NCBI RefSeq assembly: GCF_900107195.1
Contig: NZ_FNPB01000006.1
Span: forward strand, 124,001-188,000
Direction: 5' to 3'
DNA length: 64,000 nucleotides
From: Halobellus clavatus
GTDB lineage: Archaea; Halobacteriota; Halobacteria; Halobacteriales; Haloferacaceae
Positions 1-64,000 of the stretch are shown here, piece after piece (position 1 is the stretch's first letter; each line of letters begins with the position of its first letter). Both the position numbers and the translations under genes were made by a program. The notes below the pieces were generated by a model. The model saw nothing but the letters and a program-made list of their open reading frames with translations, searched no databases and was not told the origin of the DNA.

Positions 1-10
1 GAGGAGACGA

Positions 11-481
11 ATGAGCGACACCGATCGCGAACTCCGCGTCTCGAAGATCCGCAACGGGACCGTCATCGACCACCTCGCTGCCGGCCAGGCCCTGAACGTC
101 CTCGCGCTGCTCGGCATCGACGGTTCCGGCGGCGAGGGCGTCTCCATCGGGATGAACGTCCCGTCGGACAAACTCGCGAAGAAAGACATCGTGAAGGTCG
201 AGGACCGCGAGCTGAGCCAGTCGGAAGTGGACGTCCTCTCGGTCATCGCCCCGGAAGCGACGATCAACATCATCCGCGAGTACGACGTCGTCGACAAGAA
301 GCGGATCGACCGACCCGACGCCGTCGCCGGCGTCCTCTCCTGTCCGAACCGAAACTGCATCACCAACGCCGAGGAACCGGTCGCGACCCGGTTCGCCGTC
401 CTCTCGGACGGACTCCGGTGTGACTACTGCGGAGAGATCGTCCGCGAGGACGAGGTGGCCGAACACCTCGACGTCACCTGA
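11..481 (+). CDS. pyrI: Aspartate carbamoyltransferase regulatory chain
   Basis: Regulatory subunit of aspartate carbamoyltransferase in de novo pyrimidine synthesis. It has no catalytic activity; it binds nucleotide effectors and docks onto catalytic chains through a zinc domain. The 156 residues match normal family length. Residues 1-100 are the allosteric domain, with the typical opening ELRVSKIRNGTVIDHL. Residues 105-150 are the zinc domain, with ligands C111, C116, C137 and C140 visible. The bases before the start include GAA-TGA overlapping the ATG, which fits a pyrB gene ending just outside the window and translational coupling of the two subunits. Identification is secure. Confidence 0.97.
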   Translation: MSDTDRELRVSKIRNGTVIDHLAAGQALNVLALLGIDGSGGEGVSIGMNVPSDKLAKKDIVKVEDRELSQSEVDVLSVIAPEATINIIREYDVVDKKRIDRPDAVAGVLSCPNRNCITNAEEPVATRFAVLSDGLRCDYCGEIVREDEVAEHLDVT

Positions 482-655
482 TCAGACGGAATCCGACTCG
501 ACGCGGTTCGATCCGGTCCCGGCCTCGTCGCTGTTCCGCTCCCCGGCGAGATGGGTTGTTGATCTGACCGCGGTCGTGTGCGCCCGGCCAGCACCGACAG
601 GAGTTCACCACAGCGGAGGGAAACCACTTTGTACCGAGACGCTGTACCCTCGGGT

Positions 656-763
656 ATGTCCGGAAAATCAAAGTTCATCCTGGTACTGGCCCTCATCGCA
701 CTCGTCTACTTCGTCGTCTCCGGCGGCGAGGACCCCGTCGAGGTCGAAGTCGACGACGAATAA
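656..763 (+). CDS. 35-residue single-span membrane micro-protein
   Basis: A very short reading frame starting with MSGKSKFILVLALIALVYF. One hydrophobic segment (about residues 6-22) is followed by a strongly acidic tail (EDPVEVEVDDE), which is the composition of genuine haloarchaeal small membrane proteins. A longer in-frame start at 578 would add a basic, Arg-rich leader unlike haloarchaeal protein, so I chose the ATG at 656. No function is recognised. Because of the length, coding status rests only on composition and topology. Confidence 0.6.
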   Translation: MSGKSKFILVLALIALVYFVVSGGEDPVEVEVDDE

Positions 764-862
764 CTCCCGGAACCTCGGGCGGTCCCCACACACCGCCCTG
801 CAGTTGCGCTCCGGACGCCAGCCTGACGCGGCGTCCGCAGGCCACGCTTCTTTAGCTTGCGA

Positions 863-991
863 TCAGTGCAGTCCCTTCCCTTCGACTTCACACGCCGGCG
901 AGCAGTACCCGTTCGTGGCAGCGTTGGCGTCCGGGAGGGCTGCGAACGATTCGCCACAGGCCGTACACTCGTAGGTCTCGAACTCCGACAT
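863..991 (-). CDS. Small zinc-binding protein, 42 aa
   Basis: Starts MSEFETYECTACGESF and has two paired cysteine sites, C9-x2-C12 and C30-x3-C34, around a short acidic/Ala-rich loop. This is the look of a single treble-clef or zinc-ribbon-like module. Similar stand-alone zinc-finger micro-proteins are common in haloarchaea and are mostly uncharacterised. The longer in-frame start at 1099 adds an Arg-rich segment without acidic bias, so the ATG at 991 is preferred. Function is unknown. Confidence 0.7.
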   Translation of the reverse strand: MSEFETYECTACGESFAALPDANAATNGYCSPACEVEGKGLH

Positions 992-1082
992 ACGACCGTG
1001 CCTTCTCACCCGAGCGAAAAGAACGTTCCTGCGTCCGACGAGCGAGCGAACGGTTGATACCGCTCGGCCCGAAACGGCGGGT

Positions 1083-1919
1083 ATGTACGGTGTAGTCACG
1101 CGGAACGCCGAAGAAGTCGACTGGGGCGAATTCGACGTCGGGTTCTACGAAGTCAAAGACGTCACTGGGCGCGCCGCGGCCCCGCTCTCGAACGCGGTGA
1201 ATATGGTCTCCTGTTTCGGTGACAACGCGGCCGCGGAGTCGGATCCGGACCTGGTCCCCGTCGATGCGGACGGACAGTTGGCCACGCGCGACCGCCGGTA
1301 CTTCGATTGGTCCTACATCTGTCCCACGAACGAGGAGTACCGCGCGGGGCTGCTCGAAATCGTCGAAGACTGCGCCGAGGAGAACGACCCCGTCAGACTC
1401 GACGACGTCGGATTCCCGCGCGAGGGATTCTGTCACTGCGAGCGCTGCGAGCGCCGCTTCGCGGAGAGCGACCGCGACGAGTGGTTCGCGTGGCGCGCCG
1501 ACGAGATCACGGCGTTCGTCGCGGCCGCGGCTGATCGGATCCCGGGCGAGGTACATCTCACGCTGTACCCGGATCCCTACGAGGGCCACCTCTACCGTCG
1601 CGCCGGACTCGACCTCCCGGCGCTGGCCGATCACGTCGACGAATTCGTCGTCCCGCTCTACGACACGCACTACGGGACGACCTACTGGCTCGAGACGATC
1701 GCCAAGGGGTTCCAGAGCCGGCTGGACCCGCTCGATGCGACCTTTTCGGTCGAACTGTACGCGGTGGACGTCGATCTCGACGACCTAGTCGGAGCCGCGG
1801 ACGTCGCCGAGCAGTACGGCGAGAACGTCTACTTCGGCTACGACGCTAGCAACGCCGCGGCGGCGATCCGTCGGAAAGGAGCCGACAGCCGCTCGGGTGC
1901 CACCCATCGGCCCGAGTGA
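1083..1919 (+). CDS. Uncharacterised barrel-like protein with a CxCxxC motif
   Basis: A 278-residue acidic soluble protein with no signal peptide or membrane segment. A conspicuous motif, VRLDDVGFPREGFCHCERC, occupies about residues 104-122, with C117, C119 and C122. The Asp pair before the Cys cluster, and repeated beta-strand/acidic-residue endings (HLTLYPDPY, FVVPLYDTHYG, FSVELYAVDV, VYFGYDAS), look like an alpha/beta barrel of glycoside-hydrolase type. That fold call is an inference from pattern only. It stands alone between a divergent micro-gene and a convergent one. I do not recognise a characterised homologue. Confidence 0.75.
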   Translation: MYGVVTRNAEEVDWGEFDVGFYEVKDVTGRAAAPLSNAVNMVSCFGDNAAAESDPDLVPVDADGQLATRDRRYFDWSYICPTNEEYRAGLLEIVEDCAEENDPVRLDDVGFPREGFCHCERCERRFAESDRDEWFAWRADEITAFVAAAADRIPGEVHLTLYPDPYEGHLYRRAGLDLPALADHVDEFVVPLYDTHYGTTYWLETIAKGFQSRLDPLDATFSVELYAVDVDLDDLVGAADVAEQYGENVYFGYDASNAAAAIRRKGADSRSGATHRPE

Positions 1920-1928
1920 GCCGCCGAG

Positions 1929-2042
1929 TCAGATCGCCCCAGCGAGAAACGCGACGACGACGATTCCACCGACGAACACCAGGCCCGCGAAGACGAAGAG
2001 TCCGGTCAGCAAGCGCCGTTGTTCCGGCGTCGGGTCTGCCAT
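1929..2042 (-). CDS. 37-residue single-span membrane micro-protein
   Basis: Starts MADPTPEQRRLLTGLF and continues as one hydrophobic helix (about residues 11-36) to the C terminus, giving a tail-anchored topology with a short charged cytoplasmic head. The upstream in-frame extension to 2171 is Arg-rich and overlaps the end of menC, so the ATG at 2042 was chosen. It ends 10 bases after the convergent gene 1083-1919. Function unknown; coding is supported by composition and by the clean hydrophobic segment. Confidence 0.6.
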   Translation of the reverse strand: MADPTPEQRRLLTGLFVFAGLVFVGGIVVVAFLAGAI

Positions 2043-2103
2043 AGGTCTCCTTCGGTCGGAGCGGATAATAATCTCGCGCCCGGGTTCGGGCAGCGCGTAG
2101 CCC

Positions 2104-3162
2104 TCACCTCCGTCCGCTATCGGCGTCGAACCGGAGCGAATCGAACGCGCCGCCGGCCAGACCGGCCCCATCGGGAACAGTCAGTCGTCCCCGTTCGACC
2201 GGTGCCGGATCCGGAGCCAGATCGCCCTCGAGCAGGCTCCCGGTCGCCAGTCCGCAGGCCCGCGGCGTCGGGAGCACGGCCGCGACGTGCAGCGCGGCGG
2301 TCCGGGCCACGACGGCGTCGATCGTCGTCGTCACGACGGTCGATACGCCGTGCTCGGCCGCGTCTGTGGCGACTGCGAGCGCCCGCTGCGGCCCGCCGAG
2401 AACCATCGGCTTGCAGATCACGACGTCTGCCACGTCCTGCTCGAGGACCGCGTCGGGACCGACGGCCGCGAGGGACTCGTCGAGCGCGACGTCGACGCCC
2501 CGGCCGCGGAGTTCGCCGTGGGCACTCACGTTAGCGGCCGGCAGTGGCTGTTCGACGGACGCGAGATCGAGCGCCGCAGCGACGTCGAGAAACCGCCGGG
2601 CTTCGTCCAGATCCCACGCTCCGTTGGCGTCGGCTCGGAGCTCGACGTCGTCGCCTGCGGCCGCCCGCGCCGCCCTGATTCGATTCAGATCGGCGTCGAC
2701 CGACCGGGCACCCACCTTTATTTTCACTGCGGGGTAGCCGGCCTCGACGGCCTCGCGCGTCGCCGTCTCTGTCTCAGCGACCGAGCCGTCGCCCACGGTC
2801 GCGTTGACCGGCACGGTGTCCGCCGGAGCCGGGCGATCCCCGTCGGAGGACTCGGCCACCCCGTCGGCGAGCAGCGCTGCGAGCGACACGTCTGCGCTCC
2901 GCGCGGCGGCGTCGAGTCGGGCGAGTTCGACACCGTGGTGAGCGGCCGGTGTCGCCGGCGTGACTCCGCTGGCGCTGTCGCCGCTCAGCGCGTCAAGGCA
3001 CTCGTCATCGCTCTCGGTCCACCCGGGAAGCGGTGTCGCCTCGCCGAGTCCGACCGCGCCGTCCGCCTCGATCCTGACGAGGTACCCGCTCCGGCGCTCG
3101 ATGGGCCCCGACGCGGTTGCCAGCGGCGACGACAGATCGAGGGAGAAGGGGGTGACGTCCAT
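2104..3162 (-). CDS. menC: o-Succinylbenzoate synthase
   Basis: Dehydrates SHCHC to o-succinylbenzoate in menaquinone synthesis. It belongs to the enolase superfamily, whose signature residues are visible in order: KIKVGA (the KxK pair), ADANGAWD (first metal Asp), SVEQPLP (metal Glu), VALDES (metal Asp) and ICKPM (C-terminal Lys). The 352-residue length is normal. The start is ATG 3162, four bases after the menA stop at 3167, so menA and menC are one transcription unit. A longer frame to 3225 would run into menA and was rejected. Confidence 0.92.
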   Translation of the reverse strand: MDVTPFSLDLSSPLATASGPIERRSGYLVRIEADGAVGLGEATPLPGWTESDDECLDALSGDSASGVTPATPAAHHGVELARLDAAARSADVSLAALLADGVAESSDGDRPAPADTVPVNATVGDGSVAETETATREAVEAGYPAVKIKVGARSVDADLNRIRAARAAAGDDVELRADANGAWDLDEARRFLDVAAALDLASVEQPLPAANVSAHGELRGRGVDVALDESLAAVGPDAVLEQDVADVVICKPMVLGGPQRALAVATDAAEHGVSTVVTTTIDAVVARTAALHVAAVLPTPRACGLATGSLLEGDLAPDPAPVERGRLTVPDGAGLAGGAFDSLRFDADSGRR

Positions 3163-3166
3163 CGGC

Positions 3167-4117
3167 TCAGAGCGGGAGTTCCGGGATCGAGAGCCCGACG
3201 GCGAACAGGACAGAGAAGGCCGCAAGCAACCGGCCCATCCGTTCGAGCGTCGGGTTCAGTATCTCGCCGGACGTCTCAGAAAGCATCGTCCGGGTGATCT
3301 TGACCGCGTACGGGAGCGTGGCGAGCGGGAGCAGGACGAGCGGGGTGAAGGTCGGCCGGACCACGAACCACAGCGGCACGGCGTAGGCGAGTGCCAGCAT
3401 CGCGAGGAACTCCGCGCGGGCGAACCCGTAGCCGAATCTGACTGCCAGGGTTCGCTTGCCGGTCGTGGCGTCCTCCTCCTTGTCGCGGACGTTGTTGACG
3501 ACCAGGATGTTCGTCGAAAGCGCCGCAACTGGGAGGGCGGCGAGGATGGCTGCCATCGGAAGCGTCTCTGGTGGAATGCCCACGGTGAGCGGGTCTGCGA
3601 GGGCTGCGGCGGCCTGCACGTAATACGTGCCCGCGACTGCGACGAGGCCGAAGAAGACGAAGACGAAGAGGTCGCCCAACCCGTGGTAGCCCAGCGGGTA
3701 TGGACCACCGGTGTAGGCGATCCCGGAGGTGACAGAGAGCAGGCCGATCACCAGGATCGGGACACCGCCGACGTGGACGAGGTAGGTCCCAAGGAGAATC
3801 GACGCGGCGAAGGTGAGATACATCGCTCGCTTGACCGACTCGGGATCGATGAGTCCCCCTGCGGTCACCCGGGTGAATCCCTCCCGATCTTCGGTGTCCG
3901 CTCCCTGGATCGCGTCGTAGTAGTCGTTCGCGAAGTTGGTCCCGATCTGGATCAGTCCCGCTCCCACGAGCGCCGCGAGCGCCGGAAGGGCGGCGAAGAC
4001 GGCGTCGTGGACCGCCAGTCCCGTCCCGACGATCACGGGCGACGCCGCAGCGGGCAACGTCTGGGGGCGGGCCGCGATCACCCACGCCTCCCGCCGACTG
4101 ATGTCCTGCGTACTCAT
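3167..4117 (-). CDS. menA: 1,4-Dihydroxy-2-naphthoate polyprenyltransferase
   Basis: Integral membrane UbiA-family prenyltransferase that attaches the isoprenoid side chain to 1,4-dihydroxy-2-naphthoate, giving demethylmenaquinone. The first Asp-rich prenyl-diphosphate/Mg motif is seen in NFANDYYDAIQG, and a second in NNVRDKEEDATTGKRTLAV. Roughly eight to nine hydrophobic helices span the 316 residues. It starts at ATG 4117 and is followed immediately by menC. In the biosynthetic order it would normally follow menB, but here it is separated from menB by an accessory island (about 4120-7640). An A/T-rich tract around 4163-4175 could hold its promoter. Confidence 0.95.
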   Translation of the reverse strand: MSTQDISRREAWVIAARPQTLPAAASPVIVGTGLAVHDAVFAALPALAALVGAGLIQIGTNFANDYYDAIQGADTEDREGFTRVTAGGLIDPESVKRAMYLTFAASILLGTYLVHVGGVPILVIGLLSVTSGIAYTGGPYPLGYHGLGDLFVFVFFGLVAVAGTYYVQAAAALADPLTVGIPPETLPMAAILAALPVAALSTNILVVNNVRDKEEDATTGKRTLAVRFGYGFARAEFLAMLALAYAVPLWFVVRPTFTPLVLLPLATLPYAVKITRTMLSETSGEILNPTLERMGRLLAAFSVLFAVGLSIPELPL

Positions 4118-4411
4118 TAAGAGTCCCTCCGGGCGGGGACGGCGTGAAACTTCTCATTCACCTTTTTTACCCTCCGGCGGTGGCCCTGTCCGTCGCTTCC
4201 AACCCCAAAGAATGCCAGGCGAGACAGTGCCGACGATCCGGTACCCTCCCGACAGAACCGGTTGCCCGGTGACCACGGAGGCAGTGGCAATTTCGATGCC
4301 CCGGTCCCGGTATCGATGTCGGCTTCGCCGGCGCGAGTCACGGGAGAGTCTGGGTGGCCGAGTCGGACTCCCATCGTATAGTGCGTCGAATACCCGCAAC
4401 GCGAATAGCTA
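4118..4411. other. Intergenic stretch upstream of menA
   Basis: About 290 bases without a supported gene. It contains an A/T-rich tract near 4163-4175 that may be the menA promoter. An 81-codon minus-strand frame at 4154-4399 has an Arg/Ser-rich N-terminal half and no acidic bias, so I do not call it. This marks the boundary between the menaquinone genes and the accessory island. Confidence 0.5.
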
Positions 4412-4856
4412 CTACTCATCCGGCGCAGTTTCTGAGATCTGCTGGACGAACTGATCCACCGGGAAATCCTCGTCGTAATCGAAGGAAGCGAACACCGCCT
4501 CGTGGCGTGTAGACGGAATAATGAATACGATAATGTCGGTGAAAAACAACGTCTGCACTCGGCACGCCTGTTCTCCAATGAGTGATTTGAAGTCATCGCT
4601 CGCGACGAGATGGCCCATAATCATCTTATAGGCCTCCTCGAAGTCAACGTCTGTGTAGCGGTCTCTGATGTCCTCTCGGACAAATCTGATCCCGAAATCC
4701 ACGCTCTGTAGGTCAGCGACCACACGATGCGTGGCCTCCTCGAACTGCTGATACTGTCGGACAGAAGTTCGTGAATCAGTTTGGCACCCACGAGGTGCCG
4801 ATGATTTTCACATAGTTCTGTCCGACAGTATGAATGATGTCGGCAGTTTTTGACAT
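4412..4856 (-). pseudogene. Small haloarchaeal protein gene apparently interrupted by an inverted-repeat element
   Basis: The intact part (4412-4723, 103 codons from a GTG) encodes an acidic alpha/beta protein, from VADLQSVDFGIRF to the C-terminal VQQISETAPDE. The codons just upstream (4724-4750) read QQFEEATHR in the same frame, stopping at an 81-bp inverted-repeat element (4751-4831). On the other side of the element an ATG at 4856 opens MSKTADII. Removing the element and keeping one copy of a flanking AT joins the two as MSKTADIIHQQFEEATHR, in frame. As it stands the element breaks the frame, so only the GTG-started fragment could be made. The family resembles small uncharacterised haloarchaeal DUF proteins; function unknown. 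Confidence 0.6.
4751..4831. mobile_element. 81-bp MITE-like inverted-repeat element
   Basis: Perfect 16-bp terminal inverted repeats: ATACTGTCGGACAGAA at 4751-4766 and its reverse complement at 4816-4831. The 49-bp interior has a small internal hairpin (GGCACC/GGTGCC) and no coding capacity. This is the form of a miniature inverted-repeat element mobilised in trans by a related transposase. A 2-bp AT at each end could be the target duplication, because removing one copy restores the host reading frame. No matching transposase is present in the window, and the parent IS family is not assigned. Confidence 0.65.
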
Positions 4857-5210
4857 ATTCGTATATCACCGGCTCTACGCAAAAACCTGAGCAGTCTCGA
4901 ATACGCTATCAGTGGGTTGAACGATACGAATTCGAGGGAACCGAACCGGCGAGGAGGATCCGCTCCCGTCGTATGGATACCTGCCGTTCCTCCGCAGTCC
5001 TCATCTCGCAGGGATGGGTGTCGCAATTTGCGAGTATCGCTGGCGGCCCAAGCAAGTTCAAAGAGGTAATTCGACGACATTCGTCTCTCTTCGCGCAGTC
5101 GCACAGTACGGCCGATGTCGTTCCTCAAACGCCCTCGTTTCACACGACCGGTGTCTTCACAGCGTCTCCCAAACCGTCTCAAACCGACGCCGTGTCGTTC
5201 GGCCACTGAT
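4857..5210. other. Intergenic stretch, no supported gene
   Basis: About 350 bases of lower-GC sequence between the interrupted gene and the end of the operon that begins at 6545. A long open minus-strand frame crosses it, but its translation is basic, Cys/Arg-rich and unlike haloarchaeal protein. It probably contains decayed coding sequence from the adjacent frameshifted gene. I see no RNA gene in it. Confidence 0.4.
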
Positions 5211-5574
5211 CGCCTACGGTTGAAAACCCACGGCAGACCGAACGCGACGGCACCCATAGCGACAGCGGGCCCGATCAAGCGGATGGATGCCATCGCGGGG
5301 TCCCCACCGATCGCCTGTGCGACCTCTCGAGCGAGGGGCGCAGTCCCCATCTCGATGTGCTGTCTGGCGATACCGGTTGCCCCGACACCTATGCCCGCGG
5401 TGCGTACAGCCAGTGGGCCACCTGCCTTCCTGCCAGATACACTCCCTGCGGGACTGGGGACGCCAGCGTAGCAAACCATATTACCAGAATAGTATCACGG
5501 GTTGCACGATTCACGCCGGCGCTCTGGCGTCGCTCGTACACCAACGATAGTAGCGTTTGCAAGTCCCCCTTCAC
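5211..5574 (-). pseudogene. Probable frameshifted small membrane-protein gene (third of operon)
   Basis: A GTG at 5574 overlaps the TGA of the preceding gene (GTGA), as in a coupled operon. It opens a 61-codon frame, KGDLQTLLSLVYERR...VYLAGRQVAHWLYAPRA, ending in TAG at 5389-5391. Immediately after this, another frame of the same strand continues with protein-like sequence (GVGATGIARQHIEMGTAPLA, AMASIRLIGPAVAMGAVAFG, LPWVF) until about 5211. Joined, the two pieces form a roughly 115-residue membrane protein. A single-base indel near 5388-5400 explains the break; a sequencing error would look the same. The end coordinate is approximate and no function is recognised. Confidence 0.4.
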
Positions 5575-5876
5575 TCGAAAGCCAGGGCGTACAACACAGC
5601 ACTGAGGCCCAGGACGGTCACGACGCCGCGAGCGACCAAGACCACTCCGGGACTGCCACCCGCCCGATCGACGCCGGTAGCGACGATGAACACGCCGCCA
5701 GTCAGGAGCCCAATCCCTACGGCGAGCGTCCGCATCTTCGAGGCATCGTTGCGCTGGTACCCTCTGTAAGCCAACCCGGCCACGAAGAGACCGACGACGG
5801 CCGTCAGCCCGCGCGATACCACCGCGACGGTCGCGGGCGACAGAAGATCGCCGGGCAGCGGAGCGAGCGCGATCAT
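5571..5876 (-). CDS. Three-helix membrane protein, DUF7521-like (copy 2)
   Basis: A 101-residue protein, MIALAPLPGDLLSPATVAVV..., with three hydrophobic segments separated by a short charged loop (YRGYQRNDASKMRT). This matches the architecture of small haloarchaeal membrane proteins encoded next to winged-helix regulators. The ATG at 5876 overlaps the TGA of the preceding gene (ATGA), so translation is coupled. It resembles the neighbour at 5873-6202 in topology and in the motif G(Y/L)(R)(R)G..R..MLxLAVGLxLLT, suggesting tandem duplication. Function unknown; a role tied to the upstream regulator is inference from position. Confidence 0.75.
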   Translation of the reverse strand: MIALAPLPGDLLSPATVAVVSRGLTAVVGLFVAGLAYRGYQRNDASKMRTLAVGIGLLTGGVFIVATGVDRAGGSPGVVLVARGVVTVLGLSAVLYALAFE

Positions 5877-6202
5877 CTCGCTCCCTCCCCGAAGACACTC
5901 CACAGGATCGCGCCCAGGCCCGCGAGTTCGGTGGCACTGACGAGTATCGAGCGCCCGACCGTGTCGACGCCAGTCACTGTCGGCAGGGCGATTCGCAGGA
6001 GTTCGGGAACCGTCGTGAGGAGGAGCAACCCCACTGCGAGCCACAACATTCCCGTTCGGCCCGGGCCACGGCGGTAGCCACGGACCAGCACCACCGCAAT
6101 AACTCCCGACAGCACGATAGAGACGGCTGAGAGTACGAAGACGGAGATAGCGATCGAGAGGTCAGCCCCGGGGGCCCGCACCTGTCCGAGTAGCGCGAAC
6201 AT
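5873..6202 (-). CDS. Three-helix membrane protein, DUF7521-like (copy 1)
   Basis: A 109-residue protein starting MFALLGQVRAPGADLSIAIS, with three predicted membrane helices and a basic loop (RGYRRGPGRTG) between helices 1 and 2. It begins one base after the stop of the winged-helix gene 6204-6545 and ends in an ATGA overlap with the next gene, so it is the second gene of a four-gene unit. The regulator-plus-small-membrane-protein pairing recurs in haloarchaea, but I know of no demonstrated function. Confidence 0.78.
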   Translation of the reverse strand: MFALLGQVRAPGADLSIAISVFVLSAVSIVLSGVIAVVLVRGYRRGPGRTGMLWLAVGLLLLTTVPELLRIALPTVTGVDTVGRSILVSATELAGLGAILWSVFGEGAR

Positions 6203-6203
6203 G

Positions 6204-6545
6204 TTATGACAACCCCTCGAAGAGATCGGTGAAGCGATCAGCCGGATTCGACGACGGCCGGGTAACGGTCACGTCGTAAGCCCCATCATCGAACGTAATT
6301 GTCACGTCTTCGAGATTTGCGACGTAGCGTTTGTGATGGTGGCCGTCCGGGTCCAGAGCCTGCTTATCAGTCACCAGATCGAGCGCCTGCAATCGGTCGA
6401 GACGCCGGTAGACCGTCGGGTCCGACATTTCACAGGCCGTACAGAGATCCGAAACGGACATTGGTTCGGTGGTGAGTTCGACGAGGATCGCCCGTGCGTA
6501 CTCGTCGTCGAGCAACGCGAGGAGCTCCTCCTCGTCTCCGTCCAT
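6204..6545 (-). CDS. Winged-helix transcriptional regulator (ArsR-like)
   Basis: A 113-residue DNA-binding protein. Residues 1-75 form a winged helix: EELLALLDDEYARAILVELT, then the recognition region CEMSDPTVYRRLDRLQALDLV and a wing with DGHHHKRYVA. The C-terminal part (residues 80-105) is a short beta extension. It heads an operon with two, probably three, small membrane proteins (6202 to about 5211). A TATA-like tract about 25 nt upstream of the ATG suggests a leaderless mRNA. It may be autoregulatory, or may respond to a state sensed by its membrane partners; that is inference. Confidence 0.85.
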   Translation of the reverse strand: MDGDEEELLALLDDEYARAILVELTTEPMSVSDLCTACEMSDPTVYRRLDRLQALDLVTDKQALDPDGHHHKRYVANLEDVTITFDDGAYDVTVTRPSSNPADRFTDLFEGLS

Positions 6546-6566
6546 AGCTCTATGCTATCAGAGAGA

Positions 6567-6575
6567 TATAAAAAA
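6567..6575 (-). promoter_or_regulatory. TATA box for the winged-helix operon
   Basis: On the minus strand this reads TTTTTTATA, centred about 25 bases upstream of the ATG at 6545. That is the spacing expected of a haloarchaeal leaderless promoter. The opposite-strand gene 6644-7630 starts about 70 bases away, so the tract fits the minus-strand gene better. Confidence 0.55.
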
Positions 6576-6643
6576 GAACCCCGCGCTTCCGGGTCGGAAG
6601 CCGTGCCTGTGGGACTTCCTCCTCCTCCTCCCTTGCTGTTCGT

Positions 6644-7630
6644 ATGTCGTTACAAACGACAATCGATGGAACAGTCCCAGACAGACTCCAGTCGGTGTGG
6701 CGACTCCTCACCTGTCCAGTGTGGAACTACGATTCACATCGGATCCGCGCCCCGCTGCGTGCAGTCCTGCCGCTCGTGATCACGTTCCTGGCTTTCGGCC
6801 TGATCGTGACTGTCGTTCGACCGCGATTCCAGCATCCAGTACGCGAACTGCTGGAACTCAGTCTGATGGGTATCGTCCTGGGTGCCGCCATTCTCGGCGG
6901 TGGGCGAGTGCTCGATCGGCGACCAGTTGCCGGGTACGGATTCGCGCTCGAACGCGAGTGGATCTACTCCTTCGTCGTCGGCGGAGCGGTCGCGACGCTC
7001 GCCAACGCGGGAACGATGCTCGTCGCGCTGGCCGCCGGGTGGGCGACGGTATCAGGTTTCACTCAGGGCGCGCAGTCGCTCCCCTTCCTGCCGGGAATGC
7101 TCCTCGTGTTGGTGTATATCGGCGTTCTGGCGTCCTGGGAGGAGTTCATCTTCCGCGGGGCGATGCTGAAGAACCTCGCCGAAGGGGCCGATGGATACGT
7201 CCCGCAGTGGGCCGCTGCCGGACTGGCCATCGTAGTCAGCACTGTCATCTTCGCGTTGTTGCACGGCGGCAAAATCAGCGATCCACTCGCCTACGGATAC
7301 TACATAGTCGCCGGGCTGGTATTCGGGGTGGTCTACGTGCTGTCAGGCGATCTCGCGCTCCCGATCGGGTTTCACGTCTTCTACAACTTCACGATGAGTG
7401 CGGTGTTCGGTCTGGGCGTTTCACAGCAGACGCCCGAACTGATCGCCCTCGACGTGGTCGGCCCCGCCTTCTGGATCGGCGAGGAGGGAGTCGCTCGCGT
7501 TGTCTTCGCCGTCGTTGGTGGTGTGCTCCTCGTGGCGTACATCCGCTGGCGAGACGGCCCGCTTGGGGTCAAAGATAGCGTCACGGCGTGGACGCGGCTC
7601 GGTGGTCGGAACGGTTCCGAGACGGAGTGA
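6644..7630 (+). CDS. CPBP family intramembrane metalloprotease
   Basis: A multi-pass membrane protein of 328 residues with the conserved motifs of CPBP/ABI intramembrane proteases: the EExxxR-type motif at E166-E167...R171 (SWEEFIFRG), a histidine at H207 (FALLHGGK) and an HxxxN motif at H244...N248 (GFHVFYNF). In other organisms these glutamyl or metal-dependent proteases process prenylated or bacteriocin-related proteins; haloarchaeal substrates are unknown. About eight hydrophobic helices are visible. It is divergent from the winged-helix operon and part of the accessory island that separates menB from menA. Confidence 0.9.
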   Translation: MSLQTTIDGTVPDRLQSVWRLLTCPVWNYDSHRIRAPLRAVLPLVITFLAFGLIVTVVRPRFQHPVRELLELSLMGIVLGAAILGGGRVLDRRPVAGYGFALEREWIYSFVVGGAVATLANAGTMLVALAAGWATVSGFTQGAQSLPFLPGMLLVLVYIGVLASWEEFIFRGAMLKNLAEGADGYVPQWAAAGLAIVVSTVIFALLHGGKISDPLAYGYYIVAGLVFGVVYVLSGDLALPIGFHVFYNFTMSAVFGLGVSQQTPELIALDVVGPAFWIGEEGVARVVFAVVGGVLLVAYIRWRDGPLGVKDSVTAWTRLGGRNGSETE

Positions 7631-7666
7631 GTCGCGTGGTGTGATGCTCTTCTCAAGTGCGGGAGA

Positions 7667-8584
7667 TCAGTAGTGCCAGGGGAACTGCGAGAAGTTCGGA
7701 TCCCGCTTCTCCAGGAATGCATCGCGGCCCTCCTGGGCCTCGTCGGTCATATACGCCAGTCGCGTCGCCTCCCCCGCGAACACCTGCTGTCCGACCATCC
7801 CGTCGTCGGTCATATTGAACGCGTACTTGAGCATCCGTATCGCCGTCGGCGATTTGTCGGTGATCTCGTCGGCCCACTCGAGGGCGACCTCCTCTAACTC
7901 CTCGTGGGGAATCGACTCGTTGGCCATTCCCATCTCGACAGCCTCCTCGGCCGAGTAGGTCTTTCCCCGGAAGAACACCTCTCGGGCCTTCTTCTGCCCG
8001 ATCTGTTTCGCGAGGTACGCCGAACCGAAGCCCCCGTCGAAGGAAGCGACGTCGGGATCAGTCTGGAGGAATTTCGCGTGCTCCGCGGAGGCGAGGGTCA
8101 GGTCGCAGACGACGTGCAGCGAGTGGCCGCCGCCGACTGCCCAGCCGGGGACGACGGCGATGACGGGCTTCGGCATAAACCGGATGAGACGCTGGACCTC
8201 CAGGATGTGGAGTCGGCCGGCCTTCGCCTCTCGCACAAGCGGGTCGTCGGCCTCGTCGGCGTCGTCGTCCTCGCGGTACTCGTAGCCCGACTCGCCGCGG
8301 ACAGATTGATCTCCGCCGGCGCAGAAGGCCCACCCGCCGTCCTCGTCGGAGGGTCCGTTGCCCGTCAGGAGGACGCAGCCGACGTCGGCTTTCTTCCGCG
8401 CGTCGTCGAGTGCGGCGTACAGTTCGTCGACTGTCCCCGGACGAAAGGCGTTGCGTTTCTCCGGGCGGTCGAAGGCGATCCGGACCGCCGGGACGTCGGT
8501 CGCTCGGTGGTACGTGATGTCGTCGAAGGCGTCGGCGCCGTCGACCTGCTCCCAGCGCGTCGTCTCGAAGATCTCAGAGACCAT
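7667..8584 (-). CDS. menB: 1,4-Dihydroxy-2-naphthoyl-CoA synthase
   Basis: Crotonase-fold enzyme that closes the second ring of the naphthoquinone from o-succinylbenzoyl-CoA. Family landmarks are the CoA-binding DRPEKRNAFRP near the N terminus, the oxyanion segment WAFCAGGDQSVRG, GWAVGGGHSLH with the Gly-rich active-site helix, and QTDPDVASFDGGFGSAYLA typical of MenB. The 305-residue length is normal. The start chosen is ATG 8584 (MVSEIFETTRW, which aligns with MenB N termini). An in-frame GTG at 8647, four bases after the menD stop, would add 21 residues and cannot be excluded. Confidence 0.95.
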   Translation of the reverse strand: MVSEIFETTRWEQVDGADAFDDITYHRATDVPAVRIAFDRPEKRNAFRPGTVDELYAALDDARKKADVGCVLLTGNGPSDEDGGWAFCAGGDQSVRGESGYEYREDDDADEADDPLVREAKAGRLHILEVQRLIRFMPKPVIAVVPGWAVGGGHSLHVVCDLTLASAEHAKFLQTDPDVASFDGGFGSAYLAKQIGQKKAREVFFRGKTYSAEEAVEMGMANESIPHEELEEVALEWADEITDKSPTAIRMLKYAFNMTDDGMVGQQVFAGEATRLAYMTDEAQEGRDAFLEKRDPNFSQFPWHY

Positions 8585-8650
8585 ACCGAGACGCCGGACG
8601 GTATCCGCAAAAAGATTCGTTTGGCCGGGCGGCCGCCGCTCGCTCACCGA

Positions 8651-10465
8651 CTACGTCGTCACGTCGAGGACGGCCTCGACCGTCCGCTCGCGGAGGGCAT
8701 CGCGGACCCGGTGGCTGGATTCCGCGTCGGTCGTCACTTCGATCACGTGCGAACCGTCCGCCTCGGTCGCCGTCGCGTAGACGTCGCGGAACGCTTCCCG
8801 ATCGGCACCCTCGACTCGGGCGAACGAGAGGTCATAGAGCGCCTCAGTGGACTCGAAGTCGAGGCCGTGTGGCGTCACGAACTGGGACGTGAACGGCGGG
8901 TCGTACTGCTCGATCGGGAGCATGTGGAAGATCCCGCCGCCGTCGTTATTGACGAGGACGATCGTCGCCTCGACGTCGCAGCGGCCGAGCGCCAGCAGGC
9001 CGTTCATATCGTGGTAGTAGGCCAGATCCCCCGTGACGAGCGTCAGGTCGTCGGTCGTCGCCGATCCGGCACCGAGCGCGGTCGAGACAATCCCGTCGAT
9101 GCCCGAGGCACCGCGGTTCCCGAGCGCGGTCACCGACGTCGTCGCGGGGGCTCCGAACCGGTCCAGATCGCGGACGGGCATCGAGTTCGAGACGAACAGC
9201 GTCGTGGGATCCGGGGCGATATCGACCACGTCCTCGAGGACCCGCCCCTCGCAGAACGCGTCGTCCGCATCGTCGACGATCCCCCAGTGAGCGGCGTCGG
9301 CGTCGACCCACCGCTCACGCCAGCCGGGGTCACCGGGACCAGTGAGGAGGCGTGAGAGCCGACCGAGGAGGCGTGCGGGGTCGGCGACCACCAGATCCGT
9401 CGCAGTGAACTCGGCTTCCCGCCACCCCGCGGCCGGATCGACGACGTACTGAGACGCCCCGGTCGCGGCGAGGTACGTTCGGAGCGGTTTCGACGTCGGC
9501 GAGGCCCCGATCCGGAGGACGACGTCCGGGTCCGGCCACGCCTCTCGCACGCGCTCGCCGAGGAACGCGTCGTAGCCACCGATCACGGGCGCCGTCCGGA
9601 CCAATCCCCCGTAGCGGACGCCCGAGAGCGGATCGGCGAGCACCGGAAAGCCGCTGGCGTGAGCGAACGCGGCGACGGCTTCGGGGTCGACGCCCGGAGC
9701 GTCGCTCGGGCCGACGACGAGCAGCCCTCGCGGTTCGGAGAGGTCCGCAGCGAGGTTTCGGAGGGCGTCGTCGTCCAGTTCCGGCCGGCCCGATTCGACG
9801 CCCACGAACGCCGCCTCTCTACCCTCGACGGCGCTTTCCGGCAGGTCAGGAGGAACGTCGCCCTCGACCGGCGTCGGTTCCAGCGGTTTCCGGAACGGGA
9901 AATTGAGATGAACCGGCCCGGCGGGCGTGCCCCGGGCCTTCGCGAGGCCCCGGGCGGCCGTCGTCCGCAGTGAGCGGAGTTTTCGCGGCGTCGCCTCCGG
10001 TTCTGCGACGTCCCGGTACCACCGGACGGCGTCACCGTACAGCTTCTCTTGGTCGATCGTCTGATTCGCCCCCGAGTCGCGGATCTCCGGGGGTCGATCC
10101 GCCGTCAGGAGGAGCATCGGGACGCGCGACTGCGACGCCTCGATCACCGCGGGATGATAGTTCGCTGCGGCCGTCCCCGAGGTACAGACGAGCGGCGTCA
10201 CCGCTCCGGTTCGGCGGGCGCGTCCCAGTGCGAAGTAGGCGGCGGCACGCTCGTCGAGATGTGAGAACACGTGGATGTCCTCGTGGCGAGCGAACGCGAC
10301 GGTCAACGGTGTGGATCGGCTTCCGGGGGAGAGACAGACGCTATCGACGCCGGCAGCGGCCAGTTCGTCGACGAACGCCCGCGCCCACAGCGTGTTTCGG
10401 TTCGGATCGGAACCGCGATGATCGGCCTTCCGGTCGGAGCCGTCCCCGTGATCTCGCCCGGTCAC
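8651..10465 (-). CDS. menD: 2-Succinyl-5-enolpyruvyl-6-hydroxy-3-cyclohexene-1-carboxylate synthase
   Basis: Thiamin-diphosphate-dependent enzyme that adds a succinyl-semialdehyde unit to isochorismate, the first committed menaquinone step. It has 604 residues with the three-domain ThDP layout: N-terminal SPGSRSTPLTVAFARH and LDERAAAYFALG (with the ThDP-activating Glu), a central FAD/DHS-like domain, and a C-terminal cofactor domain containing GNRGASGIDG and VTGDLAYYHDMNG...NNDGGGIF. The start is GTG 10465, whose GTGA overlaps the menF stop and so couples translation. The longer frame to 10525 lies inside menF and was rejected. Confidence 0.95.
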   Translation of the reverse strand: MTGRDHGDGSDRKADHRGSDPNRNTLWARAFVDELAAAGVDSVCLSPGSRSTPLTVAFARHEDIHVFSHLDERAAAYFALGRARRTGAVTPLVCTSGTAAANYHPAVIEASQSRVPMLLLTADRPPEIRDSGANQTIDQEKLYGDAVRWYRDVAEPEATPRKLRSLRTTAARGLAKARGTPAGPVHLNFPFRKPLEPTPVEGDVPPDLPESAVEGREAAFVGVESGRPELDDDALRNLAADLSEPRGLLVVGPSDAPGVDPEAVAAFAHASGFPVLADPLSGVRYGGLVRTAPVIGGYDAFLGERVREAWPDPDVVLRIGASPTSKPLRTYLAATGASQYVVDPAAGWREAEFTATDLVVADPARLLGRLSRLLTGPGDPGWRERWVDADAAHWGIVDDADDAFCEGRVLEDVVDIAPDPTTLFVSNSMPVRDLDRFGAPATTSVTALGNRGASGIDGIVSTALGAGSATTDDLTLVTGDLAYYHDMNGLLALGRCDVEATIVLVNNDGGGIFHMLPIEQYDPPFTSQFVTPHGLDFESTEALYDLSFARVEGADREAFRDVYATATEADGSHVIEVTTDAESSHRVRDALRERTVEAVLDVTT

Positions 10466-11883
10466 TCCCCATCGACCTCCAGCTCGTCCAGGATCGGTCG
10501 GTACTTCAGTTGGACTTCGTCCCACTCCCGGTCGGGATCGGAATCAGCGACGATTCCGACGCCCGCGAACAGCGTCGCGGTCTCCTCGCGGGCGACGGCC
10601 GAGCGGAGCGCGACGGCGAACGTCCCGTACCCGGCGGCGTCGATCCAGCCCACGGGAGCGGCGTACCAGCCGCGGTCGAAGGGTTCGATCTCTCTGATCG
10701 TTTCGAGAGCCGTCTCCGGTGGAAGCCCGCCGACCGCCGGAGTCGGGTGAAGCGCTTCCGCGAGCGACAGCACGTGTTCGTCGCTGTCGAGCGTCGCCGT
10801 GATCGGGGTCCAGAGGTGCTGAACGGTCGCGAGTCGCTTGACACGACGCGGCCCCGCCGAAACGGAGGCGGCGAAGGGAGCGAGCTGTTCTTCGACGGTC
10901 TCGGCGACTAGGTCGTGTTCGTGTGCGTTCTTCTCGTCGCGGGCCAGTTCCTGCGCCAGCCACTCGTCTTCGGCAGGCGTCTCTCCGCGTCCGGTCGTCC
11001 CCGCCAGCGCGTCTGTCTCGACCGTCCGTCCGCGGACGGAGACGAGCCGCTCGGGCGTCGCGCCGAAGAACGAGGTCTGCGGACTGTCTTCGGCGGGTTC
11101 CGGTTCGACCAGAAAACGGTAACACTCCGGATACCGCTCACCGAGTCGGGAGAGGACGTCGGCGATCGAGAGGTCACCGTCGAGGTCGACTTCGAGCGCC
11201 TGGGCTAACACGACCTTCCGGAGGTCCCCCGAGCGGATCCGATTCACCGCGGTTTCCACCCCGACGCGCCAGTCTCCCAGCGCGGTCGTTCGACGCCGAT
11301 CGCCGACGCCTGGGGGCCCGTCGACGGGTCCGGGTGCCGGGAGCGACGTCAGCCGCTCGCGTTCGGTCGCGAGTCGCGACTCGACGTCCGCGGCGCTCAC
11401 GTCGGGACCGACGGCGTTGACTGTGAGCCACGCGCCGGTGTCGGCCCGCCCATCTCCCGCGGCGCTCTCGTCGGGGTCCTCGGAGCCGGTCCAGGTTACC
11501 TGCACGCGCGGGAAGACGAAGCGTGCCCCGGGAAAGTCCGCCCAGGGCGTTCCATCGGCGCTGTCGGCGTGGAAGGCGAATCCACCGAACAGCCGCGGCC
11601 GAGCAGCTTCGGTCCCGGCGTGAACGTCGCCGGAAGCGAAGAGTGACTGCGCCGCTTCCCGAATGTCGTCGAACCGCTCCGGCCCATCTGCGGTCAGCGT
11701 CGCGGCCGCGCCGCTGCCGACGACTGAGGCCTCGTCTGGTGCACTCCAGACCGTCCGCGGCGCGTCGGCCGAATCGAGAACCGCTCGAAACGACGGCGCC
11801 GGGACGGGGACCGAGCGGCTGACGAGGTGGCACTCAGCCGCATCGGTCCGCAACGATTCCATTGCCGGATCTGAGGACGCCAT
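10462..11883 (-). CDS. menF: Isochorismate synthase
   Basis: Converts chorismate to isochorismate, feeding MenD. It has 473 residues, with a chorismate-binding domain over the C-terminal 270. Conserved stretches are RKVVLAQALEV, FFGATPERLVSV, ALAGTTGRGE, DEKNAHEHDLVAETVEEQL, HPTPAVGGLPPE and GWYAAPVGWIDA. It is the first gene of menF-menD-menB. A/T-rich sequence directly upstream (AAATAAAAG, minus strand, about 11888-11896) may be part of the promoter region, although it is close to the start codon. Identification is secure at family level; the menaquinone context settles isochorismate synthase over other chorismate-utilising enzymes. Confidence 0.94.
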   Translation of the reverse strand: MASSDPAMESLRTDAAECHLVSRSVPVPAPSFRAVLDSADAPRTVWSAPDEASVVGSGAAATLTADGPERFDDIREAAQSLFASGDVHAGTEAARPRLFGGFAFHADSADGTPWADFPGARFVFPRVQVTWTGSEDPDESAAGDGRADTGAWLTVNAVGPDVSAADVESRLATERERLTSLPAPGPVDGPPGVGDRRRTTALGDWRVGVETAVNRIRSGDLRKVVLAQALEVDLDGDLSIADVLSRLGERYPECYRFLVEPEPAEDSPQTSFFGATPERLVSVRGRTVETDALAGTTGRGETPAEDEWLAQELARDEKNAHEHDLVAETVEEQLAPFAASVSAGPRRVKRLATVQHLWTPITATLDSDEHVLSLAEALHPTPAVGGLPPETALETIREIEPFDRGWYAAPVGWIDAAGYGTFAVALRSAVAREETATLFAGVGIVADSDPDREWDEVQLKYRPILDELEVDGE

Positions 11884-11959
11884 ACTCTTTTATTTGACTA
11901 TTACCGATATTCGGACACTGTTCGCGGATTCTTCGGCGCTTCGCTCTGGGCGCACGTCG

Positions 11960-12553
11960 TCAGCCGTAGCGTTCCTCGTTCCAGGGGTTGGCGGTATCGG
12001 AGTAGCCGCGCTGTTCCCAATACCCCGGTTCCGGTTCGGTCAGGAACTCGACGCCCTCGACCCACTTCGCCCCCTTGTAGGCGTACTTGTGCGGGGTCAC
12101 GACGCGAAGCGGTCCGCCGTGTGGCTCCGCGAGGTCTTCGCCGCCGCGCCCGTACGCGAACAGCACTTCCGAGCGCTGGCAGTCCGAGAGCGGAAGGTCG
12201 GTGGTGTACCCGTCGAGCGCGTGAAACAGCACGTGAACGGCGTCCGAGCGGACGCCCGCCCGCTCGGTGATCTCCGGGAACGGGACGCCGGTGAACTCAC
12301 ACCCCAGCGCGCTCCAGCCGGTCACGCAGTGGAAGTCCTGGCGCTGCGTCGTCGACGGGAGGTCGCGGAACGCCTGATAGGAGAACGACAACTCGTTCTC
12401 TACGGCGCCCCAGACGTCGAACGACCACGACTCGGGATCCCACGACGGCGTGCCGCTCTTCGAGAGCACCGGGAACTCGTCGAACTCACGCTGCCCCGGC
12501 GGGAGACGGTCGTCTCCGTACTCACGATACAGTTCGGTCGCGTCTTCGACCAT
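11960..12553 (-). CDS. Sulfite oxidase-like molybdopterin oxidoreductase
   Basis: A 197-residue soluble protein of the sulfite oxidase/YedY molybdopterin fold. The Mo-coordinating Cys lies in FHCVTGWSALG; other landmarks are GVPFPEI, the substrate-pocket segment HALDGYTTDLPLSDC, and EPHGGPLRVVTPHKYAYKGAKWVEGVEFL, which is typical of the family. There is no signal peptide, so it should be cytoplasmic, and no heme or dimerisation domain. The natural substrate cannot be told from sequence. The start is ATG 12553 (MVEDATELYREYG); a GTG extension to 12583 is less likely. Confidence 0.88.
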   Translation of the reverse strand: MVEDATELYREYGDDRLPPGQREFDEFPVLSKSGTPSWDPESWSFDVWGAVENELSFSYQAFRDLPSTTQRQDFHCVTGWSALGCEFTGVPFPEITERAGVRSDAVHVLFHALDGYTTDLPLSDCQRSEVLFAYGRGGEDLAEPHGGPLRVVTPHKYAYKGAKWVEGVEFLTEPEPGYWEQRGYSDTANPWNEERYG

Positions 12554-12745
12554 ACCGTGAGTTGGGGGTGCGCCCCTATACACCGTTCGGCCCGGGTCGC
12601 TCCGTGCCGGGATCTTTCGGGGGAGTTCCCGCTGGCCACGGTCGGCCGCATTTTATGCTATGAGATATTATCGTGATTGCAGAAAAAAGAGACGTACGTG
12701 AATCAAAAAATTTTGTTTCTCGAACCCTGAAAGAGCGCCGCAGAA

Positions 12746-12754
12746 TTTAAATAA
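12746..12754 (+). promoter_or_regulatory. TATA box for the ribbon-helix-helix gene
   Basis: TTTAAATAA, centred about 32 bases upstream of the ATG at 12782, in an otherwise A/T-rich upstream region. It predicts a very short leader. Confidence 0.65.
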
Positions 12755-12781
12755 CCCGGATCCAAACCCCCTCACGTTCAG

Positions 12782-12991
12782 ATGCCCAAGGTGAATATCA
12801 ACGTCCCCGAACACCTCGAGATGCAGATCGCCCAACTCGTCGACCAGGGGGAGTTCGTCAACCGCGAGGAAGCCATCGAAGAACTGCTCTCGACGGGGAT
12901 TCGTGCGTTCAAGACAAGCGGCCCGATGGACGAGGACGATCGCTTCGAAGATGACGGAATGATGGGTCACGAAGACGAGTACGTCTTCTGA
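12782..12991 (+). CDS. Ribbon-helix-helix (CopG-like) regulator
   Basis: A 69-residue protein whose first 45 residues form a ribbon-helix-helix unit: the MPKVNINVPEHLEMQIAQLV strand-helix, then QGEFVNREEAIEELLSTGIRAF. The remaining tail is acidic and Met/Asp-rich (DEDDRFEDDGMMGHEDE). Such proteins dimerise and bind DNA through the N-terminal strand. The upstream TATA box and a poly-T run after the gene (about 13057-13061) make it a single-gene unit. Targets unknown. Confidence 0.85.
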   Translation: MPKVNINVPEHLEMQIAQLVDQGEFVNREEAIEELLSTGIRAFKTSGPMDEDDRFEDDGMMGHEDEYVF

Positions 12992-13082
12992 GACTGCCGT
13001 CTGTTCGCATCGACGCGCTGTCTCCGCTCCGTCTCGTGACGCCGGTGGACCGCCGTCTTTTTATCAGCGGACAAGGCGAATA

Positions 13083-14416
13083 CCCCGAGGCTTGACCTCG
13101 GGGATGAAGCCGACACGCAGGGATACAAACCATTAACTTAACACATTACTAATCAAGAGACAGCGATGGAATACAGTCACCGCTACCGCGCCTACCCGAC
13201 ACAAGAGGTAGCGGAGCGACTAGAACACCATCTCGACGTTCATCGCCAACTCTACAACCACGTCCGCTGGGACTACGAAAACAGTCCCGAGGACGACAAA
13301 CCGTCCGAGTACGACCAGAACAACAAACTCCCCGAGTGGAAACAACGGTGGCCTGTGTTCGGTGAACTGCACTCGAAAGCTGCGCAAGCCACCGTCGCAC
13401 GCTTCCACCGCAACCTCTCGAATCTTCGCAAGAAGAAAGAGAAGGGGTACAACGTTGGCCGGCTCAAACGGCAATCACCCACCGAGTACCGAAGCGTGAC
13501 GTACAACCAGTCCGGTTTCGACCTCGATGAAAAGAGGGGCCGTGACAGGTTCGCTTACGTCCGCTTCAGCAAAATCGGCTGGGTCAAAATCCGTTACCAC
13601 CGCCCGATTCCCGACCACGCCATCATCAAAGAGGTCACGTTCAAGAAGGCGACAACCGGAGAGTGGTTCGTCTCCTTCGGCCTCGAAACCGACGACATTG
13701 ACCTGTCCGAGAAACCCGACGTGAACTCGCTTGATACGAGCAACAGCGTTGGGATTGACCTTGGCATCCAGAACTACATCCACACTAGCGACGGCAAGAT
13801 CGTGGATTGGCTCGGCCTCGAAGACGAGTACGAGCGTCTTCGCCGTGAACAACGCAAGTTGTCGCGGAAAGAAAAGGGGTCGAACAACTACGAGAAGCAA
13901 CGCCGGGAAGTGGCAAAGGTGAAGCGTCACATCAAGCGGAAGATGCTGGACTACCAGCACAAGATCACGACGTGGCTCGTCCGAGAGTACGACGCTGTAT
14001 TCGTTGAGGACTTGAACGTGAAGGGAATGCTCGAACAGTCGCATAACGCTCGGAACAAGCAGGATGCGGCGTGGAGACAATTCATTACGCTCCTCGAATA
14101 CAAAGCCGACCTGTACGGCTGTCACGTCAAGCAGGTCGAAGCACGAGGCACAACCAAAGAGTGTGCATCGTGCGGTGTGGAAACAGCGAAACCCATCTGG
14201 GTTAGGGAACACTCGTGCCCGTCGTGTGGGTTCGAGACGGACAGAGACGCGAACGCGGCGATGAACGTCTTGCAGAGAGGTTTTTCTGAATTAGGGCTGG
14301 GATGGCCCGAAGACACGCCCGTGGAGACTGTGACCGCTACGGACACGACTCACTTCGAGTCTGTGTCTGCAAGTCACGTCGTAGAAACGGGAAGCCTCGG
14401 GGCTTGACCCCGAGGC
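13083..14416 (+). mobile_element. IS200/IS605-type element carrying only tnpB
   Basis: A tnpB gene framed by two matched hairpins. The left one has an 8-bp stem, CCCCGAGG at 13083-13090 with CCTCGGGG at 13096-13103, and loop CTTGA. The right one has a 9-bp stem, 14394-14402 with 14408-14416, and the same loop CTTGA. Subterminal imperfect palindromes of this kind are recognised by TnpA in IS200/IS605 elements. No tnpA is present, so this is a solo-tnpB (IS1341-type) element that needs TnpA in trans. True ends lie slightly outside the hairpins (GGCGAAT before, GGCGATTCAC after) and were not fixed. The region is less GC-rich than its surroundings. Confidence 0.8.
13166..14407 (+). CDS. tnpB: RNA-guided endonuclease TnpB
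   Basis: A 413-residue TnpB (OrfB) nuclease. The split RuvC catalytic triad is intact: D198 (GIDLGIQNY), E281 (VFVEDLNVKGM) and D361 (TDRDANAAMN). A zinc site between RuvC pieces has C333, C336, C351 and C354. The N terminus (MEYSHRYRAYPT...) is the usual helix-turn-helix/OrfB region. TnpB proteins cut DNA guided by an omega-RNA made from the element's 3' end. Here the stop codon lies in the loop of the right-end hairpin, so the guide scaffold would overlap the coding end. All key residues are present, so it is probably active. Confidence 0.95.
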   Translation: MEYSHRYRAYPTQEVAERLEHHLDVHRQLYNHVRWDYENSPEDDKPSEYDQNNKLPEWKQRWPVFGELHSKAAQATVARFHRNLSNLRKKKEKGYNVGRLKRQSPTEYRSVTYNQSGFDLDEKRGRDRFAYVRFSKIGWVKIRYHRPIPDHAIIKEVTFKKATTGEWFVSFGLETDDIDLSEKPDVNSLDTSNSVGIDLGIQNYIHTSDGKIVDWLGLEDEYERLRREQRKLSRKEKGSNNYEKQRREVAKVKRHIKRKMLDYQHKITTWLVREYDAVFVEDLNVKGMLEQSHNARNKQDAAWRQFITLLEYKADLYGCHVKQVEARGTTKECASCGVETAKPIWVREHSCPSCGFETDRDANAAMNVLQRGFSELGLGWPEDTPVETVTATDTTHFESVSASHVVETGSLGA

Positions 14417-14481
14417 GATTCACATAGGCGTGTCAGCGCCCACCAATAATCCTTAACACGGCCTCACACGTATCCACGTCT

Positions 14482-14760
14482 ATGCACAAAGACGAACTCT
14501 TGGAACTGCACGAGCAGATGGTCATCATCAAGGACAATTTCGCCGCGCGAGAGAACGTCGACGGCGATATCTTCGCCAAGTACGAGAACCTCGACGTCGA
14601 CCCCTCGCACGTCCACAAGTCCAAGAGTGAACACAAACACGCAGTCTTCGTCCTCGGGAACGCGCTCGCGACGGCGATGAGCGAAGACGAGTTCTCGAAC
14701 GCCGGCCGCGTCGGCAAGCGGATGGAAGAACTCGCCAAGGACGCCGAGAGCAAGATCTGA
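14482..14760 (+). CDS. UPF0058 family protein
   Basis: A 92-residue, largely helical acidic protein: MHKDELLELHEQMVIIKDNF, with the central DPSHVHKSKSEHKHAVFVLG that is characteristic of UPF0058. It is conserved across haloarchaea and many other Euryarchaeota, with unknown function. It lies directly after the TnpB element. No motif suggests catalysis. Confidence 0.88.
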   Translation: MHKDELLELHEQMVIIKDNFAARENVDGDIFAKYENLDVDPSHVHKSKSEHKHAVFVLGNALATAMSEDEFSNAGRVGKRMEELAKDAESKI

Positions 14761-14910
14761 CTCGCCGCGGTCTCACCACGCCGACATCCCTCGCCAAAGT
14801 GGGGTGTCCGACCTTCGGATTGACTCAGTCCGGAGCCCTCGCTGCACCCCGGTTCGGGCACCCTCGGTGACGCCGTGGTTTCTTAACCGTCCGACGACTC
14901 CACTCCCACG

Positions 14911-16563
14911 ATGGACGTTCTTCCGCTCGATCTCCTCTTCCGCGTCGCCGTCGTCGCTGCGCTCGCCATCTCGCTGGGGGGCGTCTTTCTGCTCGGCGGT
15001 GGCGGAACGCTCGGAGCGACACTCCGACGACGGTTCGTGCTCGGCGTCCCCTGGGGAACACTCGTCTCGGCCGGACTCGTCCTCGCGGTCTATCTGTTCG
15101 TCCAGGGTGGCTACGGGAACTGGTACTCGCCGGTGACGATCCCGTTTCGGGCGTGGTCGTACTTTTACCCGCTCGGGATCCTGACCGCGGCGTTCTCACA
15201 CAACGGCGCGGGCCACCTGATCGGGAATCTCGTGGGGACGCTGACGCTCGCGCCGTTGGCCGAGTACGCCTGGAGCCACTTCCCCCGCGAGCGGGGGACA
15301 CACTCGTTCTCGTCGCTCCAGACGAACCCATTCGTCCGCGCGTTCCTGCTGTTTCCCCTGGCCGTCTTCGGCGTCGGCCTCCTCACGTCCGCGTTCGCAC
15401 TGGGGCCGATCATCGGCTTCTCGGGCGTCGTGTTCGCGTTCGCCGGCGCCGCGCTCGTCGCGTATCCCCTCGGGACCGTCATCGCGCTCGCGGCGGGCGG
15501 ACTCCTTCGACTCGTGTACAACGCGCTTCGGTCGCCGGTCCTCACCGCCAGCGGCCGCCCGGGCTACATCTCCCCCTGGTGGGCCGACATCGCGATCCAG
15601 GGGCACGCCTTAGGGCTGCTGATCGGCGTTTTGATCGGAGTCGCCATCGTGCGCGCCGGGCCACGGGCGGATCGCCCCAGCGCGCGCCGGCTCTGGCTCG
15701 GAACGCTCCTCTTCGGGGCCGAACAATCGCTGTGGGCGGTCTACTGGTACCGCGGCGGTGAGACGTACGTTCTCTACCGTGCTCTCGGCGTCGTCCTGGT
15801 CGCATTCCTGGCGCTCGTAGTCGCCGCAGTCGTCGTCGGTCGTGACGACCCCCTGTTCTCGTGGGACATTCGTCTCGACAGTGGCGTGGTCGAGCGCTGG
15901 CACATCGCTGCGGGCGTGTTGTTGCTCGTGACGGCCGCCCTCGCGGGACCGGCCGTCCCGGCGAATCTCTTCACCGCCGACACGGGCGACCTCCCGGGCG
16001 ACGAACGAACCGTCAGGGATTATGAGGTGACCTACGCCGAGAACGTCCAGAACGGACTCGTCTCGGTGATCGAGGTGGAGGCGTTCGGCGAAACCACGGC
16101 GGTCAACACGTCGGGGGTGATCGTCCGGAGCGAGGACCGGGGCATCTGGACGACGGCGGTGCCGAAGGGGCGCTTGGCGTTCGCCGGGCAGGTTCCGGTC
16201 CGGGTCGGTGGCATCGGCTGGCGCCAGACGGTGTACGCGCAGCGCGACGGGTGGAACGTACTCGGCAACGGCACGGCGTACCGGGTCGCGCTCGGTGAGG
16301 CCGATTCCGCGGAGATCGTCTACACCTCGAAGCCAGTCCAGGCGGGGCCACAACTTGCGGGCCGGAACGTGACGGTCGTTCCCGAGACCGACCAGTACTA
16401 CATCCAGGTCGAACACGAGAACCAGACGCTGAGCGCGGGGCTTCCGGCGAAGAACGAGTCGGTAACCGTCGGTGGGTTGACGTTCCGACGCAATCGCTCG
16501 GAGGTGTACGTTTCTTACGGGCAGACGCGTTTGCGGTTACTCACCGAAGAGACCTACCAGTAG
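14911..16563 (+). CDS. Rhomboid family intramembrane serine protease
   Basis: A 550-residue membrane protein. The rhomboid core spans residues 75-245, with HNGAGHLIGN (H102, N106 oxyanion region), the catalytic Ser S171 in GFSG and the catalytic His H232 in IQGHALGL. Further helices follow to about residue 355. An extracellular C-terminal domain (about 365-550) has NVT and NTS sequons and beta-type sequence, making this much longer than the six-helix bacterial enzymes. The substrate is unknown. It is preceded by a short intergenic region and faces the METTL5-like gene convergently. Confidence 0.9.
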   Translation: MDVLPLDLLFRVAVVAALAISLGGVFLLGGGGTLGATLRRRFVLGVPWGTLVSAGLVLAVYLFVQGGYGNWYSPVTIPFRAWSYFYPLGILTAAFSHNGAGHLIGNLVGTLTLAPLAEYAWSHFPRERGTHSFSSLQTNPFVRAFLLFPLAVFGVGLLTSAFALGPIIGFSGVVFAFAGAALVAYPLGTVIALAAGGLLRLVYNALRSPVLTASGRPGYISPWWADIAIQGHALGLLIGVLIGVAIVRAGPRADRPSARRLWLGTLLFGAEQSLWAVYWYRGGETYVLYRALGVVLVAFLALVVAAVVVGRDDPLFSWDIRLDSGVVERWHIAAGVLLLVTAALAGPAVPANLFTADTGDLPGDERTVRDYEVTYAENVQNGLVSVIEVEAFGETTAVNTSGVIVRSEDRGIWTTAVPKGRLAFAGQVPVRVGGIGWRQTVYAQRDGWNVLGNGTAYRVALGEADSAEIVYTSKPVQAGPQLAGRNVTVVPETDQYYIQVEHENQTLSAGLPAKNESVTVGGLTFRRNRSEVYVSYGQTRLRLLTEETYQ

Positions 16564-16576
16564 CCGGCGACGGGGC

Positions 16577-17209
16577 TCACTCGCTGTCGGTCCACTCGAT
16601 CCGGTAGACCTCAGTCTCGATGGCTTCGGACTCCGCCTCGTGGAAGTCGAACTGCCGGTCGACGTCGAGCGTCGCGCGGAACGCGTGGGTTACCGTTCCA
16701 CCCTCGTCCGCGGCGAATGACTCGACGAACTCCTTCGAGCCGGCGTTGTGGACGGAGTACGAGACGGCAGCCAGTTCCGCGGCCGTCTGCAAGAACGCGC
16801 GATCGGCGTGCTCGTTTCCATGCTGTGCGCCGAAGGGCGGATTCATCAGAACGGTCGTCGGCCCATCGGACCGCAACGGCACGCGCGTCGCGTCCGCGAG
16901 GATCCAGTCGACCGCTGTAGTGGTGCCGACTCGGCGGCGGTTTGCCGTCGCCGTCTGGAGTGCCGAGCGATCGATATCGACGCCGATGGCCCGTGAGGGT
17001 CCGCGGAGCGCGGCCCCGAGCGCCAGCATCCCCGTTCCGGTGCCGAGATCGACCACTGTTCGGTCCTCGATGTCCCCGTTCAGATCAGCGACGTGGACGA
17101 CGTGGGCGGCCAGTTCCGGCGGCGTCGGGTACTGTTCGAGGTCGGCTCGGGGGTCCTCGAAGCCCGCGACGACGGCCAGCTGGGTCTCCAGTGCGGATTT
17201 CGTCGCCAT
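16577..17209 (-). CDS. METTL5-like SAM-dependent methyltransferase
   Basis: A 210-residue class I methyltransferase. The SAM-binding motif is VVDLGTGTGMLALGAAL, an acidic residue ends strand 2 (IGVDID), and the catalytic N6-adenine type motif is NPPFGAQHGNEHADR, as in the archaeal/eukaryal METTL5 family that methylates an adenine of small-subunit rRNA. The N-terminal DLEQYPTPPELAAHVV is also typical. The target is inferred from the family. ATG 17209 was chosen; the longer frame to 17764 is Arg-rich shadow sequence overlapping the next gene. Confidence 0.87.
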   Translation of the reverse strand: MATKSALETQLAVVAGFEDPRADLEQYPTPPELAAHVVHVADLNGDIEDRTVVDLGTGTGMLALGAALRGPSRAIGVDIDRSALQTATANRRRVGTTTAVDWILADATRVPLRSDGPTTVLMNPPFGAQHGNEHADRAFLQTAAELAAVSYSVHNAGSKEFVESFAADEGGTVTHAFRATLDVDRQFDFHEAESEAIETEVYRIEWTDSE

Positions 17210-17346
17210 CACCGCCACCCCCCTCGCGACGCGGCTGGGGCTGCGGGTACCGGCGGCGCGGCGATCGGTTGCATCAGGAGAAGATACCCCCCGATAATAC
17301 AAAAAGTCTTCTCGAAAACGGTCGGTAATTCGGTGTCCCCAGCCGG

Positions 17347-18330
17347 TCAGTACGATCGCCGTACCACGACCGCGCCGCTGGCGTTCCGGACCACGATCTC
17401 GTCGCCGTTGTTGTTCCAGATGGCACTCTCCGCGTTCCAGTAGAGCGTCGTCTCGGCGTTTGTGCCACTCCCGGTGCGGAGTGTGAGTTCGGTGTCGGGG
17501 TCGAGAACGGTCCCGTCCGGGATCGTGTACGTGTGGTTCGCGGCGTCGGAGACGGTCCACCCCGACAGGTCGACCCGAGTGTCCGCAGCGGTTCGGAACA
17601 CGACGTACTCGTCGTTCAGGTTCTCGTGGTCGTTGCCCGCAGCGTCGGCGTGGATGTCCGCCACGCGAAGGGGTCCGGTGCCGCCGTCGGCGATCGGGGT
17701 TACCGTCTCGGACGACGCGTCGGTCCCGGCGTCGAGTTCTGCGTCCGGATCGGCACAGGACCACAGGCCACGGCCGGCCGCTCTGGCGTCGGCCGCCGTC
17801 ACCTCGTAGCGTTCACGTTCGGTAAATGTGCTTTCGTAGACCCGGGCGTGACCCAGTCGGAGCAGCGCCTGGTTGAACGACTCGCCGTCGACGATCACGT
17901 AGCCGAGGAGTCGGTCGTAGTAGCCCCGGCGGTCCGCGCGCTCGTCGAACCTGATCGTCACCGTCTCGCCTGCCAGCCGCTCGTTCGCGTAGGCTGAGGC
18001 GGCTTCCCCCGCCTGTCGGAGGCAGCGTCGGCCGGCCTCAGTGTCGGGGACACCAGCGAACTCGTCGGGCGTGTTCTCGACGTGGACCTCCGGCGTATCG
18101 ACCCCGAGGAGTCGGACGCTATCGCGGCTTCCGTTCGCGTACGCGATCTTGATCGTGTCGCCGTCGACGACCTCGGTGACGGTCACGCGGACCGCGTCCC
18201 CGCCCGGCAGCGACGACGTCGCCGCCGAGTGACTGGTGGGATCGGCAGTGGGCGTCTGCTCCGCCGCCGGGAGGCCGGACAGACACCCCGAGAGCACGAC
18301 GAGTGCGAGAAGCGCTGTCCACCCACGCAT
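17347..18330 (-). CDS. Secreted lipoprotein nuclease: SNase domain plus lamin-tail domain
   Basis: A 327-residue exported protein. The N terminus is a lipoprotein signal with lipobox LSGC (Cys16), then a Thr/Ser linker. Residues 47-195 are a thermonuclease (SNase) domain: VVDGDTIKIAY, RLLGVDTPEV, RFDERADRRGYYDRLLGYV, which contains the Arg/Asp/Glu catalytic pattern, and YESTFTERERYEVTAADARAAGRGLW. Residues 215-327 are a lamin-tail (LTD) beta-sandwich with NDEYVVFRT, DLSGWTVSDAANHTYTIPDG and IWNNNGDEIVVRN. It probably acts at the cell surface on extracellular DNA. A TATA-like GTATAC lies about 25 nt upstream. Confidence 0.9.
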   Translation of the reverse strand: MRGWTALLALVVLSGCLSGLPAAEQTPTADPTSHSAATSSLPGGDAVRVTVTEVVDGDTIKIAYANGSRDSVRLLGVDTPEVHVENTPDEFAGVPDTEAGRRCLRQAGEAASAYANERLAGETVTIRFDERADRRGYYDRLLGYVIVDGESFNQALLRLGHARVYESTFTERERYEVTAADARAAGRGLWSCADPDAELDAGTDASSETVTPIADGGTGPLRVADIHADAAGNDHENLNDEYVVFRTAADTRVDLSGWTVSDAANHTYTIPDGTVLDPDTELTLRTGSGTNAETTLYWNAESAIWNNNGDEIVVRNASGAVVVRRSY

Positions 18331-18405
18331 CGGTCACGTCTGTGGCTGCGACGCGTATACAGGTTTGGTCGCCGGAAGCATCACGTAAGCATTCTGACAC
18401 AAAGG

Positions 18406-18413
18406 TTTAAATA
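18406..18413 (+). promoter_or_regulatory. TATA box for tfb
   Basis: TTTAAATA, centred 27 bases upstream of the tfb ATG at 18437, with A/G purines (AAAGG) in front as in a BRE. It predicts a leaderless or near-leaderless transcript. Confidence 0.75.
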
Positions 18414-18436
18414 CGGCGTTCACCACAAACCTTATA

Positions 18437-19390
18437 ATGGAACGTTCGCGTCGCCAGCGCCAGCGTGAGCAGGAGTCCGAGGAGACGAACGACGAGCGGC
18501 TCGTCTGCCCGGAATGCGAATCGTCGAACATCGTCACCGACGCCGACCAGGGGGAGTTGGTGTGCAACGACTGCGGGTTGGTGCTGGACGAACAGCAGAT
18601 CGACCGCGGCCCCGAGTGGCGCGCGTTCAACCACTCCGAGCGGCAGTCGAAGTCCCGCGTCGGTGCACCGATCACCGAGACGATGCACGACCGCGGGCTG
18701 ACGACGACGATCGACTGGAAGGACAAGGACGCCTACGGCCGCTCGCTCTCCTCGGAGAAGCGCTCGCAGATGCACCGCCTGCGGAAGTGGCAGGAGCGAA
18801 TCCGAACGAAGGACGCGGGCGAACGAAACCTCCAGTTCGCGCTCTCGGAGATCGACCGGATGGCCTCCGCGCTCGGCGTCCCCCGATCGGTACGGGAAGT
18901 CGCGTCCGTGATCTACCGGCGCGCGCTCAACGAGGACCTCATCCGCGGCCGCTCAATCGAGGGCGTCGCCACCTCCGCGCTGTACGCTGCCTGTCGCCAG
19001 GAGGGAATCCCCCGCTCTCTCGACGAGGTCGCGGAGGTCTCGCGCGTGCCCCAGAAGGAGATCGGTCGGACGTATCGATACATCTCACAGGAACTCGGCC
19101 TGGAACTGAAACCCGTCGACCCGAAGCAGTTCGTTCCGCGCTTCGCCTCCTCGCTCGGACTCAGCGAGGAGGTCCAATCGAAGGCCACCGAGATCATCGA
19201 TGTCTCCGCCGAACAGGGACTGCTCTCGGGGAAGTCGCCGACGGGGTTCGCGGCGGCGGCGATCTACGCCGCGTCACTGCTCTGTAACGAGAAGAAGACC
19301 CAGCGTGAGGTCGCTGACGTCGCCCAGGTGACAGAGGTCACCATCCGGAACCGATATCAAGAACAGATCGAAGCGATGGGCTTCCGCTAG
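18437..19390 (+). CDS. tfb: Transcription initiation factor IIB
   Basis: A 317-residue TFB. An N-terminal zinc ribbon has ligands C24, C27, C43 and C46 ([10 protein letters not shown]...LVCNDCG). The B-finger/linker region includes [10 protein letters not shown] and [20 protein letters not shown]. Two cyclin-like repeats follow, at about 120-205 and 218-305, ending in [15 protein letters not shown]. It recruits RNA polymerase to TBP-bound promoters. Haloarchaea carry several TFB paralogues, so this need not be the only one. All domains are complete. Confidence 0.97.
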
Positions 19391-19398
19391 CCGTCCGT

Positions 19399-21195
19399 TC
19401 AGACCGCTTCTCCGCTCGCCACCGTCGCTGTCTCCACCCCGAGAAACTCGAACCGCGCGCCGCCGTGGTCACTCTCGACGACGCGGACGTCCCAGCCGTG
19501 GGCCTCGGCGATCTGCCGAACGATGTTGAGCCCCAGGCCTGTTCCGTCCTCGTCGGAGGAGTAGCCCGTCTCGAACACGTGATCTCGCTCTTCGGGGGGA
19601 ATGCCGGGGCCGTCGTCCGCGACGTAGAACCCATCGTCGAGTTCCCCGATCCTGACGGTGACGCTGTCGCCCCCGTGTTCGATCGCGTTGCGGACGAGGT
19701 TCTCGAGCAGCTGTTTGAGCCTCGGTCGGTCGGCCGCGATTTCCCGCTCGATGTCGACCTCGAGCGAGGCGTCGGCGGTCGCGATCATCTGCCAGCACTG
19801 GTCGATCATCGCACCCAGATCGATTGGCTCCCGATCGGTCGCCTGACCGCCCTCCCGGGCCAGGATCAGGAGGTCTTCGATCAACTCGGCCATCCGATCG
19901 AGCGCGTCGGTGGCGACGTCGAGATGCTCGCTGTCGACACGCTGATCGAGCAGGTCCAGACGGCCCGAGGCCACGTTCAGCGGGTTCCGGAGGTCGTGGC
20001 TGACCACCGTCGCGAACTGTTCCAGTCGGTCGATCTGCCGCTGGAGTTCCTGTTCGTACTCGTGGCGCTCGGTTGCGTCGCGGCTGAAGGCGATAAAGCG
20101 CGTCGCCCCTTCGAGTTCGACCTTGGTAATCCACACCTCGACCGGGTAGGTCGATCCGTCGGCCCGGCGGTGTCGCCCCTCGATCTCCACCCGCTCGCCG
20201 GTCTCCATCCCCTGCCACATCGACCGGAGTTCCTCGACGTCCTTCTCGACCTCGAAGTCCGCGACGTTCATCGTGAGCAGTTGCTCGCGGTCGTACCCGA
20301 GGTCGTCGACGGTCTGCCGGTTGAGGTCCACCACGGTGCCGTCCGGTGCGTGGACGACGATCGCGTCCGGCGAGTTCTCCAGGAGTGCGCGGAGGCGCTC
20401 TCGGCTCCGTTCCAGTTCCTCTTTGTGTTCCTTTCGCTCGGTGATATCGGCGTTGACAGCGACGAACCACTCGACCTCGCCGCACCCGTTCTTCACGGGG
20501 GCGATCGTCTGATCGACGACGTATCGCTCACCCGACCGGCGCTTGTTGACGATCTCGTTCCGCCAGACGTCCCCGTCGAGGATGGTATCCCACAAATCCT
20601 CGTAGAACGCCCGGTCGTGGACGCCGGATTTGAGGATCTGAGGGGTCTGTCCGCGGGCCTCCGCGGCCGTGTAGCCCGTCGCCTCCTCGAAGGCCGAGTT
20701 GACGTACTGGATCGTGCCGTCTCGCTCGGTGAAATAGACCGAGTGCCCAGAGGCCTCGATGGCCCTCCGGAACAGGCGGCGGTCGCGCTCCTGAGTCCGC
20801 GCTTCGCGGAACTCCGCGACGGCGTCGGCGATCCGCGTCGATAGCCGGTCGTACGCATCGTCGAACTCCCGCGAGAGGTAGTCGGTCGCGCCCGCGCCGA
20901 ACGCAGCACTGGCGAGTCGCTCACTGCCGTCTCCGGTGAACACGACGAACGGGAGTTTCGATCGATAGTCGCGAATGCGTTCCAGAAACGTCAGCCCGTC
21001 CGTCTCCGGGAGGTCGTACTCCGAGACGAGACAGTCGATCGAGTCGGGGTCCTCCCTGAGTCGATCGAGTGCGTCTGTCGTGCGCGGTTCAGTGGTGACA
21101 GTGAACCGCTGGTCGGCATCGTCGAGAGCGCTCGCCGTCGACGTCCGGCGGTCCGCGTCGCCGTCGACGTACAGGATACAGATCCCGCCGGTCAT
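19399..21195 (-). CDS. Receiver-PAS-PAS histidine kinase with degenerate receiver
   Basis: A 598-residue soluble sensor kinase. Residues 1-125 are a receiver-like domain in which the phosphoacceptor position is Glu (E59 in CLVSEYDLP) and the conserved Lys is Arg (R109). Two PAS domains follow (about 140-255 and 265-378; VNSAFEEATGYTAAEARGQT and DLNRQTVDDLGYDREQLL). HisKA has H400 (VVSHDLRNPLN), and the ATPase boxes are ENLVRNAIEHGG, DDGPGIPPE and GTGLGLNIV. ATG 21195 overlaps the stop of the Agl23-like gene (ATGA). No membrane segment is seen. The signal and partner regulator are unknown. Confidence 0.93.
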   Translation of the reverse strand: MTGGICILYVDGDADRRTSTASALDDADQRFTVTTEPRTTDALDRLREDPDSIDCLVSEYDLPETDGLTFLERIRDYRSKLPFVVFTGDGSERLASAAFGAGATDYLSREFDDAYDRLSTRIADAVAEFREARTQERDRRLFRRAIEASGHSVYFTERDGTIQYVNSAFEEATGYTAAEARGQTPQILKSGVHDRAFYEDLWDTILDGDVWRNEIVNKRRSGERYVVDQTIAPVKNGCGEVEWFVAVNADITERKEHKEELERSRERLRALLENSPDAIVVHAPDGTVVDLNRQTVDDLGYDREQLLTMNVADFEVEKDVEELRSMWQGMETGERVEIEGRHRRADGSTYPVEVWITKVELEGATRFIAFSRDATERHEYEQELQRQIDRLEQFATVVSHDLRNPLNVASGRLDLLDQRVDSEHLDVATDALDRMAELIEDLLILAREGGQATDREPIDLGAMIDQCWQMIATADASLEVDIEREIAADRPRLKQLLENLVRNAIEHGGDSVTVRIGELDDGFYVADDGPGIPPEERDHVFETGYSSDEDGTGLGLNIVRQIAEAHGWDVRVVESDHGGARFEFLGVETATVASGEAV

Positions 21196-22976
21196 TTCTC
21201 GGACAGTCCGGTTTCGGGTCGGATAGATGTGGTGCTTCCGCGCGCTGCGACCCGTCGGTCGACAAACACGACGACGTCGCGGTTCCACAGTCCCAGTCGA
21301 GACGTGGTGGCCTCGTACTCGTCCCCGAGCGTTGCAGACAGCGAGGAGCGATGTGCCGGATCGGCGACGACGACCGGCGGCGCTCGCGCACCCTCGTATC
21401 GCGCTGCGAAGGCCGAAGCGTTCACCGCGCTCGTCGCCGTTCCACCGGCCGATTCGACGTACCACGGGAGGGGTAACCGCGCCCCGAACGCGTCGCTGAC
21501 CGGGGGTGACCTGAGCGACCCCTCGTCGGGGACGCTGAAGGCGGATCCGACGTACGCAACCGCGGGGGCCGAGCCATCGTCGGCGGCGGCCCGCACGGCC
21601 GTTTCGATGTGTTCGAGGTCGTCGCTCGGCTGGGCGTACTGTGCGTACTGATTCGATCGGTCAGCGGGGCCGTACACTCCGCTGGCGGCCGCTGCGCCCG
21701 TCTGCGCCCCGACGGCGAGGACGACGAGCACGACTGCGACCACCGTCGCGACGTCGACCGCGGAGCGGTGCGACTGCGAGGCGGCGGCGACGCCCCGTCT
21801 GAGCAGCGCGGCCAATCCGACGGTCGCCGGGAGCGACAACGGAACCACGACGTGAACGAGCACCCACGGAGCGGAGACCTCCGTTATCGTGGGGAACACC
21901 ACGACCGCGAGCAGGCCCCAGTAGCCGACTCCTTCCACGAGCGGGCGTTGCATCCGCGCGTACCGGACGGGGAGCGTCACGGTCACCCCGGCGACGAAGA
22001 CGGGGAGGGCGACCGCGATCAGCAGTCCGATCGCGTCACTGACGAACGGGAGGATGGCGTGGGTCCCCTCGGGAGCCCGATGGACGATCCGGACGCCGAC
22101 GAACCGCCAGAGTGCGCCGAGCGTCCCCTCGTATATCGCGACCGGAACGTCGCCGGGGTCGTACAGTCCGGCCCTGACGCCAGGGCCCTTCCGGGGCGCA
22201 AAGAGGAACACCGTCGTGACGACGGCGAGCAGGGACGCGCGCGCGGCAGGAGTCACGCTCCCGGCGAGTCGCCGTCGGAGCGTTCGCAGGGCTGCCCGCA
22301 CGGCCGCGCCGCGCCCGGTCGCGACGGGGCGTTGCTCGACGACGAGCACCCACGCCGCAATCCAACAGAACAGGTAGCCCGCGGCGAATCCGGAAGCGGA
22401 CGCGGCCAGCGGGAGCATAAACGCCGCCGCGTAGGCGTCGCGACGGCTCTCGCGATCCCAGGCCCGAAGCGCGAACCCGAGGAAGGCGAGCGCAAACACC
22501 GCTAGCGGGACGTCGCCGCGGAGGAACCGGGAGTAATAGAGCACCAGCGGTTGGACGCCGAGCACGAGCGCGAACAGGACCGTTTCGCCGTCGCGCAGTC
22601 GGTCGCGAAAGAGCAGCGCCGTCACCGGTAATGCGCCTCCGAGAAGCGCGATCGGAACCCGGGCCGCAAATTCGGTGGGTCCGAGCACGGTAATCGAGGC
22701 GCGGGCCAGCAGGTGGACCAGCGGCCCGCCGGCGACAGGTCGATACTGGTAGGCACCGGTGTCGAGGGCGCGAAGCGCCCAGTAGCCCACGCGCGCCTCG
22801 TCCCAGTGGAGCGGGCGCGCCCCCAGCGCGAGGAGTCTGAGCGCGACGCCGACGACGGCGATCGCGACGACGAGCGCGGCGATCCGATCCCGGCGGAACG
22901 CGACGCCGAGCACCGACGCGTCCGTCGGGGTGGCGGCGGCCGAGACCGGGGATTCGGCCGACTCCTCGGATGACAT
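21192..22976 (-). CDS. Agl23-like (TIGR03663) multi-pass membrane protein
   Basis: A 594-residue integral membrane protein of the GT-C-like family annotated in archaea as flippase activity-associated Agl23. The N-terminal loop has the acidic catalytic-type motif LHWDEARVGYW and YQYRPVAGGPLVHLL. About eleven to thirteen helices follow, with a C-terminal soluble extracytoplasmic domain (from about residue 440, DLEHIETAVRAAADDG...). Family context points to lipid-linked sugar handling or N-glycosylation, but the exact reaction is not established. It is translationally coupled to the downstream histidine kinase. Confidence 0.82.
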   Translation of the reverse strand: MSSEESAESPVSAAATPTDASVLGVAFRRDRIAALVVAIAVVGVALRLLALGARPLHWDEARVGYWALRALDTGAYQYRPVAGGPLVHLLARASITVLGPTEFAARVPIALLGGALPVTALLFRDRLRDGETVLFALVLGVQPLVLYYSRFLRGDVPLAVFALAFLGFALRAWDRESRRDAYAAAFMLPLAASASGFAAGYLFCWIAAWVLVVEQRPVATGRGAAVRAALRTLRRRLAGSVTPAARASLLAVVTTVFLFAPRKGPGVRAGLYDPGDVPVAIYEGTLGALWRFVGVRIVHRAPEGTHAILPFVSDAIGLLIAVALPVFVAGVTVTLPVRYARMQRPLVEGVGYWGLLAVVVFPTITEVSAPWVLVHVVVPLSLPATVGLAALLRRGVAAASQSHRSAVDVATVVAVVLVVLAVGAQTGAAAASGVYGPADRSNQYAQYAQPSDDLEHIETAVRAAADDGSAPAVAYVGSAFSVPDEGSLRSPPVSDAFGARLPLPWYVESAGGTATSAVNASAFAARYEGARAPPVVVADPAHRSSLSATLGDEYEATTSRLGLWNRDVVVFVDRRVAARGSTTSIRPETGLSEK

Positions 22977-23108
22977 AGCCTCCCATCGCTGGCGGGGCGA
23001 TAGAAGTTTTGTGATCCGCGGCGGCTCTCGATGTCGCGAGCGGTTCCTGCCTCATCGCCGAAGGAGCGGATTCGCAACGCACAAACGCCAGCCGCTCCCA
23101 GCGAGGGT

Positions 23109-23477
23109 ATGTCAGTCGTCGAATCGCTGCCCCCGCGTCCGCTCGACCCCGAGGAACTGCTCCAGCTCAACGCCGCGGAGGCGCTCGAGTTGGCCGTCCC
23201 GATCGAAGACGAGGGACGGGTCTCCGGCGTACTCGTGGCGACGGACACGTGGGTCAAGGGACTCGCCCTTGACGCGGCGGAGCCGTCGTGGACCGTCGTC
23301 GAGACGGTCACACTCGACGACGAGACCGAGCGAGTCGACGGTCTTCAGGCCTGCGAGGCGGCGATCCTCCGCTTCCGAGGCGACGATCCCGAAACACTCA
23401 CACCGGCGGATGCGCCCGGGAGTTTCGAACCCACACCCCCGGATGCGACGGACGCAGCGGACGACTCCGAGACGTGA
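23109..23477 (+). CDS. Conserved haloarchaeal hypothetical protein
   Basis: A 122-residue acidic protein from MSVVESLPPRPLDPEEL. The central part has beta-type segments (DEGRVSGVLVATDTWVKGLAL, PSWTVVETVTL) and ends in a low-complexity Thr/Asp/Pro tail (PPDATDAADDSET). There is no catalytic motif, signal or membrane span. The longer frame from 23031 is basic and was rejected. It lies upstream of uspA on the same strand with a 50-base gap. I cannot assign a function. Confidence 0.7.
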   Translation: MSVVESLPPRPLDPEELLQLNAAEALELAVPIEDEGRVSGVLVATDTWVKGLALDAAEPSWTVVETVTLDDETERVDGLQACEAAILRFRGDDPETLTPADAPGSFEPTPPDATDAADDSET

Positions 23478-23528
23478 AACCGACCGTGGGTATGTTCTAA
23501 AACCCCTCCCGTTGTAGGTTGCGGTGAG

Positions 23529-23972
23529 ATGTACGACCGGATCCTCGTGCCGACCGACGGGAGTGATGCCAGCCAGGGAGCGATCGACCACGCGATCGAA
23601 CTCGCGAGCCAGTACGACGCGACGGTGTTCGCGCTGTACGTCGTCGACACGGCGGCGTACTCGTCGCTGGAGATGGGTTCGGAGGTCGTCGCCGAAGCGC
23701 TCCGCGAAGAGGGGAACACGGCGGTCGAAGCGGTCGTCGACGCGGGCGAGGCCGCCGGGGTAGACGTGGAGACGGACGTCCGGAACGGTGTCGCCCACCA
23801 GTCTATTCTGGATCACGCCGACGAACACGACGTCGACCTGATCGTTATGGGTACCCACGGCCGGACCGGGGTCGGCCGCGTCCTCCTCGGGAGCGTCGCG
23901 GAGAAGGTCGTTCGGACGGCGACGGTGCCGGTGTTGACCGTCCAATCCGACGAGGACGAGTCGGAGGCGTGA
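23529..23972 (+). CDS. Universal stress protein UspA family
   Basis: A 147-residue single Usp domain: MYDRILVPTDGSDASQGAIDHA at the N terminus and the ATP-binding G-x2-G-x9-G-S motif in GTHGRTGVGRVLLGS near residue 122. The ATP-binding motif is intact, so it belongs to the nucleotide-binding subclass. Haloarchaea have many paralogues and the specific stress is unknown. It forms a possible small co-directional group with the hypothetical gene before it and the ferredoxin after it. Confidence 0.93.
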   Translation: MYDRILVPTDGSDASQGAIDHAIELASQYDATVFALYVVDTAAYSSLEMGSEVVAEALREEGNTAVEAVVDAGEAAGVDVETDVRNGVAHQSILDHADEHDVDLIVMGTHGRTGVGRVLLGSVAEKVVRTATVPVLTVQSDEDESEA

Positions 23973-24060
23973 GGCCCCGCCCATCTGACGGGGACTCGCG
24001 GTGGCGTCCAGCCGGATCGCTTCGCAAAGAGTTTTGAGGTGGTCTCCCGAACGGCGCGGT

Positions 24061-24387
24061 ATGGCCGAGTACACCGTCGAGTTCGTCGGGACCGACGAAA
24101 CGCTCGAGATCTCGGATAAGCAGACGATTCTCAAGGCCTGCCTCGAGGCCGGCATCGCACAGGAGTACTCCTGTCGCGTCGGGATGTGTCTGGCCTGTAC
24201 CGCAGAGATCATCGAGGGCGAAGTGACCCAGCCGGCTGCCCGCGGGTTCACCGACGAGGAGCGAGAGAACTACGCGCTGACGTGTATGGCGCGCCCGCAG
24301 AGCGACCTCAAACTCGAGCGCGGCGTCTACCCGCCCAGTATCGACGATGACGCGTCGGCCGCCGCAGCGACAGCCGACGACGACTGA
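24061..24387 (+). CDS. 2Fe-2S ferredoxin
   Basis: A 108-residue plant-type ferredoxin. The cluster ligands are in YSCRVGMCLACTAE (three Cys in the CxxxxCxxC arrangement), with the fourth in ALTCMARPQSD. It lacks the long N-terminal acidic insertion of the main halophilic ferredoxin, so it is a shorter paralogue. An acidic/Ala-rich C-terminal tail follows the fold. The start is ATG 24061; the upstream frame to 24001 is basic. It should be a soluble electron carrier; the partner is unknown. Confidence 0.93.
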   Translation: MAEYTVEFVGTDETLEISDKQTILKACLEAGIAQEYSCRVGMCLACTAEIIEGEVTQPAARGFTDEERENYALTCMARPQSDLKLERGVYPPSIDDDASAAAATADDD

Positions 24388-24461
24388 GGTCTATCGGCCC
24401 AGTCGTTTCTATGGGTCGCTCTGTGGCCCCTTCGACGTCTCCTCGGTCACCGCCTGGTTCT

Positions 24462-26165
24462 TCACTGTTCTGACCCGCCGTCGGTCTCGGCGAGCGGTCC
24501 GCTCGTTCCGTCTACGTCGGGGACAGTGACGTCGCGAGACCCTCGCGGTGGCGGCGACCGCTCGGCGGGAGCCTCGTCGCCGGCCACGAGCCGGTCCACG
24601 GTCGCCTGGATCGACGCCATCCGGTCGGTCTGTTGGCGACTCGCATCAGCGACGTCATCGACACGGTCGGCGACGTCTTCTGCTTGCTCGCGAGCGGTTT
24701 CGACCATCGACGTCACCTCCTCGGCGCTGACGGCCTGTTCGTCGGTCGCGACCGCGACTTCGGCGATCCCCTCGGTGGTTCGTTCGACCGCCTCGACGAT
24801 CTCGTCGAGACTGTCCATCGCCTCCTCGCCGCGTTCGATCCCCTCGTGCAGCGTCTCGGTCGTCTCCGAGAGGCTCTCGATGGTCTCGGCGGCGTTCTTC
24901 TGGACGCCTCCGACGGTCTCCTCGACTTCGCTGGCGCGCTGCCGCGATTCCGCGGCCAGTTCTTTCACCTCGTCGGCGACGACAGCGAACCCCTCGCCGG
25001 CCTCGCCCGCCCGTGCGGCCTCGATGGAGGCGTTGAGTGCGAGCAGATTCGTCTGTTCTGCGATGTCGTCGATCGCTTCGATGACCTCGTCGACCTCGTT
25101 GATCTGTTCGTGTAACTGCTCGAGATCGGCCGACGCCTCGGTGGCCGCCGCCGCGACGTCTTCCATGACCTCGATGGCCTCGTCGGCCGCCTGTTCACCC
25201 GTTCGCGCCCGCTCGGCCGCTTCGTCGCTGGTCTCCTCGACGTCTTCAGCGGTTGCCGCGATCTCTTCGACGGTCGCGCTCATCTGGGAGATCTCGGCGC
25301 TGACCTCCTCCATATCTGTGGCCTGGTTGTCCGCGATCTCGCGGATCGTCGACGAGTTCTCGGCGACCATCTCGGTGGCCTCGGAGACGTCGTCGATCGG
25401 TTCTCTGAGGTCCTGTTCGACCTCTCTGGCCAACTGTTCTCGGTGCTCGGCCTGTTTGCGGGCGGCCTCGCTGTAGGCGTGGACGTACGTGTCCATCGCG
25501 ACCTGCTGGTCGAGTGCGAGCACTTTCAGTAGCGACGTGGCTTGTTCGACGACTGCGTCGACGGCGGCGTCGACGTCGGTGGCCCGATCGTCCGTCGTCT
25601 CGGCCGAGGAGTCGCTTGAACCGCCGGCGATGAGCCCCGAGAGAACGTTCCGCTCGCTCGTCGATTCCGAAGCAGCCGATTCAGCGCCGTCGCGCTCTTC
25701 GAACTCCGCTTTCACTGAGTCGCCGATCGCGCCGAGCAGTTCTTCGTAGTAGATGCTGTACGCGCCGAGATAGAACTTGGGACCGAGATCGAGCATGTCG
25801 TGGATCTTGCCCACCCTCGCGCGTCTGGCGAAGTACTCTCGGCCGTACTCACCGTCGGTGAGCGAGCGCAAGTAGGCCTGCTGGTCGGACTTCAGTTGCT
25901 CCATTCCCTTGCTCGATCGCCCGAAAATTTCGTTCGCGGCCGGGTCGCTCGTCAGGTGGTCGTAGAACCGATCGACGACGTCGGGCGCCACCTCGTCGAA
26001 CGTGGATTCGAGCGCCTGCATCCGCTCCTTGTCAGTCTCGTCCAGTCGGACGAACGACTTCCGCCACTCCATCTCGTCCTGGTCGATCGCTAAATCTTCG
26101 AGCAGTGATTCCCCGTCGACCAGTTGACGGGTCTCACTGGTTACGCCGGCGGGCTGATTTGTCAT
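24462..26165 (-). CDS. hemAT: Globin-coupled aerotaxis transducer HemAT
   Basis: A 567-residue soluble chemotaxis transducer. Residues 20-165 are a sensor globin with the proximal heme His at H122 (ARVGKIHDMLDLGPKFYLGAYS). Residues about 240-530 are the signalling coiled coil, including the highly conserved tip EQTNLLALNASIEAARAGE and GFAVVADEVKELA. There is no transmembrane span, as expected for HemAT. It binds oxygen and signals through CheW/CheA to direct taxis. The C-terminal tail is Pro/Arg/Asp-rich. Identification is secure. Confidence 0.95.
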   Translation of the reverse strand: MTNQPAGVTSETRQLVDGESLLEDLAIDQDEMEWRKSFVRLDETDKERMQALESTFDEVAPDVVDRFYDHLTSDPAANEIFGRSSKGMEQLKSDQQAYLRSLTDGEYGREYFARRARVGKIHDMLDLGPKFYLGAYSIYYEELLGAIGDSVKAEFEERDGAESAASESTSERNVLSGLIAGGSSDSSAETTDDRATDVDAAVDAVVEQATSLLKVLALDQQVAMDTYVHAYSEAARKQAEHREQLAREVEQDLREPIDDVSEATEMVAENSSTIREIADNQATDMEEVSAEISQMSATVEEIAATAEDVEETSDEAAERARTGEQAADEAIEVMEDVAAAATEASADLEQLHEQINEVDEVIEAIDDIAEQTNLLALNASIEAARAGEAGEGFAVVADEVKELAAESRQRASEVEETVGGVQKNAAETIESLSETTETLHEGIERGEEAMDSLDEIVEAVERTTEGIAEVAVATDEQAVSAEEVTSMVETAREQAEDVADRVDDVADASRQQTDRMASIQATVDRLVAGDEAPAERSPPPRGSRDVTVPDVDGTSGPLAETDGGSEQ

Positions 26166-26377
26166 ACACGAACTCCACTATTCGGGCATAAGACAATTAG
26201 CACCTGCGTATCAGGACTGATATTCGACGCGGAAGCGGAGCGTAATTCACTTGCGACGTGTCTCTTTCTCCGGTCCCGCACTCCGCTGATTGTCACCCAC
26301 CGGACCGCCGGCTATGGCGGTACCCGCCCACCGCCGATTCCAGACGGTACTATATCCTTCGAGACTCTGCCGGACGT

Positions 26378-27025
26378 ATGGACGCCGAGGCGCTGAGAAC
26401 CCGTCTGGAAGCCGACGAGGCGGAAGCATTGGCTCGACTCGGATCGGAACAGTTCCTTCGCGCACTGGCGGGCGGTGACCCACGACCGGGGCCGCTGCTC
26501 GACGCCGCCGCAGAGAGCGAACACGCCGCACGCGAGACCTTCAGCCAGTGGGTCGACGACGAGTCCGACACTGAGGCCCGGGCCGTCTTCGAGTCGGTCG
26601 TCGAACAGGAGCACGACCACCGCGAGCGCGTCGTCGACGAACTTGACGAGTGGGACCCCGACGACGGCGGGCCGGGGCCGATGCACGCGTACCTTCGAGC
26701 CCGGGAGTCGACGCTTCAGCGGGTCGCCGGTGGGCTGATCGGCCGGCCACTCGTGACGCTGCAGACCCACGCCCGACTGATCGACTTCTTCGCCGGACGG
26801 CAGGGAGCGGCCGCGGCCCGCCGCGCCAGCCTCTTCGATGACCTCCGCGCAGAGACCGCTGCGGTGCTCGACGAGGGGCTCACACTCCTGGACGAGCGGT
26901 GTGTGACGGACGAGGACTGGGAGACCGCCAGGATGGTCGCGGGGTACGCGATTCGAGTCGCCGGCGACGACGCCGCCGACGCGCTCCGGGCGCAGGGAAT
27001 CGATCCCGCATCCATCGATGAGTGA
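26378..27025 (+). CDS. Rubrerythrin-like ferritin-fold protein
   Basis: A 215-residue helical acidic protein. Two ExxH-type motifs, about 34 residues apart, suggest a four-helix bundle with di-iron ligands: AAESEHAARETF (about residue 50) and VVEQEHDHRERV (about residue 84). A later helix contains TLQTHARLIDFFAGRQG. No rubredoxin domain is attached, so it would be an erythrin-type protein if it binds iron. ATG 26378 is preferred over the non-acidic extension to 26258. It overlaps the next gene by 8 bases, implying coupling. Confidence 0.65.
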   Translation: MDAEALRTRLEADEAEALARLGSEQFLRALAGGDPRPGPLLDAAAESEHAARETFSQWVDDESDTEARAVFESVVEQEHDHRERVVDELDEWDPDDGGPGPMHAYLRARESTLQRVAGGLIGRPLVTLQTHARLIDFFAGRQGAAAARRASLFDDLRAETAAVLDEGLTLLDERCVTDEDWETARMVAGYAIRVAGDDAADALRAQGIDPASIDE

Positions 27026-27314
27026 CGGGGGAGGTGCGGACCAAACGGCCGGATCGCTCCGAGGGCTCCCCCGGGAGGTGATCGAGGCGGGCACCCAGTT
27101 CGCGCTCTTCGCTGGCCTCTTCGGCTATCTGCTCGTCGGCAACTCACCCCGGTTCTCGCTGCTGGTGGTGTATCTGTGCGGGTACTCCGTAGTTCGGTTT
27201 CTGAACGACTTCGCGAGGCAGTACACACACCGCCCGACGTACGGACCGTTCACCGAAGGGCAAGTCCTCTCTATCCTCGTATTAGTCGTCGGTGGGACGT
27301 TTCTGTTAGGATGA
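27018..27314 (+). CDS. Two-helix membrane protein
   Basis: A 98-residue protein with an acidic head, then FALFAGLFGYLLVG and FSLLVVYLCGYSVVRFLN, and a third hydrophobic stretch at the C terminus (VLSILVLVVGGTFLLG). Its ATG lies inside the end of the ferritin-fold gene (8-base overlap), so the two are co-translated and may work together. No family function is recognised. Confidence 0.72.
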   Translation: MSDGGGADQTAGSLRGLPREVIEAGTQFALFAGLFGYLLVGNSPRFSLLVVYLCGYSVVRFLNDFARQYTHRPTYGPFTEGQVLSILVLVVGGTFLLG

Positions 27315-27465
27315 GACGCAGGACTCCGGTGGGCGATCCCCAGCGGACTGTTGTCGAATACCGCCGCGCGCTGGTACAGAACTCCGCCGCGAGACTGCTT
27401 TCGTCGGTCCCGGCTTCACGTCCCAATCGGGGTTTCGAAGCCGGTGAGGACGAGCTTCCGGCGGC

Positions 27466-28698
27466 TCAGTCGAACAGTTCCTCGCCGTCGACCATCCGCG
27501 ACTCGACGGCGTCCATATCGAGCGTCACCCCGAGTCCCGGCCGTTCGGGAACCTCGATCGAGCCGTCCTCGATGACGGTCTCCTCGACGAGTTCGTCCCA
27601 CCAGCCCAGTTCGTAGGAGTGGTACTCGACGGCCAGCGCGTTCGGGATCGCCGCACCGACGTGCGCTGCGGCCATCGTCGCGACCGGCGAGGCGACGTTG
27701 TGCATCGCCACAGGGACGTAGTACTGATTCGCGACGTCGGCGACCTTCCGCGTCTCGCGCATCCCGCCAACCTTCGGGAGATCGGGCGCGACGATGTCGA
27801 CGGCGCCGTTCTCGATCAGCCGACGCGCTTCGGTGACGCGGTATCTGTTCTCCCCGACGGCTATCGGCGTCGTCGTGGATTTCGTGACCTCTTCTTGGAC
27901 CTCAAGATTCTCCGGCGGGACGGGGTCTTCGAGCCACCAGACGTCGTAGTCCTCGATGGCGGCCGCGAGCCGTTTCGCGGACCCGCCCGAGAACGTCCAG
28001 TGGCAGTCGAACGCCACGTCCGCGCGGTCCTTCACGCGCTCTGTGACCTGCTCGACGATCTCGGCTTTGTGCCGGATTTCGCCCGGTCGCAAGTGGCGGT
28101 TGGCGCGGTCCTTCTCGAGGCCGGAGGGCACGTCGAGGTCGAACTTCAGCGCGTCGTATCCCAACTCCTCGACGACGCGCTCGGCCTCGTCGGCACAGGC
28201 CTCGGGATCGGCTTCCGCCTCGGTGTGGCAGTCGCAGTAGACCCGCATCTCGTCGCGGTACTTGCCGCCCAGTAGCTGATAGGCCGGGATCTCGAGGATC
28301 TTTCCCGCGAGGTCGTGCAGCGCGACTTCGATGCCCGAGATGGCGGTGACGGTCACGCCCTCGATCGATCCCTCACCGGACATCTTCTGTATCAAGTGTT
28401 CGTAGAGCCGATCGATGTCGAGGGGGTTCTCCCCGACGACCATCGGTTTCATCCGCTCGATGAGTTCGGGGACCCCGGCTCCCCAGTAGGCCTCGCCCGT
28501 CCCGACGATGCCGGCGTCGGTGTACACCCGGACCAGCGTCCACGGGAAGTTGCCGTCGACCATCGTGGTCTGGACGTCGGTGATCTCCACGTCGCGGCCC
28601 CCGCCCCGCTTGGCGGTCGCACCCATCGTCTCCGCGGAGAGTTCCCGCATCGTGTACTCCGCGTTCGGGTCGTGCAAGTCGGCGTAGTCGATTCCCAT
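27466..28698 (-). CDS. gad: D-gluconate dehydratase (enolase superfamily)
   Basis: A 410-residue mandelate-racemase-group enzyme. Metal ligands are visible as D in AFDCHWTFSGG, E in WWLEDPVPPENLE and E in PIAVGENRYRV, with the C-terminal catalytic His in AMHNVASPVATM. The N terminus (MGIDYADLHDPNAEY...) closely resembles, from memory, haloarchaeal gluconate dehydratase of the semiphosphorylative Entner-Doudoroff pathway. A related sugar-acid dehydratase (xylonate, for example) is the main alternative, and substrate cannot be proven from sequence. It is monocistronic in this window. Confidence 0.8.
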   Translation of the reverse strand: MGIDYADLHDPNAEYTMRELSAETMGATAKRGGGRDVEITDVQTTMVDGNFPWTLVRVYTDAGIVGTGEAYWGAGVPELIERMKPMVVGENPLDIDRLYEHLIQKMSGEGSIEGVTVTAISGIEVALHDLAGKILEIPAYQLLGGKYRDEMRVYCDCHTEAEADPEACADEAERVVEELGYDALKFDLDVPSGLEKDRANRHLRPGEIRHKAEIVEQVTERVKDRADVAFDCHWTFSGGSAKRLAAAIEDYDVWWLEDPVPPENLEVQEEVTKSTTTPIAVGENRYRVTEARRLIENGAVDIVAPDLPKVGGMRETRKVADVANQYYVPVAMHNVASPVATMAAAHVGAAIPNALAVEYHSYELGWWDELVEETVIEDGSIEVPERPGLGVTLDMDAVESRMVDGEELFD

Positions 28699-28740
28699 AC
28701 GAGCTAATTTACTCGATATGAGGTAAATCTTTGGAGACGG

Positions 28741-29304
28741 TCACTGCTCGGGCTTCCGGCCGATCCCGATTCCCGTTCCCGCCTGCGAGCGGTAGTGAAG
28801 GCTCGCTGAGATCAGGAAGCTCAGGACGATGAGCGCCGCCCAGCCGATGTCGGGGAAGAGTCCGAACGGGAAGACGTCGAACGCGGCGACGACGACCAGA
28901 AGCAGGCTCACCACCCCGAGCGCGAAGTAGTACTCGTGCCAGGGGATGTCGTTGCCACGGACGACGTCGAGGTAAATGTTGATCTCCTCTTTCATCAGCG
29001 TCGGCTCGACCGTCCCCCGGTCTTTGTCGTACACGACGAGACCGGCGCTGTGGAGTTTGGGCAGGTGCAACTGTTGCAGTGCCGTGTACGCTGACTTGCG
29101 CTCCTCGCTCGCGACATCCCCGGCCGCCGTACCGTTCTCGGCGCCGGCGACGCACTCGGCCAGTATGCCGATCTCGTACGTTTCGTTCCTGGACAGTTCG
29201 CGGAGGACGGTCCGCCGGCGTGGGTTCGCCAGTATCTCGAAGAGTACCTCCTCCGTGAGGTTCTCCGGTTCCTCGGGTTCGGGGGCCTCGGAGAGCCGTT
29301 CCAT
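28741..29304 (-). CDS. DUF7344 winged-helix protein with C-terminal membrane anchor
   Basis: A 187-residue protein. Residues about 15-100 are a DUF7344 winged helix: LFEILANPRRRTVLRELS, YTALQQLHLPKLHSAGLVVYDKDRGTVE. Two transmembrane helices follow (YYFALGVVSLLLVVVAAF and IGWAALIVLSFLISASL). A membrane-tethered HTH like this could couple a membrane state to transcription; that is inference. I chose ATG 29304 over GTG 29325 because a TATA box lies 28 bases upstream of the ATG but would sit almost on the GTG. A paralogue occurs at 31095-31631. Confidence 0.85.
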   Translation of the reverse strand: MERLSEAPEPEEPENLTEEVLFEILANPRRRTVLRELSRNETYEIGILAECVAGAENGTAAGDVASEERKSAYTALQQLHLPKLHSAGLVVYDKDRGTVEPTLMKEEINIYLDVVRGNDIPWHEYYFALGVVSLLLVVVAAFDVFPFGLFPDIGWAALIVLSFLISASLHYRSQAGTGIGIGRKPEQ

Positions 29305-29327
29305 CTCGAGGCTGGGGGAAGTCACAC

Positions 29328-29336
29328 TATTATATG
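29328..29336 (-). promoter_or_regulatory. TATA box for the DUF7344 gene
   Basis: On the minus strand this reads CATATAATA, centred about 28 bases upstream of the ATG at 29304. It supports the shorter start for that gene and a leaderless transcript. Confidence 0.6.
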
Positions 29337-29470
29337 ATCCTTTGATAGTATAAGTGTCCCTGTTAATAACAACCGGTTGTGATTTTCGGCCGAGGATTTC
29401 ACCACACGGAAGCCGAGAAGCAAGTTCTAATCGGTGATTAGCTAACGCTCACGGGGGGGAAGGACGTCCG

Positions 29471-30310
29471 ATGAAAACCGCGAACCCTCGTCGATTCAAC
29501 TGGAGGCGACCGGAGTACACCGGCCAGAACCGGTGTCTCCCGTGTACGGTAGTCAACATAGTAATCGCCGCAACAGTGACTGTCGGCCTCGCCGCGGTGA
29601 GTCCCCCGGCGGCGGCCGCCTTCGCTGCCGTGGGGGTCGCGGCGATCTACTTCCGCGGGTACTTGATTCCCGGGACGCCGGCGCTGACGAAGCGGTACCT
29701 GCCCGACGCGGTGCGCCGACTGTTCGAACACGACTCCACACTGCCGGCGTTCGACTCGGACTCCACCGACGCCGTCGACGTCGAGCGGTTCCTCGTGGAG
29801 GCCGGCGCGCTCGAACGCTGCCGCGGCGACGAGGACCTCTGCCTCTCGCAGGGGTTCAGAGAGGCCTGGAACGACCGGCTCGAATCGCTCGAGACGGCCG
29901 AGACGTCGACGATCGGTCCGCTCTTCGACGGCCTCGACGTCGAGGGACCGATTCGGACCGACGCCCGTCCGAACGCCTTCGTCGCGCTGGTCGACGCGGG
30001 GCACCTCGGCCAGTGGGAGTCTGAGACCGCCTTCCTGGCGGATCTCGCCGCCGACGCGGAACTCCGCATCCGCGTCGGAAACTGGGCGGAGGTTCCGTAC
30101 CGAACGCGGCTGGAACTCCTCGGGGCACTCCGAATCTGGCTAGATCACTGCCCGGACTGCGGCGGGGTGGTCTCGCTCGACGAGGGGACGGTCGAGTCCT
30201 GCTGCCGGTCGGTCGACGTGGTCGCGGCGACCTGTGACGACTGCGGGACTCGGCTGTTCGAGGCGCGACTCCCTCCGGGCGGCCTCCGGATGGAATCTCA
30301 GCGGGCGTGA
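29471..30310 (+). CDS. Membrane-anchored zinc-ribbon hypothetical protein
   Basis: A 279-residue protein. Two close hydrophobic segments near the N terminus (VNIVIAATVTVGLAAVS and AAFAAVGVAAIYFRG) anchor a cytoplasmic acidic domain. The C terminus holds two CxxC pairs (DHCPDCGG and ATCDDCGT) plus a CC pair, fitting one or two zinc ribbons. The middle (residues 85-205) is alpha-helical and acidic. Haloarchaea have similar membrane zinc-ribbon proteins without assigned function. It is divergent from the DUF7344 gene, with about 165 bases between their starts. Confidence 0.75.
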   Translation: MKTANPRRFNWRRPEYTGQNRCLPCTVVNIVIAATVTVGLAAVSPPAAAAFAAVGVAAIYFRGYLIPGTPALTKRYLPDAVRRLFEHDSTLPAFDSDSTDAVDVERFLVEAGALERCRGDEDLCLSQGFREAWNDRLESLETAETSTIGPLFDGLDVEGPIRTDARPNAFVALVDAGHLGQWESETAFLADLAADAELRIRVGNWAEVPYRTRLELLGALRIWLDHCPDCGGVVSLDEGTVESCCRSVDVVAATCDDCGTRLFEARLPPGGLRMESQRA

Positions 30311-30352
30311 TCCGGCCCGCGTCCCGTCCGTTCGCCGTTCCCCTTCGGTCAG

Positions 30353-30982
30353 TCAGTCCGGCTGTTCTTCGAGCACGAACGCGAAGTACGGCCGCATCGC
30401 GCGTCGCGCCTCGGCCCACTGCCGAGTGTCGTGGAGTTCGACCCCGAGGAGGTACCGGGCGGGTTCCGGCCCGTAGCCCGACTGCCCCGAGCGGGGCTTC
30501 TCGGGGTACGTCGGGTCCTGAAGCGCCGCCCTGAGTTCGTACAGTTGGGCCCGCTGCAGCGGAGTCCAGTAGTCGCCGCCGGTCTTGTGTTCGAGCCACC
30601 CGCGCGTGCTCGCCGACGCGTATCGCGGGTCGATACCGGCGACCTCCGCCCGCCGAGCGAAGGCGGACTCGACGGCCGACCAGTCCGCCGCCGCGACGCG
30701 GTCCGGGTCGATCTCCCCCCAGACCCGACACGCGTCCTCGACGGCGTCTTTCTCCCAAAGGGCGTCGACGTACGCCACCGCTGCCTCGCGCACCTCGCCC
30801 GCATCAAGGTGGGCGAACTGCCGGCGATCGACGTCGGCGAAGGCCTCGATGGCCTCCTCGCGGTCACGCTCGTCGTGGGCGATGAACCCCGCACAGAGCC
30901 GGTCCGCCAGGAACTGCGCGGACCCCTCGTCGGTCGACTCGATCGCCGGCGATTGATTCGGTCGCAGTGGACGCTCTCCCAT
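30353..30982 (-). CDS. Helical repeat-like haloarchaeal hypothetical protein
   Basis: A 209-residue acidic protein made largely of helices (FLADRLCAGFIAHDERDREEAIEAF, EVREAAVAYVDALWEKDAV, VESAFARRAEV). It is reminiscent of TPR-like packing but without a clean repeat. The C-terminal part includes YLLGVELHDTRQWAEARRAMRPYFAF. No signal peptide, cofactor motif or membrane span. Its stop faces the zinc-ribbon gene convergently. Function unknown. Confidence 0.7.
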   Translation of the reverse strand: MGERPLRPNQSPAIESTDEGSAQFLADRLCAGFIAHDERDREEAIEAFADVDRRQFAHLDAGEVREAAVAYVDALWEKDAVEDACRVWGEIDPDRVAAADWSAVESAFARRAEVAGIDPRYASASTRGWLEHKTGGDYWTPLQRAQLYELRAALQDPTYPEKPRSGQSGYGPEPARYLLGVELHDTRQWAEARRAMRPYFAFVLEEQPD

Positions 30983-31094
30983 AGCCTACCTGCGCTTGCC
31001 CACTCGTCAATGATAAGCCTTCAGGTCCGAATATCACCCCCGAGAATGCCTGAAACGTTCGAATCACGCACGACAAGAGTGGAATTTCCCCGGC

Positions 31095-31631
31095 TCACTC
31101 GAAGTGCGACAGGTAGAGCCAGCGTCGCGTCCAGAGCTGATATAGCGTCGACCCCGCGATGAGCGCAAGAAAGAGACTGGCGAAGACGAGCGGGTCGATC
31201 GCGGAGACGAGCGGCACGCCGGTCAGCGAAAGGACCACGAGAAACAGCGCCATCGTCCCGAGGCTTCGGTAGTACGACGCCCAACTCACGCCGTACTTCG
31301 TCACGACTTCCATATACTGATCGACTTTCCGGGCGAACCGACAGAGCCGGATCGTCTTGCGATCGGAATCGTAGTCGACGACGCCGGCCGAGTCGAGCTT
31401 CGGCAGGTGGCTCTGGTGTAGCGAGATGTACACGCTGTCGCGGATGTTCCGCGGCGCGGGGGTCTGCCCCGTCTCGGACTCAGCGATCTCCTCGGCGAGG
31501 TCGCGCAGCATCACCTCCCGGCGGTGGTCCTGCAGACACTCGATGACGCGCCGGCGGCGGTCGTTCCGGAGGATGTCGTGGATGTCTGTCTCAGAAAGGA
31601 TGGACTCAGGATGCGAGGTGCGGAGGCTCAT
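31095..31631 (-). CDS. DUF7344 winged-helix protein with C-terminal membrane anchor
   Basis: A 178-residue paralogue of 28741-29304. The winged helix lies in residues 15-95 (DIHDILRNDRRRRVIECLQ, RDSVYISLHQSHLPKLDSAGVVDYD), followed by two membrane helices (LGTMALFLVVLSLTGVP and LVFASLFLALIAGSTLYQLW). It is transcribed divergently from the secreted-protein cluster that begins at 32053, from the other side of a 420-base intergenic region. It is therefore the best positional candidate for that cluster's regulator; no direct evidence is available. Confidence 0.85.
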   Translation of the reverse strand: MSLRTSHPESILSETDIHDILRNDRRRRVIECLQDHRREVMLRDLAEEIAESETGQTPAPRNIRDSVYISLHQSHLPKLDSAGVVDYDSDRKTIRLCRFARKVDQYMEVVTKYGVSWASYYRSLGTMALFLVVLSLTGVPLVSAIDPLVFASLFLALIAGSTLYQLWTRRWLYLSHFE

Positions 31632-32052
31632 ACGATACTGAGACGCTACGCGTCGGCAAGCGCATAGTAATCATCCCGTTGAACGGCTGATTCGATGGTT
31701 GAACCGTCGCTTAAAACCGTGATGGATCGACGTTTTCACGGCGAAACTCCGGTAATGACCCATTTCCGACGGCGCTCACCGGGAATGACGACAATACTAT
31801 GCGCGTCTCGGTGAGACACCGCTTTCGAGACCCGCTCACCCGAATTCGGACAGGAGCCGTCTCGGAAACGGCCCGTTAATCCCTCGAGAGGGCCGTTAAC
31901 CTAGAAAATTCGCGATTAGCTATGGGGGTATCCACAGTGGGGGTAGATGCGAAACGACCCACGCTGGACGCCGCGGCCGCCCCGTCTCCGAACGGGAGCT
32001 GCGACGGCGGTTCGACTCCGCCGGTGGGCATCCCCCACGGGGGAGCAAAACC
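31632..32052. promoter_or_regulatory. Divergent regulatory region of the SipW/TasA-like cluster
   Basis: 420 bases without a gene. It has direct repeats that could be operators: CCGGTAATGAC at 31749-31759 and CCGGGAATGAC at 31779-31789, and two copies of CCGTTAA around 31873-31899, about 20 bases apart, flanking CCCTCGAGAGGG. The last 70 bases form the structured leader described separately. No unambiguous TATA box is visible. The length is unusual for a genome this compact. Confidence 0.5.
31981..32044 (+). promoter_or_regulatory. Structured leader element, copy A
   Basis: Three consecutive hairpins: CCCGT-CTCCGA-ACGGG (31981-31996), then a 6-bp stem with a 7-nt loop, CGGCGG-TTCGACT-CCGCCG (32005-32023), then TCCCC...GGGGA (32031-32044). 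The middle hairpin is identical in form to a tRNA T-arm. The element ends 9 bases before the ATG of gene 32053. Copies B and C precede the next two genes. It is probably a 5'-UTR RNA structure; function unknown. Confidence 0.65.
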
Positions 32053-33057
32053 ATGACAGAACGGTTCGAAATCTCACGACGGAAGGCACTGGCGGCACTC
32101 GGAACGATCGGCGTCGCGTCCGCGGGCGCGGGTCTCGGTACGAGCGCGCTGTTCTCCGATCAGGAAACGTTCGAGGACAACACGATCACGGCGGGGACCC
32201 TCGATATGACGGTCACTGCGACGCAGGTCGCGAACAGTTCGGACGCCCCCGGCGAGATCTACTACGACAACCTCGGCCTCCAATCCACGATCGGCGCGTC
32301 GCCCGGCGACGGCGACGGCATCCGACTCGAGGCCGACGACGTCAAGCCCGGCGATTGGGTGGTCTACTGCTTCGAGATCGACGTCGAGGACAACCCCGGC
32401 TACGTGACGATTCACGCGGACAACCTCCTCGAGAGCGGCGGAGCCAACCCCGAGCCCGAGCAGGAGGCAGAGGGTGACAGCGGCAACAGCGCCGACCTGG
32501 GCGAGGCCCTACTCGTGACCCACTGGGGGACATTCAACGGGACTGACCCGGCCTATGACGGCAACGGCACCGTCACGAACGCCGGTGATGTCGCGAATAA
32601 TATGCTCACCGACCTCGAGAATCTCGACAGCACGACGAACAACGCGGGCGGCGTTGCGGTGGGCGCGTACGGCGCCCCGACCGACCTCGACGGCAACGCG
32701 ACAGTGGGCAGCGACTCCGTCCACTACACGAACCTCCGCGAATTCGTCGAGACGTACGACACGGATCCGACGAGCGCACCATTCAACAACACGAACCAAC
32801 CGCCGAACAGCTCGGGCGTCCTCATCCGCAGCGACGACGCCAACAGCACGAACAATCCCGACGCGCCGCAACTCGTCGGCGGCGCGAACACCACCGGTCC
32901 CGGGACGTTCACCTACTACATGCTGGTCGAGCTCCCCTTCGACGTCGGCAACGAGGTCCAGGGCGACAGCGTCCAGTTCGACCTCGGCTGGAGCACCGAA
33001 CAGACCCGCAACAACGACGACCCGCGTAGCGGGATCAGCTTCAACAACTCGAGCTAG
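32053..33057 (+). CDS. SipW-type secreted protein, TasA/camelysin-like (A)
   Basis: A 334-residue exported acidic protein. The N terminus has a twin-Arg (ISRRKALAALGTIG) and hydrophobic core ending in GTSALFSDQETFEDN...AGTLDM, the SipW-type signal pattern. The mature part has DVKPGDWVVYCFEI and DNPGYVTIHADN, an acidic (N)PEPEQEAEGD segment and a C-terminal GNEVQGDSVQFDLGW...EQTRNND motif shared with neighbours. It has many N-glycosylation sequons (for example NSS, NGT, NAT, NST, NTT). I infer a structural fibre or matrix subunit processed by the peptidase at 37978-39129. It is the first gene of the cluster. Confidence 0.85.
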   Translation: MTERFEISRRKALAALGTIGVASAGAGLGTSALFSDQETFEDNTITAGTLDMTVTATQVANSSDAPGEIYYDNLGLQSTIGASPGDGDGIRLEADDVKPGDWVVYCFEIDVEDNPGYVTIHADNLLESGGANPEPEQEAEGDSGNSADLGEALLVTHWGTFNGTDPAYDGNGTVTNAGDVANNMLTDLENLDSTTNNAGGVAVGAYGAPTDLDGNATVGSDSVHYTNLREFVETYDTDPTSAPFNNTNQPPNSSGVLIRSDDANSTNNPDAPQLVGGANTTGPGTFTYYMLVELPFDVGNEVQGDSVQFDLGWSTEQTRNNDDPRSGISFNNSS

Positions 33058-33121
33058 ACACTCGACCCCCAACCCACTCGGAGCACGGTTCGACTCGGTG
33101 CGATCGTGACGCGACGTTCTG

Positions 33122-33200
33122 GGGGTCCCCCTCGGGGAGACCCCGTGCGAGATCGCGGAACGGCGGTTCGACTCCGCCGGTGGGCGTTCCCCGATCGGGG
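33122..33200 (+). promoter_or_regulatory. Structured leader element, copy B
   Basis: A strong hairpin with a 10-bp interrupted stem (33122-33144), then CGGCGG-TTCGACT-CCGCCG (33161-33179), then TCCCC-GAT-CGGGGA (33189-33201), in the same order as copy A. The first hairpin lies 65 bases after the stop of gene A and could double as a terminator or attenuator. The ATG of gene B follows about 42 bases later, with a GGAGGGAG ribosome-binding sequence. Confidence 0.65.
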
Positions 33201-33242
33201 ACGCGGTCCATACCGGGCCGCGACACTCGACGGAGGGAGACT

Positions 33243-35051
33243 ATGACAGAACACGAATTTGACCTCTCACGGCGATCGGTGCTCGGCGCACTCGGAGCCA
33301 TCGGCGCGGCGTCAGCGGGCGCTGGACTCGGTACCAGCGCGCTGTTCAGTGACGAAGAAACATTCGAGGACAACCGGCTCGTCGCTGGCGAACTCGACCT
33401 CAAGATGGACTGGGAGGAACACTACTCGTTCCCCCAGATCTACGGCGAGGGATTCGGCGATCCGACAGTCGGCCTCGATATCCGGGATACCCCTGCCGAC
33501 GGTTACCGCGCGTTCCCGCCGGGACTCGACGAGGAACAGGAGCCCTTTTTCTACGTGAACGAGGGCGACGTGCCGGAGTATATGCGCAAGACCTCGATCG
33601 AGGCGTTCCCCGACACCAACAACGACGGGACCGCGAACCTTTTCGATCTGGTCGGCTTCCCTGGCCGGCCAGGGATTGGGGAATCCGAGCCGTGTGAAGT
33701 CCTGGCAGATGTCGGCGGGGAGAGCGACGGACTCGGCGCGTACGCGGACCTGGAATCCGAAACGATCGGCCGGACGCAGAACGCCGACACGTATGCCGAC
33801 GGCGCCGAGGATCCGGTCCTCCCGCTGATAAACATCGGGGACGTCAAACCCGGCGACTTCGGCGAGATCACGTTCAGTCTGCACCTCTGTGACAACGACG
33901 GCTACGTGTGGATGAACGCCGACAACGTCGCGGCCGACGAGAACGGCGTGATGGAGCCCGAGTCGTCCGAGGAGGTCGAAGGCGACGTCGTCGAACTGCT
34001 CGACGAGATCCAGGTCGCCGCGTGGTACGACAACAACTGCAACAACCTCGTCGACATCGAGCCGGGCGAAGTCGACGTTATGGCCGTCGCGGACACCTCC
34101 GGGTCGATCGATACCGCCGAGAAGCAGAACCGACTCATCGAGGCCGCCAACGCCTTCGTCGAGACGCTCCCCACGGACGGATCGGTTCAGACTGGTCTCG
34201 TGACCTTCGGTGGCGGGACCGTCACCATCACGGACCAGCTCGGTCCCGTCACGCAGTTCCTGGATGGCAATGGGAACGGAGAAGTCGGGAACCGACTGAC
34301 CAGTTTCGGCGGCAACACGCCGATGGCGGGTGCGCTGGAGGCAGCGGAAGCGGAACTCAACAGTAGCGCCGCGCGACCGGGGGCGGACAAGATAATCCTC
34401 CTCGTGACCGACGGCGGGCCCAACTACGCCGAAAACGCCACGTACACCGTATCCACGAGCGACGCCTCCGTGAACCTCGGCCCGTACCCGGGTGGACGGA
34501 CGTCCCCCGGTGCGACGATCAATCAAGAAGAGATCGACGAGACGATCACCATCGCGCAGGGCATCGAATCGAGCGGGATCGATATTCTCACCGCCGGTGT
34601 CCTCACCGATACCGAAGCGGAGGCCGAGAACGTCGAGGGACCGGACAATCTCAACGCGATCCTCCGCCAGATCGCCGGGGCGGTGGAGGACTACTACAAC
34701 ACGGAGTTCGGGCCAGACCTCGTCACCGTCGCTCAACTCATCGCCGCACAGATCACCGCCGGCGACGAGGTGTTCCTCCGCGGGAGCCTCAGAGAGGCGT
34801 TGACAGAGCTGCAAAACGGCGACGGCGTGCCACTCGACGGCGGCCTCGAGACCGCTTTCGACGAGCTCGCGGACCCGGAGACCGACGCCGACCGCCAACC
34901 CTTCGACGCCTCCGCGACCTACTGCGTGGGCTTCTCCTGGTGGCTGCCGCACGCGGTCAGCAACGGAGTCCAATCGGACTCCGTGATGTTCGATCTGGGC
35001 TTCTACACCGAGCAGGCGCGGAACAACGACGGCAGCGGCCAACCCGCCTGA
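33243..35051 (+). CDS. SipW-type secreted protein with inserted vWA domain (B)
   Basis: A 602-residue exported protein. Residues 1-45 are a SipW-type signal with RR at 10-11 and GTSALFSDEETFEDN. Residues 50-265 are the N-terminal half of a TasA-like domain (GDVKPGDFGEITFSLHLCDN, ENGVMEPESSE, ELLDEIQVAAWYDNN). Residues about 277-515 are a von Willebrand factor A domain with an intact MIDAS DTSGS (D284, S286, S288). The TasA-like half resumes at about 535 (GDEVFLRGSLREAL...WWLP...QSDSVMFDLGFYTEQARNND). The vWA thus appears inserted into the fold. MIDAS suggests metal-dependent ligand binding, such as adhesion. Start is ATG 33243. Confidence 0.9.
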   Translation: MTEHEFDLSRRSVLGALGAIGAASAGAGLGTSALFSDEETFEDNRLVAGELDLKMDWEEHYSFPQIYGEGFGDPTVGLDIRDTPADGYRAFPPGLDEEQEPFFYVNEGDVPEYMRKTSIEAFPDTNNDGTANLFDLVGFPGRPGIGESEPCEVLADVGGESDGLGAYADLESETIGRTQNADTYADGAEDPVLPLINIGDVKPGDFGEITFSLHLCDNDGYVWMNADNVAADENGVMEPESSEEVEGDVVELLDEIQVAAWYDNNCNNLVDIEPGEVDVMAVADTSGSIDTAEKQNRLIEAANAFVETLPTDGSVQTGLVTFGGGTVTITDQLGPVTQFLDGNGNGEVGNRLTSFGGNTPMAGALEAAEAELNSSAARPGADKIILLVTDGGPNYAENATYTVSTSDASVNLGPYPGGRTSPGATINQEEIDETITIAQGIESSGIDILTAGVLTDTEAEAENVEGPDNLNAILRQIAGAVEDYYNTEFGPDLVTVAQLIAAQITAGDEVFLRGSLREALTELQNGDGVPLDGGLETAFDELADPETDADRQPFDASATYCVGFSWWLPHAVSNGVQSDSVMFDLGFYTEQARNNDGSGQPA

Positions 35052-35082
35052 GCGAACGGCTCATACGATCTCCCTTTGGACT

Positions 35083-35145
35083 CGGGGTACCCCCCGACGG
35101 CCAGTGGCGGTTCGACTCCGCTCGAGGGCTTCCCCGAAACGGGGA
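35083..35145 (+). promoter_or_regulatory. Structured leader element, copy C
   Basis: Hairpins in the same order: CGGGG/CCCCG (35083 to about 35096), GCGG-TTCGACT-CCGC (35107-35121) and TCCCC-GAAAC-GGGGA (35131-35145). Loop TTCGACT is identical in all three copies, while the stem and the third loop vary with pairing kept, a hint of compensatory conservation. The ATG of gene C is 36 bases downstream. Confidence 0.65.
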
Positions 35146-35180
35146 CCGACCGTCGGTGCGACGGTCAGCGAGGAACACAA

Positions 35181-36869
35181 ATGACAGAATACGAATTCGA
35201 CCTCTCCCGACGGAAGGTCCTCGGCGCGATCGGCGCCGTCGGCGCGGCGTCAGCGGGCGCCGGCCTCGGCACCAGCGCGCTGTTCAGTGACCAGGAATCG
35301 TTCGAAGACAATCAGCTCGTGGCCGGCGAGCTCGACCTCAAAGTCGACTGGGAGGAACACTACTCGTTCCCGCAGATCTACGACCTCCCGGATCCAGCCG
35401 ATGGCCTCGACGTCACCAGGACGCCGCCCGATGACACGGCCGGCTACGTGCCGCTCCCCGATCCGGCGAACCCGCTCGTGTGGGTCGTTGCGGGCGACCT
35501 CGATGCGTATATGTCCAACACGGCGATCGAGTCCTACCCCGACACCGACGGCGACGGGAGCCAGGATCCGTTCGGCGCGACGACGAACGAGGTGACCGTC
35601 GGCGACGTGTGTACCGACGGCGCCGACCTTTCGCAGGACCTCGATCCCACTGTGGAAGGTGCGCTCCGGACGCGCAACGCAGACACATACGACGAAGAAG
35701 CGGAAGCCTACAACCCACTCATCGACCTCGACGACGTGAAACCGGGCGACTTCGGTGAACTCACGCTGAGCTTCCACCTCTGTGATAACCCCGGCTACAT
35801 CTGGCTACAGGGACAGCCCATCGCGGTCAGCGAAGGTGGCATCACTGACCCCGAGGCCGACAGCAGCGACGCCGGTGCGAGTGACGAGTCGCTCAGCCTC
35901 GTCGACGGGGACACGGTGGGAGATATGCTCGGGTCCGACGTCGAACTGCTCGACGAGATCCAGACCGTCTGGTGGTACGACGACGGTGACAACGTCCTCG
36001 GACGTGGGAGCGAGGAGGCGGCCGGCGGGAAAGTCGACCTGGCCTTCATCCACGACCGATCCGGAAGCATGGATAACGAGGCGTCTTTCCTCCAGACGAA
36101 CATCACCAGCGTCGCAACGCAGCTTCAGAACTCGAACGTCGATGCGGCGTTCGGTCTCGTCCCCTACGAGTCGAACAGCGATGGTACGGACGGCGACATC
36201 ACCGAAGTCGTGACCGACATCACGACCGACGCCACGCAACTGGACTTTAGTTTCACCATCGGCGGTGGAACGGAGAACGCGTCTGAAGCGATCGAGTTCG
36301 CGCTGGATAACCTCACCTTTCGGCCGGACGCGAAGAAGATCCTCGTGGTCATCACCGACGAGGACGACGACGGATCACCGGCCGAGCGGACCGCCGCTCT
36401 CAACAGAGTGGACCAAGAGAACGCCTGCCTGCTCGCCGTCTCGCCCAATACGACGGGTTCCGACGAACTCAAGACGATGTCGGAGCAGGTCCAGTGTGGC
36501 GACTGGATCAACATCACCGACGGGCTCTCTCAGCAGATCATCAACGAGCTCGTCGGCTTCGTCACCACGGTCGGTGGCGAGGAGGTCATCTACCGCGGTT
36601 CGCTCCGTGACTCGCTCACGGCGCTCAGCAGCGGGAAGGGAATCCCTCTCGACGGGGATCAGTCGACCCCCTTCGACGAGATTGCTGGGTCCGAAACGGC
36701 ACCGGAACGCGACTGCTACCAGCCGCTCACGACCAATTACCTCGGATTCGCCTGGTGGCTCCCGACGAGCGTCGGCAACGAAGTACAGTCCGATTCCGTG
36801 AGCTTCGACCTGGGCTTCTACACCGAGCAGTGCCGTCACAACGACGGTAGCGGGCAACAGACCGCGTAA
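35181..36869 (+). CDS. SipW-type secreted protein with inserted vWA domain (C)
   Basis: A 562-residue paralogue of gene B, nearly identical over the first 65 residues (SRRKVLGAIGAVGAAS, GTSALFSDQESFEDN, WEEHYSFPQIY). The vWA spans about 285-455 with MIDAS DRSGSM (D292, S294, S296). It sits between ELLDEIQTVWWYDDGDNVL and GGEEVIYRGSLRDSLTAL, which would be contiguous in a plain family member. It ends SVSFDLGFYTEQCRHNDGSG. Several Cys (DVC, HLC, VQCGD, RDC, EQC) could form disulfides outside the cell. The vWA sequence has diverged far more than the flanks, suggesting different binding partners. Confidence 0.9.
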   Translation: MTEYEFDLSRRKVLGAIGAVGAASAGAGLGTSALFSDQESFEDNQLVAGELDLKVDWEEHYSFPQIYDLPDPADGLDVTRTPPDDTAGYVPLPDPANPLVWVVAGDLDAYMSNTAIESYPDTDGDGSQDPFGATTNEVTVGDVCTDGADLSQDLDPTVEGALRTRNADTYDEEAEAYNPLIDLDDVKPGDFGELTLSFHLCDNPGYIWLQGQPIAVSEGGITDPEADSSDAGASDESLSLVDGDTVGDMLGSDVELLDEIQTVWWYDDGDNVLGRGSEEAAGGKVDLAFIHDRSGSMDNEASFLQTNITSVATQLQNSNVDAAFGLVPYESNSDGTDGDITEVVTDITTDATQLDFSFTIGGGTENASEAIEFALDNLTFRPDAKKILVVITDEDDDGSPAERTAALNRVDQENACLLAVSPNTTGSDELKTMSEQVQCGDWINITDGLSQQIINELVGFVTTVGGEEVIYRGSLRDSLTALSSGKGIPLDGDQSTPFDEIAGSETAPERDCYQPLTTNYLGFAWWLPTSVGNEVQSDSVSFDLGFYTEQCRHNDGSGQQTA

Positions 36870-36959
36870 GCTCCTCGCCGCACCGCTGACTCCGGTCCTC
36901 GCGGGTCGGATCCGGCAGGATCCCGTACCGAACGTTTCGAACATCCAAGCAGTAATTAC

Positions 36960-37709
36960 ATGACACACCTCACTCGACGACGGATACTCGCGGCGGCGGT
37001 CGGAGCGGGCCTCCTCACACTCGGTGCCGCGCCGGCCCGAGCAGCCGCCGGCCTGGCGCCGGTGGAACTGACCCAGACGGCGCAGATCCAGTCGGGCGAC
37101 TCGCTGCCCGGGGTCGCGCTCGACTGGCGCGAGACGGTGAACGACAGCGTCGTCGCGGACACCGACCTGACGACGGTCTCGACCGACGCGACGGGCGGCG
37201 TCGGCCTGATCGTCGACGAGGCGGTGCTGCCCGGTGATACCGGCGCCGTCACGCTCCGCGCGACGCTCCTCGATGACGGCGGCGCCCTTCAGAACGCTGA
37301 GCTGGCGCTGTACTTCGCGCTGTCCGATACCGCTGAGAACGGGCTGACCGAACCCGAGCGGGAGGCCGGCGACGACGGCGACCCGGCGGGTGACCTCCAC
37401 ACGACCGCAACGATCTCCATCTGGCGGGATATGGGCGTCGGGACCGGCAACGGCCGCAGCGAGGACATCCCGTTCCTGACCGACGGTGACGAGGCGATCG
37501 CGGCGGGCACGCTGGCGGCGGTGGACGCGAATCCGACCTTCGACGACGGTTACGTCCTCTCGCGCGACGGCGAGACGTGCCTCGCGGTCGGCGATGCGGT
37601 CTACGTCTCGTTCCGGTGGGAGATTCCCCGCGGTGCGGGCAACCTCATCCAGGGCGACAGCGCGCGGTTCACCGTCGGGTTCGTTCCCCGGAGGTGTTCG
37701 GAGGAATGA
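36960..37709 (+). CDS. Secreted TasA/camelysin-like protein (D)
   Basis: A 249-residue exported protein. The signal is RRRILAAAVGAGLLTLGAAPARAAA, with a Sec/Tat-type AxA end rather than the SD(Q/E)E SipW pattern. The mature part shares cluster motifs: ENGLTEPEREAGDDG about mid-protein, FRWEIPRGAGN, and IQGDSARFTVGF at the C terminus. It is the shortest member and carries no extra domain, so it could be a simple fibre or capping subunit (inference). It has no copy of the structured leader upstream. A 268-base gap follows before the peptidase gene. Confidence 0.78.
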   Translation: MTHLTRRRILAAAVGAGLLTLGAAPARAAAGLAPVELTQTAQIQSGDSLPGVALDWRETVNDSVVADTDLTTVSTDATGGVGLIVDEAVLPGDTGAVTLRATLLDDGGALQNAELALYFALSDTAENGLTEPEREAGDDGDPAGDLHTTATISIWRDMGVGTGNGRSEDIPFLTDGDEAIAAGTLAAVDANPTFDDGYVLSRDGETCLAVGDAVYVSFRWEIPRGAGNLIQGDSARFTVGFVPRRCSEE

Positions 37710-37977
37710 ACTCGGGACCGACCGTTCGACGCTCGCGGATTAACGTATCGTTACGCCACCGAACCCCCGACAATCGTCCTGGAAACGCCGTCGATACGAA
37801 CCTTCACGACGGTCATACCCGCAGGCACCAAGGGCCTAACGTATCGATAACTAAGCCCGTTACCGGCCTCCTGAGAGACGTGACAGACAGTCAGTACGCG
37901 ACGGTTCGATCGGCCCCAGGCACGTCTCCACGGGTCGCGGTCGGCCGCCACGGCACGGGGACGGTGGGGGTGATCGA
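37710..37977 (+). promoter_or_regulatory. Intergenic region before the signal peptidase gene
   Basis: 268 bases without a gene. It contains a near-repeat, TAACGTATCGTTA at 37741-37753 and TAACGTATCGATAA around 37835, and a CCCGTTA resembling those upstream of gene A. These could be binding sites for a second promoter inside the cluster. No clear TATA box was identified. Confidence 0.35.
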
Positions 37978-39129
37978 GTGTCGCTGACCGACCGGTCCAC
38001 TCTCCGGCGGGCGGCGAACGTGCTCGGTGTCGTCGTACTGATCGCGCTGGTGGCCCCGTTCGTGGTCTACGGGGTCCCGCAGGTCGTCGGCGCCGACCAG
38101 AGCTTCGTGGTCCTCTCGGGGAGTATGGAGCCCGCGATGAGCCCCGGCGACGTGGTCGTCGTCCGCGACGCCGCCGTCGGCTCGATCGCGGCGGGGGACG
38201 TCATCACCTACCGGACAGACAGCGCGACGCCGACGACCCACCGGGTGATCGAAGTCGTCGAGGCGGATGACGGCACTGCGTATCTGACCAAGGGTGACGC
38301 CAACGAGGACCCCGACAGCGGCCTCGTCACGCACGACCGCGTGATCGGAACGGTCTTCCTGACGATCCCGCTGCTCGGCCACGCCATCGCGTTCGTGAAC
38401 ACGCCCGTCGGCTTCGCCGCGGTCGTGGTGATCCCGCTGGTCCTGTTCGTCGGGGCCGAGCTTCGGTCCCTCGTGGGGTCGATCAGCGCCGCCGCGCCGG
38501 GAGCGACAAGCACGGCGGGGGCGGGCGGTACCGACCCCAGCGACGGTGATCGTGGCGGGACCGACGCTGCCGGTACTGTCGCCGGCGAGGGTCAGTCAGC
38601 CGACGGCGACGGGCCGGAGGCGGAATCGACGGTAGACGGCGACGACACCGATTCCGGCGGCGCGTCGCTCACGCTGACGCGGTCGAGCCTCCAGATCATA
38701 ATCCTGATCTTCGGTGTCTACCTGCCCTACAGCGCCTACGTCGCCTCCGAGCTCCGCACCTCGTGGTCGATCACGATGGCGATCGCAACGGCGATCGGGC
38801 TCCTGTTCGTGATCGGGCTGCACTCCGGGAGCCGATCGGGCGCGGACGCCGACGACGGGGCGGGCGACGACCCGGACGACGACGCGTCCGGTGCGGCGTC
38901 CGAGCAGGGCGACGCCGACGATCGCACGACGGACGACGCGGCCGGAGAGAGTGACGTCGACGACGTGGACGACCCGATCTCGTCACCCACAGCGGCCGCC
39001 GACGGCGGTGGAGCCGCCAACGAGGACCTGATCTGGCAGGTGGACCCCACCGAGACGGCCGACGACACCCCGGCGGCCGACCCCGAGACGGCCGAGTCCG
39101 TCCGCCCCGCGGGAGGCGACGATGAGTGA
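37978..39129 (+). CDS. SipW-type (ER-type) signal peptidase I
   Basis: A 383-residue membrane protease. The catalytic domain (residues 10-150) has nucleophile S49 in VLSGSMEPAMSPGD and H88 in THRVIEV replacing the bacterial Lys. It also has the acidic KGDANEDPD segment, which is the arrangement in archaeal/eukaryotic Sec11 and Bacillus SipW. Membrane helices lie at about 12-35 and 135-155. An unusual extension follows: an acidic linker, two more helices (LQIIILIFGVYLPYSAYV and SITMAIATAIGLLFVIG) and a very acidic 110-residue tail. GTG 37978 is the start. Its position suggests it matures the neighbouring secreted proteins. Confidence 0.93.
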   Translation: MSLTDRSTLRRAANVLGVVVLIALVAPFVVYGVPQVVGADQSFVVLSGSMEPAMSPGDVVVVRDAAVGSIAAGDVITYRTDSATPTTHRVIEVVEADDGTAYLTKGDANEDPDSGLVTHDRVIGTVFLTIPLLGHAIAFVNTPVGFAAVVVIPLVLFVGAELRSLVGSISAAAPGATSTAGAGGTDPSDGDRGGTDAAGTVAGEGQSADGDGPEAESTVDGDDTDSGGASLTLTRSSLQIIILIFGVYLPYSAYVASELRTSWSITMAIATAIGLLFVIGLHSGSRSGADADDGAGDDPDDDASGAASEQGDADDRTTDDAAGESDVDDVDDPISSPTAAADGGGAANEDLIWQVDPTETADDTPAADPETAESVRPAGGDDE

Positions 39130-40195
39130 CCCGGCCGGCTCGCGCGACGGGCCGAGCGGCCTCTCGCGGCGCTCGGTCCTCTACGCGGCCGCGGCGACGG
39201 GCGCGGCGGCCGCCTCGGGCAGCGGTGTGGCCGCCCTGCTCACCGACACTGAACAGGTCAAGACCCGACTGAGCGCGGGCACGCTCGACCTCGACGTGGC
39301 CGTCCTCCGACCGCCGTCGTGGACGGACGGCACTTACACCGGAAAACTCGTGCTCCACGAGGAGCAGACCGCGACGTTCGAGCTCTCGGTCGACACGAAC
39401 CCGGCGTTCGTCTGGCTTATGTCCCCGTGCCCGACCTGCGACGATGTCGAATCGAAGATCGAGGTAGAACTCGAACTGACGCGCCCCGGATCCGGCACGA
39501 CGACGCTGTTCACCGGAACGCTCGATGCGTTCCGCGAGGCGTACGGCCGCGGCGGACTGCTCTCGACGCAGGCGCTTGCGGGCAGCACGGAGACGTGGAC
39601 GGTGACGTTCACGTGGCTGTTGCTCGAACCGTTGGCGGGCGACAGGCCGGGACGCGGACGCGGTACGGGTCGTAAGGCCGCTGCTCCGGACATCGGCTTC
39701 GAGTTCGAATTCCGCGCGATCCAGGAGCGGCACCTCGGGGACCCCGAGCAGTTCGACCTCGGACTGCCGGCCTGCCCCGACTGCGAGCCCGAGTGCGGCA
39801 CGTCGATCAGTTTCGTCGCCTTCTGCGGCGACGGATCGTTCGAGGAGACGGGCCTGTCGTTCGAGACGATCGAGTGCGGCGGGAACTACCCCACGCTGAC
39901 GGTGACGGAGATTCCGTCGGGCGTCGACACCGTCGTGCTCAAGTACGCCTCGTATATGGACGTCTTCCGGTACGACGGCGAGGAGACCCCATTCCGCGTC
40001 ACGACGGGCGGCGGCGACAGCGACCTCGGCCTGATCGCAACCCACGAGCGGGAGAGCGGTAACGAGCACACCGCTGACGGCCAACCGTCGCGGTATCCCA
40101 ACGACCCTTGCTCCGGGGACAACTGGGTGAAATACGAGTTCGACGACGACGGGACCGTCGTGGTCGAACCCGTGGAGGAAGAAGACGATGAGTGA
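39122..40195 (+). CDS. SipW-type secreted Cys-rich protein (E)
   Basis: A 357-residue exported protein overlapping the peptidase gene by 8 bases. The signal has SRRSVLYAAAATGAAAASGSG and AALLTDTEQVKTRLSAGTLDLDV, a SipW-type motif. Mature features are MSPCPTCDDVE (residue ~100), ACPDCEPECG (~218), and further Cys at AFCGDG, IECGGN and NDPCSGDN, so disulfides or metal sites are likely. The C-terminal half is a separate beta-rich domain (LTVTEIPSGVDTVVLKYAS). It is coupled to the peptidase, which suggests it is a primary substrate. Function unknown. Confidence 0.82.
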   Translation: MSDPAGSRDGPSGLSRRSVLYAAAATGAAAASGSGVAALLTDTEQVKTRLSAGTLDLDVAVLRPPSWTDGTYTGKLVLHEEQTATFELSVDTNPAFVWLMSPCPTCDDVESKIEVELELTRPGSGTTTLFTGTLDAFREAYGRGGLLSTQALAGSTETWTVTFTWLLLEPLAGDRPGRGRGTGRKAAAPDIGFEFEFRAIQERHLGDPEQFDLGLPACPDCEPECGTSISFVAFCGDGSFEETGLSFETIECGGNYPTLTVTEIPSGVDTVVLKYASYMDVFRYDGEETPFRVTTGGGDSDLGLIATHERESGNEHTADGQPSRYPNDPCSGDNWVKYEFDDDGTVVVEPVEEEDDE

Positions 40196-40216
40196 CACGA
40201 CGATGGAGAGGCCACG

Positions 40217-41422
40217 ATGACACAGATGCCGGGTGGGACCCGGTCCGGACGACGACTGCTCGCCCTGCTGTTCGCGTTCGCCCTCGTCGCGTCCGCGTCC
40301 GGCAGCGCGACGACCGCGCTGCTGTCGGACCGCGAGTCGGTCGACGTCGGCCTCACCCTCGAGGCCGACCAGTCCGTCTCGACGTTCCGCGTCCAGCCGC
40401 TCGAGACCTGCGAGGTGCCCGAACACCCCGCCGCGTCCGGCTCACTCAGCCTCGCAGAGTGGTTCCAGGTCGAGGGCGACGGCTGCGCGCTGGTCTCCGT
40501 GTGGATCTCGCAGTCGTGGATCGACGGCGTCGGCGTCGAGCCGCACGAGGTCGTGATCGGCCACCGCGGCCCGGACGGCTGGACGTACCTGCAGACCGCG
40601 GTCAGGCGGGACGTCGGCGGTCACTACCTGATGGAGGCGACGACCGACGACTTCAGTCCGTTCGGGCTGTTCGTGCCGAACGCGTCGGTGACAACCGACG
40701 CGAACGCGACGGGAGTCGACGGGGCGGAACCGACCGCGGCAGATCTCGGCGACGCCGACGGGAACGAGACCGCCAACGGGACGGCGACGGCGGTCGACGG
40801 CAACGAGAGCGCGCACACGGCTGCCAACGACACGGCTGCGGACGCCGAGCGGGCCGCCGACGGAACGACGGTGCTCGTCGACGAGAGGTCCGGAAACGAG
40901 TCGACCGGCAGCATACCGGTCGACGACGGAACGGTCGGAACCGCCCCGATCGCGAACACCTCCGGGGAGGAAGCCACCTCCTCCGAGCCAGCGGGCAACG
41001 AGTCCGCGACTGGCGGCGGAGCGACGGACGTGAACGGGAGCGAGACAGACGGCACTCAGGCGGACGGCGGCTCCGGCGGCGCCCCGACCGTCACGGCCCG
41101 GTCCGACGAGACAACCGATGCGGGCGACAGCGACGACCCGACGGCGCCGGAGGGGACGGCCATCAACGGGGACGCCTCGGGCGACGGTTCGACGTCCAGC
41201 GACGCGGCTGACACCGCCGGTGATGGTTCGACGGCGGACGGCGGAACCGCCTCGGAGGGCGAATCCACTGAGTCAGATCCTGCTGCCGGTCACGGAGCGA
41301 CCGACGGGACGATCGAGAGCGGCAGCGACGAGGTCGGATCCGATACCACCGAATCGTCTCCCGACAGCGGGGCCGGCGGCGACACCGACCCCGCGGGCGG
41401 GGACGCTTCGGGTGAGGCCTGA
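40217..41422 (+). CDS. SipW-type secreted protein with long glycosylatable stalk (F)
   Basis: A 401-residue exported protein. The signal is followed by TTALLSDRESVDVGLTLEADQ, a degenerate SipW motif. Residues 45-155 form a compact domain ending RDVGGHYLMEATTDDFSPFGLFV, which resembles the C-terminal region of PGF-pre-PGF type archaeal surface domains (weak). The remaining 245 residues are low-complexity Gly/Ser/Thr/Asp/Glu with about ten N-x-S/T sequons (NAT, NET, NGT, NES, NDT, NGS), as in a glycosylated stalk. It ends in a TGATG overlap with gene G. Confidence 0.75.
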   Translation: MTQMPGGTRSGRRLLALLFAFALVASASGSATTALLSDRESVDVGLTLEADQSVSTFRVQPLETCEVPEHPAASGSLSLAEWFQVEGDGCALVSVWISQSWIDGVGVEPHEVVIGHRGPDGWTYLQTAVRRDVGGHYLMEATTDDFSPFGLFVPNASVTTDANATGVDGAEPTAADLGDADGNETANGTATAVDGNESAHTAANDTAADAERAADGTTVLVDERSGNESTGSIPVDDGTVGTAPIANTSGEEATSSEPAGNESATGGGATDVNGSETDGTQADGGSGGAPTVTARSDETTDAGDSDDPTAPEGTAINGDASGDGSTSSDAADTAGDGSTADGGTASEGESTESDPAAGHGATDGTIESGSDEVGSDTTESSPDSGAGGDTDPAGGDASGEA

Positions 41423-42666
41423 TGGGCGCGCGCGACGCAGCGGACGGTATCTCCAGAAGCCGACTCCTGCTGGTCGTCGTACTCGGCGTGGCACTGATGG
41501 GCGCGGGAGCGGGAGCGCTCTCGGGCGGCGGAGCGCTCTTAGAGAACAGGCCCTTCGGCATCGGGTCGGACAGTGCGCTCTCGGACGCCCCACAGCTCAC
41601 CGTCGCCGCCGCCGACCCGGTCGACGTCCGCAACGACGCCGGGGACGTGGGAACGGTGACGGGATCGCTCGGCGGATCGCTCGTCGTTCGCGACGACGTC
41701 GACCGGATCGAACTCCTCGTTCGCTCCCGGCTCCCGGACGGCAGTAAGGTGGAGAGCACCCGACTGACGACTGGTGCGGTCACCGCAGGGACGGTCGACA
41801 TCGGGTCCACGGTCGGCGGGCCGGGGACGGTGTACCTCGACGCGGACCAGTCAGACGGGTTCGACGTGGCAGTGCCCGGGTCGGTCGCGGTCCGACGTGG
41901 CGCGATCTCGGTGACGGCCCGACTGTTCGCCACGGACGGGACCGTGACGTCGGTGAACGCCGCCGACGAGTACGAGTTCACGGTGGATCGACCGGCGGCC
42001 CGGGTCGTTTCGTTCGGCTCGGGTGACGAGCGCGGGACCCCGACCGTCGAGACGGGACTCGGCGTCGATCGAGACTCCGTCGGAACGCCGTCCCGCGGTG
42101 ACGCCGGACCCTCGCTGTCGGTGCAGACGGCGGGCGGCGGAACGACCGGCGGCAGCGGTAGCGGTGGCACTTCCGACGCCGACGGCACCGACGCCGAACG
42201 CGAGGGCAGCACGGACGGGACCGGGGGCACCGGCACCCCGACGACCGCGCTCTTCACCGCGGGCGGCGTAATGCCGGGGAGCAGCGGCGGGTCGGAGACG
42301 ATCTTCGGCCCGCCGGATCCCGGGCAGGACACCCTCCTGCTCACCGTGGGCGGCGTCGTCGACAACGAGAACGGGCTGACCGAGCCGGAGGCGGAAGTCG
42401 ACGATACCCCATCGGTCGGCGAACTCTCCGCGAACCTCGACATCCGCATCGTCGTCGTCCGCGAGAGCGGCGTACGCCGCTACGTCGCGGGCGGGTCGAA
42501 CGCGTTCGTCCCGCTGGCGTCTGTGAGCGGAGCGAGCGAGTCAGTCCCGGTCGGGGCCAACGAGACGGTCTCGGTGGGCTTCGAGTGGCGGATCGACAGC
42601 GTCGTCGGCAACGAGATCCAGGGCGACAGCACGACGCTGTCGGTCCACGGGCGGTTTACCTCCTGA
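41422..42666 (+). CDS. Secreted TasA/camelysin-like protein (G)
   Basis: A 414-residue exported protein overlapping gene F by one base. An N-terminal hydrophobic helix (LLLVVVLGVALMGAGAGAL) serves as signal or anchor. Residues 55-200 contain beta-type sequence, a Gly/Ser/Thr-rich linker runs to about 275, and the C-terminal domain repeats cluster motifs: NENGLTEPEAEVDD, VSVGFEWRIDSVVGN and EIQGDSTTLSVHG. Together with gene D it forms a pair with the same EPE and QGDS motifs. It is the last gene of the cluster; the next gene is convergent. Confidence 0.8.
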   Translation: MGARDAADGISRSRLLLVVVLGVALMGAGAGALSGGGALLENRPFGIGSDSALSDAPQLTVAAADPVDVRNDAGDVGTVTGSLGGSLVVRDDVDRIELLVRSRLPDGSKVESTRLTTGAVTAGTVDIGSTVGGPGTVYLDADQSDGFDVAVPGSVAVRRGAISVTARLFATDGTVTSVNAADEYEFTVDRPAARVVSFGSGDERGTPTVETGLGVDRDSVGTPSRGDAGPSLSVQTAGGGTTGGSGSGGTSDADGTDAEREGSTDGTGGTGTPTTALFTAGGVMPGSSGGSETIFGPPDPGQDTLLLTVGGVVDNENGLTEPEAEVDDTPSVGELSANLDIRIVVVRESGVRRYVAGGSNAFVPLASVSGASESVPVGANETVSVGFEWRIDSVVGNEIQGDSTTLSVHGRFTS

Positions 42667-42689
42667 GGCGACGTCGATTCCCCCGATCT

Positions 42690-43970
42690 TCACCACACGG
42701 CCAGCCGGTTCAGGACCGCCACCGTCCGCAGCACTGAGCCGGCGTCTCCCGGACCGTACACGAGATCGTCGCGCGATTCGACGTGATCGAGAACCGACTG
42801 CGAGGCGTGTTCCGGCGCGGCGGCGATCCCGGCGTCGGCCGCGTCGGCCCACTCCATCACCCGGAGGTCTGACTTGCTGTCGCCCATCACCAACACGAAG
42901 GGATCCTCGATGCCGAGGACGTCCAGCGCTTCCGTCACGCCGGTCGGTTTGTCCAGATCGAGCGACCCGATCTCGGCCGCGTCGGCGTGGTAGTACGCGA
43001 CGTCGATCCGATCGAACCGCGTCGCCACCTCCGTGGGCACGTCCTCCGGCTCACAGGCGGGGGTGGCGTCCTCGGACGACAGAACCTCCGCGATCTCGGG
43101 GTCTGCCGCGGCGTAGTAGGCCCGGGCCCACTCAGACGATTCCACGGGTTTTTGCTCGCGGTCTCGGCTCCCGATTCCGACGTCGCCCACGCCTTCGACG
43201 CACTCGACGATCGACTGGCCCAAGAGGTCGATGAGGTGGACGAGACCGTCGTCGATGACTTCAGCGGCGGCGTCGCTCCCGACGTCGAAGTTCGGTTTGA
43301 GGGTGACGTTGAACTCGTTGCCCTGCAGGTGGACGGACCGCCTGAGTTCCGGCGGAGCGGCGGTCAGCACCCGTGAGCGGACGCGAGCGAACACGTCTTG
43401 AATCTCCTCGTCGAGTCCCTCGTAGAGCAACCGCTTCGTGTCCGACCCCTGGCCGGGCGTGAACACGCCGGTTCCGGCCTCGTAGACGATACTCAACGAC
43501 CCGGAGTGCACGAGTTCGGTCCCCAGCCCCTGAATCATGAATCCCTTCACGTTCTCGAGGGTCTGGCCCGTACAGATCACGATCGGGACGCCGGCCTCGG
43601 AGAACTCGGTGAGGAGGTGCAGCGTCTCTCGCGGGATCTCGTTGTCCGTCCGCCCGGCCGAGCGGAGGGTCTCGTCGACGTCGAGGACCAGCGCGTTCAC
43701 CGGGCGGCCGTACTCCGCGTGGAGATCGAGCGCCGTGAACGTCTGTTCGCGCGTGGCCCGGGCCGCAACCTCGGCCATCGTCTCGCCCGCCGCGAACGAC
43801 TCACCGATCTCGCGCTTGCGGTCCTCGAGTTCGTCGCTGGCGTCCTGCCAGTACTCGAGCGCCACGCGGGAGTCGACGGGCGGAAAGAGGTCGACGAAGT
43901 TCTGGAGATCGTAGAGCGTGTCGGTCTCGTACTCCTCGTAGAGACGGTATAGGAGATCGTACCGGTCCAT
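42690..43970 (-). CDS. HAD-superfamily hydrolase
   Basis: A 426-residue cytosolic protein. A helical N-terminal extension (residues 1-95, RYDLLYRLYEEYE...) precedes a HAD phosphatase domain. Motif I is LVLDVDETLRS, motif II ICTGQTLENV, motif III lies around LDKPTGVTEAL, and motif IV is VMGDSKSDLRVM. The long cap region suggests a Cof/phosphosugar-type phosphatase. The long N-terminal extension is not standard, and the substrate is unknown. ATG 43970 is chosen; the extension to 44126 reads through the divergent promoter region. Confidence 0.82.
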   Translation of the reverse strand: MDRYDLLYRLYEEYETDTLYDLQNFVDLFPPVDSRVALEYWQDASDELEDRKREIGESFAAGETMAEVAARATREQTFTALDLHAEYGRPVNALVLDVDETLRSAGRTDNEIPRETLHLLTEFSEAGVPIVICTGQTLENVKGFMIQGLGTELVHSGSLSIVYEAGTGVFTPGQGSDTKRLLYEGLDEEIQDVFARVRSRVLTAAPPELRRSVHLQGNEFNVTLKPNFDVGSDAAAEVIDDGLVHLIDLLGQSIVECVEGVGDVGIGSRDREQKPVESSEWARAYYAAADPEIAEVLSSEDATPACEPEDVPTEVATRFDRIDVAYYHADAAEIGSLDLDKPTGVTEALDVLGIEDPFVLVMGDSKSDLRVMEWADAADAGIAAAPEHASQSVLDHVESRDDLVYGPGDAGSVLRTVAVLNRLAVW

Positions 43971-44103
43971 ACGTTCCCACGACTCGCTCGTGAGTAAAAA
44001 CACCTCCCTTCGGGGCCCCGTGTGTGAGACGCCTCGAAAGTCCGCCACGGCGGCCGCCGTGCCGAGGGAAACGCTCAAACCGGATACAGTCGTATCCCAG
44101 AGT

Positions 44104-44544
44104 ATGGCTGATTGGACCGACAGCATCGTCGGAGACCGGATGACTGTCGATCAAGCGTTCAACGATCGCGTCACGAATTCGCGCTTTAGTAGTCAAGAGT
44201 GGGGACTCATTATGACGGCGACCGAGTTGGACATCGAACACGCCGAGGACCCCGACCGGGCACGCATCGTCGCGGATACGGAGAAACTGCCGCAGATTAT
44301 GCCCGAACTCGAGAACGTCCGCTCGCAGATGGCGCAGATGGGCGGCGGCGAGAGCGAGGACAGCTCCGGCGGCGTGCTCGACTCGCTGAAGGACGCCCTC
44401 GGCCTCAGCAACGGGACGAGCGGAAACGATCAAGAGCGCATCGAGGCTGCCGAGCGACTGACACAGGCGTACGCCGACGCGTTACAGGACCACCTGGAGT
44501 CCAAGGGCAAGTGGGAACAGGTCCGAGTCGCCTACCAGGAATAG
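44104..44544 (+). CDS. DUF5799 family protein
   Basis: A 146-residue soluble haloarchaeal protein: MADWTDSIVGDRMTVDQAFNDRV, GLIMTATELDIEHAEDPDRARIV and PELENVRSQMAQMGGG, which I recognise as DUF5799. After the conserved domain comes a Gly/Ser linker and a helical C terminus (ERIEAAERLTQAYADALQDHLE). Function unknown. ATG 44104 is preferred over an in-frame start at 43990 that is basic. It is divergent from the HAD gene. Confidence 0.82.
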   Translation: MADWTDSIVGDRMTVDQAFNDRVTNSRFSSQEWGLIMTATELDIEHAEDPDRARIVADTEKLPQIMPELENVRSQMAQMGGGESEDSSGGVLDSLKDALGLSNGTSGNDQERIEAAERLTQAYADALQDHLESKGKWEQVRVAYQE

Positions 44545-44634
44545 TCCGGGGCCATCTGGCGGCCGATTCGTCGAACTCGGCGACCGTCGGCGAGGAGGAG
44601 AACGCTTTCCTCCCGGGCCGTCGTCTCCCCGGAT

Positions 44635-46155
44635 ATGACCGACGACAGCGACGACGTTCGCGTCTTCGACGGCGTCCGACTCGAACGCGTCCGCGAACAC
44701 GTGTGGGAGATTCCGCGCGACGGTGAGATGGGTGTCCCCGCGCGGGTGTTTGCCAGCGAGCAGTTACTGGAACAGATCGCCGACGACAAGACGCTCCAAC
44801 AACTCCGCAACGCGACGCACCTGCCGGGGATCGTCGGCCGGGCCATCTGTATGCCCGACGGTCACCAGGGCTATGGCTTCCCCGTCGGGGGCGTCGGCGC
44901 GATGGACGCCGAGACCGGCTGTATTTCACCGGGCGCGATCGGATACGACATCAACTGCGGCGTCCGAATGATGCGGACCAATCTCACGTACGACGACGTC
45001 GTGGGGCGCGAGGCCGAACTGGTCGACGCGCTGTTCGCGAACGTGCCGTCGGGACTCGGCGGCGGCGGTATCGTCGAGGGCGACCGCGACACGATCGAAG
45101 GCGTGTTGGCGCGCGGAATCGACTGGGCGCTCGAACACGGCTACGCCGTCGAGGACGACCTCGCGCACTGCGAAGACGAGGGGATGCGTCCCGACGCTGA
45201 CCCCGACGCCGTCTCCCAGAAGGCCAAGGACCGGGGTAAGAACCAGATCGGGAGCCTGGGATCGGGGAATCACTTCCTCGAGGTCCAGCGCGTCACCGAC
45301 ATCTACCGTCCGGAGGTGGCCGCTGAGTTCGGCTTAGAACCCGATCAGATCGTCGTCTTGATTCACTGCGGGTCCCGCGGCCTCGGGCATCAGGTCTGTT
45401 CGGACTATCTGCGACGGATCGAACAGGAGCACGGCGACCTGCTCGAGAGGCTTCCCGACAAGGAGTTAGCGGCCGCCCCCGCCGGATCCGAACTCGCCGA
45501 GGAATACTACGGCGCGATGTGCGCCGCGATCAACTTCGCGTGGGTGAATCGGCAACTGATTATGCACCGCACGCGGCAGGTCTTCGAACGTGTGTTCGAC
45601 CGCGACTGGCAGGCGATGGAGATGGAACTCCTCTACGACGTCGCCCACAACATCGGCAAGAAGGAAGTCCACGAGGTCGACGTCGACGCCGACGGTCGAC
45701 CCGCGTCGAGCGGCGAGGCCGTCGCTCGCGAGCAACGGGAACTGTACGTCCACCGGAAGGGCGCGACGCGCGCCTTCCCCGCCGGGCGGGCGGAGGTCCC
45801 CGCGGCCTACCGTGACGTCGGTCAACCGATCATCATCCCCGGCAGTATGGGTGCCGGTTCGTACGTTCTCCGCGGCGGCGAGCGCTCGCTGTCGCGCTCG
45901 TTCGGGTCGACCGCTCACGGCGCGGGGCGGACGATGAGTCGGACGCAGGCGAAGAACGAGTTCTGGGGGGAGACTGTCCAGAACGAACTCCGCGACCAGG
46001 AGAAGATCTACGTGAAGGCGCAATCGGGTGCGACGGTCGCCGAAGAAGCCCCGGGCGTCTACAAAGATGTCGACGAGGTCGTCCGAGTCTCCGACGACCT
46101 CGGCATCGGCGACAAGGTGGCCCGCACGTACCCCGTCTGCAACATCAAGGGATAG
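44635..46155 (+). CDS. rtcB: tRNA-splicing ligase RtcB
   Basis: A 506-residue RNA 3'-phosphate/5'-OH ligase that joins tRNA exons after intron cleavage, using GTP and Mn. Conserved segments are ICMPDGHQGYGFPVGGVGA, GAIGYDINCGVRMM (metal Cys), SLGSGNHFLEVQ, VVLIHCGSRGLGHQV, DVAHNIGKKE and IPGSMGAGSYVL, leading to the guanylylated His near SFGSTAHGAGR. The length is normal and no intein is present. It is preceded by DUF5799 with a 90-base gap. Confidence 0.97.
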   Translation: MTDDSDDVRVFDGVRLERVREHVWEIPRDGEMGVPARVFASEQLLEQIADDKTLQQLRNATHLPGIVGRAICMPDGHQGYGFPVGGVGAMDAETGCISPGAIGYDINCGVRMMRTNLTYDDVVGREAELVDALFANVPSGLGGGGIVEGDRDTIEGVLARGIDWALEHGYAVEDDLAHCEDEGMRPDADPDAVSQKAKDRGKNQIGSLGSGNHFLEVQRVTDIYRPEVAAEFGLEPDQIVVLIHCGSRGLGHQVCSDYLRRIEQEHGDLLERLPDKELAAAPAGSELAEEYYGAMCAAINFAWVNRQLIMHRTRQVFERVFDRDWQAMEMELLYDVAHNIGKKEVHEVDVDADGRPASSGEAVAREQRELYVHRKGATRAFPAGRAEVPAAYRDVGQPIIIPGSMGAGSYVLRGGERSLSRSFGSTAHGAGRTMSRTQAKNEFWGETVQNELRDQEKIYVKAQSGATVAEEAPGVYKDVDEVVRVSDDLGIGDKVARTYPVCNIKG

Positions 46156-46328
46156 CCCGTCGAGTGACAGTCGCTATCTGCGTGGCGAACAGGCGGCGCG
46201 TCCCACCGATCCGCGGCGGCGCGCCGCGCACCCGCCGTGACCGCCGCGGTCGATCCTCATCGCACGGTGGTGCTGGTCCCGGCTTCCGGGATAAACGCTC
46301 GGGACCTGGCGGTGTACTTGGCCGTCTC

Positions 46329-46562
46329 TCACCGGTGCAGACAGACGACGAGTCGCTCGTCCTCGTGGACCACGCACAGCCGCGCTGACCCGCTCGTGTC
46401 GAAGGAGTGAGCGCGGTGCTCTGTGAGCAGGAGCCTGGAAAACGGGTCCTCACACGCGGGACAGGCGACATCGTCGCGGTTCTCATAGAGCGTCACGTCG
46501 CCGTCGTCACGGAGGAGTTTCATCCGGTGGCGGACGGCGTGTTGATCGAATCGGTCGGTCAT
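46329..46562 (-). CDS. Small CxxC protein, DUF7385-like
   Basis: A 77-residue protein: MTDRFDQHAVRHRMKLLRDDGDVTLYENRDDVACPACEDPFSRLLLTEHR... One CxxC pair (CPAC) plus a later Cys in ARLCVVHEDE could bind zinc. From memory it resembles small haloarchaeal proteins of the DUF7385 type, sometimes annotated near archaellum genes, but there is no archaellum gene here. Start is ATG 46562; upstream frame is Arg-rich shadow. Confidence 0.65.
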   Translation of the reverse strand: MTDRFDQHAVRHRMKLLRDDGDVTLYENRDDVACPACEDPFSRLLLTEHRAHSFDTSGSARLCVVHEDERLVVCLHR

Positions 46563-46614
46563 CGCCCGAGAGTGGCCGGCCTGTCGGCAAAGAGATTGTC
46601 GTCGAACAGGCGGG

Positions 46615-47328
46615 TCATTCCAGCCGCGAGAGCCGATCCTCCGCCGTTGCGAGCGCCGCTTCGTCGCCCTCGACGAGGTACGTGACGAGTTCGCGGGCCG
46701 CGCGGACGAGCGCCTCCGACTCTGCCACCGGGACGTCACCGTAGACGGCGTCGACGCGCTTCACGTGCGTCCGCAGCGTCTCCCGGACGCGCGCTGCGGC
46801 AGGGTCGGGGTGGTCGTCGAGCCACGTTCCGAGGTCGCTGCAGAACGCGTCGAGAATTTCGGCGTACGCCAGTCCCCGAGCGTCAGCCATCGATTCCGGG
46901 ACCGTATCCGGAGCAGGTCGTTCGTTCTTGTCGGCGCCGCGAAGCAGCTCTAAGACGTAGAGGCGAGAGGACTCGGTCGGCTCACGGGACCGATCGAAGA
47001 CGTCGACAGCGTGGAGGAGCTCCGCGGCCGCCAGAATGGTATCGTCGACCGTCCGGAGGTCACCGCCGCTCACGAATCCGCGTTTCCGGACGTACTCCCG
47101 GAGCGTGGCTTTCAGCCCGTCGGCGATGCCGCCGACGTCGGTCACCGATTCGAGTTCGTTCCGGTGCGCCGAGAGGTCAAGTTCGACCGGGTTGTCGGTG
47201 TGGCGCTGTCGCTCGCCGGTGCCGACGCTTCGGAGACTGTCGCAGTCCGGACACGCCACTTCACCGGTCTCGAAGTAGGACCACTCGTGTCCACACTCAG
47301 TACAGCGGCGACGACCACGAACGCGCAT
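46615..47328 (-). CDS. Zinc-ribbon haloarchaeal protein, DUF7117-like
   Basis: A 237-residue protein with an N-terminal zinc ribbon (RRRCTECGHEWSYFETGEVACPDCDSLRS, four Cys) and a helical acidic C-terminal domain (ELESVTDVGGIADGLKATLREYVRKRG...). It resembles the haloarchaeal DUF7117 family, whose function is unknown. A nucleic-acid-related role is only a guess from the ribbon. Start is ATG 47328 (MRVRGRRRCTEC); the 36-codon extension to 47436 lacks acidic bias. Confidence 0.75.
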   Translation of the reverse strand: MRVRGRRRCTECGHEWSYFETGEVACPDCDSLRSVGTGERQRHTDNPVELDLSAHRNELESVTDVGGIADGLKATLREYVRKRGFVSGGDLRTVDDTILAAAELLHAVDVFDRSREPTESSRLYVLELLRGADKNERPAPDTVPESMADARGLAYAEILDAFCSDLGTWLDDHPDPAAARVRETLRTHVKRVDAVYGDVPVAESEALVRAARELVTYLVEGDEAALATAEDRLSRLE

Positions 47329-47828
47329 ACTCGGAGGGTCGGTTCGCAGCGAGAAAAACGCGTCGCGACGCTGAACCGCCCCCTGCGGGGAGATGATTCG
47401 GCCAGCCGAACCCAACGACATCGCCGTAGCCGACATACTTATGTACGGGACTCCGTAACTGTCAGGTGACGCTTCGTCTGGAGGGCCGAAGCGTCAGCGG
47501 GGACCAATTCAGGGCGGCAAGCTTCCGCGTGCTTTCACGCGGCTTGCTTTCCTTTTCCGTTGCACCTACTCGCCGAGTGCCACCAGTCTGTGAGGCGCGA
47601 CAGTCACAGCCGTCGCGATCGCTCGGGACGGGGCCGGCGCACGCCGTCGCTCGAAATTTCAGTGTTGAGATATTAGATATTCTACACTGTACGGATAACT
47701 GGCAGGATATGTTACCTTATTGGAATCAACGTGAGATGGCTCATCGCCCGTCAACGGCCCGTTAGAAGACACGTGGTATGTCGATATGTTTATTTTGGAG
47801 AACACTAATGTTAGCGTAGAGTGTACGG
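47329..47828. other. 500-base intergenic region with two strong hairpins
   Basis: No supported gene. Two stable hairpins lie close together: a perfect 10-bp stem (TGACGCTTCG at 47467-47476 with 47487-47496), and a two-part stem (GCAAG plus CCGCGTG, 47517-47531, paired with 47536-47547, loop CTTT) followed by a T/C-rich run. The right third (about 47660-47800) is A/T-rich and holds the PadR promoter (TTTATTTTGG near 47788-47797). Confidence 0.5.
47467..47547. ncRNA. Candidate structured RNA or mobile-element end (tandem hairpins)
   Basis: Two hairpins with 10-bp and 12-bp stems, separated by about 20 bases that read GGGGACCAATTCAGGGCG. The second is followed by TTTCCTTTTCC, like a terminator. 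The pair could be a small RNA, a double terminator, or the remnant end of an IS200/IS605-type element (omega-RNA region). No adjacent tnpB remains. Strand and function are undetermined. Confidence 0.35.
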
Positions 47829-48125
47829 ATGTACGACCTGACAGGATTCCAGCGTGACCTGCTGTACGTGATCGCCGGACTCGACGAACCGCACGGACTC
47901 GCAATTAAAGAAGAACTGGAAGAGTACTACGAAAAAGAGATCCACCACGGGCGGCTCTACCCGAATCTCGACACCCTGGTCGAGAAAGGGCTCGTGGATA
48001 AAGGACAGCGCGATCGCCGAACGAACTACTACACGCTCACGCGACGCGGCCGCCGCGAAATCGCGGCCCGGAAAGACTGGGAAGGGACCTACATCAACGT
48101 CTCTTTCGACGGAATCGACGACTGA
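47829..48125 (+). CDS. PadR family transcriptional regulator
   Basis: A 98-residue winged-helix protein: LTGFQRDLLYVIAGLDEPHGLAIKEELEEYYEKEIHHGRLYPNLD, with the PadR wing and recognition helix, then KGQRDRRTNYYTLTRRGRREIAARKDWE. It lacks the long C-terminal dimerisation domain, so it is a short PadR-s2 type common in haloarchaea. An A/T-rich promoter lies directly upstream. Target unknown. Confidence 0.92.
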   Translation: MYDLTGFQRDLLYVIAGLDEPHGLAIKEELEEYYEKEIHHGRLYPNLDTLVEKGLVDKGQRDRRTNYYTLTRRGRREIAARKDWEGTYINVSFDGIDD

Positions 48126-48247
48126 GACGGACGGTTCCGTCCCGGCGATCACGCCCTCGCGGAACACAGCCACTCGTCCCCCGTGAGCGAAGCCCATCCC
48201 ACCCTGAGGCACCGTGGTCCTGCGCGGCACGCCATCGCTACACGCCC

Positions 48248-49576
48248 TCACTCCCGGTCGGCGACCTGCCCCCCGAACTCGAAGCCACCCGCGCGGGTTG
48301 CGTCGTCGTCCCGGTCGGTGACCGGCGACGCACTCGCGTTCCGCCCAGCACTCGGGTCGCCCTCGGAGCCGTCGCCCCCGAGCGGTGTCGACTGTTCCCC
48401 CGCACCCTCCTGTGACGCCCCATCAGCAGCGACGGCCGGTCCACCGGGCGGCGAGCGCCCCGTCTCCTGGCCCGTGGCGACGCCCGGATCCACCGCGTAC
48501 GGCACGAGCGGTTCGCGATCGATCAGTATCGACAGCACGTGCCGTGAGAAGTTCGCGAGCAACACGAGGATGATCGGGCCCAGGAATATCCCGTACCACC
48601 CGAAGAGCAGTGGCCCCAGCGTGTACGCGATCATCACCGCGCCCACGTGCAGCGTCCGGCCCGACACGAACGGTCGAAGGACGAGGTCGGGGATCGTGTC
48701 CACGACGACGAACGAGACCGCGACGAAGACGGCGGTGAACCACAACGTCGACGGATCCGCGAGGTACGAGACGGCCCCGAGATACAGGGTGACAGGAACG
48801 TAGACGAGTTTCATTCCGACGATGGGGATCAGACTCGCGACGCCGGCGAGCAGCCCGAGCAACGCCGCGGCCGGGATTGCGACCCCGGCCGGAGCGACCA
48901 CGTTCAGAACCGAGTACGATACGACGCCGATCGTTCCGGTGAGAACCGCGTTCAGGATGTTCCCGAAGAAGATGCTCGTGAAGTCCCGATCCACACCGCG
49001 GATGAACGCTTCGAGAACGCCGCGGTCGTCGCCGACCTTCCGCCGAACCCACTTGGTGAGTTGCTTGTCGTCCCGGAGCAGGTAGAACGCGAACGCGATC
49101 ATCGCGAACAGGTGCACGAGTCCGACCCCGACGAACGCGAGGACGTTTCCGGCCGATCCGAGCGAGGAGACCAACTGCTCGATCTGCCCGACCGAGAGCG
49201 TCGCGGGGTCGAACTGTAGCAAGCTCTCGATGTCAGTCAGCCGGGTCAGTTGGCCCTCCGTGATCGGATACCGCGAGAGATCGAAGATACCCTCGTTCGT
49301 CAGGCGGAGGACTTCGCTCACGGCAACAGCGCCGGTGTAACCGATGAGTCCGAGCGCCGGCAGCGCGAGGACGAATAGCGCGACTGCAGCCGCGAGACTC
49401 GGCGGCCGCACGCGCTTTCTGATCCGACGGTAGATCGGCCGCGTCGCGTAGTAAATGAAGACCCCGAACACGAACGTCCCGATGAACGAGTAGACGATGT
49501 ACGCCAGCGCGAGACCAAGCGCGAGTCCGACGCCCCACCACGACGCTCGCGACCGGTTCCATTCAGGCGCCGACAT
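48248..49576 (-). CDS. AI-2E family transporter (permease)
   Basis: A 442-residue membrane protein with about eight helices. Family landmarks are the paired N-terminal helices (LALGLALAYIVYSFIGTFVFG), VRRKVGDDRGVLEAFIRGVDRDFTSIFFGNILNA and the C-terminal PDLVLRPFVSGRTLHVGAVMI...LGPLLFGWYGIFLGPIILVL. The 70-residue C-terminal tail is hydrophilic and disordered. Family members were first linked to autoinducer-2 export, and others are ion antiporters; substrate here is unknown. Start is ATG 49576; the long upstream frame is basic shadow. Confidence 0.9.
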   Translation of the reverse strand: MSAPEWNRSRASWWGVGLALGLALAYIVYSFIGTFVFGVFIYYATRPIYRRIRKRVRPPSLAAAVALFVLALPALGLIGYTGAVAVSEVLRLTNEGIFDLSRYPITEGQLTRLTDIESLLQFDPATLSVGQIEQLVSSLGSAGNVLAFVGVGLVHLFAMIAFAFYLLRDDKQLTKWVRRKVGDDRGVLEAFIRGVDRDFTSIFFGNILNAVLTGTIGVVSYSVLNVVAPAGVAIPAAALLGLLAGVASLIPIVGMKLVYVPVTLYLGAVSYLADPSTLWFTAVFVAVSFVVVDTIPDLVLRPFVSGRTLHVGAVMIAYTLGPLLFGWYGIFLGPIILVLLANFSRHVLSILIDREPLVPYAVDPGVATGQETGRSPPGGPAVAADGASQEGAGEQSTPLGGDGSEGDPSAGRNASASPVTDRDDDATRAGGFEFGGQVADRE

Positions 49577-49607
49577 ACCGAAGGAGGGACTGCGACGGAC
49601 CAAAAGT

Positions 49608-50201
49608 CTACCGCGGCGTGGCCGTCGGCGCGTTCTCGGTCTCGGCGTCGGTAGTGGTGGCCGAGTCAGTCGATTCGTTCGCCGTCCCCATCGCACACGC
49701 CATCGCAGTTGAGACCACACGAGCGCGGACGCTCCCGTCGGGACGGACGGCGACGTGCGTCGCGGAGTCGTTGCAATCGACGAAGTCGCGCCGCACGCCG
49801 AGCGTCCGTCCATCGCCGGTCGGCGGCGTCACCTCGAACACGTAGTCGGCCCGGCGGTACACCTCGACGAGCAACGATCCGTACGGAGGAAAGGTCCGCT
49901 CCACGTCGACGAGTGCCTCGTCTCGCTCTACGTCACGCAGCGTGAGACGAACCGACCGTTCTTCGGCGTCGTCGTTCCAGACGGCGATCTGGTGGTGTCG
50001 ATTCGACGCGGGGTCGCCGACTCGTTCGGTCTCGAAGGGGTCGCCGGCATCGAACTTCGAGAGGCTCCCGTAGCCGCTCGGCGGCAGTTGTTCGGTGGTC
50101 GTCTCGCTCGTGGGGGTGTCGCTCCCGGCCGTGGCGAGACAGCCGGACAGCGACCCGGCGAAGAGGGTGGGGAGGGCAGCGAGGAGGTCGCGGCGACGCA
50201 T
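49608..50201 (-). CDS. Haloarchaeal lipoprotein
   Basis: A 197-residue secreted protein. The signal MRRRDLLAALPTLFAGSLSGC has a twin-Arg-type start and lipobox (Cys21), followed by a Thr/Ser-rich spacer. The mature domain looks like a beta-sandwich (HHQIAVWNDDAEERSVRLTLRD, PPYGSLLVEVYRRADYVFEV) and has two late Cys (DFVDCNDSA, AMACAMG). Similar haloarchaeal lipoproteins have no known function. Confidence 0.8.
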   Translation of the reverse strand: MRRRDLLAALPTLFAGSLSGCLATAGSDTPTSETTTEQLPPSGYGSLSKFDAGDPFETERVGDPASNRHHQIAVWNDDAEERSVRLTLRDVERDEALVDVERTFPPYGSLLVEVYRRADYVFEVTPPTGDGRTLGVRRDFVDCNDSATHVAVRPDGSVRARVVSTAMACAMGTANESTDSATTTDAETENAPTATPR

Positions 50202-50278
50202 CGCCCGGAACTACGAAACGGGGTATCATACCCGTTGGGATAGGTCGAACGCGCGTTTCAGTTACCGTCAGTCTTCGA

Positions 50279-51259
50279 TCAGGTCCAGTCGTCGAGTCCG
50301 GTCTGTACGATCGACGACTCGATCCGTTCGAAGCCGCGCTCGACCTCGTCGGGCGCGACCGCCCACTCCTCGGTGACGTACGCACGGGCGGCTTCCATAT
50401 CCGGCGAGATCGTCGTCTCGAAGTCGTACTCGTCCGTCACGGGCGGGTCGAGGAACAGCTCACGGACCCGATCGGCATTCTCGATGTAGGCGTCTCTGGC
50501 GTCGAGCACCGTCCACAGGTCCCCGTGCTCGCGGACGGCCGAGAGCGCCGTCTTCGGCCCCACGCCAGAAATTCCCTCGTTGAAGTCTGTTCCGCACAGG
50601 ATCGCGACGTCGACGAGCTGTTCGCGCGTGAGGTCGAGGTCATCGAGCGTCGCCTGCAGATCCATCAACTCGGGATCGCCCTTCGAGGTGAGTTGACGGA
50701 GCGTGTACGGTGCGCCGAACAGAAGCGTGTCGTAGTCCTCGCTGCCGACGTAGTCGACGTCGCCGCGGATCGCCATATGTGCGGCCTGCGCTTCCCCCTC
50801 GGCTGGCGCTTCGACGACCGGCACGTCGAGCCGTTCGAGGAGGCCGCGGGTCGTCTCGTGAATCACGTCAGTCAGTCGTTGCGTCCGGGCTTCCAGCCGC
50901 GCGGCCGCGACGTCGTCGCCGCGTTCCTCGGCGGCCTGCTGCTGCGCTTCGGCTCGCTCTCGGGCCTCACGCCGCTCTGCGACCTCGTCGTCTTTCAGTT
51001 CCGTGACGCCGCCGTCGAACACGAACACCGGCGTGAGGTCGTGCTCGAAAAACTTCGGGAGCCCCTGGACGACCCCGATGAGGTTCGCGACTTCCTCGCT
51101 CGCCTCGGTCGTGTACGCCTCTTCACGGGTGAACTTGACCGTCGTCGTGAGATACCGATACAGCCAGTTGTGGGCGTCGACCGCAACGACGCTCGCACCG
51201 AGGTCGTCGAAGGCGACCGTCGAGAGGGCCGCCAGACTCCGCAGATCTGCGTTTCCCAT
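50279..51259 (-). CDS. fen: Flap endonuclease 1
   Basis: A 326-residue XPG-family structure-specific nuclease that removes 5' flaps during lagging-strand maturation and repair. N-domain acidic residues are seen in [14 protein letters not shown] and PVFVFDGG, and I-domain residues in [12 protein letters not shown] and [11 protein letters not shown], then [18 protein letters not shown] (helix-hairpin-helix). The C terminus ends QTGLDDWT, matching a PCNA-interacting box. It is four bases short of typical spacing from nothing unusual; 26 bases separate it from the GNAT gene upstream. Confidence 0.96.
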
Positions 51260-51285
51260 CGTCGATGGCTCCGTGGCCCGAGGGC

Positions 51286-51918
51286 TTAATCGTCCGGTTC
51301 CGACGGCCGAGGATCGATGCGTTCCGGCGGGTCGGCGTCGGTCCGCGCGGCCAGGAACGACGCCTCGGGGTCGCCGCGGCCGCGCTCGCGATACAGGCGC
51401 AGGCCCGCCCGATAGCGGTTGGCGTCCCCGTCCCGGTCGACAGCCTCCGCGGGGTCCGCAGGGCGCTCGAGAACCAGTTCCGCGACGCCGGTCTCACGCC
51501 CGGTCCACGTGAACCCCGCCTTGTACATCGCCTCGTACGCGAAGGGGTTGTTGACGGCGATTCGGAGCCGCTCGTAGCCCCGCTGGGCCGCCTTCGGAGC
51601 CACGAACGCCGCCAATCGGGGACCGAGGCCCTCGCCTTTCGCGTCGGCCCGGACGGTGATGTAGCGATACCACAGCGTCGACTCGTCCGTGCGGTCTTCG
51701 TTGAACGCGAGTGCGGCGACGACGTCGTCAGCGAACTCGTCGGCGTCGACTGACGCGGGCGTCTCCGGCGCCTCGTCGACGGCGTCTCGTCGACCGCCGT
51801 CGCGGACGACCGCCTTCCCGGTGGAGGACATCACGAACTTCCCGGCGTAGGCGAACCGGCGGTAGTCGAGCCTGAGGGTCGGTCCGGCGGGTGGCCACCC
51901 GAGGACGGCGAACGCCAT
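51286..51918 (-). CDS. GNAT-type acetyltransferase
   Basis: A 210-residue protein with a GNAT core. The acetyl-CoA-binding stretch is [25 protein letters not shown], followed by [26 protein letters not shown], a classic GNAT motif B. The N-terminal 70 residues and the acidic C-terminal tail ([19 protein letters not shown]) are lineage-specific. Substrate unknown. It lies just upstream of fen and may be co-transcribed with it. Confidence 0.85.
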
Positions 51919-51994
51919 TGCCGGCCGAACGGGACGGACCGAAAAGAGTGCGGCGGTCCGACAGTTCCTTCATCGTCGACGCGGTAGGGCCGCT

Positions 51995-52600
51995 ATGGCT
52001 TCTCGATTCGGCCGGGGCGACGTCGACTTCTTCGACCGGATCGCTCGCCTCTACGACGCCGCGATGCCGCCCTCACGACCCGGGCCGTTCGTCGATGCGT
52101 TCGCCTTCGCGACCCAGCCGATCGACCGCGTGGTGGATCTGGCCGGTGGCACAGGACGGGCCGCTCGGGGACTGGCCACCGTCGGGTACGAGCCCGTCGT
52201 CGTCGACGTCTCGGCCGGGATGCTCTCGCGGGCACGAGCCGCGGGACACGAGACCGTCCGCGGCGACGCAGAGCGGCTTCCGTTCGGTGACGACACGGTG
52301 GACGCCGCCGTCGTCGTCGACGCGCTCCATCACATTCCGGACCCGCAGGCGGGGCTTCGGGAAGCGGCTCGCGTCGTCCGCCCCGGTGGCGTGGTCGCGG
52401 TCCAGGAGTTCCACCCCCGCGGGATCCGGGGGCGCGCGCTCGTCGCCGCCGAGGCCGCAGTCGGGTTCGATTCGACGTTCTGGACCCCCGACGAACTCTG
52501 TGGAGCGCTCTCGACAGCCGGGTTCGAGGCCCGCATCGTCCGCGAGGGATTCGACTACGTCGCCGTCGGTCGCGTTCCGGAACCCGAATCGGGATCCTGA
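51995..52600 (+). CDS. Class I SAM-dependent methyltransferase
   Basis: A 201-residue UbiE/COQ5-like methyltransferase: DFFDRIARLYDAAMP, the SAM site VVDLAGGTGRAARGLA, strand-2 acidic end VVVDVSAGMLSRARA, GDAERLPFGDDTVDAAVVVDALHHI and VRPGGVVAVQEFHPRG. The family methylates quinones and small metabolites. A role in menaquinone methylation would suit the men genes at the other end of the window, but nothing here ties them together. Confidence 0.87.
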   Translation: MASRFGRGDVDFFDRIARLYDAAMPPSRPGPFVDAFAFATQPIDRVVDLAGGTGRAARGLATVGYEPVVVDVSAGMLSRARAAGHETVRGDAERLPFGDDTVDAAVVVDALHHIPDPQAGLREAARVVRPGGVVAVQEFHPRGIRGRALVAAEAAVGFDSTFWTPDELCGALSTAGFEARIVREGFDYVAVGRVPEPESGS

Positions 52601-52647
52601 GCGACCCATTCCGAGAGAGCCATTAGGGAGCGTTCGAATGCTTCGGT

Positions 52648-53070
52648 ATGGCAACCTCGGAGGAGTCGTTCCTCGCGCGACGCATCGACGGCGCGGCCGC
52701 TCCCCTGGCCGTGGTGGATCTGCTCGCGCTCGCGGCCGTGCTGACGATCGGTGTGATCAACCACAACAGCGTCGGGTACCTCTCGGCCGACCCGGCCGGC
52801 TGGCTGTTGACTCTGGTCCCCTTCCTCGTGGGCTGGGCCGTCGCCGGCCCGCTGATCGGGGCTTACTCGGCCGGCGCAGCGGAGTCTGCGAAGGCAGCGA
52901 TCCCGCTCGCGATTCGCGCGTGGATCCCGGGCGCGGTCATCGGGTTCGCGCTCCGGGCTTCCCCGGCGTTCTCGGGCGGCTTTCAGCTCACGTTCGGCGC
53001 AGTGATGCTCGTGACGGGCGGTCTCGCGCTCGTCGTCGGCCGGTGGCTCTTCTTCAAGATCGTCGGGTGA
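52648..53070 (+). CDS. DUF3054 family membrane protein
   Basis: A 140-residue protein with four predicted helices (VDLLALAAVLTIGVINHNSVG, WLLTLVPFLVGWAVAGPLIGAYSAG, AIPLAIRAWIPGAVIGFALR, GAVMLVTGGLALVVGRWLFF). The sequence pattern, including GWAVAGPLIG and RAWIPG, matches DUF3054. It follows the methyltransferase with a short gap on the same strand. Function unknown. Confidence 0.88.
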   Translation: MATSEESFLARRIDGAAAPLAVVDLLALAAVLTIGVINHNSVGYLSADPAGWLLTLVPFLVGWAVAGPLIGAYSAGAAESAKAAIPLAIRAWIPGAVIGFALRASPAFSGGFQLTFGAVMLVTGGLALVVGRWLFFKIVG

Positions 53071-53107
53071 CGTCACTGTCGGCCCGAGCGGCGACCTGAT
53101 AGCCCGC

Positions 53108-54424
53108 TCACAGACGACGCGACAGGACGACCCCGATGCCCGCGGCGGTCAGCGCGAATCCCGCGAGCACGGCAAACAGCACCGCGGGCGTCGCGTACGT
53201 GAGGATCGTGCCGGCGATGGCTCCCCCGAGCGCCCCGACGCCGAAGACACCCAGATAGGTGTACCCGTAGGACAGCCCGCGCGTTCCCGGCGGCGAGTAC
53301 TCCGCGACGGTCGCCTGATACAGGGGCTGGACGAGAAAGAGGGCCGCGCCGAGCACGGCCCCGACGACGAGCACCGGTCCGATCCCCGCGTTCGCGGCCG
53401 GGAGGAAGATCACTGCCAGCACTGCGAGCAGGCCGAACCCGCCGGCCAGTCCGTACTCGACCGGGATCCGATCGGTCAGTTTCCCCCCGAGATACTGTCC
53501 GAAGACGCCGATGATCAGTAGGCCGGAGTAGAAGTACCGCTCGGGGTTCAGCGCGCGGGGGGACCCGGGAGCGACGCCGAGCGCGTCCGTAACCGCCGGT
53601 GGCAGTAGCGAGGTGAGGGGGATCGGCTCGAACCCGGGGAACGACTCGAGGAGATCGGGCAGGAATGTGAGCACGCCGCGGTAGTAGAGCCCTGAGGACA
53701 TCACGACCACGAAGACGAGCGCGAAGGCCCCGACGAAGAGCCGTCGTGACTCGGAGACGAACTCTCCCAGTGAGGAGACGCTGCTCGCCCGTGAATCGCC
53801 GCCGTCGGCCTCGGTGGCGTCGGACTGGCCGGGGACTGCCGCCGTCTCGTCGAACGACGCGCGCAGCGCGTAGGCCCCGGCGAGGAGTGCGGGGAGAGCG
53901 AGCACGATCGCGACGACTGACCACTCGACGAACAGCAGCAGCGTCGCGGTCAACAGCGGGCCGAGGCCGGTCCCGACGTTGCCGGCGATCCCGTGGTACG
54001 CGAACCCTGTGCCGCGCTCTTCGACACCCTTCGAGAGCAGCGTCAACCCCGCCGGGTGGTAGACGCTGGCGGCCGCGCCCCACAGTAGCAGCGCCGCGGT
54101 CACCACCAGGAGATTCGGCGAGAGACCGAGCAGGACGAAGGACCCGGCCATCCCGAACAGACACACTGTGATGAGCCGCGAGGAACCGATGCGATCGACT
54201 AAGACGCCGCCCGGCAACGACCCCACGCCGAACAGCCCGTAGCCTGCTGTCACGACGATCCCGAGCGTCGCCGCCGTCACCTCGACCTCCGTGAAGCCGA
54301 GCGACAGCACGTCGAACTGGGCGAGCCAGATCGAGACAAAGATCGGGATCGACAGTTCGTAGGTGTGGACCATCCCGTGGGCGAGGCTGACCAGTCCGAC
54401 GATCGCCCGGTCGTTCGAGTTCAC
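53108..54424 (-). CDS. Major facilitator superfamily transporter
   Basis: A 438-residue, roughly twelve-helix MFS protein. The loop 2-3 region GSLPGGVLVDRIGSSRLIT is a variant of the MFS motif A. Other features are AASVYHPAGLTLLSKGVEERGTGFAYHG and a central acidic linker (FDETAAVPGQSDATEADGGDSR) between the two six-helix halves. The second half has LGGKLTDRIPVEYGLAGG. The start is GTG 54424; no better ATG is near. Substrate unknown. Confidence 0.9.
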   Translation of the reverse strand: MNSNDRAIVGLVSLAHGMVHTYELSIPIFVSIWLAQFDVLSLGFTEVEVTAATLGIVVTAGYGLFGVGSLPGGVLVDRIGSSRLITVCLFGMAGSFVLLGLSPNLLVVTAALLLWGAAASVYHPAGLTLLSKGVEERGTGFAYHGIAGNVGTGLGPLLTATLLLFVEWSVVAIVLALPALLAGAYALRASFDETAAVPGQSDATEADGGDSRASSVSSLGEFVSESRRLFVGAFALVFVVVMSSGLYYRGVLTFLPDLLESFPGFEPIPLTSLLPPAVTDALGVAPGSPRALNPERYFYSGLLIIGVFGQYLGGKLTDRIPVEYGLAGGFGLLAVLAVIFLPAANAGIGPVLVVGAVLGAALFLVQPLYQATVAEYSPPGTRGLSYGYTYLGVFGVGALGGAIAGTILTYATPAVLFAVLAGFALTAAGIGVVLSRRL

Positions 54425-54668
54425 GTACGACCTTCCGAGCAGGGGTCAATTTAACGCTCCGATCCGCTCGATCCGGGCGCTTCGGCAGTGCTGAGTCAGC
54501 GAGCCACGCCGATCTCCGAACCGAGCTCGAGAAGGCGGAGTAGCGTCCGTCTTCCGCCGTATTCCGGAATTTTTCGTGAGAAAGGTTCTCTATCGTGAAT
54601 TGCCCTGATAACTTATGAGAAAGTACTGGAAGGCCCACACCGAATCAACTGGTTGGCAACGAGAAAAA

Positions 54669-54676
54669 TTTATATT
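54669..54676 (+). promoter_or_regulatory. TATA box for the small membrane protein gene
   Basis: TTTATATT, centred about 31 bases upstream of the ATG at 54704 in an A/T-rich stretch, giving a short-leader promoter. Confidence 0.65.
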
Positions 54677-54703
54677 CCCCATACCCGAATTATTACGTAT
54701 ACA

Positions 54704-54940
54704 ATGACCGGATACTACGACTACGTTCTCGGCCTCATTCCACTCGCACTGCTCGGACTGACCGGTGGCCTCGTCCAGACGAGTCTCTCGCTGACGCAGG
54801 CGGTCCCCATCGCCGCGGCGGTCGCCGCCGGCATCGTGGGCCACGCGATGTTCGTCCGCGCTCCGGTGACCCGCAGTTCGCTTCCAAGTTACGACGGCGG
54901 CGAGACGCGACAGAATTCGGCCGTCCACAGCGCCGACTGA
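54704..54940 (+). CDS. Small two-helix membrane protein
   Basis: A 78-residue protein: MTGYYDYVLGLIPLALLGLTGGL and LTQAVPIAAAVAAGIVGHAMFV form two helices, followed by a polar tail (RAPVTRSSLPSYDGGETRQ). Small membrane proteins with the MTGYYDYVLGLIP-type opening recur in haloarchaea, with unknown role. The TATA box supports the ATG at 54704 over the longer frame from 54653. Confidence 0.8.
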   Translation: MTGYYDYVLGLIPLALLGLTGGLVQTSLSLTQAVPIAAAVAAGIVGHAMFVRAPVTRSSLPSYDGGETRQNSAVHSAD

Positions 54941-55053
54941 TCGCCGCGAGCCGAGCCATCCGGTCCCCCCGTTGACGCCGCTGTCCTCCGGTTCGTTCCA
55001 CTCGACCGAGGGGTTCCCGCACGTTCTTACCGCTGGCCGTCGAACCGCCGGGT

Positions 55054-56052
55054 ATGACAGAAACGTTGTTCCTCTCCAGTTCGGCGGTTGACGGGCTCGC
55101 GACGCCCGCAGAGTTCGTCGAGGCGGTCCGCGACGGCTACCGTCAGCGCGGGGAGGGCGCGCCCGCCGAACCCAGGGCGAAACTCACGAACGCCGACCCG
55201 CCGGGCTTTTTCACCGCCTACGCCGCGGTCCTGCCAGACACGGGTGCGATGGGCGGTTATATGTACTCCGCCGGCTTCGGAGCCGAGGACGCCTGGTTCA
55301 TGACGCCCCTGTTCGATGCGGAGTCGGGCGAGCCGCTCGCCCTCGTCGACGGCGCGAGTATGAACCCCTACAAGACGGGAGCAGCGGGTGCCGTCGGGGC
55401 CGACGCGCTGGCTCGGGACGACGCATCCTCGGTCGCGATCATCGGGAGTGGACCCCAGGCGAAGGGACAACTCCGGGCGCTGTCGACCGTCCGCGACCTC
55501 GAAACCGTGTGGGTGTTCTCCCCCACGAAGGCGCACCGTGAGGACTTCGCCGGCGAGATGGATCGACGGCTCGAAGCGAGCGTCGCGGCCGTCGCCTCCG
55601 CTGCGGCCGCTGTGGAGGGGGCCGACATCATCGTCACCGCGACGAACGCGAGCGACCCTGTGTTCGACGGCGAGGCGCTCGATCCCGGGACGCACGTGAC
55701 GGCGATGGGACAGTACGACCCCGAGAAGCGCGAACTCGACCAGACGACCATCGAGCGGGCCAAGTACGTGCCGGATCTCCGCGAGCGGGCCTTCCAGGAC
55801 GCGGGATCGTTCCTCCACGCCCAGGAGGCCGGCGTGATCGACGAGGACGGCATCCACGCCGAACTCGGCGAGGTTGTCGCCGGCGAGGCCCCCGGCCGCG
55901 AGTCCGCAGAGGAGATCACGGTCTTCGACAGCGGCGGCACGGGCATCGAGACCGTCGCCGGCGCATCTCTGCTCTATGAGAAGGCCGTCGAGAAGGACCT
56001 GGGGACGACGCTCGACATCGCGCCCGGGAGCGAGGCACTCACCGGCGAGTGA
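55054..56052 (+). CDS. Ornithine cyclodeaminase/mu-crystallin family protein
   Basis: A 332-residue NAD(P)-dependent enzyme family member. Conserved segments are the substrate-contact region PRAKLTNADPPGFFTAYAAVLP, MNPYKTGAAGAVGADALARDD, the dinucleotide-binding VAIIGSGPQAKGQLRAL, TATNASDPVFDG and FDSGGTGIETVAGASLLYEKA. Characterised relatives are ornithine cyclodeaminase, archaeal alanine dehydrogenase and ketimine reductase, and sequence alone does not choose between them. It overlaps the next gene by GTGA. Confidence 0.9.
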   Translation: MTETLFLSSSAVDGLATPAEFVEAVRDGYRQRGEGAPAEPRAKLTNADPPGFFTAYAAVLPDTGAMGGYMYSAGFGAEDAWFMTPLFDAESGEPLALVDGASMNPYKTGAAGAVGADALARDDASSVAIIGSGPQAKGQLRALSTVRDLETVWVFSPTKAHREDFAGEMDRRLEASVAAVASAAAAVEGADIIVTATNASDPVFDGEALDPGTHVTAMGQYDPEKRELDQTTIERAKYVPDLRERAFQDAGSFLHAQEAGVIDEDGIHAELGEVVAGEAPGRESAEEITVFDSGGTGIETVAGASLLYEKAVEKDLGTTLDIAPGSEALTGE

Positions 56053-56543
56053 CGCGAGCGACGCTCGCCACGATGTCACGGACTCGAAGATTTGCCGTCA
56101 CGACCGTCGTGCTGGGGGTCATACTACTGGCTCACGCGGCCGTCACGTGGCCGCTGTTTGCCACGGCCGCCCTCTTCGGCGGCGGCGCAGTCGTCGCCTT
56201 CGTCGCCGAGGGGTTCGTCATCGCACTTGACTGGCTCGAACACCACATCGGGCCGAAGGTCCTCGGCGTGCCACTCTACGTTCTGTTTGGCTGGACGGGC
56301 ATCGTCTACCTGACATTCCGGATCGCGCTCCTCGCTACCGACGGCTGGGCGGCCGTCGTCCTGGCCGCGGGGCTCGCGACGACGTACGACGTCCTGACCG
56401 ACCACTACGGCGTCGAAAACGGGCAGTGGACGTACCGAGATTCGCTTCCCGGACCGCGGTTCCGTGGCGTCCCGTGGTGGAACTTCGCCGGCTGGTTTCT
56501 CATCAGTTGCCTCACGTCGGCGCTGGCGCTCCCGTTCCTGTGA
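56049..56543 (+). CDS. CruF/carotenoid biosynthesis-like membrane protein
   Basis: A 164-residue protein with four or five helices. The segment YGVENGQWTYRDSLPGPRFRGVPWWNFAGWFLIS is the recognisable signature of the DUF422/CruF-type carotenoid hydratase family, which in haloarchaea includes enzymes of bacterioruberin synthesis. It is clearly shorter than typical full-length family members, so it may be a divergent or minimal paralogue. GTG 56049 (coupled by GTGA) or ATG 56073 could be the start. Confidence 0.72.
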   Translation: MTRATLATMSRTRRFAVTTVVLGVILLAHAAVTWPLFATAALFGGGAVVAFVAEGFVIALDWLEHHIGPKVLGVPLYVLFGWTGIVYLTFRIALLATDGWAAVVLAAGLATTYDVLTDHYGVENGQWTYRDSLPGPRFRGVPWWNFAGWFLISCLTSALALPFL

Positions 56544-56558
56544 TCCGTGAACCCAGCG

Positions 56559-57626
56559 CTACTGCAGTCGATAGCGGAGTAACGCCGCGATCCCACCGAG
56601 GTTCCGCAACTGTCGGCCCGGATCGAACTCCCCGGAGAAGACGGTGACCTCGCCGCCCTGGCGTTCGACCGACTGGATGACGTCGTTGACGTCGACGTCC
56701 CAGTCGCCCTCGCCCTGTCGCTCCTGGCGGAGGCGGTCGTCGACCACGAGCAGTTCTTCGACGGCACCGAACTCTGCGGCCTCGGCGACCGCCTCGATCC
56801 CGTAGGCAACCTTCTCACCCTGCGATATCCCCGCCATCAGGTCGTCGATCAGTTCTGCCTCCTTCGAGATCCGCGTCTGTGTCTGGACCTCGTCGACCGC
56901 GCCGCGCTTGAGCACTTCGTGAACGCCGCGGTCCCCGACGGCGGCGGTATCGACCATCGTGATCAGGTCCGCAGTCTCGGGGTGCGTCTCCTCGATGTGG
57001 TCGCGGGCGTCCTGCTTTGTAAAGCCCGGACCCGCGAGAATGATCGCGTCGACGTCCATCCGCGCGAGCGCGTCGGCGAGTTCCGAGAAGAGTTCCGAGC
57101 GCGGACGGGCGTACGCTCCCTTCCCCGTCGGAGCGGTGAACGAGAAGCGCTCTTCGGTGCCGTACTGGGCGACGGTGTGGATGTGCGCTTCTCCCTCCTC
57201 GACGGTCGCGATCGCCACGTCAGCGTTCTCAGCCGCCTCTTCGGCCGCTTCGATCCGTTCGATCTGATCCGGTTTGAAGTGCTTCTCGATGGTGAGTTCG
57301 TCGTGCTCCTCGACGTTGATCGTGTGGTGGTGTCCGAGTTGGTCCTCCCGGGAACACTCGACGATTTCGCCACCGACCCGGAGCCGATTGGCGAAGCGGG
57401 CGAACTCGACGTCGTCGACTTCGATCGTGACGAAGAGGTGTTCGCGCTGTCCCCCCGTGTCCCGAAGATTGTCCTCGTTGCGTTGGATGCGACGGGTCGT
57501 GTCCCCGGAGACGAAGTCTCCCGATTCGAGGACGTGCGAGAGGTGCCACAGGTCGTCGACGTTCTCGGGCACCAACGTCATCCGCTCGCGGCCCTCCTCG
57601 CCGCGGCCGCGACTCGAAATACGCAT
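56559..57626 (-). CDS. pelA: mRNA surveillance protein Pelota
   Basis: A 355-residue Dom34/Pelota that rescues stalled ribosomes with aRF/EF-like partners and ABCE1. The N domain (1-130) has the Sm-like fold with [18 protein letters not shown]; the central domain (about 135-260) has [18 protein letters not shown] and the ...YGTEERFSF region; the C domain (270-355) has [23 protein letters not shown] and [21 protein letters not shown]. It lacks the GGQ of release factors, as expected. Start is ATG 57626. Confidence 0.95.
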
Positions 57627-57661
57627 ACGTGCTGCTCCGCGGCCACGGCGGAAAGATCCTG

Positions 57662-58171
57662 CTATCCGTCGGTGTCTCGCCACGCGAACGCCAGCGCCGC
57701 GAGGTTGCCGGCGGCGAGGAGGCCGCCCAGCAGGTAGGACCCCCGCTCGACGCCCAGTAGACGAACAGCGCCGATCACCCCCGCGAGGACCGCGAGCAGT
57801 CCGACGATCTGTCCCAGGCCGCCTACCAACTCGGCCTTGTGCTCTGCCGATAGCGAAGGCGGTGAGAGCGTCCGACCGGATTCCTCGTCGGGGGATTGAT
57901 TCGCAGTGTCGCCCCCGTTCGGTGCCCCGTCGATGACGGCGTCTCTGATTCGGTCCCACAGATAGATCGAGACCCCGTTGGCGCTCAGCAGGCTGGCCGA
58001 CACCACTCCCCCGAATCCCACGCTTGGGGAGTCGAGCACGACGAATCCGACGATCCCTCCCAGGAGAAACCCCAGACTTCCGATACCGTGACCGGTGGCT
58101 CCCTGGAGGGACGCCACGCCCGAGAAGCGCGTGACTTCGTCGGCTATGTCCCGTGGGGAATCTGCGGACAT
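57662..58171 (-). CDS. Four-helix membrane protein, uncharacterised
   Basis: A 169-residue protein starting [18 protein letters not shown]. Two helices ([41 protein letters not shown]) are separated from two more ([44 protein letters not shown]) by a polar 45-residue loop. No family recognised. The upstream extension to 58342 is basic and was rejected. It lies just upstream of pelA on the same strand. Confidence 0.75.
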
Positions 58172-58338
58172 CCTGACTGGAGTGAGAAACGGTACCACGA
58201 CCTGGGCATTAAATCTCCGCACACGTCGCGTCGGCGGACAAAGAGTGACCATCGGTCGCGGAGTGATCTGGCCCGGAGGGGTCGTGCGCCCCTCCTCAAC
58301 CGATGAGGAGCGCGCGGAGCCGTGACGCCCGAGCGGCT

Positions 58339-59088
58339 TCACACCGCCGGCCGTTCGTCCATCGAGTCACGCTCGTCGTTCACGTTCACCTCGTGGAGTT
58401 CGCCCCAGGCGTGCCCGATGAGGTAGTACGCAGCGACCGCGCCGTAGAAGCCGAGGAAGCCGCCAGCCAGGAACCCGACCGGGGGAATCGCGTTCAGCGC
58501 GCTCGCGACCAAGCCGAACACGAAGATGATCCCGAGCCCGGAAACCCAGGCCGTCGCGTAGGTTCCAGTGGTCAGCACGGGACGGAGTTCGCGGAGCGAG
58601 AAGGCCCCGCTGAGATCCTCGCGTTCGGCCAGGCTCGCGAGTGCTGCGGGCACGACGTAGGCCGCAAGCAGGCTCACAGCGAACGCGACGACGCCGCCGA
58701 CGAGGACCACGAGCAGTCCGAGACCGGCCGCGAGGCCGCTCCGGGGGCCGAGCGAACCGGCCACCCCGCTCGCCGACCCGCCGACCACGAGGAACGAGAG
58801 GACCCCGCCGCCGAGGACGAGTGCCGCGACGAGTGCGGGGACGAACCCGTAGACGAAGACGACGATGAAGGCGCGGATGCCGTCGCTGAACAGGTCGCCC
58901 CAGTCGTCGAAGACCGGCGCGTCCTCGTTGCCGTGCATCGTCTCGCGGACGACCCGGACGAGATAGCCGAGGACGAGGATCGCAGGGATCACGAGCGGGC
59001 TGAGCAGGCTCAAGATTCCCCCGATGAGAACCGTGGTGACCCAGGAGTCTTCGTCGTTGCGGAGGTACTGTAGGGATTGTTGAATCAT
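58339..59088 (-). CDS. DUF4013 family membrane protein
   Basis: A 249-residue protein with about six helices: MIQQSLQYLRNDEDSWVTTVLIGGILSLL at the N terminus, GYLVRVVRETMHGNEDAPVFDDWGDLFSDGIRAF (the conserved loop of DUF4013), and a C-terminal GFYGAVAAYYLIGHAWGE. The family is found in bacteria and archaea without known function. ATG 59088 is preferred; GTG 59097 would add three residues. Confidence 0.87.
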   Translation of the reverse strand: MIQQSLQYLRNDEDSWVTTVLIGGILSLLSPLVIPAILVLGYLVRVVRETMHGNEDAPVFDDWGDLFSDGIRAFIVVFVYGFVPALVAALVLGGGVLSFLVVGGSASGVAGSLGPRSGLAAGLGLLVVLVGGVVAFAVSLLAAYVVPAALASLAEREDLSGAFSLRELRPVLTTGTYATAWVSGLGIIFVFGLVASALNAIPPVGFLAGGFLGFYGAVAAYYLIGHAWGELHEVNVNDERDSMDERPAV

Positions 59089-59252
59089 TGGCTTCACCGA
59101 GCGACGGAGGTGGTCTGTTCCGATGTTCGCTCAGTTACAGAGACGCGGTGAGTCAGCATAAATACATACTGAACGATAATAGCAGTTGACACGACAGCAA
59201 CGGAGCGTCGCGTTCCCCACCGCCGCGGTACCCGCTCTGCCCGCCGGTGCGC

Positions 59253-61361
59253 TCACTCCTCGACGATCTCGCTGCCGCCCGGCGGGAGGAACTCTTGGAT
59301 CTTGTCGGGGCTCGCGACCTTCCGGAGGAACGACTGATCGGTGAATCGCTCCTTGAACTTTCGGTAGAGCATCTTCGCGGCGTCGTTCTGCGCGTAGCGT
59401 CCGGGTTGCAGTCGGACCGAGGTCTCGACGCGGTCTACGATGGCCGCCGGCGGCCCACCGAGGACGCGCGTCTCGCCCTCGCACTGCACGCCAATCGACA
59501 CCTCGGCCTCGACGTCTCGGAAGTACGTCCGGTCCCCGCGGATCACGAATGATCCCTTCTCGATGTACTCCCCCGACTCGGGCGTCTTCGACACCTGATC
59601 CGGCGTCACCATATACGCCTCACCGGCGAAGCGGCCCTCTTTCCACGTCGACGAGTACGAGACCGCGAACTGAGCGGCTTCCTCCTTCGTCGCCTCGGGG
59701 AACTCGACTGCCTCGGAGGGCTCGGACGGGCCGGTCGCCTTCACGATCGTCACCGGTCCGCCGTGGGCCTGCGTGTGGAAGAACAGGTCGTGCGTGTCGA
59801 GGTACTTGGTGACGATCTCCTCGTTTTGGTCGGCGTTGCGGCCGCCGATCACGAGGAAGCCGTCTGAGGTGCGGAACCACCGGAACCGTTCGTACCACTG
59901 TTCGGAGGTCCGGATCGGGACTGACTCGACGGAGAGCCAGTCGCGGTCCTCGCCCTCCGCCTCGTCGTCGGGTTCCGCCTCGCCCTCGTCGTCTGCCTCC
60001 CACGCCTCCCGCCGGCGCTTCACTTCCTCGAGTTCCTCGCGCGTGTTTTCGATCGCGGTCATCGCGCCTTCCTTCTTCTCTTCGATCCGTTTGGCCTCGG
60101 TGTAGAGACGATCGGCATTCTTCTCGACGCCGGTGTCGACAGTGACCGCGACCTCGGTGTCGTCGAGTTCGATCGTCACGGTTCCGTCCGCGCCGTCGAC
60201 GTCGACGACCGCCTCCGCCGCCGGAATTCCCTGTTCGGCACCGGCTTCCAGCGTCTCGCGGATCTCGTCCCAGGAGACGTCGTTCCCGCGTGCCTCCTGG
60301 ACAGTCGAGAGGACCTCGTCGACGAGATCGTAGTTCGCGTACAGGAGTTCCGCGCGGCGGCGCTCGGCTTCGGCCTGCTCTTCGAAGTTCTCGATCGCCC
60401 CCTCCTGCTGGTCGATGATCCGCTTTTTCTTCTCGATCTCGGCCTCGAAATCCGGCCGCTGCTGCCCCATCTCTTCTGGGTCGTCGTCTTCCAGATCGAG
60501 GCGGTAGAAGTACTCGTCCAGCGCGTCGTTGAAGTTGTCGTACCCCTCACTGTCGAGGCCCTCGCGCTCCCGTTCCTCCAGCGGGAACGGCGTGACGTCG
60601 ACGACCGCCTCGTCGTCGGTGTAGACACGAGGATCGAAATCGCCACTCCGGAGTCGCGTTCGGAGTTCCTCGATAGCGTCGTGGATCGCGCGGTACTGTT
60701 CGTCGCCCGCGTCTTCGATCGACATCGTCTTCTCGACGCCCGCACGGGTGCAGAGCTCCTCGGCGTAGAGTCCGCCGAGGTTCAACTGCGTGGCGAGCGT
60801 CCGCACGACGTCGGTATCGGAGTCGTCCATCCGCTGCTCGAGGGTCTCGTACCCCACGGTGAGCGGATTGAGCCGCGATGCGGGGAACTCGTACTGCGAC
60901 CCCGGCGCGACCGTCCGAGATTTCAGTCGCACGGTCTCGAGGCTCTGGACGACCTCACCGGTCTCATCGAGCACGGCGACGTTCCCCTGGCCGAAGAGTT
61001 CGACGACGAGTCGGGTGTTCTCGTCGCCGCGGGCGAACTCGAAGACCAGAATCCGGTCGAACTCGAACTGCTCGACGCCGACGAAGTCGGCCCCGGAGAG
61101 TCGATTCCGCAGCATCATCGCGAAGTTCGGCGGCCGCCCCGGCGCGTCGGGGACGTGTTCGGGGTCCGCGGTATGCGCGCGCTTCACGTCGCCGACTTCG
61201 AGGATGAGTTCCACCCGACCGCGATCGAAATCGCGCATCCGAAAGCGGAGCAGGTCGTCGCCGTAGAGATAGGCCTTGTCGACTTTTGCTCCCTCGTACC
61301 GGTTCAGTTCGGTGACGAGGGCGGCCAGATCGACGCTCGTGAGTTCCCGCTTCGGATCCAT
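59253..61361 (-). CDS. rqcH: RqcH (NFACT/NEMF) ribosome quality-control protein
   Basis: A 702-residue fibronectin-binding-type NFACT protein. NFACT-N covers residues 1-220 (MDPKRELTSVDLAALVTELN, VFEFARGDENTRLVVELFGQGN), HhH and coiled-coil parts cover 220-500 (EEMGQQRPDFEAEIEKKKRIIDQQ, AIENTREELEEVKRRREAWE), and NFACT-R covers about 520-650 (GFLVIGGRNADQNEEIVTKYL, HTQAHGGPVTIVKA). In other organisms it binds obstructed large subunits and recruits tRNA-Ala to add C-terminal tails. It is located near pelA. Start is ATG 61361. Confidence 0.94.
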   Translation of the reverse strand: MDPKRELTSVDLAALVTELNRYEGAKVDKAYLYGDDLLRFRMRDFDRGRVELILEVGDVKRAHTADPEHVPDAPGRPPNFAMMLRNRLSGADFVGVEQFEFDRILVFEFARGDENTRLVVELFGQGNVAVLDETGEVVQSLETVRLKSRTVAPGSQYEFPASRLNPLTVGYETLEQRMDDSDTDVVRTLATQLNLGGLYAEELCTRAGVEKTMSIEDAGDEQYRAIHDAIEELRTRLRSGDFDPRVYTDDEAVVDVTPFPLEEREREGLDSEGYDNFNDALDEYFYRLDLEDDDPEEMGQQRPDFEAEIEKKKRIIDQQEGAIENFEEQAEAERRRAELLYANYDLVDEVLSTVQEARGNDVSWDEIRETLEAGAEQGIPAAEAVVDVDGADGTVTIELDDTEVAVTVDTGVEKNADRLYTEAKRIEEKKEGAMTAIENTREELEEVKRRREAWEADDEGEAEPDDEAEGEDRDWLSVESVPIRTSEQWYERFRWFRTSDGFLVIGGRNADQNEEIVTKYLDTHDLFFHTQAHGGPVTIVKATGPSEPSEAVEFPEATKEEAAQFAVSYSSTWKEGRFAGEAYMVTPDQVSKTPESGEYIEKGSFVIRGDRTYFRDVEAEVSIGVQCEGETRVLGGPPAAIVDRVETSVRLQPGRYAQNDAAKMLYRKFKERFTDQSFLRKVASPDKIQEFLPPGGSEIVEE

Positions 61362-61461
61362 ACCCCCTGATTCTCCCGGGGGAAAGAAAAGGCGCACGTT
61401 CCGGTCACCGCCGTCCAGCCGAGTGGGTCTGCATCGTGAGTCGCCGCGGCGATCGAGCGGT

Positions 61462-61932
61462 TCACCCGGCCCGATCGACGAGTCGCCGCGCTCCGGCGCC
61501 GACGACGAAGCCCGCCGTCCCCACGCCGACCGCGATCGCTGCTCCGATCCCCAGGGCGGTCAACATCGTCGCACTCGGGTACGTGAGGTCGAACAGGCCA
61601 AGCGGGAGGTAGAAGCCGAAACTCGGACCACCGGCGAGCGCGACGCTGACTACGAGGCCGTCGTTGTGGTACGCCCCCGCCGCGGCGGCGACGAACGCCA
61701 GTCCGACGAGAAGCGGTAAGAGGAGACCGAACGGGAAGGAGACCCCCCCGACGAGGCGAGGCGGGAGGTGGACCAGAAACGTCCCTGCGAACAGCACGCC
61801 AGCGACCGCTGCGAGTCTGACGGCCGTCCCCGGCCGACGCCCGAGCAGCAGTCGCTCGGCCCGTGGCGACAGTCCGAGCGAGCCACGATTCCCGGCTGTC
61901 GTCTCGGACCCGCCCGTATCTTTGTCTCCCAT
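61462..61932 (-). CDS. Membrane protein, uncharacterised
   Basis: A 156-residue protein. A 30-residue polar head (MGDKDTGGSETTAGNRGSLG) is followed by about four hydrophobic helices (VRLAAVAGVLFAGTFLVHL, FPFGLLLPLLVGLAFVAAAAG, LVVSVALAGGPSFGFYLPLGLF, ATMLTALGIGAAIAVGVGTAGFVVG). No family recognised. ATG 61932 is used; an ATG at 61962 would add ten residues. Confidence 0.75.
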   Translation of the reverse strand: MGDKDTGGSETTAGNRGSLGLSPRAERLLLGRRPGTAVRLAAVAGVLFAGTFLVHLPPRLVGGVSFPFGLLLPLLVGLAFVAAAAGAYHNDGLVVSVALAGGPSFGFYLPLGLFDLTYPSATMLTALGIGAAIAVGVGTAGFVVGAGARRLVDRAG

Positions 61933-62029
61933 AATGGGTTCTTCCCCGTGCCCGCTCTTCATACTTCGGTCGAGCCAGATCGACCGCCCACCGGGGCCGT
62001 GATCGGACGGTCGCCCCGGAGACACGCTG

Positions 62030-62037
62030 TTTTTATT
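62030..62037 (+). promoter_or_regulatory. TATA-like box for gene 62061
   Basis: TTTTTATT about 27 bases upstream of the ATG at 62061, consistent with a leaderless transcript for the 62061/trmJ-like pair. Confidence 0.55.
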
Positions 62038-62060
62038 TGCCGGTACGCTATCGTCCGGTA

Positions 62061-62645
62061 ATGACTAAGATCAGCATCGGCCTCCGAGGATGGCGATTCG
62101 ACGAGGAAGCGGTGTTCTCCGAGGACGGGGAGTTTCGCCCGCTCGAGGAGGTATCGGACGACACCCGAAAGCGGCTCATCCGACTGACCTATCTTCAGGG
62201 GAAGCCCTGCGACGCCTGCTACCTGATCCACGGCGAGGCGGAGAAAAATCGGGCGAATCAGGCCGAAATCGTCTACGGCGAGCCGATGGAGGAGGTCCTC
62301 CTCTGTCAGACGCACGAACCCGACTTTCTCTACTGGTTCCGCGAGGCGGGCGGCAGCGAGCGCACCGGGACGGAGACGTTCCGCGACGAGTTCCACGAGT
62401 GGTTCGCCAGCGGCAACCGCGCCCCGGAGGGGTACGCCGGTCTGGAGTACGTCGACACCGACCCCGAGGACCTCCCATCACCTCCGGACCCCGAAGAACT
62501 CAATCAGCGGCTCAACGAGAACTACGACGGCGAGCGCAAGAAGATCGACCTTCGGACCGGCGAGATCACGGTCGTCGAGGACGAGGAGGACGACGTCCCC
62601 TCGCTCGACGCCGCCGAACTCGACCGCGATTACCCCACCAAGTAG
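62061..62645 (+). CDS. Conserved haloarchaeal hypothetical protein with Cys sites
   Basis: A 194-residue acidic soluble protein: MTKISIGLRGWRFDEEAVFSE, GKPCDACYLIHGEAEKNRANQAEIVYGEP and EVLLCQTHEPDFLYWF. The CxxC plus later C and H residues suggest a zinc site. The acidic tail (VVEDEEDDVPSLDAAELDRDY) is typical of halophiles. It ends three bases before the methyltransferase gene, so the two form an operon and may share a role in RNA modification (inference). Confidence 0.8.
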   Translation: MTKISIGLRGWRFDEEAVFSEDGEFRPLEEVSDDTRKRLIRLTYLQGKPCDACYLIHGEAEKNRANQAEIVYGEPMEEVLLCQTHEPDFLYWFREAGGSERTGTETFRDEFHEWFASGNRAPEGYAGLEYVDTDPEDLPSPPDPEELNQRLNENYDGERKKIDLRTGEITVVEDEEDDVPSLDAAELDRDYPTK

Positions 62646-62648
62646 TCG

Positions 62649-63551
62649 ATGGCGCCACGCACTCAGGACCCCGTCGTCGTCGTCGTCGAACCCAAGACAC
62701 CCGGCAACGTCGGGACGATCGCCCGCGCGATGAAGAACTTCGGGCTCACTGATCTGAAACTGGTCGATCCGCCCGAACTCGACGAGGACGGCGAGGCGTA
62801 CGGCTTCGCCGGCCACGCCCGCGAGGACGTCCTGCCGAACGCCGAGGAGGTCACCTTCGACGCGGTCGTCGAGAACTATCACACGATCGGGACGACAGCG
62901 ATCACGAACGAGGACAGCAGACAACACACGCGATTTCCGTTCAAGACGCCGGTCGAGATCCGCGAGAGTCTCGCGACCGTCGACACGGAGACGGCGCTGG
63001 TGTTCGGTCGCGAGGGGACCGGCCTCGACAACGAGGAGTTGCGACGGCTCGACGAGGTGTGTTCGATCCCCGCCAGCGCCGAGTACCCCGTGTTGAACCT
63101 CGGACAGGCAGCGACAATTCTCCTCTACGAACTCCGAACGCTCACCGTCGGAGAGACGCAACTCCCGGACGTCGAGCGCGAGCGCGCCGCCGAGGCGGAG
63201 ATCGACCGCTTTTACGACTTCTTCGAGCGGTTCCACGAATCGGTCGAGGGGCGCGAGCACAAACGGGCGAAGACGAAAGTGATGATGCGGCGACTGCTCG
63301 GCCGCGCCCACCCGACGGAGCGAGAGATCACCACGCTCACGGGGATCTTCCGCCGGACGAACGAACTCTTGGGCGATCGCTCCTTCGGCGATCACACCGA
63401 CGACGATCCCGACGGCTCGGACCCAGCGAGTGATGGAGCCACCCCCGCCGAGAGCGGGGACGCTGCTCACGCTGCGGACGACGACACCGCTCCCGGCGAA
63501 GGCGATATTACCGGTCGCGGTCGAACCCCCGCCGAATCGGATCCCGACTGA
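62649..63551 (+). CDS. trmJ: SpoU/TrmJ-like tRNA 2'-O-methyltransferase
   Basis: A 300-residue SPOUT methyltransferase. The N-terminal VVVEPKTPGNVGTIARAMKNFG, central LVFGREGTGLDNEEL and EYPVLNLGQAATILLYEL are the three SpoU motifs making the trefoil-knot SAM site. The C-terminal helical extension (IDRFYDFFERFHESVEGREHKRAKTKVMMRRLLGRA) is the TrmJ type, acting on ribose 32 of tRNAs. The last 60 residues are acidic and disordered. Target position is inferred from the family. Confidence 0.9.
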   Translation: MAPRTQDPVVVVVEPKTPGNVGTIARAMKNFGLTDLKLVDPPELDEDGEAYGFAGHAREDVLPNAEEVTFDAVVENYHTIGTTAITNEDSRQHTRFPFKTPVEIRESLATVDTETALVFGREGTGLDNEELRRLDEVCSIPASAEYPVLNLGQAATILLYELRTLTVGETQLPDVERERAAEAEIDRFYDFFERFHESVEGREHKRAKTKVMMRRLLGRAHPTEREITTLTGIFRRTNELLGDRSFGDHTDDDPDGSDPASDGATPAESGDAAHAADDDTAPGEGDITGRGRTPAESDPD

Positions 63552-63574
63552 ACGGCCCACTGGTCACCCGAAGG

Positions 63575-64000
63575 ATGCCCGCATCCCCACCCGATCCCGC
63601 CGAGCGATACCGACGCGGTCGCGTGAGCCGTCTGGGGGCGGTGCTCGTCGGACTCGCCGCGTTCGGTTTCTACGGCTTGCTCGCCGCGGCGAGTCTCGGC
63701 ATCGTCCTGGCGGTGTGGCAGATCCGACTCGACCCCGTCGCGGCCGTCGCCGGCCTCCTCATCGGAACGGTCCTCGCTGCCTTCCTGTCGCTCCGGATCG
63801 GGACGCGACGCGTCCTCTCGACGCTTGCGGCCCGCGAAGTCCCGAAGTCACGGCTCCCGCGGGTCTACGCGATGCTCGAAGACCTCGCGGCCTCGATGTC
63901 GATCGAGTCCCCGCGACTCCTCGTGGCCCGGCTGGAGTCGCCAAACGCGTTTGCGCTCGAAACCGGCGGCCAGAACACGGTGGTCCTCGACGCCTCGCTC
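63575..64000 (+). CDS. M48 family (HtpX-like) metalloprotease, 3' truncated by window
   Basis: The first 142 codons of a membrane protease from ATG 63575. Two helices (LGAVLVGLAAFGFYGLLAAASLG and AAVAGLLIGTVLAAFLSLRIG) are followed by RVYAMLEDLAASMSIESPRLLVARLESPNAFALETGG, the typical segment before the HExxH zinc motif, which lies beyond the window end. It is probably a membrane-protein quality-control protease. It is incomplete because the sequence stops, not because of mutation. Confidence 0.85.
   Translation, partial: MPASPPDPAERYRRGRVSRLGAVLVGLAAFGFYGLLAAASLGIVLAVWQIRLDPVAAVAGLLIGTVLAAFLSLRIGTRRVLSTLAAREVPKSRLPRVYAMLEDLAASMSIESPRLLVARLESPNAFALETGGQNTVVLDASL

Follow-up and report, generated by a model that had tools for sequence, protein, structure and literature searches.

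The gene cluster described here, from the haloarchaeon Halobellus clavatus, encodes a SipW-type signal peptidase together with several exported proteins, and it raises the question of whether such a locus builds a surface fibre and, if so, how the production of the components might be organized. The window, i.e. the whole 64,000-nt stretch of DNA that was analysed (contig NZ_FNPB01000006.1, positions 124,001 to 188,000), leads us to a reading to which we assign a probability of about two in three: a haloarchaeal TasA-type surface-fibre and adhesin operon, the mRNA of which is punctuated by tRNA-like elements.

Gene content and conservation of the locus

The initial annotation had listed eight co-directional genes, seven of them for exported acidic proteins, and this description was confirmed from the open reading frames and their translations (genes A to H below). 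The functional locus also reaches left to a divergent DUF7344 gene and includes non-coding RNA elements in the gaps between genes.

31095..31631, minus strand: divergent gene for a candidate regulator, a DUF7344 (winged-helix-like) protein whose C-terminal part has hydrophobic stretches (Pfam PF24035, 106.7 bits)
31912..31929, plus strand: conserved promoter-like motif GCGATTAGCTATGGGGGT before the first gene, putative in function (9 of the 23 loci have a similar one ahead of their first gene)
32053..33057, plus strand: A, TasA/camelysin-type exported protein, 334 aa (PF12389, 26.6 bits; TIGR04088, 33 bits; Foldseek match to 8aur)
33243..35051, plus strand: B, TasA-type protein with SipW signal and inserted VWA domain, 602 aa (VWA_2, 41.2 bits; TIGR04088, 22 bits)
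35181..36869, plus strand: C, TasA-type protein with SipW signal and inserted VWA domain, 562 aa (VWA, 32.5 bits; TIGR04088, 27.1 bits)
36960..37709, plus strand: D, small exported TasA-type protein, 249 aa (hhalign to the A/B/C profile)
37978..39129, plus strand: E, archaeal/SipW-type signal peptidase I with an acidic C-terminal extension, 383 aa, GTG start (TIGR02228, 114.7 bits; cut-off 51.85)
39122..40195, plus strand: F, Tat/SipW-like exported protein overlapping the end of E, 357 aa (TIGR01409, 17.1 bits; cut-off 16.7)
40217..41422, plus strand: G, exported protein with a low-complexity acidic tail and partial PGF-pre-PGF, 401 aa (TIGR04213, 23.1 bits, below cut-off)
41422..42666, plus strand: H, exported protein with a C-terminal TasA-type core of ~140 aa, 414 aa (hhalign to A/B/C and to D)

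Judged from its sequence, E belongs with the Ser-His (Sec11/SipW-type) signal peptidases, in agreement with the ER/SipW-type enzyme originally proposed: in addition to the TIGR02228 match, the Ser...His arrangement of this type can be seen by inspection (LSGSM...THRV). Against the Bacillus-specific SipW model NF046067, E scores 100 bits, below the cut-off of 190.

Protein A passes the cut-off of the Pfam M73/TasA family PF12389 (22.5 bits), B falls below it with 15.1 bits, and C to H had no match in the same profile search; D matched no Pfam family. In profile comparisons with hhalign, D was joined to A/B/C with 99.4% probability (E-value 5e-22) and H was joined to A/B/C at 96.4% and to D at 97.3%. 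The same five proteins carry the two motifs that had been reported for five of the products, namely E/D-P-E in mid-protein (NPEPE, MEPE, TDPE, TEPE and TEPE in A, B, C, D and H, respectively) and a C-terminal motif of the N-x-(I/V/Q)QGDS type, found here as N-x-(V/I)Q(G/S)DS; these shared motifs are not due to chance because the profile comparison joins D and H to A, B and C. Together, A, B, C, D and H appear to have a common TasA-type core. The AlphaFold model of A, which is of low confidence (pLDDT 52), had the cryo-EM TasA fibre 8aur as its sole significant PDB match in Foldseek (E-value 5.6e-4, probability 0.99, TM-scores 0.30/0.41), and a profile of A, B and C had no match among PDB sequences. 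The relationship to TasA/camelysin that the initial annotation had put forward is thus supported for A by the M73 profile, and the low-confidence model of A does not point to an unrelated fold. The statement that most of the exported proteins carry a SipW signal has to be narrowed: A, B and C score above the TIGR04088 cut-off and are the only three proteins in the genome to do so, F and G have a look-alike motif only (ALLTDTE and ALLSDRE, respectively), which brings the count to five of the seven, and neither signal nor motif was found in D and H.

Proteins B and C, exported and acidic as described, are not simple secreted proteins. Each has, within the TasA-type frame, a VWA domain above the Pfam cut-off and, by inspection, a complete MIDAS (DTSGS, T and D in B; DRSGS, T and D in C). 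The model of B, in which the TasA frame is only moderately confident, resembles the pilus-tip adhesin SpaC, integrin I domains, Mfa5 and PilB in structure matches. Having both VWA and a complete MIDAS, B and C are similar to pilus-tip adhesins and may play an adhesive role. The VWA/MIDAS regions, the conserved DUF7344 gene and the tRNA-like leaders discussed below had all been overlooked in the initial annotation, the leaders being the least expected of these.

In a survey of 23 non-duplicate loci, with the peptidase scored within the stretch fetched for each, two to seven TasA/VWA genes lie together per locus, a homologue of E is present in 21 loci, and in 22 the first TasA gene has a divergent DUF7344 homologue at a distance of 43–455 bp. 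In many loci a D-like gene separates the TasA array from the peptidase gene, homologues of F adjoin the peptidase in other loci, and extra C-terminal domains occur in the TasA-type proteins of relatives; among the loci compared, a close homologue of G was found only in that of Halobellus. Annotated clusters include those of Halorubrum ezzemoulense, Halomontanus rarus, Natrarchaeobaculum sulfurireducens and Natronorubrum bangense. The homologues are therefore not scattered singly without the peptidase, and of the self-contained surface-fibre locus proposed at the outset, the TasA-type export and assembly part is well supported by the 8aur match, the M73 profile and the peptidase in 21 of 23 loci, while the fibre itself is what we infer. 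No phage record with a homologue of B was found, so a viral origin of the locus has no support. A single exact core match was seen in one viral contig.

tRNA-like elements in the gene leaders

The genes A, B and C are each preceded by a tRNA-like element (t-element), which is followed by a hairpin and then by the AUG. The element comprises an acceptor stem and a T-arm with UUCGAYU as its T-loop; relatives also show a GG like that of a D-loop. It was scored with R1, an RNA model built only from TasA-gene leaders.

31957..32029, plus strand: t-element in the leader of A (R1, 40.8 bits, best of the whole genome)
32031..32044, plus strand: hairpin UCCCCC-AC-GGGGGA between the t-element and the start codon of A (fold)
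33140..33185, plus strand: t-element between A and B, its acceptor stem lacking one pair (R1, 38.3 bits, second best in the genome)
33186..33202, plus strand: hairpin GUUCCC..GGGGAC after the A-B t-element
35089..35129, plus strand: t-element in the B-C gap, the weakest copy, with an intact T-arm and a degenerate acceptor stem (R1, 23.7 bits, third best)
35131..35145, plus strand: hairpin UCCCCG-AAA-CGGGGA after the B-C t-element

The A leader pairs ACCCAC on the 5' side with GUGGGC, its T-arm reads CGGCGG-UUCGACU-CCGCCG, GG stands at the D-loop position, and the MFE fold consists of the acceptor stem, the T-arm and the hairpin. After these three leaders, the next match of R1 in the H. clavatus genome scores 21.5 bits. 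A search of Rfam with positions 31500–42800 at E-values up to 1 gave no match. A complete cloverleaf with an anticodon arm was not found: ARAGORN reported a degenerate tRNA-??? at the A leader only, and most elements have just 8–30 nt between the acceptor strand and the T-arm.

The element is widespread in Halobacteriales and strongly covarying. The seed alignment (A3) had been chosen by pattern, and its invariant columns are partly so by construction; covariation was therefore counted on two wider sets, A4 and A8. Changes on both sides were seen for 7 of the 12 pairs in the first set (35 cells vs 10.6 in shuffled alignments) and for 10 of 12 in the second (65 vs 15.9, with register-slid controls giving at most 3), counts that lean towards the model, as both sets were found and aligned with it. 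With the loop numbered from 0, position 3 is G in 58 of 60 cases and position 4 is G in 49 of 60. The element lies at a median distance of 23 nt from the AUG, and 47 of 63 leaders have a hairpin of at least 5 bp directly after it, against a mean of 10 and a maximum of 18 after shuffling. Its placement is selective: it precedes 47 of the 68 internal TasA genes vs 5 of the 23 first ones (Fisher p 1.6e-4) and none of the 22 peptidase genes of these loci. It is not obligatory, 39 of 91 TasA-type genes having no detectable element. R1 also finds the leaders of other exported TasA/DUF1102-type genes, including single genes, and in a plasmid search covering 7.3 Gb the consensus occurred in six records, all of them haloarchaeal and all with TasA/VWA genes.

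Possible processing of the transcript and alternative readings

To our knowledge, tRNase Z and RNase P are regarded as tRNA enzymes with few other archaeal targets. The t-element that precedes 5S rRNA is cleaved by tRNase Z of Haloferax volcanii and has been used in that organism as a processed cassette (PMC4326828; PMC3296008). For RNase P, the acceptor stem and T domain form the main recognition surface, and one minimal substrate in use combines acceptor and T-arm with a 5' bulge of 9 nt (PMC12630138). R1 detects an element ending 2–7 nt before 5S rRNA genes; the one at the 5S rRNA of H. clavatus itself is divergent, recognized by inspection and matched by R1 in part only (15.3 bits). By sequence and predicted pairing, the leader elements thus appear to be of the same kind as the known pre-5S t-element, and cutting of the fibre mRNA at these elements by tRNase Z and RNase P would be the best reading.

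The proposed scheme starts from the observed gene content, homology, synteny, covarying RNA structure, element placement and common form with the pre-5S element; from these we infer fibre assembly, an adhesive role, cleavage and stabilization by the hairpin. A, B, C, D and H would carry export signals at their N termini, be processed by peptidase E of the same operon and assemble via TasA-type cores with a beta-sandwich fold. The bulk subunit would likely be A, or A-like members, while B and C would be adhesive subunits that present MIDAS-bearing VWA domains; the operon is probably controlled by the divergent DUF7344 protein. The transcript before A, B, C and most internal TasA-type genes of relatives would fold into a minimal tRNA mimic, in which a 6-bp acceptor stem is stacked on a 6-bp T-stem closed by a canonical T-loop, with ~8–30 nt bulged out on the 5' side and a GG resembling that of a D-loop. 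If tRNase Z cut at a distance of one nucleotide on the 3' side, as before 5S rRNA, and RNase P cut 5' of the element, each downstream gene would have its own mRNA, starting with a short 5'-terminal hairpin and a leader of ~20–25 nt. Such separate mRNAs could set stability and subunit ratio apart from the peptidase, whose gene is never preceded by the element in these loci. That haloarchaea tag TasA/DUF1102-type mRNAs with minimal tRNA mimics, from which housekeeping tRNA enzymes yield single-gene messages with a protective 5' hairpin, we consider somewhat better than an even bet.

Several other readings were weighed. It is possible, if rather unlikely, that the TasA relatives form no fibre and are separate surface adhesins or S-layer-associated proteins with a common export route. 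Their cores are strongly decorated, by VWA inserts and by the extra C-terminal domains of relatives, and M73 also contains proteins named as peptidases; however, two to seven paralogues with a dedicated peptidase per operon and the TasA-fibre match of A fit subunits of a heteropolymer better, and VWA at pilus tips is a known arrangement, as in the SpaC, Mfa5 and PilB matches of B. On the RNA side, the element could act as a structured leader that stays uncut, for example by imitating the tRNA elbow so as to bind a protein or control translation, while the hairpin governs access to the start codon. The fixed distance of ~23 nt to the AUG in most relatives, with the hairpin in between, agrees with this, and T-loops are general motifs of RNA folding and binding. 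Moreover, Hoelzle and colleagues are said to have predicted, in 2012, dozens of further t-elements in H. volcanii, selected ones of which were reportedly not cleaved in vitro. We nevertheless regard an uncut leader as unlikely, since tRNase Z cleaves the same kind of element before 5S rRNA, the stretch separating the acceptor strand from the T-arm shows free length variation of the sort that processing substrates tolerate, and translation control by structured leaders has been judged untypical of haloarchaea (PMC4983044).

Readings at the DNA level fare worse. Near-identical repeats flanking paralogous, domain-shuffled genes might suggest that the repeats serve in recombination or as cassette boundaries, in the manner of integrons or of integration sites derived from tRNAs, and that TasA-type genes are shuffled at them; tRNA-like sequences are common integration targets. 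This is very improbable, as compensatory changes preserve pairing and not sequence, the distance to the AUG is fixed with a covarying hairpin, and the same element precedes 5S rRNA and also single genes elsewhere; a DNA promoter motif and an integration site were both rejected on the compensatory changes, the fixed distance and the pre-5S element. Scarcely credible is the coincidence of the genes with remnants of real tRNA genes or with a DNA-level promoter motif: the ARAGORN call at the first copy and the conserved sequence of T-arms speak for it, but R1 ranks the three leaders above all else in their own genome, true tRNAs included, and both the covariation and the exclusively haloarchaeal, TasA/VWA-bearing plasmid matches speak against it. 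The lack of a cloverleaf, with the same ranking, also led us to reject a degenerate tRNA gene.

If the elements are processed as proposed, a whole class of Halobacteriales surface-protein mRNAs would be under the control of tRNase Z and RNase P, the building of the cell surface would be tied to the tRNA/5S maturation machinery, and the operon would illustrate a way for a prokaryote to set subunit ratios inside a pilus-like operon. With the element as a simple marker, haloarchaeal genomes can be searched for TasA/DUF1102-type surface systems, which in many cases are annotated as hypothetical only, and the elements are clean substrates for asking what makes tRNA mimics cleavable. To this the proteins add candidate adhesins in which VWA/MIDAS forms part of a TasA-type frame.

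Comparison with known fibre and RNA-processing systems

The tapA-sipW-tasA operon of Bacillus subtilis likewise encodes a SipW-type peptidase with signal-matched TasA-type subunits, and A matches the M73/TasA profile and, in its low-confidence model of pLDDT 52, the fibre form of TasA (8aur). The haloarchaeal loci differ in having two to seven TasA-type subunits, VWA-bearing subunits, a DUF7344 neighbour and tRNA-like leaders, and no TapA was recognized in them. We know of no VWA subunits or t-elements in the bundling pili of Pyrobaculum (AbpA). These pili are also archaeal and TasA-related, and AbpA filaments are assembled by donor strands (PMC9674648); the phylum is different and there is no sequence match, as the A/B/C profile found no PDB sequence. 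The pilus-tip VWA/MIDAS adhesins SpaC, PilB (a minor pilin) and Mfa5 are, with integrin I domains, the best matches of the B model, yet here the VWA domain sits inside a TasA-type frame that has a SipW signal, instead of in a sortase, type IV or type V pilin.

With the pre-5S t-element of H. volcanii (Hoelzle 2008, 2012) the leader elements have in common the acceptor stem, T-arm, T-loop and GG at the D-loop position. The acceptor is usually GUCGGC there and GUGGGU/C in the fibre leaders, and the pre-5S element precedes a structural RNA, whereas the elements described here precede an extra hairpin, an AUG and protein genes, and their cleavage is predicted. Organellar tRNA punctuation and mascRNA/MALAT1 also involve a tRNA or tRNA-like structure within a longer RNA that is cut by RNase P and RNase Z (PMC4919922), as is predicted for the haloarchaeal transcripts; in contrast to both, the unit here is minimal, consisting of acceptor stem and T-arm, and recurs ahead of paralogous genes within a prokaryotic operon.

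The gene cluster and its proteins

The window is chromosomal and lies on contig 15 of a 3.75-Mb haloarchaeal draft; judged by the locus, its nearest named relative is Halobellus sp. Atlit-31R, with 70% identity in B. The initial annotation had proposed a locus of eight co-directional genes, including a SipW-type peptidase, for the secretion and assembly of a surface fibre or matrix; these genes (A to H) are real and co-directional, and E encodes the signal peptidase, a TIGR02228 member whose Ser-His arrangement is that of the Sec11/SipW type.

Features of the window
13166-14407: TnpB-like (IS200/IS605-type) ORF, by eye only
28741-29325, minus strand: second DUF7344 protein near the cluster
31095-31631, minus strand: DUF7344 protein, divergent from A
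31912-31929: promoter-like motif GCGATTAGCTATGGGGGT, shared by 9 of 23 loci ahead of their first gene
32053-42666, plus strand: genes A to H

An M73/TasA domain is found in A above the Pfam cut-off, the SipW-type signals (TIGR04088) of A, B and C are the only ones in the genome, and B and C each contain a VWA domain whose MIDAS is complete (DTSGS/T/D and DRSGS/T/D, respectively). D has no Pfam family and is joined to A/B/C by profile comparison (99.4%), which also places the same TasA-type core at the C-terminal end of H (96-97%). F and G, also exported, have SipW-like motifs that TIGR04088 does not match.

The AlphaFold2 model of B (alignment of 17 sequences, pLDDT 69) has VWA proteins as its best structural matches; the pilus adhesin SpaC ranks first (E 5e-12), ahead of integrin I domains, Plasmodium TRAP, the Mfa5 pilus tip and the PilB minor pilin. 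For the weak model of A (pLDDT 52), the TasA fibre 8aur is the sole PDB match at E <0.001 (E 5.6e-4, prob 0.99). These models support the presence of TasA-type subunits, with adhesin domains added to some, that may form fibres. In relatives, the TasA-type frame bears other inserts or C-terminal domains (L034:14002-16386, L037:10515-12281 and L034:12231-13871, in two locus sequences), named by eye as a choice-of-anchor-like insert, a C-terminal VWA-like domain and a repetitive beta-rich domain, a pattern that we read as modular display on one frame.

Relatives of B occur in 108 of the 293 genomes and 49 of the 87 genera of the order. In 23 non-duplicate neighbourhoods, TasA/VWA genes are grouped 2-7 per locus. 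A D-like gene, an F-like gene and the peptidase usually come next, the peptidase lying within the stretch fetched in 21; annotated clusters include those of Halorubrum ezzemoulense, Halomontanus rarus, Natrarchaeobaculum sulfurireducens and Natronorubrum bangense. Because TasA/VWA genes are clustered, with the peptidase, across neighbourhoods, they do not show the single, peptidase-less scatter that the initial annotation had named as contrary to its reading. That reading is largely right, and incomplete in that VWA adhesins, the divergent DUF7344 gene and tRNA-like leaders have to be added. In 22 of the 23 loci, the first TasA gene has a DUF7344 gene in divergent orientation 43-455 bp away; the protein at 31095-31631 may regulate the fibre operon from the membrane.

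A tRNA-like element in the leaders

The leaders of A, B and C contain a t-element (acceptor stem, T-arm and T-loop). The tRNA T-arm GGCGG-TTCGACT-CCGCC is perfect before A and B and has one mismatch before C; the copy before A is intact, that before B lacks one acceptor pair and that before C keeps the T-arm with a degenerate acceptor. The full form, seen upstream of relatives' genes, reads ACCCAC-N-GG... T-arm ...GUGGGU, then UUCCCC..GGGG, then AUG. The median distance from element to AUG is 23 nt; in the window it is 23 (A), 57 (B) and 51 nt (C). Rfam has no family corresponding to the element. A covariance model (R1), built from 23 short-loop copies from fibre leaders only, retrieves the leaders of A (40.8 bits), B (38.3) and C (23.7) as its top three matches in the genome, the next scoring 21.5.

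The element is an RNA structure. Among 75 R1 matches in the cluster loci, pairing is kept in 94.6% of pair cells and 7 of the 12 pairs change on both sides, with 35 such cells vs 10.6 in shuffled alignments and at most 6 in slid registers. A second set of 60 further matches gave 95.3%, 10 of 12 pairs, and 65 cells vs 15.9 (slid registers, at most 3). Loop positions 3 and 4 (counted from 0) are G in 58 and 49 of these 60; they stand in the place of the tRNA D-loop GG, which docks on the T-loop, and may dock likewise here. A stem of 5 bp or more lies directly 3' of the element in 47 of 63 leaders, vs 10 on average and 18 at most after shuffling, and these stems comprise 43 different sequences.

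Distribution of the element

In the cluster loci, the element precedes 52 of 91 TasA/VWA genes, 47 of 68 internal vs 5 of 23 first ones (Fisher p 1.6e-4), and none of 22 peptidase genes. Unlike the main clusters, locus sequence L093 has it upstream of a SipW-type signal peptidase gene itself. Within the order, 109 of 243 genomes contain it at E <=0.01, 5S matches being counted in; in a 197-genome phylum sample, no genome outside the order has it. We inspected 57 matches outside the loci already fetched, a non-random sample with family checks on related proteins: 25 precede TasA/VWA, 3 D-like, 6 DUF1102-type and 2 DUF1102-like 'APLF' proteins, 4 another exported family and 7 a 5S rRNA gene, with 10 unclear. 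DUF1102 proteins may, this suggests, share the export and regulation class of the TasA-type cluster proteins. A 55-nt consensus matched 6 records in 7.3 Gb of plasmids, all haloarchaeal and all among the 12 with TasA/VWA relatives; three matches inspected closely fall in gaps without annotation, directly 5' of SipW-signal or hypothetical cluster genes. One exact match to the element core was seen in a viral-collection contig (L175, IMGVR_UViG_649989981_000001).

Other exported proteins with the element upstream, by locus sequence
L068, L071, L075, L079, L082, L087, L089, L095; L118, L121, L132, L155, L159: DUF1102-type, with a GTGAFTSVEADR-type signal
L078, L080, L092, L125, L127, L130, L135: families without any Pfam match (MQSRRTVLG..., MNxDRRRLLG...), the element only a few nt from AUG, with no room for a hairpin

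Possible processing and relation to known t-elements

R1 also detects elements that end 2-7 nt short of a 5S rRNA gene. This element is known from H. volcanii, where tRNase Z cuts a tRNA-like structure immediately 5' of 5S, and t-elements have been used as RNase P/tRNase Z cassettes (PMC4326828, PMC3296008, PMC4946936). The 5S gene of the present genome has a divergent t-element with a long insert, matched partially by R1 (15.3 bits); tandem 5S rRNA genes occur in L097, L099, L103, L106 and L107, several with a t-element for each copy. RNase P of bacteria, archaea and eukaryal nuclei recognises its substrates mainly by the acceptor stem plus T domain, and a minimal substrate in use comprises acceptor, T-arm and a 9-nt 5' bulge (PMC12630138), the same anatomy as the fibre-leader elements.

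A cut in the leaders at the position known from pre-5S RNA, one nucleotide beyond the 3' side of the acceptor, would yield mRNAs that start at UUCCCC..GGGGA and, in most relatives, carry a 5'-terminal hairpin ~20-25 nt from the AUG. Such cutting would separate the fibre-subunit messages from each other and from that of the peptidase, and the elements might, through cleavage and stabilisation, control subunit ratios. Two points count against cleavage, stabilisation and ratio control: Hoelzle et al. in 2012 reportedly found selected other predicted t-elements to be uncut in vitro, and 43% of TasA-type genes lack a detectable element.

Because leaderless transcripts predominate in haloarchaea (72% in H. 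volcanii) and leaders with structure have been judged untypical (PMC4983044), a conserved structured leader is unusual. The protein locus belongs to the known TasA-type systems, with VWA adhesins, and its repeated tRNA-like leaders are a form of the known t-elements that genome comparison now links to the mRNAs of one class of surface proteins.
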